Below, in pieces: positions 1-64,000 of a stretch of 64,000 nt of DNA. Where the stretch lies: contig CALZFC010000202.1 in NCBI GenBank assembly GCA_945643635.1, positions 1-64,000 of the forward strand, in the 5' to 3' direction. Both the position numbers and the translations under genes were made by a program. Within the stretch, counting starts at the first letter, position 1, and each line of letters opens with the position of its first letter. This DNA comes from Allodiplogaster sudhausi. Its lineage: Eukaryota > Nematoda > Chromadorea > Rhabditida > Diplogasteridae. The notes under the pieces were generated by a model. The model had not been told where the DNA came from. It did not search any database and saw only the letters and a list, made by a program, of their open reading frames with translations.

Positions 1-238
1 ATTGAGATCTTTTTTTTGCTCTCTCTCGCTCTCCGTCTGTCTCTCTTTCTCTCTCTGTTGTGACAACCCCCTTGTGTGAAGTGGACCACGCACAAGGGTA
101 CCTAGGTGGGAGTCCGTTAAGGCACCCACCCCTTGTGAGATATGGCCTTTAGGCCTCACAAGGTAATTGGTGAGAGTCCAATGCACTCTCACCTCTGTTG
201 GGAAGTCCGTTAAGGCACCCACAAGCCCTCCCCTTCCT
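1..238. repeat. satellite A, partial unit next to Helitron copy 1
   Basis: This is the tail of a hairpin-rich minisatellite. It holds a CT-rich run, then the hairpins CTTGTGTG..CGCACAAG, GGTGGG..CCCACC and GTGAGAGT..ACTCTCAC, with the shared loop sequence around GTCCGTTAAGGCA. The same sequence forms long arrays at 15999-18012 and 48109-53768. The change from satellite to Helitron leader (after CTTC..TG, before CCAA(A)TCTAAG or a close variant) is at the same point in all three element copies. Confidence 0.85.
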
Positions 239-370
239 TATGCCAATTCTAAGAATGATATGATGAATGGACTATCAGTCCTAAAACCGATTTGATGAAT
301 GGACCACCAAGTCTGAAAAGTAATAATGATGATGAATGTCAATGAAGTCTGAAAAACTGTGATTATAAAT

Positions 371-449
371 CCGTCATGAGATTAATGGGACGAAACGGTT
401 CAACTGTTATATCCTGAAACAGGTTCTCATCTGATGAGTCCCGCCTGTT
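371..449 (+). ncRNA. hammerhead-core-like RNA motif, 5' unit 1 of copy 1
   Basis: In order the unit holds CCGU-C (371-375), ATGAG (376-380), TGGGAC (386-391), GAAA (392-395), CGG (396-398), AACAGG (418-423), CTCAT (426-430), CTGATGA (431-437), GTCCCG (438-443) and CCTGTT (444-449). Predicted pairings are ATGAG/CTCAT (helix I), GTCCCG/TGGGAC (helix II), CCGT/ACGG (helix III) and AACAGG/CCTGTT (extra helix IV). CUGAUGA, GAAA and the GUC at the expected cleavage position all sit between the correct helices. The three core strands appear in the order III'-I, II'-III, I'-II, which differs from canonical hammerheads and makes the fold a pseudoknot. Self-cleavage is inferred, not shown. Confidence 0.75.
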
Positions 450-548
450 AATTTATGATCATTGAATGTTTGAATTGATGAATGGACCCAGCAAGTCTAA
501 AACTGATGATGATGAATGGACCCAAGTCTGAAAACTGTGATTATAAAT

Positions 549-627
549 CCGTCATGAGATTAATGGGACGAAACGGTTACAACTGTTATGACATGAAACA
601 GGTTTCATCTGATGAGTCCCGCCTGTT
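549..627 (+). ncRNA. hammerhead-core-like RNA motif, 5' unit 2 of copy 1
   Basis: This has the same layout as the unit at 371. CCGTC is at 549-553, ATGAG at 554-558, GGGACGAAAC around 565-574, CTGATGA at 609-615 and GTCCCGCCTGTT at 616-627. Helix I closes as ATGAG with TTCAT, whose last pair is a G-U wobble where unit 1 has G-C, so pairing is kept despite the base change. The unit lies about 178 bp after the first. The spacer is built from repeated GAATGGACCACCAAGTCT-type sequence. Confidence 0.75.
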
Positions 628-731
628 AGTTTATGATCATTGGAATTTTTGAATTGATGAACGGACCACCAAGTCTAAGACTGATAATGATGAACAATCC
701 ACCATCAAGTCTGAAAACTGTGATAATAAAT

Positions 732-810
732 CCGTCATGAGATTAATGGGACGAAACGGGTAAACCATTATAACTTGAAACAGGTTCTCATCTGATGAGT
801 CCCGCCTGTT
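732..810 (+). ncRNA. hammerhead-core-like RNA motif, 5' unit 3 of copy 1
   Basis: CCGTC is at 732-736, ATGAG at 737-741, GGGACGAAACGGG around 748-760, CTCAT at 787-791, CTGATGA at 792-798 and GTCCCGCCTGTT at 799-810. All four helices of the model can form. The linker between helix III and helix IV differs from units 1 and 2, while core and helix positions are unchanged. That is the pattern expected of a selected RNA fold. Confidence 0.75.
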
Positions 811-950
811 AGTTTATGATCATTGAAATTTTGAACTGATCAATGGACCACCAAGTCTAAAAACTGATAATGATGAAGAATGCACCACCAAGTCTAAAAA
901 ATGAAGATGATGATGAATAAACCACAAGTCTGAAAACTTTGATTATGAAT

Positions 951-1025
951 CCGTCATGAGATGATTGTGACGAAATGGTTACAACCGTTATAACATGATA
1001 AAGGATCAGTGATTCGAGAACGTAT
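951..1025 (+). other. degenerate last unit of the 5' hammerhead-like array (copy 1)
   Basis: The first half is kept: CCGTC, ATGAG and GTGACGAAA, about 219 bp after unit 3. The CTGATGA strand is missing and is replaced by a GGATC..GATTC region. The corresponding unit is degenerate in the same way in copies 2 (18259) and 3 (54193), where it forms a perfect GGATC/GATCC hairpin. This unit may therefore have another role, for example as a terminal recognition hairpin, rather than being random decay. Confidence 0.55.
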
Positions 1026-1444
1026 GCCAGATGTGGCTGAATTATTTCAACTGTGATTACAATGTGTTTGAAGTCAATTTTGCGATTATTTCGCGTTATA
1101 TCGTTATGCATTTTCGTGGCGCGTTTACTTTTGTAAAGACGATTCGAAGCATATCATATTCATGTTGTGCAGTGGCACTTTGAAACTACCTCGGAGAGTA
1201 TTTTGAATTTTCATATCACGTTAAAACATAACTATCTCTAAGGAAGATTAAAGTGCCATTTGGTACGACAAAAGCATGTGAAATGGTTCGAACTGTGTTT
1301 GCGTCTAAAATCGCAGTATTTTGATTAAAAATTCGCGGCGCATTTGAAATGTATAGCAGAGAACAGGACATTTGCTTATAAACTCCTTTTGCAGGAGGTA
1401 AGCTGATTAATCTGGTTGAGTGGCCTAACTGAGTTAACTTCCAG
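1026..1444 (+). promoter_or_regulatory. 5' leader of copy 1 with a 47-bp intron (1398-1444)
   Basis: This segment is conserved in the three copies and has no long reading frame. Near its end, CTTTTGCAG (ending 1394) resembles a nematode trans-splice acceptor. GAG|GTAAGC then opens a 47-bp intron closed by AACTTCCAG at 1444, immediately before the ATG at 1445. The intron length and both splice sites fit nematode short introns. No promoter element is recognisable with confidence. Confidence 0.55.
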
Positions 1445-4400
1445 ATGTCCTACCGAATCCGCCGGAACGGCGATCGGGTTGACCTGCGGCCCGATCGCCG
1501 TCGATGCGACGCAGGCGGCCCAGAGATTGAGGGGGCACCATCTCTGGGCCGGTCCCTCTTCTGCCCCCACACTAACGCAACGGCTATTGAGGCAACAGTG
1601 CCGCCAATGCGTGTTCCACCCTCATCCCACTGTTGCCTCAACAATAAGAAATGGCCCAGAGGGCCAGGGCAAAGAAGCCCAGTGCAAAGCACATCCACAA
1701 AGAGAATTGAAAATCACAATAGATGAATCAAAAATCTGAGAACGAAAAGCTTCAGCCACGCATGCCTCTAAGAGGAGGTGGCAATGGAAACAAAGGCAAG
1801 TATGATGAATTGAAAGATGCAAATTCAAGAATTCCAGCCGAACTTATTGATGAGTACCTCAAAGAGAAACTGTTGAATGGTGCAATGAAAAAGAATCTGA
1901 TGCAAATAAAGTCATTATTGCGCTAACCACCGCTTTTACACGCGCCACAGGTCGCAGCAGGACTGATGGAAGATGCACAATTTGAAGGACTAAATGAAGA
2001 GAGCCGAAAAAAACTTGAGAGACTTGTTATACCTGTTGTGTTTCAAAGGCACATGTTCTGCGCGTGCTTCATCAGAAGAGAAAATGTTGTGCATTTGTAT
2101 GACTCAATGAAAGACAAAGAAATTTTCATGGTTCACTAACCGTGCAAAATGCAATCATCAAAGTCATTCAGTTTGTGACACAGAGTCCGGCAAATCCAAC
2201 ATTTCAATTCGAGCAATTTGCAAAGAAGAAAAATGATCTCGATGACTGCATTGTCTATCTTATCAGTGCAATTAATAGTTCAATCACTAATTCAGACTAT
2301 GACAGATTCGGTGTCAGTGCAAATGAGATAAAGAATCAAATGTTCTCAATTCTGACCAAATCGAAAGGTACGCTCGAAAAGCGAAGACCAATGCAAAACG
2401 TAGATGTGCTTCGTGAACTGAGAGATCGTAATGAGCAAATAAATACAGTCATTCTGGATGACTACATCAGAAAAATTACTGAGACATACACTGAAGAGGA
2501 TACAGTATTCTCACTTAGCTCAATTTATGATCACTTTAACCATAATCAAGCAGCGCTTCGTAATGGAAGTCTTAGACAGATTGAAGGAGAAGAGATAACA
2601 ACTGCATTTGCAAACATGAATCATTCAATCAGAAAATCCGCTACGAGAATATTATTTGCTGTTCACGATGCAACCAAGCAGCACTTCTGGTTTGCTGAGT
2701 ATGAAAAGAAAGATAACATTGTGAACATCTACGATTCGATTAAAGAAGGTTATGATCAGAAGAATTTTCTCGCCATTTCATTGGCTTGGCTCTGCACGAA
2801 TTGATAAAGTATGTGTACCCAAATACACGAATGCCGATGTTCTGCTGGCCTTCGGCCGCACAACAACCAGATGGAATAAACTGTGGAGTATTCACAAGTT
2901 ACTTTTACGAATGCGCTATGAAGAAAATGCACATTCCTGATCAAACATTCAATTTAATTTTAATGAATACAGAACAAAGATGATACAAGTCCTAGAATCT
3001 GGAAACCATCAGGAAGTGCAAAATGCCATTCCTAATGTAAAAAGTGATGAGTGGACTCAAGTGAAGCCCAGAAGAAGTCAAAGATCGAAACATGAAGGCT
3101 TCAAAAAGCCTCGCACTCCGCCTTGGCGGAAAGATTCTTGGAAAGGGAAAATTGTCAAGCCCGACGTTATCCCAGAAGTTGAGATAACTAGGCCATACAA
3201 TGTCCTTGAAGAGATAAATCTTGACGATGACGTCTTCGCAGATGTGGAAGTACCCTTCAGTGAGATTCAAGATCCTCAGCGAAGATTGATGAGACGAACA
3301 TGCAGACAGCTTTTGAGAATATTGTCCAGTTGTATGACAGTGGAAAGACTGTACTTTTGAATGTTTTCGGCCTCCGAATCTCTGAGGCATACTGATGCCA
3401 ATCACAAGTATACGCAAAGACTGTGCGATCATTTATTTATCAGTATTCAGCTGAAAAATGCAAAGTAATGGAGAGAATGCTGCTCCCACTCGTTGATGAT
3501 AAGAGGAACGGACATTTCCTCTTTGCAATGTTCGAAAAGAGTAGCAACACTCTTACGATATATGATTCTCTCTGGAGTTCTGCAAATATATATCAGTGGA
3601 TTCGAACATCAGTTCGCAGTCTTATTGCTCATGTTATGAACATAAAGAGTGAGATAACCGTAAAGACGGCCACCTGTACAAAACAGAAAACGTAATGTTG
3701 ACTCTGGCGTTCACGCAATTCGATTTGCCATGAATGTTTTCAGTAATGGCAAGGACATTGAAGATGACTTTGATGCATCAGAATTCCGGAAGGAAATCTT
3801 TGAATTGGTTATGCATTTGCCAAAGGTTCAAAACAAATTTAACCAAGAATAATGAGATTGTTAAAAGCAGTGGATCTGCTAAGCTAAACGCCACAAACGA
3901 ATAATATAGTACCCGGTAAGCAAATATCATGTGATATTTCAAAGATAAAGTCGCAATTGAATGCAAAACTGAAAGCACCAGATGTTGAGGTTGTGGAAGC
4001 ATGCATTCTAAGGATTGCTCAAGACGCGCCCACAACAAAAGCAGTTATTTGCAAATACTCACAAATATTCAAAAACGATGTATCCTTTGGAGAAGCTTGC
4101 TTAATGTCATTCGATGGATCTCTTAACGAGTGCCAAATGGCATTATTTACTGTTGTTGATGATAAAAGAAAGAAGCATTTTTTCTATTGCGATTTCACGT
4201 GGAGTACGGGAATTCTAAGAATTTGTGACTCCGCCAAGCAAGAAAATATTGCATATTCTTCAGTTATAGATTCGATACGAAAATTCGTAAGAATTAAGAA
4301 TGTGACTTCGTTCTCATATACGATTGAAGAATGCAAGCAGCAGAATAAGAACGCGAAGCAGTGTTCATGGTTTTTCGTATGCAAATATGCAGAGTGTGCT

Positions 4401-6830
4401 CTTAATGGCACAGGCTTTGACCTTGAAGGATTTAACTGGATTATATAGAAAACTTTGTTGTCACTCTTTGAAAGTGATGAAGGAAGTGCAAAGAAAGGAT
4501 CTGCCAAGTCCTCAGCACAGCGAGAGTCTCTTGAATCTTTGAATATTCTGCGCCACTTGCCATGCGTGTCACAAGAAGTAGGAGTCGAACTCCTGTTCTG
4601 ATATAGTGATACTAACATGGATGTATCAGAAACAAACCTATTTAAGTCACCAAATAAGGCTTCTATTCCAAGTTCGAGCATGGCATCCTTGAGAAAAGTG
4701 ACTGATCAGACGCCCAAACGAAAAAGTGATGTCAATGATATTTCCAGTCCTCTTAAAAGAGAAGAGAAAACATTACTGAGAGCCCATCTGTTTTGCTCTC
4801 ACAAATGCGCATAATACAGACACCGGCGAGTCAAACTCCCGGAGGAAGAGGAAAGCTCAAAATGAAGTGGAACCCTCACCATCAGCGTTTTATCTGGGAT
4901 GAGTGAGATGAATGTAAGTACTCCAAAACGAGTATCTACGAGACAGCCGAAAAAATGTTTGTGCCCTATCAGGCTCAATTTTCCACGGCCAAGTCCGATG
5001 CTCCAATCGCAAAGATGACGTACGACAGTTTAAACAAGCTGGACGGCAACAAGTGGTTGAATGATGAAGTTGTGCACTGTGCAATACAAGCAATTTGCTA
5101 CGGCAAGAATATTTTCTAATTGATCCGGTTCAGTATGAAAGATACTGTAGAAATCCGGATAGCATGCAAAAGTTGAGAACGAACAACTTCAGCAATTATG
5201 AGAGATTATGTTTCCATTGGTCAATGATAACCACTTTATGCTAAGTGTCATAAACATGTCGTCGCCACGCTTTGCCATGGTTTACGACTCGCTGAATAAA
5301 CTTGACCGGAATGAATTATACAGAATTCAAAAGTGTATTCACCACTTAACCGGACTTCAAGTAATGGCCGCCCCGCCAGGTGATGATCAGATCACTCTAC
5401 AAAGTGATGGTTGTAATTGTGGTCCAATTACAATTTTCCACGCTCTGCAAATTGTTAATGATCGGCCGACAGTTGTGCCGAATTTTGATGCTGCTTCATT
5501 CAGAAAGCAGTTGAACACTATTTGCAGACATGCAAGTTGATTAAGATAATTGGAGGAATCGAAGATAAAGTTACTCCTCATTCCACTCCTATATCTCGAA
5601 GATCGAGCTCGCATTCATCTATTGGCTCCATAACATCAATGAGAAGTGTGGCATCGTCCACAATGTCAGTTCGCTCAAATGAAAGCGACTATTCAAATGA
5701 GTCACTTGAAATGCTCAAAAAGTTTGGCTGGACACATCAGCCTCGAAGAAGTAAACCATGTGAGATCTCAGTATCAGCAATATCACTATATGCCTGCTTA
5801 TACCGGAAGACATTTTGATAGCTCTATTATTGAAGCAATGTTAAAAGTCCTGGTTGCAGAGTCAAAGAAAAGCATTTTTGTGTATTCGCATTCCTTGTTA
5901 TGGATTGCATTACAAGGAGCACAGTTCCTGAGAACTATCTAAAATGAAGCAGAACATTATATTCGTTCCATTGAAGAATCAGAAACGAATGGATCCTTGG
6001 AGTGATAGAGACAAAGCCTAACATTACAATTCGACTCTATGACAAAGAGCGAGAGATACGTCATGGCACAATTATCTAAATTTGTTGAGATAACATTTGG
6101 CAAGCCAGTAGTAATGGACAAGAAGAGGTCCAATCAAGTATGCAAGTACTCTACTCCAGAAGAGTCTGCTCCTGCTCTATTCTTTAATGCCGAACAGTAC
6201 TTGTGCGAATTGACAAAGCAGAGAAAGAAGAGATTTGACGAGTTCAATCTCCAGTATGGCCGAAATCATCGTCAAGATGTTGATTGACTCAAAGATGGCC
6301 AGATATGTGCCCAAGCGATACTGCGGCCCAAGGAAGTAGTACAGATAATTCCCTTCAAATGTGAGGATTTGAAGGATTGTGATGTTTCTCTGCTATCAGA
6401 AGAAAACGATCAATTGAATAATGCAATTATCAACAAGTTTGCAATCGCTCTGAACTCAAATAAGCGATATGTTGTTCTACCACTTGATGCTTATGAAAGC
6501 GATGGAAGACTTGAAGGATTTAATGTTGGAAAAAGACAAGGTATCATTTTACCTATAAAGAAGAGTACAAATGAATATGCTCTAATTGTCATCAAGCTGA
6601 GATGGCAAAAGTTTATGACCATACTGCATTGCTGTTAGCAGTGAACTATCTGACGGCATTAAGCGAGTAGTTTCATATTATGGCAGACGCCGAGCACGAT
6701 GCCAACTCAAGCAACAGTATCCGTTGATTACGAGTCCTTCGCACACTGGAATATTTATATGTGCTCTAATGCACTCGCTAACAACTGATAATAAAGAACA
6801 CCTCAAAGTACTCAGTCCAAAGCAGTAAAG
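1445..6830 (+). pseudogene. Helitron copy 1 polyprotein, N-terminal Ulp1-like protease array (broken)
   Basis: This is the decayed counterpart of the protease array of copy 2 (18760-24120). The ATG at 1445 directly follows the leader intron and probably is the ancestral start. The frame is lost within about 290 bp by a missing A before MNQKSEN. Recognisable pieces include unit 2 (2142-2804, with QHFWF and IYDS, and NCGVF in another frame near 2880), unit 3 (GHFLF, IYDS, then DSG in place of the Cys site), unit 4 (KHFFY, CDS, CSWFF), unit 5 (NDNHF, YDS, CNCGPI near 5410) and remnants of units 6 and 7. More than a dozen frameshifts or stops separate them. Substitutions as well as indels distinguish it from copy 2, so it is an older copy. 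Confidence 0.8.
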
Positions 6831-6930
6831 AGAATCATTTGTAGTTCTTGAACTAAACAAACACATTCTGTCTCGCAAGACATAACTGATTTGCGGTTGT
6901 TGATACTGCCAAAGACGATGACAGCACCAT

Positions 6931-9679
6931 TATGACAACCCCACAGTCGGGTACAAGAGAATATTACACAAATTATAAGCAACAAGCTCGAAAGGTTCAG
7001 CCGCAATTAATGCGTGCCCAGATTAATTACAGTACTCTACCGGAGCCTTATGTACTTCAGCCACAGACCAAATGTGTGCACTGCCAAGCATGGCGATGGC
7101 CCGGAGAACCAGATTCCATTGCTGCAAAGGCGGTCAAGTTAAGATCCAAGATGACTTTCCACTATTCGTGGACATTGAAGAAATGAGAAAAATTAAGGAG
7201 TACATCCTTTCGCCGGCTGGAAAAGCTACTTATGACACTGTGAGAATGATAAATTCTCCCCTATCATTTGTTTGCGCAATTATGAACACGAAAAAGAAAT
7301 CAGAGTTTCCCAAAGGAGGCCCAGTACCTTGGTTCTTAATGGGAGAATAGAAGCAACAATTGTGAGCCCTCAAGATAGCACCTCGAAGTCGAATCCTTCG
7401 TTTGTTTCACTTATCATTTGCAAAGATTCTGCTCGCGCAGAAAAGGCTTGTGCCGACTTTATGAAGAAGTACAATGTAAAGTACAATCTTGATATTTTCA
7501 TGCGAGTTTGAAATGTGATACAGGAACACAATCATCTCGCGAAATGCTATATGCGCCTGGAAGAAGTGATCGAGGAAGAGAAAAAGAAAGCTGCGGCTCG
7601 AAATAGAAAGCCCAACCAAGTCATGTTGAACATACTCGATAGAGAAGAGGCTGTGAAACAGTTCTCACCTAACATTCAAGCTGGAGGAAAAATGATTCAA
7701 GTGAATAATCCGATTCATCCTGGCAGATTGAATGAGCCACAAGGCGACAAGTTCATGTCAGCCATATACGTCTACCCAGATGGGCAGTGCCCGAGCCATG
7801 AAGAATTGAATGGTGGAGTAAGAATTTTCCAGAAATCATCTTGGACAAATAAGAAGCTTGTGCACTTTAGCCAGCTGTGGGATGCCATGAGTTATACACT
7901 TTTGTTGCCACGCGGAAACCGCACTTATAAGCTTGGAATGCCAAAGTTTATAACAATGAGCAAGAAAAATCCCCTTCCTGGGGTAAAGCCACGCGAGTTC
8001 CTCTCGCGATCTGAATACTACAATTTCACATTTGTAGATCGAGGTGACACACCCGAAGAAAGAAGAATGCATTGGTGCAGATACTGGGGTATGCTTTCCC
8101 AGCAATTCCAACTAGACGTATATTTGAGAATTCAAGCAGATCGACTGGCTGCCATAAAGAGAGAACGCGAGGAGCAAGTCAATAAGTTGGCCAAAGTGTC
8201 AGCCAATGCAAAGTATGTTCAGATGAAGCTTGAAGAAAAGGGATACGCACTTGGCAACTATGTTACCCTCCCTGAAAGCTTTTATGGAGGTCCGAAATAC
8301 TTCCGAAGACTGTACTACCAATGTGTAGCACTTTCAAAGAGATATGGCAAACCATCTCGATTCATAACATTTACCGGAAATCCAGAATGGCCGGAGATTA
8401 CGGAAATTCTGAAACTCATTTCGCCTAATATGACATGGCATGACATTGCCGATGATGTTTGCCGAATCTTTTGGCTCAAGGCAAAGGAATTTTTGAAAGA
8501 CGTCACTGAACGTGGTGTGCTTGGAGATGTTGTTGCCAACGTCTGGAACGTTGAATATCAACAGAGAGGAATGCCTCATATTCACTTATTGATCTGGTTT
8601 AAGAAAGGTCACGTTGACACTCCAGAGATCATTGACCAGACAATCAGTGCTGAGATTCCGCCTGAACCGGCCCAGGATGACCCTTATTATGAGGAGAAAA
8701 TGAGACATCGTGAACTCATTAAAAAGTGTATGATTCATGGTCCCTGTGAAGGTAAACTTGATATGACATGCCGTAAGAGGCGACCTAATGCATTCTTATG
8801 CGCGAAAAGTTACCCAAAAGGCTATCGCGATGAAACAGAAATGATTGAAAACGATTATCCGTTGTATAGACGGAGAGATAACGGAGCAAACATTGTCTAC
8901 TCAAAGGAAAGAATGCACGAGTTGCAACGAATCGACATGTTGTTCCGCACAATCCTTATCTCCTGATGAAGTATGGCTGTCACATTAATGTAGAGGCCTC
9001 TACGAGTATCTCTACATTCAAGTACATATTCAAGTACATTTTCAAGGGCGTTGACCTTCTTGCCTTGGAAATTAATGACATGGAAGAAGATGAGCTGAAT
9101 GCCAATGGCATTGTACTCAGAAATGAATACCAGAAAAAAGATGGAAAAGTCAGGCAATTGGTTGACCTTGACGAGACAAAAACTTTCCAGAATGCGAGAA
9201 GCATATCCTCAATTGAGGCTTCATACTGCAGACTTGGCCTGCCAAGGCATGGTATATCTCATTGCGTTACAGCATTGTACATTCATCTGGAAGGCGAGCA
9301 ACATATGGTTGTCAAAGCTGATGATACTGCTGCCCAGAGAGAACAAAGAGCTGAGAGAGCCATCTCCAGATTCATGGCTTTCATGGAGCTTAATACGCGT
9401 GACGAAGATGCAAGAAAATTGACTTATCTTGAAGTTGAAGAGAGATACAGATGGGATCAGAAGGCAAAGATGTACAAGCCATATGTACGTACTGGCCAGA
9501 TTGAGCGTAATATTGCATACCTGTCTCCAATCAGCCCTCGAAACAGGGAACTTTACGGACTGCACTGTCTGGTGAGAAGCCTTACAGGCTACACTTGCTT
9601 TGCTGATTTGCTTAAATCAGAAGATGGAAACACTACATATGCAACATTTGATGAGTCTGCTCGGCAAGAGGCCTTTTAG
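6931..9679 (+). pseudogene. Helitron copy 1 Rep (HUH nuclease) region, two main open segments
   Basis: A Cys/Trp-rich knuckle (CVHCQAW..., near 7070) opens the region. The Rep core follows in long open segments at 7515-8966 and 8966-9679. The HUH motif is in the 20 residues around GMPHIHLLIW. The tyrosine motif is KYIFKYIFKG, starting near 9019. Rep would nick a terminus and hold the DNA end through its tyrosines during rolling-circle transposition. Breaks include a stop in place of an Arg codon at about 7509, a frame change around 8910 where copy 2 reads through, and another at about 9665. Both catalytic signatures survive, but no single frame spans the domain. Confidence 0.8.
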
Positions 9680-11861
9680 AGATGACAAGGAGTGGGACGA
9701 ATGTCTTAATATTGCAAGCGAGACTATACCGAATCCTAGAGCATTCCTAAGACTTTTCTGCGTCATTCTGATGAATTGTCAGCCACCCAGTCCTGCGGAA
9801 TTATTTGAAAAGTACAAGGAGTACATGCTTGACCGCGATAAGCAACACAAGTATTCTGAAGAAGAGAAAGTGCAGAGAGTCCTAAGGCACATTCAATCGA
9901 TAATAAGGCACTCCAACATGACGCTCAAACAGTTTGGATTGCCTGAGCTTATAAGGAATGAAGCTCTTGAGCGAAAGTTCATGTCTGAAGACAAGAGAGA
10001 GGCCGAAAATAGAGCAGATAAAATGCAACCCACGCTAAATGACGGTCAGAAGGCAATTTCGGAGCAAATCATTGCTGCCATCTCTGACACAAGTGCCGAA
10101 AAGCGTTGCTTCTTTGTGACTGGAAGTGGAGGTTGTGAAAAGACATACCTCTACGAGTACTTAATCAATTGGTGCATTGCACACGAAAAGGTTGTTTTTA
10201 CCTGTTGCCTCAACCGGCATTGCAGCAACTCTATTGAAGAATGGTACGACCGCTCACAGTGGTTTTGGAATTCCGCTCGAATATGATGAGCTGGACAAAA
10301 CAAACCTTGACATCACCTCAGACAAGGGCCAGTTTTTGAGACAAGTTGAAGTCATCATTTGGGATGAGGCCCCAATGCAGTCGAATGCAATCTTGAGCTT
10401 TGTTGACAGAACAATGAGAGTCGCTGCACCCAGAGACCAGAAAGATAAACCATTTGGTGGACGAGTCGTTCTCCTCGGTGGAGACTGGAAGCAAATTTTG
10501 TCTGTTATACCCAGTGCTCGAGATAGACAAATCTTGAATTACACCTTGAACAATGCACCTGTCTACGACAAGTTTGAGCAGTGCAAACTGACTGTCAATA
10601 TGAGGGTCGACAAGGACCAGCAAATATTTCTGAAATATCAGACTGAAGTTGGAGAAGGAATTGCAAACATTGACGGATTACACATTCGTGTACTGAAAGA
10701 ATGCTATGCGCCGATGAGGACACACTAATAGAATCCGTGTATCCGGAGGAAGTCCGCTGCAACGGTGAAGAGATGAGCAAAAGAGCAATCCTCGCAGTTA
10801 GAAATGATGCAGTAATCAAACTAAATGAGAAGATTATGAACTTGCTACCTGGAAAAGCAGAAGAGTTTATAGGAATCACTGAGATTCCTGAAGAAGCAGA
10901 GCATATGGGCATGCCAGTAGATTTGATCTCAACCTTGGAGGCGATGACGCCCAATGGAATGCCCGCTCATAAGTTAGTTTTGAAACCACAAACACCAGTT
11001 ATGCTGCTAAGGAACATTGACATTGAGAATAAGTTGTGCAATGGCACTAAACTTGTGTTCTTGAACGCAGTGAAAGTAAACTCTGCTGACAGAAACGTCA
11101 TTCTGCTGAGATGCAGAAATGTGACTGTGAATCCACCAGAAGAGGTATTCCTGCCGAGAATCGTACAGAATTATCTCGATCGTAACAGTGGTGTACAGTT
11201 CACCCGAAGACAGTTCCCGATAAGGGCGTGCTTTGCTTGCACGATTAACAAGAGTCAAGGCCAGACATTGGCAAGAGTTGGACTCGATCTGAGAACTCCG
11301 ACATTTTCTCACGGGCATTTCTATGTGGCCATCTCGAGAGTTAAAACTGAGGCACATCTCAAACTTTTGATACCAAAAGAATTTATCACAGAAGATAAAG
11401 TGAACGGAAAGCATGCCGTTGTCAGAAATATTGTCTATCGAGACCTTTTCAAGACGGTCAATTGTGAGATCACAAACATTCCTCCTGTACTGGCTGAGGA
11501 ACCAGATGTTGACCCATTTGAGGGCTTGAATCTTGATGACGATGAAGGGGCCGAGAATGACCCCGAAGAGCATGAAGAAGACATTGAGCAAGTCCAGGAG
11601 ATTGATCAAGAACAGCTCGAAAAATATCTTGATGATTTTACTTATCAGTTGCAGCAAGAGATTGCAGCAAAGCTGAATGGCAAAGTAGCCGAGAACAAGA
11701 TAAAGGATGAGAATGCCGTTGTTAACGATGATATTGTTCAGGCAATGCCAGAAATCGATGACGAAGTTCACTTCTTTAGTGATGATGAAGTAGGCAACCT
11801 TGAGTATGTTGTATCCTCCGATGAGGAGGAGAATCTCCAAGAAGAGGAAGAAATGAACTGA
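9680..11861 (+). pseudogene. Helitron copy 1 Pif1-type helicase region (broken, Walker A altered)
   Basis: The region reads in several frames (to 10286, 10177-10728, 10701-11861). It carries GSGGCEKT at the Walker A site, IIWDEAP (Walker B), GGDWKQIL, then NKSQGQTL and FYVAISRV, the usual Helitron helicase signatures. Walker A has Glu where copies 2 and 3 have Gly just before Lys (codon near 10137), which should harm ATP binding. The C-terminus is a long acidic tail ending EEEEMN at the TGA before 11862, a low-complexity extension shared with copies 2 and 3. Confidence 0.8.
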
Positions 11862-12077
11862 AGAAAGAAGAGAGTCAAATTGCTCAGTGAGCAAGTACTT
11901 ATGAATAACTTGCAAGAGACAAATGGCGGGTAAACAACAAGTATGTGCAAATGAAATGCGTTGTTTGAATATGAAATCTAACTGCTTAATTAGCAATACG
12001 ATATGAATATCTTGCAAGATACGAATGGCAGATAAATTTGTTTTTTGAATGACTAATTAAATATTTTCAAACAAAAT

Positions 12078-12159
12078 CCCGTCGCGAGATTAAAGGGGCG
12101 AAACGGGTTTACATGTAAAAATATTGCCAGGTTCTCGCCTGATGAGTTCCCCGCCTGGC
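12078..12159 (+). ncRNA. hammerhead-core-like RNA motif at the 3' end of Helitron copy 1
   Basis: In order: CCCGT-C (12078-12083), GCGAG, AGGGGC, GAAA (12100-12103), CGGG, GCCAGG (12126-12131), CTCGC (12134-12138), CTGATGA (12139-12145), GTTCCCC and GCCTGGC (to 12159). The layout matches the 5' units but the stems differ in sequence. Helix I is GCGAG/CTCGC instead of ATGAG/CTCAT, helix IV is GCCAGG/CCTGGC instead of AACAGG/CCTGTT, and helix III gains a C-G pair. These are compensatory changes. Helix II is weaker here, with two G-U pairs. Confidence 0.75.
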
Positions 12160-12204
12160 ACAATTATTTTCGCGAACATGTGCACACATTTATTTGCCTA
12201 CCGA

Positions 12205-15200
12205 TGCCGGTTCGGAGTCGCGCACGGGCAAACCGTTTTGCGCGCTTTTATAAAAGTCCCTATTAAATTTAAACAATGCTAGGACATAGAAAAGACTCCA
12301 AGGGAGATAATGGGCAAAGATACTGAAACCAGGTCCCCCCATAGCTCCGCTAGTTAGAGTGTATACTTAGAAACGCTTGTTCAATATTGACTGGGTTTGC
12401 GCGGAGCGGCGTCGTGGGCGGTGGGAGTGAGATTTTGGAGTGGGGTTTTTTTTAGGATGGAAAATGAATATTGGGGCTACGATATGGTATTGGTTTGGGA
12501 TTTTTGGGTTTTGGTTTTGGGGTCGGCGCCGGCGGCCAAAGTTGCACCTTTTTGGCGCGCGCTTGCGCTGGGTTGGACACTTTGAGCGATTGCATCTTTT
12601 GAACGGAGAGGAATTGGTGAATGAAAAAATATGAGTCGATAGCCCATGTCTTAATTATTAAGATTCCTGGTTGGTTTTGGTGATAGTGCCTCAGGGGTGG
12701 CCCAGGGGGCGTGGCCAAATTTTGACCCCCTTTTTTGGCCCTTTTTTACTCTGTTTTTTCTCACTATCGAAAATTCTGTAGGTACGTTTTTCGATTTACG
12801 AACATATATGATGTAGTTTTTCAAGGCGCATCTTCTGATCTATTGATCTGCTCCATAGCCCACCCAGATCGATAGATACAGGGCAAAAACAGGCGGACCC
12901 ATTTTGTTAGGAGCGAACATTTGAAAAATCAATACTCGAAGATTTAGGATCGGAGCGGGACGGGACATTCAGAATATTGTTTAGTTTTTGGAGAGCTTTG
13001 AAATGAGCCTACTCACGTTTGGCTGGGTTTCGGAAAAGGTGTCCTGAGGGGGCCGTGAAATGTCAAATTTTTGGAGGCCATTTTCGTGCTGTTTTTTCTC
13101 GGGGATTGGTATTATGCCTACATGTTATATATCATTCTGTAGCTCTCGAGAAGGCGAACAAATGTCTCATACAAAACGTTTTCATATAACGACATTTTTG
13201 ATCTACTTTTGGGGTCAGAATGTTTAGGCCACTTTTTCGACCTTAGCTATCACTGACACTTTTTGGGGCATATTTTTATTAAGATAGAGCCTAAAATTAG
13301 CTATCGAATGATAGGTTTATCATCGGTATTGATTCAGGCATATTCGAGATATGAATTATTTTGTGCTTTTTGGTGCATTTTCATGGTACGCAGATTTTCT
13401 AACGACCCAGGTTCGGAGTCGCGCGCGGGCAAACCCTTTTGCGCGCTTTTATATGACCCCCAAGCAAAGATTAAAATGCTAGGACATAGAAAAGACTCCA
13501 AGGGAGATAATGGGCAAAGATACTGAAACCAGGTCCCCCCATAGCCTCCGCTAGTTAGAGAGTGTACTTAGAAACGCTTGTCCATTATTGCCGGGTTTGC
13601 GCGGAGCGGCGTCGTGAGCGGTGGAAGTGAGATTTTGGGGTGGGTTTTTTTTAGGATGGTAAATGAATATTGGAGCTACGTTTTGGTATTGGTTTGGGAT
13701 TTTTGGGTTTTGGGTTTGGGGGTGGCGCCAGTGGTCAAAGTTGCAACTTTTCGGCGCGCGCTTGCGCTGGGTTGGCCACTTTGAGCTATTGGATCTTTTG
13801 AACGGAGAGGAGTTGGGGAATGAAAAAAATATGAGTCGATAGCCCATGTCTTAATTATTAAGATTCCTGGTCGGTTTGTTGATAGTGCCTCAGGGGTGAC
13901 CAGGGGGCGTGGCCAAATTTTGACCCTTTTTTGGCCCCTTTTTGCTCTGTTTTTGCTCACTAACTTGAATTTTCAAAATTAACTTTTTCTCTTTTCCGAC
14001 GTATATGATGTAGTTTTGCACGGCGCATGTTTTGATATATAATTGTCGGGCTAAATACATTGGGTCATATCGATCGGGGCAAAAACAGGCGGACCCATTT
14101 TGTTAGGGGCGAACCTTTCAAAATTCAATACTCGGAGATTTGGGATTGGAGCGAGACGGGACATTCAGAATATTGTTCAGTTTTACGAGAGCTTTGGAAT
14201 GAGCCTACTCCCGTTTGGCTGGGTTTCGGAAAAGGTGGCCTGAGGGGGCCGTGAAATCTCAAATTTTTGGGAGGCCCTTTCCGCGGCTGTTTTTTCTCGG
14301 GGATTGGTATTATGCCTACATGTTATATATCATTATGTAGCTCTGGAGATGGCGAACAAATGTGTCATACAAAGGTTTTGATATTTCGATGTTTTTGATC
14401 TACTTTTGGGGTCAGAATGTTCAGGCCACTTTTTCGACCTTAGCTATCACTGACACTTTTTGGGGCATATTTTTATTCGAATAGAGCCTAAAATTAGCTA
14501 TCGAATGATAGGTTGATCATCGGTATTGGTTCAGGCATATTCGAGATATGAATTATTTTGTGGCTTTTTGGTACATTTTCATCACACACAGATTTTCTAA
14601 CGACCCAGGTTCGGAGTCGCGCGCGGCAAACCCTTTTGCGCGCTTTTGTGTGAAAACCTAATTAAACAAAACCAATGCTAGGACATAGCGGAGACTCCAA
14701 GGGAGATAATGGGCAAAGATACTGAAACCAGGTCCCCCCATAGCTCCGCTAGTTAGAGAGTATACTTAGAAACGCTTGTGGTTTATTTACGGGGGTTGCG
14801 CGGAGCGGCGTGGTGGGCGGGGGAGTTGAGATTTTCGAGTGGGGTTTTTGTAGGATGGTAAATGATATTGGAGCTACGTTTTGGTATTGGTTTGGGATTT
14901 TTGGGTTTTGGGTTTGGGGGTGGCGCCAGTGGTCAAAGTTGCAACTTTTCGGCGCGCGCTTACGCTGGGTTGGCCATTTTGAGCAATTGGATCTTTTGAA
15001 CGGAGAGGAATTGTTTAACGAAAAAAATGAGTCGATAGCCCATCTCTTAATTATTAAGATTCCTGGTTGGTTAGTTGATAGTGAATCAGGGGTGGCCAGG
15101 GGGCGTGGCCCAACTTTTACCCCCTTTTTTGGCCCTTTTTTGCTCTGTATTTGCTCACTTTCTCAAAATCCCTCTTGTCGATTTTTGATTTTAAGACTTA

Positions 15201-15995
15201 TATCGTGTAGTTTTTGACGGCGCATCGACTGATCTATTGCACATGTCCTGAAAGTACCTGGATCGATAGATACGAGGCAAAAACAAGCCGAACCATTTTG
15301 TTAGGGGCGAACATTTGAAAAATCAAATACTCGGATATTTGGGATCGGAGCAGAATGGGACCTTCAGATTATTGTTCAGTTTTACGAGAGCTTTCGTGTG
15401 AGCCTACTCCCGTTTGGCTGGGATTCCGGAAAGTACCCTAAGGGCGCCGTGAAATGTCAAATTTTTGGGAGGTCATTTCCGCGGCTGTTTTTTCTCGGAT
15501 GTTGGAGTTATGGCAACGTGTTATATATGATTCTGTAGCTCTCGCGAAGGCGAACAAATCTCTCATACAAAACTGTTTCATATTTTGGCATTTTGATCTA
15601 CTTTTGGTCCGAGAATGTTTAGGCCACTTTTTCGACCTTAGCTATCACTGACACTTTTTGGGGCATATTTTTATTCGTATAGAGCGTAAAATTAGCTATC
15701 GAACGGTAGGTCAAGCTTTGCATTTGACCCAGGAATATTCGAGATATGAATTATTTTGTGGCTTTTTGGTACATTTTCATCGCACGCAGATTTTCTAACG
15801 ACCCAGGTTCGGAGTCGCGCGCGGGCAAACCCTTTTGCGCGCTTTTATCCAAGTCCCTATTAGATTTAACAATGCTAGGACTTAGCGAGCACTCCAAGGG
15901 AGATAATGGGCAAAGATACTGAAACCAGGTCCCCCCATAGCTCCGCTAGTTAGAGAGTATACTTAGAAACGCTTGTCGATTATTGACCGGGTTCG
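12205..15995. repeat. satellite B array, about 1.2-kb units (first block)
   Basis: Three full units and a partial one begin at TTCGGAGTCGCGC near 12211, 13411, 14613 and 15809. Each contains a GCGCGCGGGCAAACCC..GCGCGC segment, CAATGCTAGGACATAG, a conserved GATAATGGGCAAAGATACTG stretch, GCGCGGAGCGGCG, the palindrome TCTTAATTATTAAGA and a conserved AAATTTTTGG. Open frames across the units are not conserved, so I see no gene. The array stops abruptly at satellite A near 15999. Confidence 0.85.
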
Positions 15996-15998
15996 CGG

Positions 15999-16223
15999 GT
16001 TCTCTCTCTCTGTTGTGACAACAACCCCTTGTGTGAAGTGGACCACGCACAAGGGTACCCTAGGTGGGAAGTCCGTTAAGGCACCACCCTTGTGAGATAT
16101 GGCCTTTAGGCTTCACAAGGTACTTGGTGAGAGTCCAATGCACTCTCACCTCTTGTGGGAAGTCCGTTAAGGCACCCACAAGCCCTCCCCTTTCTTCTGT
16201 CACAGCATTGAGATCTTTTTTTG

Positions 16224-16264
<41 letters not shown>

Positions 16265-18012
16265 TCTCTCTGCCTGTATCTCTTTCTCTCTCTCTGTTGT
16301 GACAACAACCCCTTGTGTGAAGTGGACCACGCACAAGGGTACCCTAGGTGGGAAGTCCGTTAAGGCACCCACCCCTTGTGAGATATGGCCTTTAGGCTTC
16401 ACAAGGTACTTGGTAAGAGTCTAATGCACTCTCACCTCTTGTGGGAAGTCCGTTAAGGCACCCACAAGCCCTCCCCTTTCTTCTGTCACAGCATTGAGAT
16501 CTTTTTTTGCTCTCTCTCTCTCTCTCTCTCTCTGTCTGTCTCTCTTTCTCTCTCTCTGTTGTGACAACAACCCCTTGTGTGAAGTGGACCACGCACAAGG
16601 GTACCCTAGGTGGGAAGTCCGTTAAGGCACCCACCCCTTGTGAGATATGGCCTTTAGGCTTCACAAGGTAATTGGTGAGAGTCCAATGCACTCTCACCTC
16701 TTGTGGGAAGTCCGTTAAGGCACCCACAAGCCCTTCCCCTTTCTTCTGTCACAACATTGAGAACTTTATCTTTGAGACACCAACCCTTGTGTGAAGTGGA
16801 CCACGCACAAGGTACCCTAGGTGGGAAGTCCGTCAAGGCACCCACCCCTTGTGAGATATGGCCTTTAGGCTTCACAAGGTAATTGGTGAGAGTCCAATGC
16901 ACTCTCACCTCTTGTGGGAAGTCCGTTAAGGCACCCACAAGCCCTTCCCCTTTCTTCTGTCACAACATTGAGAAGTTTATCTTTGAGACACCAACCCTTG
17001 TGTGAAGTGGACCACGCACAAGGGTACCCCAGGTGGGAAGTCCGTTAAGGCACCCACCCCTTGTGAGATATGGCCTTTAGGTTTCACAAGGTAATTGCTG
17101 AGAGTCCAATGCACTCTCACCTCTTGTGGGAAGTCCGTTAAGGCACCCACAAGCCCTTCCCCTTTCTTCTGTCACAACATTGAGAAGTTTATCTTTGAGA
17201 CACCAACCCTTGTGTGAAGTGGACCACGCACAAGGGTACCCTAGGTGGGAAGTCCGTTAAGGCACCCACCCCTTGTGAGATATGGCCTTTAGGCTTCACA
17301 AGGTAATTGGTGAGAGTCCAATGCACTCTCACCTCTTGTGCGAAGTCCGTTAAGGCACCCACAAGCCCTCTTTTTCTACTGTCACAGCATTGAGAACTTT
17401 ATTTTTGAGACAACAACCCCTTGTGTGAAGTGGACCACGCACAAGGGTACCCTAGGTGGGAAGTCCGTTAAGGCACCCACCCCTTGTGAGATATGGCCTT
17501 TAGGCTTCACAAGGTAATTGGTGAGAGTCCAATGCACTCTCACCTCTTGTGGGAAGTCCGTTTAGGCACCCACAAGCCCTTCCCCTTTCTTCTGTCACAA
17601 CATTCAGAACTTTATCTTTGAGACACCAACCCTTGTGTGAAGTGGACCACGCACAAGGGTACCCTAGGTGGGAAGTCCGTTAAGGCACCCACCCCTTGTG
17701 AGATATGGCCTTTAGGCTTCACAAGGTAATTGGTGAGAGTCCAATGCACTCTCACCTCTTGTGGGAAGTCCGTTAAGGCACCCACAAGCCCTCCCCTTTC
17801 TTCTGTCACAACATTCAGAACTTTATCTTTGAGACACCAACCCTTGTGTGAAGTCGACCACGCACAAGGGTACCCTAGGTGGGAAGTCCGTTAAGGCACC
17901 CACCCCTTGTGAGATATGGCCTTTAGGCTTCGCAAGGTAATTGGTGAGAGTCCAATGCACTCTCACCTCTTGTGGGAAGTCCGTTAAGGAACCCACAAAC
18001 CCTCCCTTTTCT
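15999..18012. repeat. satellite A array upstream of Helitron copy 2
   Basis: Tandem units are about 215 bp in the plain form and longer where a CT microsatellite is included. Each unit is a chain of hairpins: CCTTGTGTG/CGCACAAGG, GGTGGG/CCCACC, CCTTGTGA/TCACAAGG (inner GCC/GGC), GTGAGAGT/ACTCTCAC and CTTGTGGG/CCCACAAG. Two of these share the identical 15-base loop AAGTCCGTTAAGGCA. Units are joined by a TTTCTTCTGTCACAACATTG linker or by CT runs. Reading frames seen on either strand are repeat artefacts. Confidence 0.9.
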
Positions 18013-18062
18013 TCTGCCAAATCTAAGAATGATAATGATGAATGGACTATCAAGTGAATGGA

Positions 18063-18141
18063 CCGTCATGAGATTAATGGGACGAAACGGTTACAGCTGT
18101 TATAACATGAAACAGGTTCTCATCTGATGAGTCCCGCCTGT
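18063..18141 (+). ncRNA. hammerhead-core-like RNA motif, 5' unit of copy 2
   Basis: CCGTC is at 18063-18067, followed by ATGAG, then TGGGAC and GAAA. AACAGG and CTCAT precede CTGATGA at 18124-18130, and GTCCCGCCTGT follows. All four helices of the permuted hammerhead model form. Only one complete unit is present, against three in copy 1 and two in copy 3, so the number of units varies between copies. Confidence 0.75.
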
Positions 18142-18189
18142 AATTTTATGATCACTGAATTTTTGAATTGTTGAATGGACCACCAAGTC

Positions 18190-18330
18190 TAAAAACTGAT
18201 GATGATGATGATGATGATGATGAATAAACCACCAAGTCTGAAAACTATGATTATGAATCCATCACGAGATTAATGTGACGAAACGATTACAACTGTTATA
18301 ACATGATAAAGGATCAGTGATCCGAGAACC
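18190..18330 (+). other. GAT microsatellite and degenerate hammerhead-like unit of copy 2
   Basis: A GAT repeat (about 18199-18222) is followed by CCATC (18259-18263), ACGAG and GTGACGAAAC. The CTGATGA strand is absent, and the hairpin GGATC/GATCC occurs at about 18310-18323. Helix III is no longer well paired. The equivalent in copy 3 (54193) is nearly identical. Confidence 0.55.
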
Positions 18331-18712
18331 TATATCAGATGTGGCAGTATTATTTCAACAGTGATTGCAATGCATTTGAAGTCAATTTTGCGATTATTTC
18401 GCGTTATATCGTTATGCATTCTCGTGGCGCGTTTACTTTTGTGAAGACGCACACACGATTCGAAGCATGTCATATTCATGTTGTGCAGTGGCACTTTGAA
18501 ACTACCTCGGAGAGTATTTTGAATGTTCATATCACGTTAAAACATAACTATCTCTAAGGAAATTAAAGTGCCATTTGGTACGATAAACATGTGAAATGGT
18601 TCGAACTGTGTATGTGTCTAAAATCGCAGTATTTTGATCAAATAATTCGCGGCGCATTTGAAATGTATAGCGGAGAACAGGACATTTGCTTAATAAACTC
18701 CTTTTGCAGGAG

Positions 18713-18759
18713 GTAAGCTGATTAATCTGGTTGAGTGGCCTAACTGAGTTAACTTCCAG
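18713..18759 (+). other. 47-bp leader intron of copy 2
   Basis: GAG|GTAAGC opens and AACTTCCAG closes a 47-bp segment that ends directly before the ATG at 18760. CTTTTGCAG just upstream (ending near 18709) could be the spliced-leader acceptor. The sequence is the same in copy 1 (1398-1444) and deleted in copy 3. Splicing is inferred from consensus only. Confidence 0.6.
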
Positions 18760-20357
18760 ATGTCCTACCGTATCCGCCGAAACGGCGATCGGGTTGACCT
18801 GCGGCCCGGTCGGCGTCGATGCGACGCAGGTGGCCCAGAGATTGAGGGGCACCATCTCTGGGCCGGTCCATCTTCTGCCCCCACACTAACGCAACGGCTA
18901 TTGAGGCAACAGTGCCGCCAATGCGTGTTCCACCCTCATCCCACTGTTGCCTCAACAATAAGAAATGGCCCAGAGGGCCAGGGCAAAGAAGCCCAGTGCA
19001 AAGCACATCTACAAAGAGAATTGAAAATCACAATAAGATGAATCAAAAATCTGAAAATGAAAAGCTTCAGCCACGCATGCCTCTAAGAGGAGGTGGCAAT
19101 GGAAACAAAGGCAAGTACGATGAATTGAAAGATGCAAATTCAAGAATTCCAGTCGAACTTATTGATGAGTACTTCAAAGAGAAGCTGGTTGAATGGTGCA
19201 ATGAAAAAGAATCTGATGCTAATAAAGTCATTATTGCACTATCCACCGCTTTTACACGCGCACAGGTCGCAGCAGGACTGATGGAAGATGCACAATTTGG
19301 AGGACTAAATGAAGAGAGCCGAAGAAACTTTGAGAGACTTGTTATACCTGTTGTGTTTCGACGGCACATGTTCTGCGCGTGCTTCATCAGAAGAGAAAAT
19401 GTTGTGCATTTGTATGACTCAATGAAGGACAAAGAAATTATACACGGTTCAGTAACCGTGCAAAATGCAATCATTAAAGTCATTCAGTTTGTGACACAGA
19501 GTCAGGCAAATCCAACCTTTAAATTTGAGCAATTTGCAAAGAAGAAAAATGATCTTGATGACTGCATCGTCTATCTTATCAGTGCAATGAATAGTTCAAT
19601 CACTAATTCAGACTATGACAGATTCGGTGTCAGTGCAAATGAGATAAAGGATCACATGTTCTCAATTCTGACCAAATCGAAAGGTACGCTCGAAAAGCGA
19701 AGACCAATGCAAAACGTCGATGTGCTTCGTGAATTGAGAGATTCTGGTGAGCAAATAAATACTGTTATTCTGGATGATTATATCAGAAAAATGGTAACGA
19801 CATACACTGAAGAGGATACAGTATTCTCACTTAGCTCAATTTATGATCACTTTAACCACAATCAAGCAGCGCTTCGTAACGGAAATCTTAGACAGATTGA
19901 AGGAGAAGAGATAACTACTGCATTTGCAAACATGGATCATTCAATCAGAAAATCCGCTACGAGAATATTATTTGCTGTACACGATGCAACCAAGCAGCAC
20001 TTCTGGTTTGCTGAGTATGAAAAGGAAGATAACATTGTGAATATCTACGATTCAATCAAAGAAGGTTATGATCAGAAGAATTTTTCTCGCCATTTCATTG
20101 GCTTGGCTCTACACGAATTGATTAAGTATGTGTACCCAAATACACGAATGCCGATGTTCTGCTGGCCTTCGGCCGCACAACAACCAGATGGAATAAACTG
20201 TGGAGTATTCACAAGTTACTTTTACGAATGCGCTATGAAGAAAGTGCCCATTCCTGATCAAACATTCAATTTCAATTTTAATGAATACAGAACAAAGATG
20301 ATACAAGTCCTAGAATCAGGAAACGGCAGGAAGTGCGAAATGCCATCCCTAATGTAA
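18760..20357 (+). CDS. Helitron copy 2 polyprotein part A: Ulp1-like units 1 and 2
   Basis: The likely ancestral start is the ATG at 18760, right after the leader intron. A G-run one base shorter than in copies 1 and 3 (near 18847) shifts the frame. The open frame then runs from 18912, with MNQKSEN at 19038. Counting from that Met, unit 1 spans about residues 37-195 and has His110 (RHMF), Asp127 (LYDS) and Cys176 (DDC), but no obvious oxyanion Gln. Unit 2 spans about 240-400 and has His321 (QHFW), Asp338 (IYDS), Gln381/382 and Cys388 (NCGVF), a complete C48-type set. C48 enzymes cleave ubiquitin-like modifiers or polyproteins; the substrate here is unknown. A one-base loss near 20326 ends the frame early, and copies 1 and 3 continue into part B. 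Confidence 0.75.
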
Positions 20358-21763
20358 AAAGTGATGAGTGGACTCAAGTGAAGCCCAGAAGAAGCCAGAG
20401 ATCAAAAAATGAAGGATTTAAAAAGCCTCACACTCCGCCTTGGCGGAAAGATTCTTGGAAAAGAAAAGCTCTGAAGCCCGACGTTATCCCAGAAGTTGAG
20501 ATAACTAGGCCATACAATGTCCTTGAAGAGATAAATCTTGACGATGACGTCTTCGCAGATGTGGAAGTACCGTTCAGTGAGATTCAAGATCCTCAGCGAA
20601 GATTGATGCAACGGACAGTGCAGAAAGCTTTCGAGAATATTGTCCAATTGTTTGACAGTGGAAATACAGTACTTTTGAACATCTCAGCTTCCGAATCTCT
20701 GAGACATGCTGATGCCAATCCCAAGTATGACGCGAAGACTGTCCGATCATTTATTCACAAGTATTCAGCTGAGAAATGCAAAGTTATGGAGAGAATGCTT
20801 CTCCCACTGGTTGATGATAAGAGGAACGGACATTTCCTCTTTGCACTGTTTGAAAAGAGTAGTAACACTCTCACGATATATGATTCTCTTTGGAGTACTG
20901 CAAAGACATATGAGTGGATTCGAACATCAGTTCGTAGACTAATTGCTCACGTTATGAAGATAAAGACTGCGATAACCGTAAAGACGGCCACCTGTACAGA
21001 ACAGAAACGTGAAGTTGACTCTGGTGTTTACGCAATTCGATTTGCCATTAATGCTTGCAGTAATGGAAAAGACATTGAAGATGACTTTAATGCATCTGAA
21101 TTCCGGAAGGAAATCTTTGAATTGGTTATGCATTGCGAAAGGTTCAAAACTAATTTAGCGACGAATAATGAGATTGTTAAAAGCAGTGTATCTGCAAAAG
21201 CTAAAACGCCACAACTGAATAGTGAGCCAGTTGAACAAACAAGACTTGATTTTGCAAAGATCAAGTCGCAATTGAAGTCGAAACAAAAAGCACCAGATGT
21301 TGAGGTCGTGGAGGCATGCATTCTTAAGATTGGTCAAGATGCACCCACAACAAAAGCAGTAATTTGTGAGTACTCTTTAATAAAGGGAACTACAAGTATG
21401 GAACTTGACGCAATTTGCATGAAATCCTATAAAGGAGAGATAAATGAATGTCAGCTTGCTCAATTTGTAATAGTTGATGATAAACGCAAGAAGCATTTCT
21501 TCTACTCCGATTTCACTTGGAGCACTGGAATTATGAGAATTTGTGACTCAGATAAATATGCATCACTTGATGAATATTCGGATGTAATCGATAACGTGCG
21601 AAAGTTTGTTTCCAGAATAAAAGCAACGAATGCATTTGAGTGTGTTCTGGAAGAATGCAAACAGCAAAGCAAGGGTGCGAAGCACTGCTCTTGGTTTTTC
21701 ACATGCAAATATGCAGAGTGTGCTCTAAAACATCTTGAGTTTACACTCGAGTGCTTCAATTGA
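20333..21763 (+). CDS. Helitron copy 2 polyprotein part B: Ulp1-like units 3 and 4
   Basis: This is a 476-residue open segment that continues part A after a frameshift. Residues 10-95 form a charged linker with KPRRSQRSK and an acidic stretch. Unit 3 has His167 (GHFLF), Asp184 (IYDS) and Gln224, but Ser230 (VDSGVY) where Cys is expected. The same Ser codon is present in copies 1 and 3, so the change predates the duplication. Unit 4 has His388 (KHFFY), Asp405 (CDS), Gln444/445 and Cys452 (KHCSWF), so its residues are compatible with activity. The stop after ECFN comes from a one-base loss near 21764; copy 3 reads through here into part C. The family assignment rests on the repeated H-x(16)-D-x(~40-45)-C layout. 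Confidence 0.7.
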   Translation: MRNAIPNVKSDEWTQVKPRRSQRSKNEGFKKPHTPPWRKDSWKRKALKPDVIPEVEITRPYNVLEEINLDDDVFADVEVPFSEIQDPQRRLMQRTVQKAFENIVQLFDSGNTVLLNISASESLRHADANPKYDAKTVRSFIHKYSAEKCKVMERMLLPLVDDKRNGHFLFALFEKSSNTLTIYDSLWSTAKTYEWIRTSVRRLIAHVMKIKTAITVKTATCTEQKREVDSGVYAIRFAINACSNGKDIEDDFNASEFRKEIFELVMHCERFKTNLATNNEIVKSSVSAKAKTPQLNSEPVEQTRLDFAKIKSQLKSKQKAPDVEVVEACILKIGQDAPTTKAVICEYSLIKGTTSMELDAICMKSYKGEINECQLAQFVIVDDKRKKHFFYSDFTWSTGIMRICDSDKYASLDEYSDVIDNVRKFVSRIKATNAFECVLEECKQQSKGAKHCSWFFTCKYAECALKHLEFTLECFN

Positions 21764-24093
21764 TGTTGTATAAATCGACTCTATTGTCGATGTTCATAGA
21801 GGATGATGAACGCACAAAGAAAGAATCCGTCATGCGATCTGACAAACGGAAATCCCTTGAATCCTCAAGTACAGTTAATGAAAGCAGCCCGCGTATTACG
21901 CGTAGCAGAAGTCGAACTCCTCTTTCTGCTGAAAGGCAATTTAATTGTGTTAACAATATGACACCTATCAAGGTTGCATTGCCTTGTACGAACAAGGAAT
22001 CCTTAACCAAGCGAATTGTTCAGACACCAAAACGAAAAAGCGATTTCACAGATATTGCATGTTCTCTTAAGAAACGAAGAGAAGGTATTTCTGAAAGCCC
22101 ATCTGTTTTGCTTTCACAAATGAGCGATTTGCACATCATTAAAACCCCGGCGAGTCCAACTCCCGGGAGAAAGAGGAAAGCTGAACATGAAGTAGAACCC
22201 TCACCATCAACCATTTTATGTGGTATGAATCATTTGAATGTTAGTACTCCAAAGCGAGTTTCAACGAGACAGCCGAAAAAACTGTTTGTGCCCTATCAGG
22301 CTCAATTTTCCACGGCCAAGTCCGATGCTCCAATCGCAACGATGTCATACGACAGTTTAAAAAAGCTAGACGGCAATCAGTGGTTGAATGATGAAGTTGT
22401 TCACTGTGCTATACAAGCAATTTGCTACGGCAAGAATGTTTTCCTGATTGATCCGGTTCAGTATGAAAGATACTGTAGAAATCCAGACAGCATGCAAAAG
22501 TTGAGAACAAACAACTACAGCAATTATGATATGATTATGTTTCCATTGGTCAATGATAACCACTTTAAGTTAAGTGTCATAAACATGTCGTCGCCAAGCT
22601 TTGTCATGGTTTACGACTCGCTGAATAAACTTGACCGGAATGAATTGTACAGAATTCAAAAGTGTATTCACCACTTAACCGGACTTCAAGTAATGGCCGC
22701 CCCTTCGGGTGACAATCTTACCACTCTGCAAAGTGATGGTTATAATTGTGGTCCAATTACTATTTTTCACGCTTTGCAAATTGTTAATAATCGGCCGACA
22801 GTTGTGCCGCATTTTGATGTTGCTTCTTTCAGAAAGCAGTTGAAGCACTATTTGCAGACATGCAAGTTGATTAAGATAGCTGGAGGAATCGAAAAAAATG
22901 TTACTCCTGATTGCACTCCTAGATCTAGAAGATCGAGCTCACGCTCTTCCATCGGCTCTGTAGCATCAATGAGAAGTGTGGCATCATCCAAAATGTCAGA
23001 TGAAAGCGACTATTCAAGTGAGTCACTTGAAATGCTTAAAAAGTTTGGCTGGGTACATCAGCCTCGAAGAGGTAAACCAGAGATCTCAGTATCAGCAATA
23101 TCACTATATGCTGCGTATACAAGAGGACATTTTGATAGCTCTATTATTGAAGCGATGTTAAAAGTCCTGGTTGCCGAGTCAAGGCAAAACATTTTTGTGC
23201 TTTCGAATACCGAAGTAATGGAATGCATTTTGAGTAATAAAGCTCCTGAGAACCTGAGTAAGATGAAATATAAAATTGCATTTGTTCCGCTGAATGATCA
23301 AAATGAATGGATCCTTGGAGTGATAGAGACACATCCTGAGATTACAATTCGACTCTACGACAAAGACCGGAGAGATACTGTTATGGCACAATTATCTAAA
23401 TTTGTGGAGATAGCATTTGGCAAGCCAGAAGTAATGGATAAGAAAAAGTCCAATCAAGTATGCAAGTACTCAACTCCAGAAGAGTCGGCTCCTGCTCTAT
23501 TCTTTAATGCGGAACAGTACTTGTTCGATTTGGCAAAACAGAGAAAGAAGAAATTTGACGAGTTTAAATCTGAAGTATACCGCGAAATCATCACTAAGAT
23601 GTTGATTGACTCAAAGATGGTCAGAATATGTGCCCAAAGAGATACCGCAGCCAAGGAAGTTGTGCAGATAATTCCATTCAAGTGTATCGATTTGAGCGAT
23701 AGAGATATCTCTTTTCTATCAGAAGAAAACGATCAATTGAGTGATGTAATTATCAACAAGTTTGCGATCGGTCTCAATTCAAATAAGCGATATGTTGTCC
23801 TACCACTTGATGCTTTTAAAAGCGATGGAAGACTAGAAGGCTTTAATGTTGGAAAAAGACAGGGCATATTAATGCCTGTCAAGAAAACATCAGGCGAATA
23901 CGCGCTGATTGTCATTAAGGAACAGAAAGCATATGTCTATGATCCGTACATCCCAGCCGTTGGAAGCGAATTTTCTGAGAAAATTAAGCAAGTAGCATCG
24001 TACTACAATCGAAACAGAGCAAGTTGCGCACTGAAGAAAAGTATCCAGTCATTCAAAGTCCGTCATCTACCGGAATATATGTGTGTGCACTAA
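21751..24093 (+). CDS. Helitron copy 2 polyprotein part C: Ulp1-like units 5, 6 and most of 7
   Basis: This is a 780-residue open segment. Residues 20-190 are a Ser/Arg/Lys-rich linker with nuclear-localisation-like patches (TPKRKS, GRKRK). Unit 5 is the clearest C48 domain: DGNQWLNDEV at 207-216, His271 (NDNHF), Asp289 (VYDS), Gln327 and Cys333 (YNCGP). A Ser/Arg-rich linker (385-445) follows. Unit 6 keeps Asp537 (LYDKD) but has Glu519-Trp where His-Trp is expected and no Cys. Unit 7 has Tyr717 for His and Asp731 (VYDPY); its end lies in part D. Units 6 and 7 are therefore probably non-catalytic. A one-base loss near 24040 ends this frame. Confidence 0.75.
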   Translation: MLQLMLYKSTLLSMFIEDDERTKKESVMRSDKRKSLESSSTVNESSPRITRSRSRTPLSAERQFNCVNNMTPIKVALPCTNKESLTKRIVQTPKRKSDFTDIACSLKKRREGISESPSVLLSQMSDLHIIKTPASPTPGRKRKAEHEVEPSPSTILCGMNHLNVSTPKRVSTRQPKKLFVPYQAQFSTAKSDAPIATMSYDSLKKLDGNQWLNDEVVHCAIQAICYGKNVFLIDPVQYERYCRNPDSMQKLRTNNYSNYDMIMFPLVNDNHFKLSVINMSSPSFVMVYDSLNKLDRNELYRIQKCIHHLTGLQVMAAPSGDNLTTLQSDGYNCGPITIFHALQIVNNRPTVVPHFDVASFRKQLKHYLQTCKLIKIAGGIEKNVTPDCTPRSRRSSSRSSIGSVASMRSVASSKMSDESDYSSESLEMLKKFGWVHQPRRGKPEISVSAISLYAAYTRGHFDSSIIEAMLKVLVAESRQNIFVLSNTEVMECILSNKAPENLSKMKYKIAFVPLNDQNEWILGVIETHPEITIRLYDKDRRDTVMAQLSKFVEIAFGKPEVMDKKKSNQVCKYSTPEESAPALFFNAEQYLFDLAKQRKKKFDEFKSEVYREIITKMLIDSKMVRICAQRDTAAKEVVQIIPFKCIDLSDRDISFLSEENDQLSDVIINKFAIGLNSNKRYVVLPLDAFKSDGRLEGFNVGKRQGILMPVKKTSGEYALIVIKEQKAYVYDPYIPAVGSEFSEKIKQVASYYNRNRASCALKKSIQSFKVRHLPEYMCVH

Positions 24094-27000
24094 TGCACGC
24101 ATTGTCTGTTGACAGCAAAGATATGCCTAAGAGCGTTGAGTCCAAGGCTGTGAAGAGAATTATTTGTCAAGTTCTCGAACTAAACGAACATATTTCAGTC
24201 TCACCAGACATAACTAATAAAATAGTTGTTGATAATGAAATCCCAGTTGTGACAACCCCACAGTCGGGAACGAAAGAATATAAAACAAAGCATAAGCAAC
24301 GAGCTCGCACTGTTCAACCGCAACTCATGCGTGCTCAGATTAATTACAGTACTCTACCGGAGCCTTATGTACTTCCGCAACAGATCAAATGCGTGCACTG
24401 TAAAGCATGGCGATGGCCCGGTGAACCAGATTCCATTTGCTGCAAAGGCGGTCAAGTTAAGATCCAAGATGATTTTCCACTATTCGTGGACATTGAAGAA
24501 ATGAGAAAAATAAAAGAGTACATCCTTTCACCGGCTGGAAAAGCTACTTATGACACTGTGAGAATGATAAATTCTCCCCTATCATTTGTTTGCGCCATTA
24601 TGAACACGAAAAAGAAATCAGAGTTTCCCAAAGGAGGCCCAGTACCCTTGGTTCTTAATGGGAGAATAGAGGCAACAATTGTGAGCCCTCAAGATAGCAC
24701 CTCGAAGTCGAATCCTTCGTTTGTTTCACTCATCATTTGCAAGGATTCTGCTCGAGCAGAAAAGGCTTGTGCCGACTTTATGAAGAAATACAATGTAAAG
24801 TACAACCTTGATATTTTCATGCGAGTTCGAAATGTGATACAGGAACACAATCATCTCGCGAAATGCTATGTGCGCCTGGAAGAAGTGATCCAGGAAGAGA
24901 AAAAGAAAGCTGAGGCACGGAATAGAAAGCCCAACCATGTTATGTTGAACATTCTTGATAGAGAGGAGGCTGTGAAGCAGTTCTCACCGAACATTCAAGC
25001 TGGAGGAAAAATGATTCATGTGAATCCTCCCATTCATCCTGGCAGATTGAATGAGCCACAAGGCGACAAGTTTATGTCAGCCATATACGTCTACCCAGAT
25101 GGACAGTGCCCAAGCCACGAAGATTTGAATCGTGGAGTAAGAATTTTCCAGAAATCATCTTGGACAAATAAGAAGCTTGTGCACTTTAGCCAGCTGTGGG
25201 ATGCCATGAGTTATACACTTTTGTTGCCACGCGGAGTCCGCACTTACAAGCTTGGAATGCCCAAGTTTATAACAATGAACAAGAGAAATCCCCTTCCTGG
25301 GGTAAAGCCACGCGAGTTCCTCTCGCGATCTGAATATTACAATTTCACGTTCGCAGATAAAGGTAATACACCCGAAGAAAGAAGAATGCATTGGTGCAGA
25401 TACTGGGGTATGCTTACCCAGCAATTCCAACTAGACGTATATTTGAGAATTCAAGCAGATCGACTGGCTGCCATAAAGAGAGAACGCGAGGAGCAAGTCA
25501 ATAAGTTGGCCAAAGTGTCAGCAAATGCAAAGTATGTTCAGATGAAGCTTGAAGAAAAAGGATACGCACTTGGCAACTATGTCACACTCCCTGAAAGCTT
25601 TTATGGAGGCCCGAAATACTTCCGAAGACTGTACTACCAATGTGTAGCACTTTCAAAGAGATATGGCAAACCATCTCGCTTCATAACATTTACTGGAAAT
25701 CCAGAATGGCCGGAGATTACGGAAATTCTGAAACTCATCTCGCCTAATATGACATGGCATGACATTGCCGATGATGTGTGCCGAATCTTTTGGCTCAAGG
25801 CAAAAGAATTTTTGAAAGACGTCACTGAACGTGGTGTACTTGGAGAAGTGGTTGCCAACGTCTGGAACGTTGAATATCAACAGAGAGGAATGCCTCATAT
25901 TCACCTGTTGATCTGGTTTAAGAAAGGCCATGTTGACACTCCAGAGATCATTGATCAGACAATCAGTGCTGAGATTCCGCCTGAACCTGCCCGGGATGAC
26001 CCTTATTATGAGGAGAAAATGAGACATCGTGAACTCATTAAAAAGTGTATGATTCATGGTCCCTGTGAAGGTAAACTTGATATGACATGTCGTAAGAGGC
26101 GACCTAATGCATTCTTATGCGCGAAAAGTTACCCAAAAGGCTATCGCGATGAAACAGAAATGATTGAAAACGATTATCCGTTGTATAGACGGAGAGATAA
26201 CGGAGCAAACATTGTCTACTCAAAAGGAAAGAATGTACGAGTTGCAACGAATCGACATGTTGTTCCGCACAATCCATATCTCCTGATGAAGTATGGCTGT
26301 CACATTAATGTAGAGGCCTCTACAAGTATCTCTACATTCAAGTACATTTTCAAGTACATATTCAAGGGCGTTGACCTTCTAGCCTTGGAAATTGATGATA
26401 TGGAAGAGGAAGAGTTGAATGCCAATGGCATTGTACTCAGAAATGAATATCAGAAAAAAGATGGAAAAGTCAGGCAATTGGTTGATCTTGACGAGACAAA
26501 GACTTTCCAGAATGCCAGAAGCATATCCTCAATTGAGGCTTCATACTGCAGACTTGGCCTGCCAAGGCATGGTATATCTCATTGCGTTACAGCATTGTAC
26601 ATTCATCTGGAAGGCGAGCAACATATGGTTGTCAAAGCTGATGATACTGCTGCCCAGAGAGAACAAAGAGCTGAGAGAGCCATCTCCAGATTCATGGCTT
26701 TCATGGAGCTTAATACGCGTGACGAAGATGCAAGAAAATTGACATATCTTGAAGTTGAAGAAAGATACAGATGGGATCAGAAGGCAAAGATGTACAAGCC
26801 ATATGTGCGTACTGGCCAGATTGAACGTAATAATGCGTACCTATCTCCCATCAGCCCCCGAAACAGGGAACTTTACGGACTGCACTGTCTGGTGAGAAGC
26901 CTTACAGGCTACACTTGCTTTGCTGATTTGCTTAAATCAGAAGATGGAAACACTACATATGCAACCTTTGATGAGTCGGCTCGGGCAAGAGGCCTTTTGA

Positions 27001-27659
27001 GAGATGACAAGGAATGGGACGAATGTCTTAACCTTGCAAGCGAATCTATACCGAATCCAAGAGCATTCCTGCGACTTTTCTGCGTCATTCTGATGAATTG
27101 TCAGCCGCCCAGTCCGGCAGAACTATTTGAAAAGTACAAGGTGCACATGCTTGACCGTGATAAGCAGAAAAAGTATTCTGAAGAAGAGAAAGAGCAGAGA
27201 ATCCTCAGGCACATTCAGTCGATAATAAGGCACTCTAACATGACGCTCAAGCAGTTTGGATTGCCTGAGCTTATAAGGAATGAAGCTCTTGAGCGAAAGT
27301 TCATGTCTGAAGACAAGAGAGATGCTCAAAGGAGAGCAGATGAGATGCAACCCACGCTAAATGACGGCCAGAAGGCAATTTCGGAGCAAATCATTGCTGC
27401 CATCTCAGACGCAAGTGCCGAAAAGCGTTGCTTCTTTGTGACTGGAAGTGGAGGTTGTGGAAAGACATACCTCTACGAGTACTTAATCAATTGGTGCATT
27501 GCACACGAAAAGGTTGTTTTACCTGTTGCCTCAACCGGCATTGCAGCAACTCTATTGAAGAATGGTACGACCGCTCACAGTGGTTTGGAATTCCGCTCGA
27601 ATATGATGAGCTGGACAAAACAAACCTTGACATCACCTCAGACAAGGGCCAGTTTTTGA
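24024..27659 (+). CDS. Helitron copy 2 Rep nuclease with N-terminal helicase (RepHel), part D
   Basis: This is the longest open segment, 1,211 residues. Residues 8-27 (IQS...STGIYVCALMHAL) complete Ulp1-like unit 7, with Thr at the Cys position. A zinc-knuckle-like block, CVHC...WRWPGEPDSICC, follows at about 122-142 and resembles the Cys-rich block before Rep in other Helitrons. The Rep HUH motif is His625-Ile-His627 in GMPHIHLLIW. The two tyrosines are Tyr774 and Tyr778 in KYIFKYIFKG, the Y2 arrangement. Walker A, GSGGCGKT, is at 1141-1148. Rep should nick single strands at the element ends. A lost T near 27585 moves the rest of the helicase into the next frame, so the last 25 or so residues are out of frame. 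Confidence 0.85.
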   Translation: MRTEEKYPVIQSPSSTGIYVCALMHALSVDSKDMPKSVESKAVKRIICQVLELNEHISVSPDITNKIVVDNEIPVVTTPQSGTKEYKTKHKQRARTVQPQLMRAQINYSTLPEPYVLPQQIKCVHCKAWRWPGEPDSICCKGGQVKIQDDFPLFVDIEEMRKIKEYILSPAGKATYDTVRMINSPLSFVCAIMNTKKKSEFPKGGPVPLVLNGRIEATIVSPQDSTSKSNPSFVSLIICKDSARAEKACADFMKKYNVKYNLDIFMRVRNVIQEHNHLAKCYVRLEEVIQEEKKKAEARNRKPNHVMLNILDREEAVKQFSPNIQAGGKMIHVNPPIHPGRLNEPQGDKFMSAIYVYPDGQCPSHEDLNRGVRIFQKSSWTNKKLVHFSQLWDAMSYTLLLPRGVRTYKLGMPKFITMNKRNPLPGVKPREFLSRSEYYNFTFADKGNTPEERRMHWCRYWGMLTQQFQLDVYLRIQADRLAAIKREREEQVNKLAKVSANAKYVQMKLEEKGYALGNYVTLPESFYGGPKYFRRLYYQCVALSKRYGKPSRFITFTGNPEWPEITEILKLISPNMTWHDIADDVCRIFWLKAKEFLKDVTERGVLGEVVANVWNVEYQQRGMPHIHLLIWFKKGHVDTPEIIDQTISAEIPPEPARDDPYYEEKMRHRELIKKCMIHGPCEGKLDMTCRKRRPNAFLCAKSYPKGYRDETEMIENDYPLYRRRDNGANIVYSKGKNVRVATNRHVVPHNPYLLMKYGCHINVEASTSISTFKYIFKYIFKGVDLLALEIDDMEEEELNANGIVLRNEYQKKDGKVRQLVDLDETKTFQNARSISSIEASYCRLGLPRHGISHCVTALYIHLEGEQHMVVKADDTAAQREQRAERAISRFMAFMELNTRDEDARKLTYLEVEERYRWDQKAKMYKPYVRTGQIERNNAYLSPISPRNRELYGLHCLVRSLTGYTCFADLLKSEDGNTTYATFDESARARGLLRDDKEWDECLNLASESIPNPRAFLRLFCVILMNCQPPSPAELFEKYKVHMLDRDKQKKYSEEEKEQRILRHIQSIIRHSNMTLKQFGLPELIRNEALERKFMSEDKRDAQRRADEMQPTLNDGQKAISEQIIAAISDASAEKRCFFVTGSGGCGKTYLYEYLINWCIAHEKVVLPVASTGIAATLLKNGTTAHSGLEFRSNMMSWTKQTLTSPQTRASF

Positions 27660-29173
27660 GACAAGTTGAAGTCATCATTTGGGATGAGGCCCCAATGCAG
27701 TCGAATGCAATCTTGAGCTTTGTTGACAGAACAATGAGAGTCGCTGCACCCAGAGACCAGAAAGATAAACCATTTGGTGGACGTGTCGTTCTCCTCGGTG
27801 GGGACTGGAAGCAAATTTTGCCTGTTATACCCAGTGCTCGAGATAGACAAATCTTGAATTACACACTGAACAATGCACCTGTTTACGACAAGTTTAAGCA
27901 GTGCAAACTGACTGTCAACATGAGGGTCGACAAGGACCAACAAATATTTCTGAAATATCAGACTGAAGTTGGAGAAGGAACTGCAAACTTTGACGGATTG
28001 CACATTCGTGTACCTGAAAGAATGCTATGCGCCGATGAGGACGCACTAATAGAATCCGTGTATCCGGAGGAAGTCCGCTGCAACGGTGAAGAGATGAGCA
28101 AAAGAGCAATCCTCGCAGTTAGAAATGATGCAGTAATCAAACTAAATGAGAAGATTATGAACTTGCTACCTGGAAAAGCAGAAGAGTTTATAGGAATCAC
28201 TGAGATTCCTGAAGAAGCAGAGCATATGGGCATGCCAGTAGATTTGATCTCAACCTTGGAGGCGATGACGCCCAATGGAATGCCCGCTCATAAGTTAGTT
28301 TTGAAACCACAAACACCAGTTATGCTGCTAAGGAACATTGACATTGAGAATAAGTTGTGCAATGGCACTAAACTTGTGTTCTTGAACGCAGTGAAAGTAA
28401 ACTCTGCTGACAGAAACGTCATTCTGCTGAGATGCAGAAATGTGACTGTGAATCCACCAGAAGAGGTATTCCTGCCGAGAATCGTGCTGAACTATCTCGA
28501 TCGTAACAGTGGTGTACAATTCACAAGAAGACAGTTCCCGATAAGGGCGTGCTTTGCTTGCACGATTAACAAGAGTCAAGGCCAGACATTGACAAGAGTG
28601 GGACTTGATCTAAGAACTCCGACATTTTCTCACGGGCACTTCTATGTGGCCATCTCGAGAGTTAAAACTGAGGCACATCTCAAACTTTTGATACCAAAAG
28701 AATTTATCACAGAAGATAAAGTGAACGGAAAGCATGCCGTTGTCAGAAATATTGTCTATAGAGACCTTTTCAAGACGGTCAATTGTGAGATCACAAATAT
28801 TCCTCCTGTACTGGCTGAGGAACCAGATGTTGACCCATTTGAGGGCTTGAATCTTGATGACGATGTCGGGGCCGAGAATGACCCCGAAGAGCATGAAGAA
28901 GACATTGAGCAAGTCCAGGAGATTGATCAAGAACAGCTCGAAAAAGATCTTGATGATTTTACTTATCAGTTGCAGCAAGAGATTGCAGCAAATGGCAAAG
29001 TAGCCGAGAACAAGATAACGGGTGAGAATGCCGTTGTTAACGATGATGTACAGGCAATGCCAGAAATCGATGACGAAGTTCACTACTTTAGTGATGATGA
29101 AGAAGGCAACCTTGAGTATGTTGTATCCTCCGATGAGGAGGAGAATCTCCAAGAAGAGGAAGAAATGAACTGA
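27428..29173 (+). CDS. Helitron copy 2 Pif1-type helicase, C-terminal part E
   Basis: The authentic helicase frame resumes about 27586. The residues before that are an overlapping wrong frame. Seen in order: IIWDEAPM (Walker B), RVVLLGGDWKQILPVIP, FKQCKLTVNMRV, the insert with the EFIGITEIPEE region, then ACFACTINKSQGQTL and HGHFYVAISRVK (motifs V and VI). This SF1B helicase should unwind the element strand during rolling-circle transfer. After the helicase, about 140 residues form an acidic tail rich in Glu and Asp, ending EEEEMN. It is conserved in the three copies and has no family I recognise. The stop is TGA/29173, and about 190 bp of 3' sequence separates it from the first 3' hammerhead-like unit. 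Confidence 0.85.
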   Translation: MLLCDWKWRLWKDIPLRVLNQLVHCTRKGCFTCCLNRHCSNSIEEWYDRSQWFGIPLEYDELDKTNLDITSDKGQFLRQVEVIIWDEAPMQSNAILSFVDRTMRVAAPRDQKDKPFGGRVVLLGGDWKQILPVIPSARDRQILNYTLNNAPVYDKFKQCKLTVNMRVDKDQQIFLKYQTEVGEGTANFDGLHIRVPERMLCADEDALIESVYPEEVRCNGEEMSKRAILAVRNDAVIKLNEKIMNLLPGKAEEFIGITEIPEEAEHMGMPVDLISTLEAMTPNGMPAHKLVLKPQTPVMLLRNIDIENKLCNGTKLVFLNAVKVNSADRNVILLRCRNVTVNPPEEVFLPRIVLNYLDRNSGVQFTRRQFPIRACFACTINKSQGQTLTRVGLDLRTPTFSHGHFYVAISRVKTEAHLKLLIPKEFITEDKVNGKHAVVRNIVYRDLFKTVNCEITNIPPVLAEEPDVDPFEGLNLDDDVGAENDPEEHEEDIEQVQEIDQEQLEKDLDDFTYQLQQEIAANGKVAENKITGENAVVNDDVQAMPEIDDEVHYFSDDEEGNLEYVVSSDEEENLQEEEEMN

Positions 29174-29363
29174 AGAAAGACGACAGTCTAATTGCTCAGT
29201 GAGCAAGTACCTGTGAAAATCTTGCGAGAAGCAAATGGCGGGTAAATAACAAGTATGCGCAAATTAAATGCGTTGTTTGAATATGAAATCTAATATCTTG
29301 CAAGATACAAATGACAAGTAATTTGCTTTTTTGAATGAGAAATTAAATATTTTATAACAAAAT

Positions 29364-29445
29364 CCCGTCGCGAGATTAAAGGGGCGAAACGGGTTTACAT
29401 ATATGCATATTGCCAGGTTCTCGCCTGACGAGATCCCCGCCTGGC
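29364..29445 (+). ncRNA. hammerhead-core-like RNA motif, first 3' unit of copy 2
   Basis: CCCGTC is at 29364-29369, then GCGAG, GGGGC, GAAAC, GCCAGG, CTCGC, CTGACGA at 29425-29431, GATCCCC and GCCTGGC. The change T to C within CTGANGA falls at the one position that is free to vary in hammerheads (N7), which supports the assignment. Helix II has an A-G mismatch at its second pair. Helices I, III and IV are perfect. Confidence 0.75.
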
Positions 29446-29508
29446 ATAATTTTGATTTCAACAAAATTATAATGTTATAATAAAAACAATTATTTACCAG
29501 ATTAACAT

Positions 29509-29590
29509 CCCGTCGCGAGATTAAAGGGGCGAAACGGGTACATACGTACAAATTTAGCCAAGTTCTCGCCTGACGAGTTCCCCGCCTGGC
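29509..29590 (+). ncRNA. hammerhead-core-like RNA motif, second 3' unit of copy 2
   Basis: CCCGTC is at 29509-29514, then GCGAG, GGGGC, GAAACGGG, GCCAAG, CTCGC, CTGACGA at 29570-29576, GTTCCCC and GCCTGGC. One mismatch occurs in helix IV. The unit is 145 bp downstream of the first, with an AT-rich spacer. This tandem duplication at the 3' end is not present in copy 1. Confidence 0.7.
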
Positions 29591-29595
29591 ATAAT

Positions 29596-30030
29596 ATTGA
29601 TTTCAAGTTATTATTGCAAACTTAAAATTATTCGAATTTAAAAGTTATACTTAAAAATTATCCACATTTATACTCTAAAATAGGGTCACCATTTGTTTAT
29701 CATATTCTTATTTTCCTAATTGGATGCTGTTAAAGTTGGGCAAAACTATGCCAAATAAAAAATTTTCATACATACAATTTTAATAACATCCCTCTGTATT
29801 AGAATATTCCTTTTCACACATATCCTTCTTTCGTTCCCGTCCCACATTAGCATTGCCACGCGTTCATGCTCATTCTTGTTTTCCTCGTATTATGTCAGCA
29901 GTTAGTTTCCCCTTGCTGCCTTTTCATGAGCGGTTGCTTTCGTTTCTGTTGGCCGATCGATCGTTGCTGAGATAAACGGGGAGCTCCGCGAATTTTTCTT
30001 TTCAAGTGCTTTATATCATCTGACAGCCTG
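29596..30030. other. AT-rich non-coding interval
   Basis: This is the flank to the right of Helitron copy 2. It is AT-rich with no long reading frame and no recognisable RNA. It appears single-copy in the window. It leads into the CT-rich triplicated block. Confidence 0.5.
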
Positions 30031-30360
30031 TATATTTCCCTGTGTGTTTCTTAAGCTCTCTCTCTCTTTGTTTCTCTCTCTCCATCTCTCTCTCTATCTC
30101 TCTCTCTCTCTTTTCTCAGGGCTACGATGAAACCTTGCACCCTATAACTCCTTTTTTATCTCTGTCTCTCTCTTTCTCTCTCTCTCTATCCCTCGTTCTC
30201 TCTCTCTCCCTCGTTCTCTCTCTCGCGTTCTCGCGACCTTTTGCGTGTACTCTAACCCATCTCAGCTGTTGCAGCACGCATACCTTGCAAATATAATTTT
30301 ACCAGCTCAAGCTTATCACAAAGAAATGTTATATTTATTTTTAGTTTTTAGATAGACGTT

Positions 30361-30388
30361 GGTGGTGGTGGGATTTGAGCCCACCACT
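30361..30388 (+). repeat. tRNA T-arm/B-box-like hairpin, block copy 1
   Basis: A GGTGGTGGG..CCCACCAC stem encloses an ATTTGAG loop. The related arms are at 31394-31422 (loop ATTTAAG) and 32465-32494 (stem GTGGG/CCCAT, loop ATTCGAG). The third has a TTCGA loop typical of a tRNA T arm. No complete tRNA cloverleaf surrounds any of them, so a tRNA-derived SINE fragment is the likeliest source. Confidence 0.4.
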
Positions 30389-30412
30389 ATCATAATTAAT
30401 TTCTGACTGCAG

Positions 30413-30477
30413 ATAAAACGGGCGATTGTGAAGACGACGAACGCTGCTGCTACTTAAAGAACAAGACGCAAGTCAAG
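30413..30477 (+). other. possible Cys-rich exon, duplicated at 31451-31515
   Basis: Between CTGCAG and AAG|GTTAGG lies a 65-bp open segment reading DKTGDCEDDERCCYLKNK. The second block has the near-identical TGYCEDDERCCNFKSK reading at 31451-31515, also followed by GTTAGG, but its acceptor is CTGCTG. Cysteine spacing is kept between copies while flanking bases differ. No start, stop or partner exon was identified, so this may be a remnant of an exon. Confidence 0.3.
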
Positions 30478-31202
30478 GTTAGGCAACAGAAAGAGAGGAA
30501 GAAAGAGAGCGAAGGAGAGAGAGAGAGAGAGAGAAAGCAAGAGAGAGAGAGAAAAAATAAAGAGAGAAACTTTACCGCCTCTCAAACTATTTCGTTCACT
30601 TTTAATTCTAGCACAATCCCTCTTCAATCTCTCTTTCTCTTCGTCTTCTCATCCACTATCCGGCAATTATTCTCTGGGCTGAGATAAAACCTCGCACCCA
30701 ATCTCTCTGTTGCAATATTTCTCTCTTCATAGCGCTCTCCACTACATTCGAATATCGTAGGCTTGTGCCGTGTTCTAAACTTAATAATGTTTGTAACAAT
30801 TCACACTTGCCTAGGTCTGTCATTAAATTAAATTTTTCGTGTTATCCAAAGGTTTTATTGTGAAAATTTTTTTTACGAATTAATTGATAGAAAATGGAGA
30901 GTGACATAATTATGAGACGGAGAGAGAGAGGAGGATAGAAAGCGAGCGAGAGAGAGAGAGAGAGAGAGAGAGAGGGAAGAGGAACGTCACAGAAAGCAAC
31001 GGCAGAGACCATGAGAATTTTTTGGTATATTCTTTATTACTCTAAATGTCTTTCGCTCATGCGTTTTGCTTCGATCTCCCACTTACTCTCCATTTTTTCT
31101 CTCTCTCCCTCTCTCTCTCTCTCTTTTTTTTTCTCACGGCTACGATGAAACCTCGTACCCAATTACTCCATTTCCATATCTCTCTCTCTCCATCTCTTTC
31201 TT

Positions 31203-31233
<31 letters not shown>

Positions 31234-31814
31234 TCTCGCTTTCTATATCATCGATTGTGCGACCTTTTGCGTTTCCTCTAACCCACCTCTGCTGCTGCAC
31301 CTGGGTTACCTTACACGTAAAATTTACGTTTGCCAGCTCAATCTCATCACGAAGAATGTTTTTATTATATATGTTTGATTTTTAGATGGATATTGGTGGT
31401 GGTGGGATTTAAGCCCACCACTAACTACCACCGTCAATTTCCGACTGCTGATAAAACGGGATATTGCGAAGACGACGAACGTTGCTGCAACTTCAAGAGC
31501 AAGACGCAAGTCAAGGTTAGGTTAGAGAAAGATAGAAAGAAAGAGAGAAAAGGAGAAGAGAGAGAGAGAGATAGATAGATAGAGAAAGAGAAAGAAAGAG
31601 AGAAAGTTTACCTCCTCTCAAACACTTTCGTTCAATTTCTATTTCTAACTCAAACCCTCTTCTGTACTTCTTTATCTTCGTATTCTCATCCACTATACTT
31701 CAATTTTTCACTGTGCTGAGATAAAACATCGCACCCAATTTCTCTGTTGCAGCCCTCTTTCAATATTTCTCTGTTCACATCTCTTTTCAGTACATTCTTC
31801 TGAAAAGGTCTTCT

Positions 31815-31856
<42 letters not shown>

Positions 31857-32067
31857 AAGAGAGATAAAGAGAGCGAAAGAGCGAGCGACAAAGAGAGCCG
31901 CGGCAGACATCATGATATTTTTTTGGTAGATTCCTTATTATTCTAAATGTCTTTCGCTCACGCGTTTTACTTCTATCTCCTACTTACTATCTATGTCTCT
32001 GTCTCTCTCTCTCTCTGCCTCTCTCTCTCTGTCTGTCTCTCTCTGCCTCTCTCTCTCTTTCTTTCTC

Positions 32068-32107
<40 letters not shown>

Positions 32108-32599
32108 GCTTGCTCTGTATCATCGATTGTGTGACCTTTTGGTTTCCTCTAATCCGTCTCTGCCTTGCAACCGTGTTACCTTGCATGTTAGATTACGTTT
32201 TCAGCTCAATCTAATTGCATACTAACTTTCTTCTTTCTACTAATTTCTTTAATCGTTAGAAATTAAACTAAGATCCTCTCTCCCTCTATCTCTCTCAATC
32301 TCTCACTTTATCTCTTGCTCTCTCTCTCTCTCTATTTCTTTATTTCTCTCCATACATTTTTCTCTATTTATCCAAATCTAGCTTAATTTTTCTCTCATTT
32401 ATAATAACATTAATTTTGTACCGCTTGATTTAATTTTAAATTTTTGGATTTTAGAAAGAGATCTGTGGTGGTGGGATTCGAGCCCATCACCACCTCCAAC
32501 AACAATTCTGTCATTGCGACCCTCACCAACAAGGTGCACGTCAAGGTTGGGGACATAAAGAGAGTAAGAGTGAGAGAGAGAGAGAGAAAGAGAAAGTTA

Positions 32600-33362
32600 A
32601 AAAGAAAACTTTTGTTGCAATATAATATCTGAATTTCGGGATTTGATTTATCAGTACTTTGCCTGACATGCATGCATTCCTCCCACTTACTTTTCATTTG
32701 TCTCAATCCGTTTTCTTTCTATCTTTACCTTTCTGCAGGTGAGCATCGAGTTGTATGCGAGTTACGTGTGGCTGTGAACTGCTACGCAAGAGAGCGTCAG
32801 GCTCTTGAAGTTTGTTCTACATTTAATTTATTTCTTTCATTTTAATTCCAATTTTCCTCTGGTCCTTCAGTACTTGCTTGGAAATCATCAAATAGTTGAG
32901 TGTTGGTGTGAAAAACTCGAGTAAAAAGTCTATTATTATGTCTTTAAAAAAATATTGAGCAGAAAAAAAACTACTGTTGAACAACATGAGGGTGTAAAAA
33001 AGGGATACCTTATTTTCTCCACTCCAACAAACAGCTGTTTGATATTTCACAAGATCCTTTAGCTAAATCACATCTTATTGATAATATTCTTTATAAAAAA
33101 AACCAGAAAATAAACTAAAAAAACTAATAACTTTGTTTATCAATTCTGCGCTACATCAACAAGTGTTAATTTTGAATTTAAATTCACAGTTTCCCAAACA
33201 GAAAGTACAGTAGGAACCAACTGCTTATCATTGTCCTTTAATGTAATTTTTTTTATTTGGATCTCGTAGATTTAGTCTTCCCATGCTGATTTCATGAGAT
33301 TTAAATTTAGGATTTGTTTTGAATATGAGAAAACCTTGTTTAATTCTACCATTTAAATAGTC
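32600..33362. other. interval upstream of the 7-exon gene
   Basis: This is AT-rich, with several A/T runs and no convincing exon. It presumably contains the promoter of the gene starting at 33363. CCATTTAAATAG precedes the ATG closely, and TTTAAATAG could serve as a spliced-leader acceptor. Confidence 0.35.
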
Positions 33363-35052
33363 ATGCCGCCGAAGCCAAATGTGAAGAAGAGCGATGCTGC
33401 TCCGGATCCCTTGTTTCATTTGAAAAATGACATCCGAAAGGAGCAGATGCGTCAAGGTTGCCGAGAAATGTTCCTGACTTTTGGGCCTGGTTAGTTCTTG
33501 GTTCCGTTCTATTATGTTCAAATTTTGTGTATATAATATGCTACATTACTCGTACTTCTTGTAGATGGAACGCCGCCAGTTGTTTATGCAAAGAACACGC
33601 TTTTTCTTCTGCTGACGGAGAAAGCTGATAAGCTTAACGGAGTGTCTCCTCTACTTGCCCTCCCTGACATCTTCAGGGAGGGCAAGAGCCCGGGAAACGA
33701 GAATGCTGCGATTTTTCGTCTGAGATTCGTCAATGCCCACATCTTGGACATTGTCCAGAAAATCATTCTCACGTGAGACATAAATTATTCCGTTATATAT
33801 CCTTTTCTTCTTGTGTTCTTAGCATTTGCGTTACAATTTATTTCCAGTGACTCCTGGCCGGAGAAGGTCATCAAGATCTCGCTCCCGTATCACCATACGG
33901 CTAACGGGCTGCTTCTTCAACATCTCCACCGAGAAGGGAAAGGATTTGGCAAGGCCAAATACCAGATGAAGTACTACAACCGAGGTATGTTTTCTATTTC
34001 TAAAAATCTAAAAAAAAACACATGTTACAAGCTTTACACTATTTCCTGTATATATTCTGTTTGTCTTGCAGCTTTCTACTACGACCTGACGAAGGAAATG
34101 CAAGACGCAGTGACCGAGTCGAACTTGTCTGAAGAAGATACGGCTGAACGGAAGCCCTCTTCCCTCTTTCTCCAGGACTTTGTTATGGCCGAGAAGTTGC
34201 CTCGTTAGTTGTTTGCTCACAATTTGCGATACACTCATTTCTCTTTCATTTTGTGTCAAACAATCCGGATGGCAGGGTTATCATGCCAAATTGGTAAATT
34301 TTTAACTATATTTTTATAAGTTAACTGGTCGTAAGTCCTTTGTAGTTTTGCGGGAGAAGGGGCTCCTGAAAGAAGAGCAACACGAGCGGAAAAAATTCAA
34401 GTTGGACGGTAACTATTTCTCTTATCACAACAACATGTGGCTTAAATTATGGTCCGTGGAGGGTTTCAGTGTCGTGAAAACGCATGTTTTACCCTAAGAA
34501 TACAATGATCCATATTAAATTTCTTTTTGATTTCCCTGATATCGTAAAGTTTATCATTAGCACTTTAAAGTTTCGATATATCATTTACTTTATATTCCGA
34601 ATTTTCATTATCCATATCTTTTAGATGAGGATGAGAAGGAAGAAGCGGCTGAGAAGAAGAAGAGAGACGAAGAAAAGAAACGAAAAGAACAAGACAGGAA
34701 GAGAGAGGAAGAGGGGACGAAGAATGATAATGGTAATACTTACATATTTTTATTTATTTTTTCCATCGTTTTACAGCTCGAAATCAGGAAACGAAATGTA
34801 CATTATACTAACACGTTCATGTATTGCTTAAAAAAACTGTTCGGAAAATCAAATGTTTCTTTTTGGTTTTAGTTGTAGTTCTTTTCAATTGAAGGGTTTC
34901 CACTGGAAGAGCTGGACGAGCTGTCTGATGCCGAGCTGCAGACTGTGCACAGCGATGCATTCCAGAAGTTCTACTATGACAGAGGAGACAAGGCGAAGTC
35001 ACGATCATTGAAGCGCATGGTCATGACCTTCCACTGCGCGAGGAGAGACTAA
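33363..35052 (+). CDS. 7-exon host-type gene, about 310-aa charged protein of unknown function
   Basis: Exons are 33363-33489, 33565-33772, 33848-33984, 34072-34203, 34346-34408, 34625-34732 and 34895-35052. All introns are GT-AG and phases join without a stop. The reading starts MPPKPNVKKSDAAPDPLFHL and ends FHCARRD-TAA. Residues about 45-175 look like one folded domain (KNTLFLLL, AIFRLRFVNAHILDIV, VIKISLPYHHTANGLLLQHL), which in outline suggests a small alpha/beta module; I do not recognise the family. Residues about 225-260 are a Lys/Glu-rich probable coiled coil. The C-terminus (LEELDELSDAELQTV) is acidic, then basic. A poly(A) signal AATAAA lies at about 35110. The last acceptor (AATTGAAG) is weak, so the final intron is the least certain. 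Confidence 0.7.
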
Positions 35053-35497
35053 AGGGCCTCATTAAATCTCCGTCCCCCTCTCTTCCCTCTTTTGATGCTG
35101 TGAATGATGAATAAAAACTGCATTCCCTTTGTTGACCAATTTAAATTTTGAATAAACCTGAATTAAAAGTTGTTGGCTTAAAGAGAACGAGCGATGTTCT
35201 AAGCTTCCAAATATCTTACAGAACTTTACTCGAAAAAAATGCCTCAAAGGTACAATTTAAATTAGTTACAGTTATTCATATGTTGAATTCACGATTTTTA
35301 TTACAAGTATACCACAAAAACGAATATTTTGATGAACATGATTCGGTTTAAAAGTGTTTTATCTTTGCAACAAGCAGAAAGCTTTTAAACACGGTTCAGT
35401 TAAAAAACACTTCTGTGAGCGTCTCACGTTCCCATAGTTTTTTTCCTTTAATTCTGAAAGTAACTTTTTTATCTCTCACTAATATTCTTGTAGCAGT

Positions 35498-37612
35498 ATG
35501 AGTTCTGGAGGAGTTGCCAAAGATGCGACGACGCCAGCGAGTGATCAACTCACAGAGTCAGTACTCACTATAAAATAAAAGAATTTAGGGTATATTTTAA
35601 AATATTTTGATGAGCATGGGAATGTTTTTCTTATTAGTGTGTTTTCCCACTTATTAGGAAAAGAATGGCCTCATAATCGTTAATAATAACTAGAATACTG
35701 TATATTCAGACGATTGTGGTTGTGGTTTAGATTACTGTGGCTTATTTTTTTTGCTCTCATTCATAACTAATCTCTTTTTCTCCCTCTAATATACTTGTTA
35801 CAGCAAGGATGGCTCTCGTGGAGTGGCCGCCGAGTCTGGCGAGGAAGGACAGGAAATCGAAAAAAACAGGTATACTCAAATATATTTCCATGTTTAATTT
35901 ATTTGCGAAGGATGAAGCTATTTTTTCGGAATTAGGGCGTTTAAAATAATAGTAGCACATCGTGAAGCCCATATGGCGCGAGCCAGCTGGGATAGTATAT
36001 ATGGACAACGAAAATGCGTACTAATATATCTCTTATTTGCTTCGGTCATAAAACTGATCTTTTTCCACCTTTTCCATAATCTCCCTTCCAATTATCCTTG
36101 GGAGGAAAATAGGGTTATTTATCTTCATTCCACTCGATTTTTTAGAAATGGTTTCGAGTTTTTTCTTTTCTACAAGCATACTGTTCATTTTCGATACGGT
36201 AGTCTGAGGAAGCTAATCACAGTCATCTTCTTATGTTGTTGAAGTACTGCTTCCTCCTCTCTATCCGTATCGTCATGTTTCTCTCCCTTTCTCGTTTCAC
36301 TCCCACACTTCCTCTCTCTCGCTTTCTCTCACTCTCTTACTCAGTAGGTTAGTCTTTCTCTCTTTCTCGCTCTTTATCTTATTCTCTCTTTCTTTTTCTT
36401 GCTCTGCACTTCCTTTTTATTATTAAATTGCAGCTCATAATTAAACTTGTTTTTTTTCCTTTCTTTTTTATCTATTTATTTATTTCATTTTTTATCATTT
36501 ATTATACTAATTTTCAAAGGATTTTTCACCTTATTTTCTCTCTTAAAAAAACTAAAACTGGAATCTGTGCAGGACGGATGAGAATGACGATGAAGAGAGA
36601 AGAAGAACGAGGTCAGCGGAGGAGAAGAACGACGGCGAAATGTGCAGGTTAGAGCTCTACTTTTCGCTTTCGAAGAGTTCGGGCGCATTAGTGTGCATCC
36701 GTATTTCCATCGGTTTTTATATTATTTTTATTTTATTTTATTTTATTTTTTAAATTCTGGGCTCTGGAACATGGGAATTTATATAAGGGTACTGTATTTT
36801 ATTTATTTTTTTATTTTTCACAGTACTTTCTCTCTTTAAACAGTCTAAATCTGGAATCTGTTCAGAACAGTTACAACTGGAGAAGAAGAGATGCGAAGCA
36901 AGTGCGCGGAAGACGAGAGCAGCAGCAACATGAGAGGGTTAGCACTCTTTTCGCATTCGAAGACTGCAGGGGCTATAACTTGCTTCAATATATCCATACA
37001 TTATTTTATTTTTGTTTTATTTTTAAATCCTGGGCTGTGAAGCATGCGTGTCATGCATGGCAGTTCTATTCAATTTATAACTTCCTAGCATAGATGGTAG
37101 TGCTGTAGACTGCAAAGCAGATGATTCGAGTTTGAATCTCATGAGAGACATTCTTCTTTTTTTTCTTTTTAACTTATTTTGAAGACCTTTGCATTCCTCC
37201 CACTACTTCCTTTGACTTGACTCAACATTATATCTCTCTCTCTCTCTTTTTCTCTCTCTCTCACTCTCTGTCTCTGTATCTCTCCTTCGCTCCTACTCTC
37301 CTTCTACTCTCTGTATCTCTCCTTCGACCCTGCTCTCTATCTCTCCACTCTACCATGCTGGTCGGTAACTTAAGTGTATTGAAAAAGTTAGGAAATAAAC
37401 GAGTAAAAAGTCTTACTTTTGCTTATTTTTAATAGTCGTGTACTATATTTGACTTGTTTAGAAGTATCGTCTTACAAGACGATGCTGTTTGAACTTAAAA
37501 GTTCTTAGCTTACACGGTAGAGGGCTTGACTGGCAAGCAGATAGTCATGGTTCTATCATCTGATGAGGATAATGTATTGATCGCTTTCTTTTCTTTCTTT
37601 CTCTCTACGTCT

Positions 37613-37643
<31 letters not shown>

Positions 37644-38733
37644 CTCTGTCTCTCTCTCTCGCTCGGTAGACTCTCTTTCTTGCTCTTAATCTTACTCTAT
37701 CTTTCTTTTCCTTGCTGTGCATTTCCCTCTCTATTATTAAATTGCAGCTCATAATTAAACTTTTTTTTTTATTTCTTTTGCATGTATTTATTTACTAATT
37801 TTTAAAGGATTTTTCACCTTATTTTCTCTCTAAAAAACTAAAACTGTAATCTGTGCAGGCCGGACATGTATCGCGAGGGAGTGACAAGAGGAAGCGGGTC
37901 TGCCGACGATAACTACAGCAGTACAAACGGGTTAGCACTTTGTTTTTTTTTATTAGAAGAAGACAACAGGGGCTTCCTTAGGTTATTTCATTTTCTTTAA
38001 TTTTTTATTATTTTAAAATCGTAGGCTATGGATCGTGGGTGTCTTGCAAGGCAGTTCTCTTCAATCTTATAAGTTCTTAGCTAAAACGATAATTGTTTGG
38101 GCTGGTAAGCACAAGATCGGAGTTCGAATCTGATGAGAAACAATATTCTGCATTTTTTCAAAACTTATTTCCAAAGACCTGATGTAATTTTTTTTTACAT
38201 AATTGTATTTCAACATTCATCTTTTGCATACTTAGTTTTTTATCCAGTCTTCTCTTTGTTGCTTTATATTCATCTGGATTCGTTACAGGTCATGTGTTGA
38301 TACGGGAGGAACGACAGTGACTGAAGTACGAGTCGAAAATGACAGCACCATCAGGTATGCATGTTATTTTTTTAGCAGCAAATCACAAAGGCAATTAAAA
38401 TGCAATTTTTCGATCAGAAATCAGCTTTATTGGGGAAAAATTCCATTTTTCAGACAAAAAACTTTTCTCTGAGCAGTCCGGTGTTATGGGATTGCGCAAA
38501 TTGCTGTGCAGGCCGGGTAGGGGGGGGGGGGCGCGTGAGGAGTTCAACACATCAAATGCACCGGTCTTGTTGGGAACTACTCGCTACATCTTTCATTCTT
38601 TCTCACTCTCTCTATTCTATATTTATGCTATTTGTAATTAAAGTTCCTAGCTTAAACGGTAGTAGGCTTGACTGGTAATCAGATGGTCGGGGTTTTGTCA
38701 TATGATGTCAATCGTGTATTGATTGTTTTCTTT

Positions 38734-38774
<41 letters not shown>

Positions 38775-40122
38775 GCCATGCTGGCAGATTGTATGAAATA
38801 TATTAATTTTTATATGTCAGTATACTGATTCTCTCTGAAATTCAAACGAGAACGTATTTATGATTTCCATACTGAATAATTTGGCATGATAATTTTAATC
38901 AATGTCCTGTGGGCGAGCATTTGTAGTTCTTTTGACTTAATTTAAATAAAAGAAATTTTAACTGTTTTAGAAAATTGTTGTCTGGACGACCTACAAGCGG
39001 GCGTAAGAGGCGTTGTCCCACTCAGGAGATGGTCAACATGGAGACGGAACTGCGGGTTCGTGATGTTATATATTATCTTTCTATTGAAGATAAAATCTAC
39101 CGTATTCTACAGTCTGCATCTCTTGTATCGCACATCCTTTTCTTGGTTACGGTAGTTTTAGGGTCAATGGGCACTGTTACTGCTCTACACTCTGAATTCA
39201 TAGTTTAAAAAAATAAGAAGTTGTATCGTCCTAATTTATTCTTTGAACAGAATTTAACTATTAACAGACAACAAAAGAAGTCTAAAAGAAGTTTTATTGT
39301 TTTATTTTTTTTTCGTTTTACAATACTTCACTATTAACAGGAAACAAACGATTTAAAAATATTTATAACTGTAATAATATAAAAAAAATATTTCCGTTGC
39401 ATTTATTCAGTAACAATACAATTATAATTATGTCAGAATACAATTGGAAATAATTTCTTGTGCAGGCCCAAATCGAGAATTTGAAGAGAGAGTTGTCAGC
39501 TCAATCACGCAAAGTGGAATGGAAGGAGAAGCAGCGCTCCCACTGGCTTTCGAAGAAAAGGGAGAACTCTATTGAGAAAAGAGTTAGTGAAATACATTTC
39601 ATCATTTTAACTGCATTTTTATTTAATTAATTAGACATAAAAACTAATAAGCCAGCGCTTTGTAGAGAATTAACAATGAAATGTCTTCCCTGAAGACACG
39701 ATTCGCTGCAACGTCGAGAGTGGTGAGCTGCATCTGAAACTTGTAAAAAAATGAGATTTTTATTATAACTAAAATTATTAATTTTTAATACGATTAGGCC
39801 TTTTGAAATTATATTCATTTATATTTAATAAAATTGACAAGTAATTGTCATTATTAATCCTTTTTCTTACTATATTCGAATGTTTAAGTCATTTTCCTCG
39901 ACTGAAGCAAGTTCTTCTTCCTGGAATGACAACCCCGCAATCGACAAGTTCTACGACAACTTGTATGACCACAACGTTTTCAAGGACATGATGTCAACAG
40001 AGCCACTCGGGTCTTTCAAGGGACTCAGTTGGAGAAAACTTCCCCTTATCCGCATGGCGAACAAACCACCTAACGAGTTCACCCAGATCGAAAGTGGGAG
40101 TGACTTTTTCATTGAAATCTAG
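35498..40122 (+). CDS. 10-exon gene, about 300-aa largely disordered protein with coiled coil; cassette-exon expansion
   Basis: Predicted exons are 35498-35556, 35804-35869, 36573-36647, 36866-36937, 37859-37930, 38289-38354, 38971-39055, 39466-39582, 39666-39722 and 39889-40122. Frames join throughout. Exons 2-6 are 66-75 nt, multiples of three, and flanked by phase-2 introns, so any could be skipped without a frameshift. They encode acidic/Arg/Ser-rich peptides (for example RTDENDDEERRRTRS). Exons 8 and 9 encode a Lys/Glu/Arg-rich coiled-coil stretch (IENLKRELSAQSRKVEW). Exon 10 encodes a compact end (NPAIDKFYDNLYDHNVF...). TTCTTGTAG at about 35493 could be a trans-splice acceptor, and the gene lies 445 bp after the previous one. 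The family is not recognised. Confidence 0.55.
37083..37150 (+). repeat. tRNA-like SINE fragment 1 (intronic)
   Basis: CCTAGCATAGATGGTAG resembles a Pol III A box. ACTGCAAAGCAG lies in an anticodon-arm-like position, and GAGTTTGAATCTC resembles a T arm/B box. There is no paired acceptor stem or discriminator, so it is not a functional tRNA. Confidence 0.5.
37503..37568 (+). repeat. tRNA-like SINE fragment 2 (intronic)
   Basis: The layout is like the fragment at 37083: TTAGCTTACACGGTAG, GACTGGCAAGCAGA and GGTTCTATC. The B-box-like part is poorer than in fragment 3. A CT microsatellite follows. Confidence 0.45.
38073..38142 (+). repeat. tRNA-like SINE fragment 3 (intronic)
   Basis: CTTAGCTAAAACGATAAT, GGGCTGGTAAGCACAAG and GGAGTTCGAATCTGATGAG give the best B-box match of the four (GTTCGAATC). 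No acceptor stem is visible. Confidence 0.5.
38643..38708 (+). repeat. tRNA-like SINE fragment 4 (intronic)
   Basis: TAGCTTAAACGGTAGTAG, GACTGGTAATCAGATGG and GGGGTTTTGTC have the same order as the other three. A CT microsatellite (about 38728-38775) follows, as after fragment 2. Confidence 0.45.
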
Positions 40123-40607
40123 ACCAGAATTGAAAGATCTTTTGTTTGTAATCCCTATTAAATAAGAACATTACGAATTAAATGGTCTAAGACGATAATT
40201 TCTTTTTTCAAAGTTCATCAATATCTTAAATTGAAACTTGTGAAGAAACTTCTTTTCTTGAGCCTTTTATTATTTATACTTTTTTTCTTGAGACTATCTT
40301 GTGAGGACAAGTTTTTAAATGGTTTTTTTTGAATCCATTGTTTCTTTTGGTTGAATGTTGCCATTGCACTTATATTGGCTGAAATATCAAGTAAAATTTT
40401 GCTTTTTGTTCCTGTATTCATTTCTTGCGAAACATCAGACATGTGAAACTAAAATAAATCAACCGATGGTAATTTATACGTGTTCACATTAAACAACAAT
40501 CACAATAAAAAGTTAAAATTTGACAAGTTCTCAATCACATTAATCCTCCATTTCGCGAGCACTGTCGTCCATAAAACTGCTTAAACCTGCATAAGACGAA
40601 TCAAATG
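40123..40607. other. 3' flank of the 10-exon gene
   Basis: This is AT-rich with no convincing reading frame. ATTAAATAAG at about 40157 may serve for polyadenylation. Sequence at about 40480-40545 (CAATCACAATAAAAAGTT.., TGACAAGTTCTCAATCACAT) resembles 44985-45035 inside satellite B. Confidence 0.4.
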
Positions 40608-43600
40608 TACCGACCCATTTTGTTCGGAGTCGCGCACGAGCAAACCATTTTGCGCGATTTTATATAACCCCCATTAAACAAAACCTATGCTAGGACATAG
40701 CGAAGACTCCAAGGGATATAATGGGCAAAGATACTGAAACCAGGTCCCCCCATAGCTCCGCTATTAGAGAATCTACTTAGCATTGCTTGTGTTTATTTAC
40801 CGGGTTTGCGCGGAGCGGCGTGGTGGCCGGTGGGGGTGAGATTTTTGGGTGCGGTATTTTTAGGATGGAAAATGAATATTGGGGCTACGTTTTGGTATTG
40901 GTTTGGGATTTTTGGATTTGGGTTTGGGGTGGCGCCAGCGGCCAAAGTTGCAACTTTTCGCGCGCGCTTGCGCTGCTGGTTTGGCCATTTTGAGCGATTG
41001 TATCTTTTGTTTCGGAGAAGATGGGAAGCTGAAAAAAATAGTCGCTGATAGGGCATGTCTTCAAGATTAATAGGACACAAATTGGGCGAATTCCACCCGA
41101 GGGTCTTTGAAGTGGGCGTGGCCAAAGTTTTACCCCGTTTTTTGACCCTTTTTTGCTCTGTATTTGCTCACTAACGAAAAATCTGTTTGTACGATTTTCG
41201 ATTCTCGAACATATATGATGTAGTTTTTCAAGGCGCATCTTCTGATCTATTGAACTGCTCCTTAGCCCACCCAGATCGATAGATACAGGTCAAAAACTGT
41301 CGGACCCATTTGTTAGGAACGAACATTTGAAAAATCAATACTCGAAGATTTAGGATCGGAGCGGGACGGGACATTCAGAATATTATTTAGGTTTTGGAGA
41401 GCTTTGAAATGAGCCTACTCCCGTTTGGCTGGGATTCCGGGAAAGTACCCTAAGGGGCCGTGAAATGTCGAAATTTTTGGGAGGTTATTTCCGCGGCTGT
41501 TTTTTCTCAGAGTTGTGGTGTTATGGCAACATGTTATATATCATTCTGTAGCTCTCGAGAAGGCGAACAATGTCTCATACAAAACTTTTTCATATTTTGA
41601 CTTTTTTGATCTACTTTTGGTCCGAGAATGTTTAGGCCACTTTTTTGACCATAGCTATCACTGACACTTTTTGGGGCATATTTTTATTCAATAGAGCCAA
41701 AAATTAGCTATCGAATGGTGGGTAATACTTCTCATTTAATCAGGCATATTCGAGATATGAATTATTTTGGTGGCTTTTTGGTACATTTTCATCGCACGCT
41801 GATATCCTATACCGACCCAGGTTCGGAGTCGCTCGCGGCAAACCGTTTTGCGCTCTTTGTGTGAACCCTAATTAAACAAAACCAATGCTAGGACATAGCG
41901 CGCACTCCAAGGGAGATAATGGGCAAAGATACTGAAACCAGGTCCCCCCATAGCTCCGCTAGTTAGAGAATCTACTTAGCATTGCTTGTTCATTATTGAC
42001 CGGGTTTGCGCGGAGCGGCGTTGTGGGCGGTGGGAGTGAGATTTTCGAGTGGGGTTTTTTTAGGACGGAAAATGAATATTGGGGCTACGATATGGTATGG
42101 GTTTCGGATTTTTGGGATTTGGGTTTGGTGTGGCGCCAGCGGTCAAAGTTGCAACTTTTCGGAGCGCGCTTGCGCTGGGTTGGCCACTTTGAGCGTTTGC
42201 ATCTTTTGAACGGAGTGGAATTGGGAATGAAAAAAATATGAGTCGATAGCCCATGTCTTAATTATTAAGATTCCTAGTTGTTTGTTGATAGTGCCTCAGG
42301 GGCGCCCAGGGGGCGTGGCCAAAGTTTTACCCCGTTTTTTGGCCCTTTTTTTGCTCTGTTTTTTCTCACTTTTTCAAAATCTGTACCCGCGATTTTCTTT
42401 GTTTCGACATATATCATGTAGTTTTGGACGGCGCATCGACTGATCTATTGCGCAGTCCTTAAACTACCTGGATCGATACGAGGCAAAACTGGCCGACCCA
42501 TTTTGTTAGGGGCGAACTTTTGAAAAATCAATACTCGGAGGTTTGGGACCGGACCGGAATGGGACCTTCAGATTATTGTTCAGTTTTACGAGGCTTTAAT
42601 ATGAGTCTACTCCCGTTTGGCTGTGATTCCGGAAAGTACCCTGAGGGGGCCGTGAAATGTCAAATTTTTGGGAGGTCATTTCCGCGGCTGTTTCTTCTCG
42701 GCAATTTGACCTAATGGCAACATGTTATATATGATTCGGTAGCTTTTGAGAAGGCGAACAACTTTGTCATACAAAACGTTTTTGATATTTCGATGTTTTT
42801 GATCTACTTTTGTTCCGAGAATGTTTTTTTGAATTTTTCGACCATAGCTATCACTGACACTTTTTGGCGCATATTTTTATTCGAATAGAGCCTAAAATTA
42901 GCTATCGAATGGTGGGTGATACTTCTCATTTCATCCAGGCATATTCGAGAAATGAATTATTTTGTGGCTTTTTGGTGCATTTTCACCGCACGCAGATATT
43001 CTACCAACCCAGGTTCGGAGTCGCGCGCGGGCAAACTCTTGCGCGCTTTTGTGTGAACCCTAATCAAACAAATCCTATGCTAGGACATAGCCAAGACTCC
43101 AAGGGAGATAATGGGCGAAAAATGTGATACCAGGTCCCCCCATAGCTCCGCTAGTTAGAGTGTATACTTAGCATTGCTTGTGGATTATTGACCGGGTTTG
43201 CGCGGAGCGGCGTGACGGGCGGGGGAGTTGAGATTTTGAGGGGGGTTTTTTTAGGATGGTAAATGAATATTTGGGGCTACGTTTTGTATGGGTTTCGGAT
43301 TTTTGGGTTTGGGTTTGGGTGTGGCGCCAGCGGTCAAAGTTGCAACTTTTCGGCGCGCGCTTGCGCTGGGTTGGCCACTTTGAGCGTTTGCATCTTTTGA
43401 ACGGAGATGGAATTGGGGAATGAAAAAATATAGTCGATAGCCCATGTCTTAATTATTAAGATTCCTAGTTGGTTTGTTGATAGTGCCTCAGGGTGGCCAG
43501 GGGGCGTGGCCAAATTTTGACCCCCTTTTTTGGCCCTTTTTTGCTCTGTTTTTGCTCACTAACTTGAATTTTCAAAATTAATTTTTCTACTTTTGACATA

Positions 43601-44666
43601 TATGATGTAGTTTTTCAAGGCGCATGTTTTGATATATAGATTGTGGGGCTAAATACATTGGGTCATATCGATCGAAGGCAAAAACTGGCGAACCCATTTA
43701 GTTAGGAGCGAACCTTTGAAAAATCAATACTCGGAGATTTGGGACCGGAGCGGGATGGGACATTCATATTATTGTTTAGTTTTTGAAGAGCTTTGAAATG
43801 AGCATACTCCTGTTTGGCTGGGATTCCGGGAAAGTACCATGAGGGGGCCGTGAATCTCAAAATTTTGGGAGTGCTTTCCGCGGCTGTTTTTTTCTCGGGG
43901 ATTGGTATTATGCCTACACGTTATATATAATTCTGTATCTCTCGAGAAGGCGAACAAATGTACAAAAGGTTTTGATATTTCGATGTTTTTGATCTACTTT
44001 TGGGTCAGAAGGTTTAGGCCACTTTTTCGACCTTAGCTATCACTGACACTTTTTGGGAATATTTTTATTAAGATAGAGCCAAAAATTAGCTATCGAATGA
44101 TGGGTTGATCGTCTGTATTCGTTCTGGCATATTCGAGAAATGAATTATTTTGTGGCTTTTTGGTACATTTTCATCACACGCAGATATCCTATACCGACCC
44201 AGGTTCGGAGTCGCGCGCGAGCAAACCTTTTGCGCGCTTTTATATGATCTAAAACTAAACTAATTCAATGCTAGGACATAGCGAAACTCCAAGGAGATAA
44301 TGGGCAAAGATACTGAAACCAGGTCCCCCCATAGCTCCGCTAGTTAGAGAATATACTTAGAAACGCTTGTGGATTATTGACCGGGTTTGCGCGGAGCGAC
44401 GTGGTGGGCGTAGAGTTGAGATTTTCGAGTGGTTTTTTTTAGGATGGTAAATGAATATTGGGGCTACGTTTTGGTATTGTTTGGAATTTTTTGGATTTGG
44501 GTTTGGGCGCGCCGCCAGCGGTCAAAGTTGCAACTTTTGGGCGCAAGGGTGAGCTGGGTTGGCCACTTTGAGCGTTTGCATCTTTTGAACGGAGAGGAAT
44601 TGGGAATGAAAAAATATGAGTCGATAGCCATGTCTTAATTATTAAGATTCCTGGTTGGTTTGGTCA
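40608..44666. repeat. satellite B array, second block, left part
   Basis: Units begin at TTCGGAGTCGCGC or variants near 40628, 41821, 43014 and 44204, a period of about 1.19 kb. They show the same internal landmarks as the block at 12205 but lie in a different context, next to a host gene. Numerous small indels separate the units. No conserved reading frame is seen. Confidence 0.85.
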
Positions 44667-45037
44667 TAGTCTTTCTTTGATTTTTCGTTAAATAGAATGG
44701 CTTTAAGTGTCAAAACGGTTCATTTGATTCAAACACAATATTTCGTATAATATTTGATTTTTCTGTACTGGCCGTTGATTTTCGAAAGATTTTTTTTAAT
44801 CTCAGTACTTACCACTGTGAATGTATGTTCTCGTATTCTTTTGTTTACAAGTCTGAAGCGAATAGTCAAATTTATATCTCAATAAAGCACAAATTCTTTA
44901 CAATTTTATGAAACATACCGATTTTAAAACAGCAGCATGCAAATTATATATAACACAGTACGATGATACGATGATATGACATTCACAATTTAAAAAACAA
45001 TCACACTACAAATTAACATATGACAAGTAGGCCATCA
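44667..45037. other. non-satellite insertion interrupting satellite B
   Basis: About 370 bp of AT-rich sequence replaces the expected continuation of a satellite B unit after GGTTTGGTCATAG. The array resumes at TCGCGCGCGGGC. The right end is related to 40480-40545 just outside the array, so it may be a copy or rearranged piece of the array flank. No gene is visible. Confidence 0.5.
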
Positions 45038-47376
45038 CATCGCGCGCGGGCAAACCCTTTTGCACGTTTTTTATTATTACCCCTAATGCAAAGTTCTGAA
45101 TGCTAGACATAACCCACACTCCATGGGAGATAATGGGCAAAGATACTGAAGCAGGTACCCCCATAGCTGTGAGATTTTGGGTGGGTTTTTTTAGGATTGT
45201 AAATGAATATTGGGCTACGTTTTGGTATTGGTTTGGGATTTTTTTGGTTTTGGGTTTGGGTGTGGCGCCAGCGGTCAAAGTTGCAACTTTTCGGCGCGCG
45301 CTTGCGCTGGGTTGGCCACTTTGAGCGTTTGCAGCTTTTGAACGGAGAGGAGTTGGGGAATGAAAAAAATATGAGTCGATAGCCCATGTCTTAATTATTA
45401 AGATTCTGGTTGGTTTGGTGATATTTCCTCAGGGGCGGCCAGGGGGCGTGGCCAAATTTTGACCCCCTTTTTTGGCCCTTTTTTGCTCTGTATTTGCTCA
45501 CTAACTTGAATTTTCAAAATTAACTTTTTCTCTTTCCGACATATATGATGTAGTTTTTTAAGGCGCATGTTTTTGATATATACACTGTGGAAAAAAAGAC
45601 ATTGGGTCATATCGATCGGGGCAAAACCGGCGGACCCATTTTGTTAGGAGCGAACCTTTGAAAAATCAATACTCGGAGATTTGGGATTGGAGCGAGACGG
45701 GACATCAGAATATTGTTCAGGTTTTGGAGAGCTTTAAATGAGCCTACTCCCGTTTGGCTGGGATTCCGGGAAAGTACCCTGAGGGGCCGTGAAATGTCGA
45801 ATTTTTGGGAAGCCCTTTCCGTGGCTGTTTTTTCTCGGATGTTGGACTTATGGCAACGTGTTATATATCATTCTGTAGCTTTTGCGAAGGCGAACAAATA
45901 TCTCATACAAAACTTTTTCATACAACGACGTTTTTGATCTACTTTTGGTCCGAGAATGTTTAGGCCACTTTTTCGACCTTAGCTATCACTGACACTTTTT
46001 GGGCATATTTTTTATTCGAATAGAGCCTAAATTAAGCTATCGAATGATAGGTTTGTTCGTCGGTATTCGTTCAGGCATATTCGAGATATGAATTATTTTT
46101 TGTGCTTTTTGGTACATTTTCATCGCACGCAGATTTTCTAACGACCCATTTTCGGAGTCGCGCGCGGGCAAACCCTTTTGCGCGTTTTTATATGACCCCC
46201 AAAGCAAAGTTCTTAATGCTAGGACATAGCGAAACTCCAAGGAGATAATGGGCAAAGATACTGAAACCAGGTCCCCCATAGCTCCGTTATTTAGAGAATA
46301 TACTTAGAACGCTTGTGGATTATTGACCGGGTTTGCGCGGAGCGACGTGGTGGGCGGTAGAGTTGAGATTTTCGAGTGGGTTTTTTTTAGGATGGTAAAT
46401 GAATATTGGGGCTACGATAGGTATTGGTTTGGGATTTTTGGGATTTGGTTTTGTGGTCGGCGCCGGCGGCAAAGTTGCACTTTTCGGCGCGCGCTTAAGC
46501 TGGGTTGGCCACTTTGAGCTATTGGATCTTTTGAACGGAGAGTTAGGGAATGAAAAAAATATGAGTCGATTGCCCATGTCTTAGTTATTAAGATTCCTGG
46601 TTGGTTTGTTGATAGTGCCTCAGGGATTGCCAGGGGGAGTTTCCAAATTTTGACCCCCTTTTTGGCCCTTTTTTTACTCGGTGTTTTCTCACTAACTCAA
46701 ATTTAAAAGGCGCATTTTTTGCTTTCGACATATATGATGTAGTTTTTCACGGCGCATGTTTTGATATATACATTGTGAAAAAAAAGACATTGGGTCATAT
46801 CGATCGAGGGCAAAAACCGGCGGACCAATTTTGTTAGGAGCGAACTTTGAAAATCAATACTCGGAGATTTGACAATGGAGCGAGATGGGACATTCAGGAT
46901 ATTGTTCAGTTTTTGGAGAGCTTTGAAATGAGCCTACTCCCGTTTGGCTGGGTTCCGGGAAAGTACTCTAAGGGGGCCGTGAAATGTCAAATTTTTGGGA
47001 GGTCATTTCCGCGGCTGTTTATTCTCGGATGTTGGAGTTATGGCAACGTATTATATATCATTCTGTAGCTTTTGCGAAGTTGAACAAATGTCTCATACAA
47101 ACTTTTTCATACACGACGTTTTTGATCTACTTTTGGGGTCAGAATGTTTAGGCCACTTTTTCAACCATAGCTATTACTGACACTTTTTGGGGCATATTTT
47201 TATTCAGATAGAGCCTAAAATTAGCTATCGAATAGTAGCTCAAACTTAGGATTTCCGCCCAGGCATGTTCGAGATATGAATTATTTTGTGGCTTTTTGGA
47301 ACAATTCATCGCACGCAGATATTCTACTAACGACCCAGGTTCGGAGTCGCGCGCGTGCAAACCCTTTTGCGCGCTT
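45038..47376. repeat. satellite B array, second block, right part
   Basis: The array resumes with a shortened unit that lacks the segment between the CCCATAGCT and GAGATTTT landmarks. Full landmarks follow at about 46152 and 47340. It ends just after GCAAACCCTTTTGCGCGC at 47376. Confidence 0.8.
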
Positions 47377-48108
47377 GAGTAATGAGTCTTAAGCAGTAGA
47401 AATCCTTTATAATTAAAGTTAGATCAAAGTTAGAGGATAATAAATTGCTATTTTTTGAATGTGGTTTAGTTTCTATTTTATTGAATGAAAAACGACATTT
47501 TTAAGTGGAAATAGAGAACACATTTTGTGCTAATTTATTGTTTTCTTCGTAACCCTAAATAACATGAAAGCTCGGCTTCGAAAAAGAATAAAACATGTCA
47601 CAATCTTTTAGTTAGGTACGTTATGGCACCTGGTGCGTAAGTACCATAACCTGTCTTTTACACTTCACTCTAAAACTCACATTTTTTTGGAAAGTGGACT
47701 TAGACTCATCCGTTTAGCATCTCTTTTTTTTATTTGATCATTTTTTGCCAATAAATATAGAATAACGGTAAAATAACACTTAAAACAGCTGAAAGTATCA
47801 AAAACTATTTATGAACACATATGCACTATGTTGCGTGGTGCATTTCAAAAAAACTTTTGTCTGTCTTGGGCGACAGGATTTCGGCTGAATTCTGCTGCTC
47901 TCTCTACGTGCATAATTATAAAGTCTAGACGAAATAAGTAAATTTAGAGTATGAAGATTCAACATTTCGTAATATCAATCAAACGTATAGTTAGCACAAC
48001 CGTCTTTAAAAGATACAGGGAAATAAACCCGATCTGTCACCAACAACGCGTTGAATACTCTAACATTAAAAAAACTCATGACTGCTACACGAAGCTTTTG
48101 GCAAAAAA
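47377..48108. other. AT-rich interval between satellites B and A
   Basis: No convincing gene, RNA or mobile-element terminus is visible. A/T runs are common. The sequence is single-copy in the window and differs from the direct satellite B/A junction at 15997, so the two junctions formed separately. Confidence 0.45.
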
Positions 48109-48491
48109 AAGGCTTCACAAGGTACTTGTGAGAGTCCAATGCACTCTCACCTCTTGTGGGAAGTCCGTTAGGCACCCACAAGCCCTCCCCTTTCTTCTGT
48201 CACAGCATTGAGATCTTTTTTTGCTCTCTCTCTCTCCTCTCTCTCTGTCTGTCTCTCTTTCTCTCTCTCTCTCTGTTGTGACAACAGGCCCCTTTGTGTG
48301 AAGTGGACCACGCACAAGGGTACCCCAGGTGGGAAGTCCGTTTAAGGCACCCACCCCTTGTGAGATATGGCCTTTAGGCTTCACAAGTACTTGGTGAGAG
48401 TCCAATTCACTCTCACCTCTTGTGGGAAGTCCGTTAAGGCACCCACAAGCCCTCCCCCCTTTCTTCTGTCACAGCATTGAGATCTTTTTTT

Positions 48492-48539
<48 letters not shown>

Positions 48540-48777
48540 TCTGCCTGTATCTCTTTCTCTCTCTCTGTTGTGACAACAACCCTTGTGTGAAGTGGACCAC
48601 GCACAAGGGTACCCTAGGTGGAAGTCCGTTAAGGCACCCACCCCTTGTGAGATATGGCCTTTAGGCTTCACAATGTACTTGTAAGAGTCCAATGCACTCT
48701 CACCTCTTGTGGGAAGTCCGTTAAGGCACACCCAAGCCCTCCCCTTTCTTCTGTCACAGCATTGAGATCTTTTTTTT

Positions 48778-48816
<39 letters not shown>

Positions 48817-49888
48817 GTCTCTCTTTCTCTCTCTCTGTTGTGACAACAACCCCTTGTGTGAAGTGGACCACGCACAAGGGTACCCTAGGTGGGAAGTCCG
48901 TTAAGGCACCCACCCCTTGTGAGATATGGCCTTTAGGCTTCACAAGGTAATTGGTGAGAGTCCAATGCACTCTCACCTCTTGTGGGAAGTCCGTTAAGGC
49001 ACCACAAGCCCTTCCCCTTTCTTCTGTCACAACATTGAGAACTTTATCTTTGAGACACCAACCCTTGTGTGAAGTGGACCACGCAGAAGGGTACCCTAGT
49101 GGGAAGTCCGTCAAGGCACCCACCCCTTGTGAGATATGGCCTTTAGGCTTCACAAGGTAATTGGTGAGAGTCCAATGCACTCTCACCTCTTGTGGGAAGT
49201 CCGTTAAGGCACCCACAAGCCCTTCTCCTTTCTTCTGTCACAACATTGAGAAGTTTATCTTTGAGACACCAACCCTTGTGTGAAGTGGACCACGCACAGG
49301 GTACCCAGGTGGGAAGTCCGTTAAGGCACCCACCCCTTGTGAGATATGGCCTTTAGGTTTCACAAGGTAATTGCTGAGAGTCCAATGCACTCTCACCTCT
49401 TGTGGGAAGTCCGTTAAGGCACCCACAAGCCCTTCCCCTTTCTTCTGTCACAACATTGAGAAGTTTATCTTTGAGACACAACCCTTGTGTGAAGTGGACC
49501 ACGCACAAGGGTACTCTAGTGGGAAGTCCGTTAAGGCACCCACCCTTGTGAGATATGGCCTTTAGGCTTCACAAGGTAATTGGTGAGAGTCCAATGCACT
49601 CTCACCTCTTGTGCGAAGTCCGTTAAGGCACCCACAAGCCCTTCCCCTTTTCTTCTGTCACAACATTGAGAACTTTATCTTTGAGACACCAACCCTTGTG
49701 TGAAGTGCCCACGCACAAGGGTACCCTAGGTGGGAAGTCCGTTAAGGCAGCCCCCCCTTGTGAGATATGGCCTTTAGGCTTCACAGGTACTTGGTAGAGT
49801 CCAATGCACTCTCACCTCTTGTGGGAAGTCCGTTAAGGCACCACAAGCCCTCCCCTTGTCTTCTGTCACAGCATTGAGATCTTGTTTT

Positions 49889-49927
<39 letters not shown>

Positions 49928-50370
49928 GTCTCTCTTTCTCTCTCTCTGTTGTGACAACAACCCCTTGTGTGAAGTGGACCACGCACAGGGTACCCTAGGT
50001 GGGAAGTCCGTTAAGGCACCCACCCCTTGTGAGATATGGCCTTTAGGCTTCACAAGGTAATTGGTGAGAGTCCAATGCACTCTCACCTCTTGTGGGAAGT
50101 CCGTTAAGGCACCCACAAGCCCTTCCCCTTTCTTCTGTCACAACATTGAGAACTTTATCTTTGAGACACCAACCCTTGTGTGAAGTGGACCACGCACAAG
50201 GGTACCCTAGTGGGAAGTCCGTCAAGGCACCCACCCCTTGTGAGATATGGCCTTTAGGCTTCACAAGGTAATTGGTGAGAGTCCAATGCACTCTCACCTC
50301 TTGTGGGAAGTCCGTTAAGGCACCCACAAGCCCTTCCCTTTCTTCTGTCACAGCATTGAGATCTTTTTTT

Positions 50371-50405
<35 letters not shown>

Positions 50406-51484
50406 GTCTCTCTTTCTCTCTCTCTGTGTGACAACAACCCCTTGTGTGAAGTGGACCACGCACAAGGGTACCCTAGGTGGGAAGTCCGTTAAGGCACCCA
50501 CCCCTTGTGAGATATGGCCTTTAGGCTTCACAAGGTAATTGCTGAGAGTCCAATGCACTCTCACCTCTTGTGGGAAGTCCGTTAAGGCACCCACAAGCCC
50601 TTCCCCTTTCTTCTGTCACAACATTGAGAAGTTTATCTTTGAGACACCAACCCTTGTGTGAAGTGGACCACGCACAAGGGTACCCTAGGTGGGAAGTCCG
50701 TTAAGGCACCCACCCCTTGTGAGATATGGCCTTTAGGCTTCACAAGGTAATTGTGAGAGTCCAATGCACTCTCACCTCTTGTGCGAAGTCCGTTAAGGCA
50801 CCCACAAGCCCTTCCCCTTTTTCTTCTGTCACAACATTGAGAACTTTATCTTTGAGACAACCAACCCTTGTGTGAAGTGACCACGCACAAGGGTACCCTA
50901 GGTGGGAAGTCCGTTAAGGCACCCACCCCTTGTGAGATATGGCCTTTAGGTTTCACAAGGTAATTGCTGAGAGTCCAATGCACTCTCACCTCTTGTGGGA
51001 AGTCCGTTAAGGCACCCCAAGCCCTTCCCCTTTCTTCTGTCACAACATTGAGAAGTTTATCTTTGAGACACCAACCCTTGTGTGAAGTGGACCACGCACA
51101 AGGTACTCTAGGTGGGAAGTCCGTTAAGGCACCCACCCCTTGTGAGATATGGCCTTTAGGCTTCACAAGGTAATTGGTGAGAGTCCAAATGCACTCTCAC
51201 CTCTTGTGCGAAGTCCGTTAAGGCACCCACAAGCCCTTCCCCTTTCTTCTGTCACAACATTGAGAACTTTATCTTTGAGACACCAAACCTTGTGTGAAGT
51301 GGCCCACGCACAAGGGTACCCTAGGTGGGAAGTCCGTTAAGGCAGCCACCCCTTGTGAGATATGGCCTTTAGGCTTCACAAGGTACTTGGTAAGAGTCCA
51401 TGCACTCTCACCTCTTGTGGGAAGTCCGTTAAGGCACCACAAGCCCTCCCCTTTCTTCCTGTCACAGCATTGAGATCTTGTTTT

Positions 51485-51523
<39 letters not shown>

Positions 51524-51968
51524 GTCTCTCTTTCTCTCTCTCTGTTGTGACAACAACCCCTTGTGTGAAGTGGACCACGCACAAGGGTACCCTAGGTGGG
51601 AAGTCCGTTAAGGCACCCACCCCTTGTGAGATATGGCCTTTAGGCTTCACAAGGTAATTGGTGAGAGTCCAATGCACTCTCACCTCTTGTGGAAGTCCGT
51701 TAAGGCACCCACAAGCCCTTCCCCTTTCTTCTGTCACAACATTGAGAACTTTATCTTTGAGACACCAACCCTTGTGTGAAGTGGACCACGCACAAGGGTA
51801 CCCTAGGTGGGAAGTCCGTCAAGGCACCCACCCCTTGTGAGATATGGCCTTTAGGCTTCACAGGTAATTGGTGAGAGTCCAATGCACTCTCACCTCTTGT
51901 GGGAAGTCCGTTAAGGCACCCACAAGCCCTTCCCCTTTCTTCTGTCACAGCATTGAGATCTTTTTTTT

Positions 51969-52009
<41 letters not shown>

Positions 52010-53768
52010 GTCTCTCTTTCTCTCTCTCTGTTGTGACAACAACCCTTGTGTGAAGTGGACCACGCACAAGGGTACCCCTAGGTGGGAAGTCCGTTAAGGC
52101 ACCCACCCCTTGTGAGATATGGCCTTTTAGGCTTCACAAGGTAATTGCTGAGAGTCCAATGCACTCTCACCTCTTGTGGGAAGTCCGTTAAGGCACCCAC
52201 AAGCCCTTCCCCTTTCTTCTGTCACAACATTGAGAAGTTTTATCTTTGAGACACCAACCCTTGTGTGAAGTGGACCACGCACAAGGGTACCCTAGGTGGG
52301 AAGGCCCGTTAAGGCACCCACCCCTTGTGAGATATGGCCTTTAGGCTTCCACAAGGTAATTGGTGAGAGTCCAATGCACTCTCACCTCTTGTGCGAAGTC
52401 CGTTAAGGCACCCACAAGCCCTTCCCTTTCTTCTGTCACAACATTGAGAACTTTATCTTTGAGACACCAACCCTTGTGTGAAGTGGACCACGCACAAGGG
52501 TACCCTAGGTGGGAAGTCCGTTAAGGCACCCACCCCCTTGTGAGATATGGCCTTTAGGCTTCACAAGGTACTTGGTAAGAGTCCAATGCACTCTCACCTC
52601 TTGTGGGAAGTCCGTTAAGGCACCCACAAGCCCTCCCCTTTCTTCTGTCACAGCATTGAGATCTGTTTTTCTCTCTCTCTCTCTCTCCTCTCTTCTCTCT
52701 CTCTCTCTCTCTCTGTCTGTCTCTCTTTCTCTCTCTCTGTTGTGACAACAAACCCTTGTGTGAAGTGGACCACGCACAAGGGTACCTAGGTGGAAGTCCG
52801 TTAAGGCACCCACCCCTTGTGAGATATGGCCTTTAGGCTTCACAAGGTAATTGGTGAGAGTCCATGCACTCTCACCTCTTGTGGAAGTCCGTTAAGGCAC
52901 CCACAAGCCCTTCCCCTTTCTTCTGTCACAACATTGAGAACTTTATCTTTGAGACACCAACTTGTGTGAAGTGGACCACGCACAAGGGTACCCAGGTGGG
53001 AAGTCCGTTAAGGCACCCACCCCTTGTGAGATATGGCCTTTAGGTTTCACAAGGTAATTGCTGAGAGTCCAATGCACTCTCACCTCTTGTGGGAAGTCCG
53101 TTAAGGCACCCACAAAGCCCTTCCCCTTTCTTCTGTCACAACATTGAGAAGTTTATCTTTGAGACACCACCCCTTGTGTGAAGTGGACCACGCACAAGGG
53201 TACCCTAGGTGGGAAGTCCGTTAAGGCACCCACCCCTTGTGAGATATGGCCTTTAGGCTTCACAAGGTAATTGGTGAGAGTCCAATGCACTCTCACCTCT
53301 TGTGCGAAGTCCGTTAAGGCACCCACAAGCCCTCTTTTCTACTGTCACAGCATTGAGAACTTTATTTTTGAGACAACAACCCCTTGTGTGAAGTGGACCA
53401 CGCACAAGGGTACCCTAGGTGGGAAGTCCGTTAAAGGCACCCACCCCTTGTGAGATATGGCCTTTAGGCTTCACAAGGTAATTGGTGAGAGTCCAATGCA
53501 CTCTCACCTCTTGTGGGAAGTCCGTTTAGGCACCCACAAGCCCTTCCCCTTTCTTCTGTCACAACATTCAGAACTTTATCTTTGAGACACCAACCCTTGT
53601 GTGAAGTGGACCACGCACAAGGGTACCCTAGGTGGGAAGTCCGTTAAGGCACCCACCCCTTGTGAGATATGGCCTTTAGGCTTCACAAGGTAATTGGTGA
53701 GAGAGTCCAATGCACTCTCACCTCTTGTGGGAAGTCCGTTAAGGCACCCACAAGCCCTCCCCTTTCTT
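48109..53768. repeat. satellite A array, long block upstream of Helitron copy 3
   Basis: About 25 units share the hairpin modules described for 15999-18012, many with CT tracts of about 30-50 bp. The last 600 bp match the end of the copy 2 array unit for unit, including a CTCTTTT(T)CTACTGTCACAG variant and a GTCCGTTTAGGC variant. The array and Helitron therefore share a duplication history. Many units carry single-base losses. Frames on both strands are artefacts. Confidence 0.9.
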
Positions 53769-53817
53769 CTGCCAAATCTAAGAATGATAATGATGAATGG
53801 ACTATCAAGTGAATGGA

Positions 53818-53897
53818 CCGTCATGAGATTAATGGGACGAAACGGTTACAGCTGTTATAACATGAAACAGGTTCTCATCTGATGAGTCCCGCCTGTT
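53818..53897 (+). ncRNA. hammerhead-core-like RNA motif, 5' unit 1 of copy 3
   Basis: CCGTC is at 53818-53822, then ATGAG, TGGGAC, GAAAC, AACAGG, CTCAT, CTGATGA at 53879-53885, and GTCCCGCCTGTT. All helices of the permuted hammerhead model form, as in copy 1 unit 1. Confidence 0.75.
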
Positions 53898-54000
53898 AGT
53901 TTATGATCATTGAATTTTTGAATTGATGAACGGACCACCAAGTATAAAGACTGATAATGATGACAATGGACCATCAAGTCTGAAAACGATGATTATAAAT

Positions 54001-54078
54001 CCGTCATGAGATTAATGGGACGAAACGGTTACAACTATTATAACATGAACAGGTTCTCATCTGATGAGTCCCGCCTGT
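54001..54078 (+). ncRNA. hammerhead-core-like RNA motif, 5' unit 2 of copy 3
   Basis: CCGTC is at 54001-54005, then ATGAG, TGGGAC, GAAAC, AACAGG, CTCAT, CTGATGA at 54061-54067, and GTCCCGCCTGT. The linker between helices III and IV is slightly different from the neighbouring unit. All core bases are conserved. Confidence 0.75.
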
Positions 54079-54124
54079 AATTTTATGATCACTGAATTTT
54101 TGAATTGTTGAATGGACCACCAAG

Positions 54125-54265
54125 TCTAAAACTGATGATGATGATGATGATGATGATGAATAAACCACCAAGTCTGAAACTATGATTATGAATCCATCAC
54201 GAGATTAATGTGACGAAACGATTACAACTGTTATAACATGATAAAGGATCAGTGATCCGAGAACC
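54125..54265 (+). other. GAT microsatellite and degenerate hammerhead-like unit of copy 3
   Basis: The GAT repeat (about 54134-54158) is followed by CCATC (54193-54197), ACGAG, GTGACGAAAC and a GGATC/GATCC hairpin. It is nearly identical to 18190-18330 of copy 2. Confidence 0.5.
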
Positions 54266-54866
54266 TATATCAGATGTGGCAGTATTATTTCAACAGTGAT
54301 TGCAATGCACTTGAAGTCAATTTTGCGATTATTTCGCGTTATATCGTTATGCATTCTCGTGGCGCGTTTACTTTTGTGAAGACGCACACACGATTCGAAG
54401 CATGTCATATTCATGTTGTGCAGTGGCACTTTGAAACTACCTCGGAGAGTATTTTGAATCTTCATATCACGTTAAAACATAACTATCTCTAAGGAAGATT
54501 AAAGTGCCATTTGGTACGACAAAACATGTGAAATGGTTCGAACTGTGTATGCGTCTAAAATCGCAGTATTTTGATCAATAATTCGCGGGCGCATTTGAAA
54601 TGTATAGCGGAGAACAGACATTTGCTTAATCCCCGGTCGGCGTCGATGCGACGCAGGTGGCCCAGAGATTGAGGGGGCACCATCTCTGGGCCGGTCCTCT
54701 TCTGCCCCCACACTAACGCAACGGCTATTGAGGCAACAGTGCCGCCAATGCGTGTTCCCACCCTCATCCCACTGTTGCCCTCAACAATAAGAAATGGCCC
54801 AGAGGGCCAAGGCAAAGAAGCCCAGTGCAAAGCACATCCACAAAGAGAATTGAAAATCACAATAAG
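54266..54866 (+). other. leader of copy 3, intron and first ATG deleted
   Basis: The segment matches copy 2 up to GACATTTGCTTAAT, then jumps to CCCCGGTCGG at about 54632. It thereby lacks about 110 bp that hold the acceptor, the 47-bp intron and the ATG equivalent to 18760. Translation of a full protein from this copy is therefore unlikely. Confidence 0.65.
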
Positions 54867-57800
54867 ATGAATCAAAATCTGAAAATGAAAAGCTTCAGCC
54901 GCATGCCTCTAAGAGGAGTGGCAATGGAAACAAAGGCAAGTACGATGAATTGAAAGATGCAAATTCAAGAATTCCAGTCGAACTTATTGATGAGTACTTC
55001 AAAGAGAAGCTGGTTGAATGGTGCAATGAAAAAAATCTGATGCTAATAAAGTCATTATTGCACTATCCACCGCTTTTTACACGCGCACAGGTCGCAGCAG
55101 GACTGATGGAAGATGCACAATTTGGAGGACTAAATGAAGAGAGCCGAAGAAACTTTGAGAGACTTGTTATACCTGTTGTGTTTTCAACGGCACATGTTCT
55201 GCGCGTGCTTCATCAGAAGAGAAAATGTTGTGCATTTGTATGACTCAATGAAAGACAAAGAAATTATACACGGTTCAGTAACCGTGCAAAATGCAATCAT
55301 TAAGTCATTCAGTTTGTGACACAGAGTCAGGCAATTCCAACCTTTAAATTTGAGCAATTTGCAAAGAAGAAAAATGATCTTGATGACTGCATCGTCTATC
55401 TTATCAGTGCAATGAATAGTTCAATCACTAATCAGACTATGACAGATTCGGTGTCAGTGCAAATGAGATAAAGGATCACATGTTCTCAATCTGACCAAAT
55501 CGAAAGGTACGCTCGAAAAGCGAAGACCAATGCAAAACGTCGATGTGCTTCGTGAATTGAGAGATTCTGGTGAGCAAATAATACTGTTATTCTGGATGAT
55601 TATATCAGAAAATGGTAACGACATACACTGAAGAGGATACAGTATTCCACTTAGCTCAATTTATGATCACTTTAACCACAATCAAGCAGCGCTTCGTAAC
55701 GGAAATCTTAGACAGATTGAAGGAGAAGAGATAACTACTGCATTTGCAAACATGGATCATTCAATCAGAAAATCCGCTACGAGAATATTTATTTGCTGTA
55801 CACGATGCAACCAAGCAGCACTTCTGGTTGCTGAGTATGAAAAGGAAGATAACATTGTGAATATCTACGATTCAATCAAAGAAGGTTATGATCAGAAGAA
55901 TTTTTCTCGCCATTTCATTGGCTTGGCTCTACACGAATTGATTAGTATGTGTAACCCAAATACAAGAATGCCGATGTTCTGCTGGCCTTCGGCCGCACAA
56001 CAACCAGATGGAATAAACTGTGGAGTATTCACAAGTACTTTTACGAATGCGCTATGAAGAAAGTGCCATTCCTGATCAAACATTCAATTTCAATTTTAAT
56101 GAATACAGAACAAAGAGGATACAAGTCCTAGAATCAGGAAACCAGCAGGAAGTGCGAAATGCCATCCCTAATGTAAAAAGTGATGAGTGGACTCAAGTGA
56201 AGCCCAGAAGAAGCCAGAGATCAAAAATGAAGGATTTAAAAAGCCTCACACTCCGTCTTGGCGGAAAGATTCTTGGAAAAGAAAAGCTCTGAAGCCCGAC
56301 GTTATCCCAGAAGTTGAGATAACTAGGCCATACAATGTCCTTGAAGAGATAAATCTTGACGATGACGTCTTCGCAGATGTGGAAGTACCGTTCAGTGAGA
56401 TTCAAGATCCTCAGCGAAGATTGATGCAACGGGCAGTGCAGAAAGCTTCGAGAATATTGTCCATTGTTTGACAGTGAAATACAGTACTTTTGAACATCTC
56501 AGCTTCCGAATCTCTGAGACATGCTGATGCCAATCACAAGTATGACGCGAAGACTGTCCCGATCATTTATTCACAAGTATTCAGCTGAGAAATGCAAAGT
56601 TATGGAGAGAATGCTTCCTCCACTGGTTGATGATAAGAGGAACGGACATTTCCTCTTTGCACTGTTTGAAAAGAGTAGTAACACTCTCACGATATATGAT
56701 TCTCTTTGGAGTACTGCAAAGACATATGAGTGGATTCGAACATCAGTTCGTAGACTAATTGCTCACGTTATGAAGATAAAGACTGCGATAAACCGTAAAG
56801 ACGGCCACCTGTACAGAACAGAAACGTGAAGTTGACTCTGGTGTTTACGCAATTCGATTTGCCATTAATGCTTGCAGTAATGGAAAAGACATTGAAGATG
56901 ACTTTAATGCATCTGAATTCCGGAAGGAAATCTTTGAATGGTTATGCATTGCGAAAGGTTCAAACTAATTTTAGCGAAGATATGAGATTGTTAAAAGCAG
57001 TGTATCTGCAAAAGCTAAAACGCCACACTGAATAGTGAGCCAGTTGAACAACAAGACTTGATTTTGCAAAGATCAAGTCGCAATTGAAGTCGAAACAAAA
57101 AGCACCAGATGTTGAGGTCGTGAGGCATGCATTCTTAAGATTGGTCAAGATGCACCCACAACAAAAGCAGTAATTTGTGAGTACTCTTTAATAAAGGGAA
57201 CTACAAGTATGGAACTTGACGCAATTTGCATGAAATCCTATAAAGGAGAGATAAATGAATGTCCAGCTTGCTCAATTTGTAATAGTTGATGATAAACGCA
57301 AGAAGCATTTCTTCTACTCCGATTTCACTTGGAGCCACTGGAATTATGAGAATTTGTGACTCAGATAAATATGCATCACTTGATGAATATTCGGATGTAA
57401 TCGATAACGTGCGAAAGTTTGTTTCCAGAATAAAAGCAACGAATGCATTTGAGTGTGTTCTGGAAGAATGCAAACAGCAAAGCAAGGGTGCGAAGCACTG
57501 CTCTTGGTTTTTTCACATGCAAATATGCAGAGTGTGCTCTAAAACATCTTGAGTTTACACTCGAGTGCTTCAATTTGATGTTGTATAAATCGACTCTATT
57601 GTCGATGTTCATAGAGGATGATGAACGCACAAAGAAAGAATCCGTCATGCGATCTGACAAACGGAAATCCCTTGAATCCTCAAGTACAGTTAATGAAAGC
57701 AGCCCGCGTATTACGCGTAGCAGAAGTCGAACTCCTCTTTCTGCTGAAAGCAATTTAATTGTGTTAACAATATGACACCTATCAGGTTGCATTGCCTTGT

Positions 57801-59910
57801 ACGAACAAGGAATCCTTAACCAAGCGAATTGTTTCAGACACCAAAACGAAAAAGCGATTTCACAGATATTGCATGTTCTCTTAAGAAACGAAGAGAGGTA
57901 TTTCTGAAAGCCCATCTGTTTTGCTTTCACAAATGAGCGATTTGCACATCATTAAAACCCCGGCGAGTCCAACTCCCGGGAGAAAGAGGAAAGCTGAACA
58001 TGAAGTAGAACCCTCACCATCAACCATTTTATGTGGTATGAATCATTTGAATGTTAGTACTCCAAAGCGAGTTTCAACGAGACAGCCGAAAAAACTGTTT
58101 GTGCCCTATCAGGCTCAATTTTCGACGGCCAAGTCCATGCTCCAATCGCAACGATGTCATACGACAGTTTAAAAAAGCTAGACGGCAATCAGTGGTTTGA
58201 ATGATGAAGTTGTTCACTGTGCTATACAAGCAATTTGCTACGGCAAGAATGTTTTCCTGATTGATCCGGTTCAGTATGAAAGATACTGTAGAAATCCAGA
58301 CAGCATGCAAAAGTTGAGAACAAACACTACAGCAATTATGATATGATTATGTTTCCATTGGTCAATGATAACCACTTTAAGTTAAGTGTCATAAACATGT
58401 CGTCGCCAGCTTTGTCATGGTTTACGACTCGCTGAATAAACTTGACCGGAATGAATTGTACAGAATTCAAAAGTGTATTCACCACTTAACCGGACTTCAA
58501 GTAATGGCCGCCCTTCGGGTGACAATCTTACCACTCTGCAAAGTGATGGTTATAATTGTGGTCCAATTACTATTTTTCACGCTTTGCAATTGTTAATAAT
58601 CGGCCGACAGTTGTGCCTCATTTTGATGTTGCTTCTTTCAGAAGCAGTTGAAGCACTATTTGCAGACATGCAAGTTGATTAAGATAGCTGGAGGAATCGA
58701 AAAAAAATGTTACTCCTGATTGCACTCCTAGATCTAGAAGATCGAGCTCACGCTCTTCCATCGGCTCTGTAGCATCAATGAGAAGTGTGGCATCATCCAA
58801 AATGTCAGATGAAAGCGACTATTCAAGTGAGTCACTTGAAATGCTTAAAAAGTTTGGCTGGGTACATCAGCCTCGAAGAGGTAAACAGAGATCTCAGTAT
58901 CAGCAATATCACTATATGCTGCGTATACAAGAGGACATTTTGATAGCTCTATTATTGAAGCGATGTTAAAAGTCCTGGTTGCCGAGTCAAGGCAAAACAT
59001 TTTTGTGCTTTCGAATACCGAAGTAATGGAATGCATTTTGAGTAATAAAGCTCCTGAGAACCTGAGTAAGATGAAATATAAAATTGCATTTGTTCCGCTG
59101 AATGATCAAATGAATGGATCCTTGGAGTGAGAGACACATCCTGAGATTACAATTCGACTCTACGACAAAGACCGGAGAGATACTGTTATGGCACAATTAT
59201 CTAAATTTGTGGAGATAGCATTTGGCAAGCCAGAAGTAATGGATAAGAAAAGTCCAATCAAGTATGCAGTACTCAACTCCAGAAGAGTCGGCTCCTGCTC
59301 TATTCTTTAATGCGGAACAGTACTTGTTCGATTTGCAAACAGAGAAAGAAGAAATTTGACGAGTTTAAATCTGAAGTATACGCGAAATCATCACTAAGAT
59401 GTTGATTGACTCAAGATGGTCAGAATATGTGCCAAAGAGATACCGCAGCCAAGGAAGTTGTGCAGATAATTCCATTCAAGTGTATCGATTTGAGCGATAG
59501 AGATATCTCTTTTCTATCAGAAGAAAACGATCAATTGAGTGATGTAATTATCAACAAGTTTGCGATCGGTCTCAATTCAAATAAGCGATATGTTGTCCTA
59601 CCAACTTGATGCTTTTAAAAGCGATGGAAGACTAGAAGGCTTTAATGTTGGAAAAAGACAGGGCATATTAATGCCTGTCAAGAAAACATCAGGCGAATAC
59701 GCGCTGATTGTCATTAAGGAACAGAAAGCATATGTCTGATCCGTACATCCCAGCCGTTGGAAGCGATTTTCTGAGAAAATTAAGCAGTAGCATCGTACTA
59801 CAATCGAAACAGAGCAAGTTGCGCATTGAAGAAAAAGTATCCAGTCATTCAAAGTCCGTCATCTACCGGAATATATGTGTGTGCACTAATGCACGCATTG
59901 TCTGTTGACA
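54867..59910 (+). pseudogene. Helitron copy 3 Ulp1-like protease array (broken)
   Basis: This region is collinear with copy 2 positions 19038-24120. All seven units can be followed in changing frames, for example MNQ..., FWF/IYDS/NCGVF of unit 2, GHFLF/IYDS of unit 3 with the same DSG serine, CSWFF of unit 4 and YNCGPI of unit 5. Frame is lost about every 100-300 bp by single-base deletions or insertions, mostly in short homopolymers, with few substitutions. That pattern suggests either very recent decay or uncorrected long-read sequence. At the copy 2 break points near 21764 and 24040, copy 3 has the extra base that keeps the frame. Confidence 0.8.
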
Positions 59911-60020
59911 GCAAAGATATGCCTAAGAGCGTTGAGTCCCAAGGCTGTGAAAGAATTATTTGTCAAGTCTCGAACTAAACGAACATATTTCAGTCTCACC
60001 AGACATAACTAATAAAACAG

Positions 60021-61690
60021 TTGTTGATAATGAAATCCAGTTGTGACAACCCCACAGTCGGGACGAAAGAATATAAAACAAAGCATAAGCAACGAGCTCG
60101 CACTGTTCAACCGCAACTCATGCGTGCTCAGATTAATTACAGTACTCTACCGGAGCCTTATGTACTTCCGCAACAGATCAAATGCGTGCACTGTAAAGCA
60201 TGGCGATGGCCCGGTGAACCAGATTCCATTTGCTGCAAAGGCGGTCAAGTTAAGATCCAAGATGATTTTCCACTATTAGTGGACATTGAAGAAATGAGAA
60301 AATAAAAGAGTACATCCTTTCACCGGCTGGAAAAGCTACTTATGACACTGTGAGAATGATAAATTCTCCCCTAATTTGTTTGCGCCATTATGAACACGAA
60401 AAAGAAATCAGAGTTTCCCAAAGGAGGCCCAGTACCCTTGGTTCTTAATGGGAGAATAGAGGCAACAATTGTGAGCCCTCAAGATAGCACCTCGAAGTCG
60501 AATCCTTCGTTTGTTTCACTCATCATTTGCAAGGATTCTGCTCGAGCAGAAAAGGCTTGTGCCGACTTTATGAAGAAATACAATGTAAAGTACAACATTG
60601 ATATTTTCATACGAGTTCGAAATGTGATACAGGAACACAATCATCTCGCGAAATGCTATGTGCTCCTGGAAGAAGTGATCCAGGAAGAGAAAAGAAAGCT
60701 GAGGCACGGAATAGAAAGCCAACCATGTTATGTGAACATTCTTGATAGAGAGGAGGCTGTGAAGCAGTTCTCACCGAACATTCAAGCTGGAGGAAAAATG
60801 ATTCATGTGAATCCTCCCATTCATCTGGCAGATTGAATGAGCCACAAGGCGACAAGTTTATGTCAGCCATATACGTCTACCCAGATGAACAGTGCCCAAG
60901 CCACGAAGATTTGAATCGTGGAGTAAGAATTTTCCAGAAATCATCTTGGACAAATAGAAGCTTGTGCACTTTAGCCAGCTGTGGGATGCATGAGTTTATA
61001 CACTTTTGTTGCCACGCGGAAACCGCACTTACAAGCTTGGAATGCCCAAGTTTATAACAATGAACAAGAGAAATCCCCTTCCTGGGGTAAAGCCACGCGA
61101 GTTCCTCTTGCGATCTGAATATTACAATTTCACGTTCGCAGATAAAGGTAATACACCCGAAGAAAGAGAATGCATTGGTGCAGATACTGGGGTATGCTTA
61201 CCATCAATTCCAACTAGACGTATATTTGAGAATTCAAGCAGATCGACTGGCTGCCATAAAGAAAGAATATGACATGGCATGACATTGCCGATGATGTTTG
61301 CCGAATCTTTTGGCTCAAAGCAAAGGAATTTTTGAAAGACGTCACTGAACGTGTTGTGCTTGGAGAAGTGGTTGCCAACGTCTGGAACGTTGAATATCAA
61401 CAGAGAGGTATGCCACATATCCACCTGTTGATCTGGTTTAAGAAAGGCCATGTTGAAGAAAGATACAGATGGGATCAGAAGGCAAAGATGTACAAGCTAT
61501 ATGTGCGTACTGGCCAGATTGAATATTGCCTACCTGTCTCCCATCAGCCCCCGAAACAGGGAACTGTACGGACTGCACTGTCTGGTGAGAAGCCTTACAG
61601 GCTACACTTGCTTTGCTGATTTGCTTAAATCAGAAGATGGAAACACTACATATGCAACATTTGATGAGTCTTCTCGGCAAGAGGCCTTTT
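60021..61690 (+). pseudogene. Helitron copy 3 Rep region, catalytic tyrosines deleted
   Basis: The zinc-knuckle-like block and N-terminal Rep sequence are present. Near 61265 about 270-280 bp are missing relative to copy 2. At about 61455 the sequence jumps from KKGHV directly to EERYRWDQ, removing about 820 bp that include the KYIFKYIFKG tyrosine motif. The HUH motif (GMPHIHLLIW, near 61411) survives. Without the tyrosines this copy cannot supply a working Rep. Confidence 0.8.
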
Positions 61691-63850
61691 AAGAGATGAC
61701 AAGGAATGGGACAATGTCTTAATTGCAAGCGAGCTATACCGAATAATAGAGCATTCCTGAGACTTTTCTGCGTCATTTTGATGAATTGTCAGCCACCCAG
61801 TCCTGCGGAACTCTTTGAAAAGTACAAGGAGCACATGCTTGACCGCGATAAGCAGAAAAAGTATTCTGAAGCAGAGAAAGTGCAGAGAGTCCTCAGGCAC
61901 ATTCAATCGATAATAAGGCACTCTAACATGACGCTCAAGCAGTTTGCATTGCCTGAGTTATAAGGAATGAAGCTCTGGAGCGAAAGTTCATGTCTGAAGA
62001 CAAGAGAGAGGCCGAAGAGAGCAGATGAATGCAACCACGCTAAATGACGGCCAGAAGGCAATTTCGGAGCAAATCATTGCTGCCATCTCTGACACAAGTG
62101 CCGAAAAGCGTTGCTTCTTTGTGACTGGAAGTGGAGGTTGTGGAAAGACATACCTCAACGAGTACTTAATCAATTGGTGCATTGCACACGAAAAGGTTCT
62201 TTTACCTGTTGCCTCAACGGCATTGCAGCAACTCTATTGAAGAATGGTACGACCGCTCACAGTGGTTTTGGAATTCCGCTCGAATATGATGAGCTGGACA
62301 AAACAAACCTTGACATCACCTCAGACAAGGGCCAGTTTTCGAGACAAGTTGAAGTCATCATTTGGATGAGGCCCCAATGCAGTCTAATGCAATCTTGAGC
62401 TTTGTTGACAGAACAATGACGGTCGCTGCACCCAGAGACCAGAAAGATAAACCATTTGGTGGACGTGTCGTTCTCCTCGTGGAGACTGGAAGAAATTTTG
62501 CCTGTTATACCCAGTGCTCGAGATAGACAAATCTTGAATTACACATTGAACAATGCACCAGTTTATGACAAGTTTGAGCAGTGCAAACTGACTGTTAACA
62601 TGAGGGTCGACAAGGACCAACAAGTATTTCTGAAATATCAGACTGAAGTTGGAGAAGGACTGCAAACTTTGACGGATTGCACATTCGTGTACCTGAAAGA
62701 ATGCTATGCGCCGATGAGGACGCAGATATAGAATCCGTGTATCCGGAGGAAGTCCGCTGCAACGGTGGAGAGATGAGCAAAAGAGCAATCCTCGCAATTA
62801 GAAATGATGCAGTAATCAAACTAAATGAAAGATTATGAAACTTGCTACCTGGAAAAGCAGAAGAGTTTATAGGAATCACTGAGATTCCTGAAGAAGCAGA
62901 GCATATGGGCATGCCAGTAGATTTGATCTCAACCTTGGAGGCGATGACGCCCAAATGGAATGCCCGCTCATAAGTTAGTTTTGAAACCGCAAACACAGTT
63001 ATGCTGCTAAGGAACATTGACATTGAGAATAAGTTGTGCAATGGCACTAAACTTGTGTTCTTGAACGCAGTGAAAGTAAACTCTGCTGCTGACAGAAACG
63101 TCATTCTGCTGAGATGCGAAATGTGACTGTGAATCCACCAGAAGAGGTATTCCTGCCGAGAATCGTGCTGAACTATCTCGATCGTAACAGTGGTGTACAA
63201 TTCACAAGAAGACAGTTCCCGATAAGGGCGTGCTTTGCTTGCACGATTAACAAGGTCAAGGCCAGACATTGACAAGAGTGGGACTTTGATCTAAGAACTC
63301 CGACATTTTCTCACGGGCACTTCTATGTGGCCATCTCGAGAGTTAAAACTGAGGCACATCTCAAACTTTTGATACCAAAAGAATTTATCACAGAAGATAA
63401 AGTGAACGGAAAGCATGCCGTTGTCAGAAATATTGTCTATAGAGAACCTTTTCAAGACAGTCAATTGTGAGATCACAAATATTCCTCCTGTACTGGCTGA
63501 GGAACCAGATGTTGACCCATTTGAGGGCTTGAATCTTGATGACGATGTCGGGGCCGAGAATGACCCGAAGAGCATGAAGAAACATTGAGCAAGTCAGGAG
63601 ATTGATCAAGAACAGCTCGAAAAGATCTTGATGATTTTACTTATCAGTTGCAGCAAGAGATTGCAGCAAATGGCAAAGTAGCCGAGAACAGATAAACGGG
63701 TGAGAATGCCGTTGTTAACGATGATGTACAGGCAATGCCAGAAATCGATGACGAAGTTCACTACTTTAGTGATGATGAAGAAGGCAACCTTGAGTATGTT
63801 GTATCCTCGATGAGGAAGAGAATCTCCAAGAAGAGGAAGAAATGAACTGA
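61691..63850 (+). pseudogene. Helitron copy 3 Pif1-type helicase region (broken)
   Basis: Walker A is intact as GSGGCGKT (near 62130). Walker B, GGDW-like, SQGQTL-like and FYVAISRV segments follow in shifting frames. Single-base losses occur throughout, for example within the GGAGACTGGAAG and AACAAGGTCAAGG segments. The acidic tail and the final EEEEMN-TGA are retained, ending at 63850. The 3' sequence then matches copy 2 up to the window edge. Confidence 0.8.
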
Positions 63851-64000
63851 AGAAAGACGACAGTCTAATTGCTCAGTGAGCAAGTACCTGTGAAAATCTT
63901 GCGAGAAGCAAATGGCGGTAAATAACAAGTATGCGCAAATTAAATGCGTTGTTTGAATATGAAATCTAATATCTTGCAAGATACAAATGACAAGTAATTT

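What the first reader, a model, noticed from the sequence alone, without database searches (positions are those of the whole stretch)
371..810. Strand-permuted hammerhead ribozyme core repeated in the Helitron 5' region
Seen: each of three units contains CUGAUGA, GAAA and a GUC, each flanked by arms that pair as hammerhead helices I (AUGAG/CUCAU), II (GUCCCG/UGGGAC) and III (CCGU/ACGG). A fourth helix (AACAGG/CCUGUU) closes the free ends of I and II. Known: natural hammerheads use the cyclic strand order I'-CUGANGA-II, II'-GAAA-III, III'-UH-I. Here the linear order is III'-UC-I, II'-GAAA-III, I'-CUGAUGA-II, the reverse cyclic order, so helices I and II bridge two junctions as a pseudoknot. Inference: because the far ends of helices I and II lie close together in hammerhead folds, the short AUUAA linker is sterically plausible, and the RNA may cut after GUC. 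I know of no described hammerhead with this connectivity.
Basis: partly seen in the sequence, partly recalled or inferred. Interest (0 to 1): 0.92.

Follow-up and report, generated by a model that had tools for sequence, protein, structure and literature searches.

The report
Permuted hammerhead ribozymes bracketing Helitron genes
A rearranged form of the hammerhead, a small RNA predicted to cut itself, is encoded many times in the genome of an unidentified organism and brackets the genes of its Helitron jumping DNA; the rearrangement was already published from environmental RNA, but this home in DNA is likely new.

Summary
In detail: each unit carries CUGANGA, GAAA and GUC with helices I, II, III and a fourth helix, in the order site-GAAA-CUGANGA. 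The claim that no such hammerhead is described is wrong: Eckert et al. 2023 (PMC10085705) named this order type SGC, predicted 583 and saw five cleave. What seems new is the home. The window holds nine copies, three of them past Helitron helicase genes and outside the finding. The 352-Mb genome has 133 pattern matches (2 for the backwards control). In 61 distinct copies 95.8% of pair cells are standard (at most 89.6% in 1000 shuffles), with changes on both sides at 8 of 21 pairs; a conventional order fits 1 of 61. The same pattern in viral and prokaryotic DNA never pairs (0 of 69, 0 of 79). Of 28 groups of 5'-type copies, 23 are followed on the same strand by a 3'-type group, median 11.3 kb; 18 of 20 sampled regions upstream of 3' copies match the Helitron Rep protein (42-97% identity). 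Best reading: type-SGC ribozymes predicted to cut Helitron transcripts on both sides of the coding region. Cleavage, role and host are untested or unknown.

The parts
370..449 (+). type-SGC unit 1 of the element-1 5' array; predicted cut after 375
548..627 (+). type-SGC unit 2; predicted cut after 553; of the 61 distinct copies the only one that can also be drawn in a conventional order (GSC)
731..810 (+). type-SGC unit 3; predicted cut after 736
942..1020 (+). broken last unit of the array: S and G blocks partly kept, CUGANGA block replaced by a GGATCAGTGATTC stretch
7515..11861 (+). element-1 Helitron Rep and helicase reading frames, in several pieces
   Evidence: Pfam Helitron_like_N and Pif1_2B_dom
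12078..12159 (+). type-SGC copy past the helicase ORF of element 1 (stem I GCGAG/CUCGC, fourth helix GCCAGG/CCUGGC); predicted cut after 12083
12295..12353 (+). Helitron-like 3' tail ending CTAG, followed by T
18062..18141 (+). type-SGC unit at the 5' side of element 2; predicted cut after 18067
24024..29173 (+). element-2 Helitron Rep and PIF1 helicase ORFs (two overlapping frames)
29364..29445 (+). first type-SGC copy at the 3' side of element 2 (N7 = C; two-letter bulge in stem II); predicted cut after 29369
29509..29590 (+). second type-SGC copy at the 3' side of element 2; predicted cut after 29514
53817..53897 (+). type-SGC unit 1 at the 5' side of element 3; predicted cut after 53822
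54000..54078 (+). type-SGC unit 2 at the 5' side of element 3; predicted cut after 54005; the 3' copies of this element lie just outside the window at contig positions 64040 and 64186

Best explanation
These repeats match the type-SGC hammerhead ribozyme in block order, core letters and covarying helices, lie on both sides of the coding region of Helitron transposons, and are predicted to cut the element's RNA after GUC. The S and G blocks form one hairpin closed by stem III, the C block a second hairpin closed by the fourth helix, and the two loops pair through stems I and II to build the hammerhead core (pairing supported by covariation; the three-dimensional fold is predicted). Cutting at the last 5' unit and the first 3' unit would free an RNA of about 11.3 kb (737-12083, 18068-29369) that holds the Rep and helicase ORFs, with a 5'-OH and a 2',3'-cyclic phosphate, parted from the upstream repeat array and the 3' tail (inferred). 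Such ends could be joined by a host RNA ligase into a circle, as retrozyme RNA is, or the cuts could uncap and shorten the mRNA and so limit expression (both inferred, not told apart here). Tandem 5' units would also release RNA monomers of about 180 nt (inferred).
For: The motif in this order at nine places in the window, and 133 pattern matches in the genome against 2 for the backwards control. Among 61 distinct copies, at positions the search left free: stem I AUGAG/CUCAU, AUCAG/CUGAU, GCGAG/CUCGC; stem II second pair G-C 26, A-U 35, and GAGAC/GUCUC in L212 and L236; fourth helix fifth pair C-G 36, U-A 10, A-U 13; 95.8% of cells standard, reached by 0 of 1000 shuffles. The G-to-C linker is more variable (mean entropy 0.78 and 0.69 bits in the two classes) than stem letters (I 0.14 and 0.05; II' 0.16 and 0.05; II 0.00 and 0.28, its first G fixed by the search). 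Pattern hits elsewhere do not pair: 0 of 69 viral, 0 of 79 prokaryotic, against 45 of 53 own. 5'-type groups followed by 3'-type groups in 23 of 28 cases, median 11,302 nt. The window's Rep protein matches on the ribozyme strand in 18 of 20 sampled regions, at 42-63% identity in 11 of them. The same connectivity cleaves in vitro at the predicted site in five tested examples (PMC10085705).
Against: No cleavage test and no RNA evidence. Monomers with broken core letters stand in the same arrays (seen in L182, L219 and L227). Copies are related, so shuffles overstate significance and the independent changes are a handful. 8 of 53 own hits fail the strict pairing test. The sixth pair of the fourth helix is standard in only 41 of 61. 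For the two units folded, the pseudoknot-free minimum-energy structure has the fourth helix but not stems I and II; in the 5' type CUCAUCUGAUGAG forms a competing hairpin. 13 of 36 3'-type groups have no listed 5' partner and 5 of 28 5'-type groups no listed 3' partner (from 100 of 133 places). Rfam at gathering scores: no match; that its hammerhead models follow the conventional order is recalled.
Confidence: 0.86

Rival explanations
1. The units are conventional type-II (GSC) hammerheads whose site block lies in the linker (ACGGUU-AC-AACUGU-U-AUGA), and the upstream CCGUC match is a by-product.
For: Unit 548-627 can be drawn this way with stems of 4, 6 and 6 bp.
Against: It fits 1 of 61 distinct copies, against 57 of 61 in SGC order. 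The linker is the most variable part, and stem I covaries between the upstream S block and the C block.
Confidence: 0.03
2. The conserved folds act as DNA: subterminal hairpins or protein-binding repeats used by the Helitron Rep/helicase in rolling-circle transposition, with no RNA cleavage.
For: They sit towards both ends of a rolling-circle DNA transposon, in tandem, next to arrays of other hairpins.
Against: The covarying helices are pseudoknotted and meet exactly at the letters of the hammerhead core; a DNA role does not predict that.
Confidence: 0.06
3. Relics: ribozymes picked up by an ancestral element and carried along, with no present role.
For: Broken monomers in arrays and copies without a partner.
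Against: Rep proteins near the copies have diverged to 42-63% identity in 11 of 18 matched regions, while units of those places still pair in all four helices. Core conservation itself was not measured without search bias.
Confidence: 0.1
4. The UGAUGA and CUGA motifs are boxes of C/D snoRNA-like repeats rather than a ribozyme.
For: 30 of 31 permissive Rfam matches in 230-1040 are to C/D snoRNA families.
Against: All are below their gathering scores (highest 24.7 against 50), and most lie mainly in the spacers. It does not explain GUC, GAAA and four covarying helices.
Confidence: 0.02

Closest known systems
Type-SGC hammerhead ribozymes, HRIMA-1 motif and variants (Eckert et al. 2023, PMC10085705; text parts 1-6 of 8 read; the rest of the references and the supplement not)
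   Same: Block order, core letters, 5-bp stem I, helix joining the outer sides of I and II, about 80 nt, short I-to-II linker, 0-44 nt between stem III and the fourth helix (here 9-20 by the parse).
   Different: [quoted passage not shown] Here they are encoded in a large genome, in Helitrons, in tandem arrays and on both sides of the coding region. The I-to-II linker is 5-6 nt against typically 3.
Hammerheads of Penelope-like elements, Terminons and retrozymes (PMC6431247 and PMC4918198: passages; PMC9695139: abstract start in a listing)
   Same: Hammerheads in terminal parts of mobile elements; retrozyme transcripts are cut by the LTR ribozyme and circularised.
   Different: Those are retroelements, with conventional strand order (recalled); this is a rolling-circle DNA transposon with a permuted one.
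HDV-like ribozyme of R2 retrotransposons (PMC3774820: abstract start in a listing)
   Same: A ribozyme at the 5' end that frees element RNA from a longer transcript.
   Different: Another ribozyme fold, and a retroelement.

Membership tests
type-SGC hammerhead ribozyme | blocks in the order S (III'-UH-I), G (II'-GAAA-III), C (I'-CUGANGA-II) | tested here: met
   strict scan fits 57 of 61 distinct copies
type-SGC hammerhead ribozyme | core letters CUGANGA, GAA, A15.1-U16.1, H17, G-C at 10.1-11.1 | tested here: met
   Present in all parsed copies, but nearly all fixed by the search, so conservation is not measured; 11.1 was free and is C in 60 of 61
type-SGC hammerhead ribozyme | covarying stems I, II and III | tested here: met
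   I and II covary. Stem III was fixed by the pattern over 4 bp and so not tested there; its fifth pair is standard in 49 of 61
type-SGC hammerhead ribozyme | helix joining the outer sides of stems I and II | tested here: met
   Three Watson-Crick types at its fifth pair, 59 of 61 standard; sixth pair only 41 of 61
type-SGC hammerhead ribozyme | short linker from stem I to stem II, typically 3 nt | tested here: inconclusive
   Six letters (AUUAA plus one) in 59 of 61, seven in 2
type-SGC hammerhead ribozyme | self-cleavage after H17 | not testable with these tools
   needs transcription and a gel
Helitron | Rep (HUH) and PIF1-type helicase | tested here: met
   In the window PF14214 E 6e-41 and PF05970 E 3e-27. 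18 of 20 sampled regions match the Rep protein, the best alignment overlapping the Rep domain (residues 456-630) in 16 of the 18; the helicase was not tested outside the window
Helitron | 3' end CTRR followed by T of the host AT target (rule recalled) | tested here: met
   CTAG then T with differing flanks in L204, L208, L223, L226 and at window 12353; not found past the 3' copies of element 2
Helitron | 5' end TC and 3' subterminal hairpin | not tested
   5' boundary hidden by satellite arrays
conventional hammerhead (types I, II, III) | cyclic order C, G, S | tested here: not met
   fits 1 of 61 distinct copies, by an alternative site block

The most novel reading that the evidence does not exclude
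These Helitrons have an RNA stage: paired type-SGC hammerheads cut the whole coding transcript out as an 11-kb RNA with ligatable ends, which the host joins into a circle. A rolling-circle DNA transposon would thus also make ribozyme-defined circular RNA, and this would be the first genomic home of permuted hammerheads and a possible source of those seen as environmental RNA.
Probability: 0.2. Interest if true: 0.85.

Novelty: new variant of a known kind. Interest (0 to 1): 0.62.

Why it matters
Type-SGC hammerheads were reported from environmental RNA of unknown hosts. A genome that encodes many of them in identifiable transposon families gives them a setting, a phylogeny and testable biology, and it puts self-cleaving ribozymes on a DNA rolling-circle transposon. 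Searches for Helitron with hammerhead ribozyme or with self-cleaving gave seven different papers; passages of three and the abstract starts of the other four do not report this, in an open-licence library without preprints.

Tried and rejected
Conventional hammerhead order: rejected (1 of 61). Rfam at gathering score: nothing. A permissive search gave one conventional type-I hammerhead match across two units (425-593, 15.2 bits against a cut-off of 34), taken as a by-product of shared blocks. IMG/VR scans: the exact C block, 0. A loose SGC pattern gave 45 stretches; an order-blind scan of those loci gave 123 conventional BAC fits and 5 in SGC order, of which L007, L009, L010 and L030 by eye show a conventional site block beside the G block and L016 looks like chance. 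The own-genome pattern gave 69 viral and at least 119 prokaryotic stretches (80 loci listed); of 69 and 79 hits checked none pairs in stems I and II. Host: the best named relative of the Rep protein is from the nematode Cylicostephanus goldi at 35% identity, followed by proteins of other nematodes, plants, vertebrates and a springtail, so no host is claimed. The Ulp1-like ORF found no homologue. Searches of the own genome for COX1, PF14214 and conventional hammerheads (RF00008) did not complete.

Full report
OBSERVATION. The blocks run S (CCGU-C-AUGAG), AUUAA, G (UGGGAC-GAA-ACGG), a linker (9-20 nt by the parse), then C (AACAGG-UU-CUCAU-CUGAUGA-GUCCCG-CCUGUU). A scan of the window that is blind to block order finds fits on the + strand only; besides the SGC fits it lists cross-unit combinations in other orders at a span of 150. 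At a span of 110 it gives 8 SGC fits and one conventional fit. Of 400 dinucleotide-preserving shuffles, 3 hold an SGC fit; all six orders together gave 48 fits in the 400. A ninth copy (29365) escapes the strict scan because stem II there has a two-letter bulge (GAUCCCC against GGGGC).

ALREADY DESCRIBED TOPOLOGY. Eckert et al. 2023 (PMC10085705; parts 1-6 of 8 read) found the HRIMA-1 motif in metatranscriptomes and named this order type SGC. They report 407 HRIMA-1 and 176 variant sequences, a linker of typically three nucleotides joining stem I to stem II, a helix binding the other sides of I and II, full-length constructs of 79 and 81 nt, and cleavage at the predicted place in five examples. 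Rates are 0.007-0.13 per min for the five, and 0.051-0.19 for three shortened forms. Disrupting and restoring each of the four stems of SGC-3 abolished and regained cleavage. [quoted passage not shown]

GENOME-WIDE SURVEY. The genome of the window has 351.8 Mb in 382 contigs; the window is the start of a 64.75-kb contig. The pattern CCGTC-N10-20-GAAACGG-N15-45-CTGANGAG has 133 matches, against 2 for the pattern read backwards (100 places listed). Loci in hand cover 93 of the 100 listed places (not one place on C140, one on C163, two on C174 and three on C214). They give 74 distinct flanked units, of which 71 parse and 61 are distinct over the ribozyme. The three dropped are L218, which looks like a chance hit, and L202 and L203, with altered ends of the C block. 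The pattern fixes the S, G and C core letters, so only free positions count as evidence. These show stem I as AUGAG/CUCAU, AUCAG/CUGAU and GCGAG/CUCGC; stem II pair 2 as G-C (26) or A-U (35), where the 3' type was aligned with a two-letter bulge; GAGAC/GUCUC in two copies; and the fifth pair of the fourth helix as C-G (36), U-A (10) or A-U (13). Standard pairs fill 95.8% of cells. Shuffling partners gives 88.2% on average and at most 89.6% in 1000 trials.

AGAINST THE STRUCTURE, from the same table: four non-standard cells in stem I (two G-A; two U-C in L212 and L236, which pair if one U is bulged), 7 in stem II, 12 in the fifth pair of stem III, and 31 in the fourth helix, 20 of them in its outermost pair. 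Copies are related, so the independent events are a handful and not dozens. The S-to-G linker AUUAA is nearly invariant (59 of 61) although the pattern did not fix it; the G-to-C linker is variable (the linker entropies use only units of the commonest length, 20 of 33 and 16 of 26). Monomers with broken core letters stand in some arrays (L182, L219, L227), so core conservation without search bias remains unmeasured.

CONTROLS. A conventional order fits 1 of 61 distinct copies, SGC 57 of 61.

SETTING. Among the 100 listed places there are 28 groups of 5'-type copies (three of them the divergent GCGUG form); 23 are followed on the same strand by a 3'-type group within 30 kb, at 448 to 25,134 nt, median 11,302. 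Five have none, 13 of 36 3'-type groups have no listed 5' partner, and in 5 cases a 3'-type group is followed by another 5'-type group within 30 kb. I sampled 20 regions 3-4.6 kb upstream of 3'-type copies (16 of paired, 4 of unpaired groups). The Rep protein of the window matches on the ribozyme strand in 18 (15 of 16 and 3 of 4), at 42-63% identity in 11 and 75-97% in 7; the best alignment overlaps the Rep domain in 16. L426 and L443 have no match. In the window the domains are Helitron_like_N and PIF1. A tail ending CTAG followed by T, with different flanks beyond, lies about 250-400 bases past several 3' copies, as expected of a Helitron 3' end (rule recalled). It was not found past the 3' copies of element 2 before 40751, and one tandem-repeat copy (40751) lacks the final G.

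HOW IT LIKELY WORKS. Shown: order, covariation, position, orientation, and co-occurrence with Helitron Rep genes across diverged families. Inferred: RNA self-cleavage after GUC, by analogy with the tested SGC ribozymes. Further inferred: two cuts would free an RNA of about 11.3 kb with the ORFs, bearing ends that an RNA ligase could join; or the cuts limit expression of the transposase. I cannot separate these. Not every unit of an array needs to work.

LITERATURE. Searches for hammerhead ribozyme with Helitron, Helitron with self-cleaving, hammerhead with DNA transposon, with nematode and transposable element, with permuted and pseudoknot, and for non-circular permutation and the type-SGC name listed no title or abstract start that reports ribozymes in Helitrons or genomic type-SGC copies. 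I saw listings, passages of PMC6431247, PMC4918198 and PMC12477314, and the main text of PMC10085705. The library holds open-licence papers only and no preprints.

Noticed in passing
16284-18016, 48509-53771, 61-240: Satellite arrays of a 211-bp unit made of successive hairpins (CCCTTGTG...CACAAGGG, GGTGGG...CCCACC, GGTGAGAGT...ACTCTCACC) interspersed with (CT)n, just upstream of the 5' ribozyme units.
   Followed up: partly
240-360, 476-540, 842-940: Spacers between ribozyme units are repeats like TTGATGAATGGACCACCAAGTCTGAAAA, with C-box-like UGAUGA and D-box-like CUGA; only sub-threshold C/D snoRNA matches.
   Followed up: partly
12199-15998 and 40608-47376: Tandem repeats of about 1.2 kb; several copies include the Helitron-like 3' tail ending CTAG, as if element ends had been amplified.
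   Followed up: partly
18912-20357: ORF with a weak Ulp1 (C48) protease match between the 5' ribozyme and the Rep gene of element 2; no homologue found in the protein search.
   Followed up: partly
L180 (G000:C1:7613724-7614567, - strand): A place where 5'-type and 3'-type ribozymes lie only 448 nt apart, likely an internally deleted Helitron that kept both.
   Followed up: no
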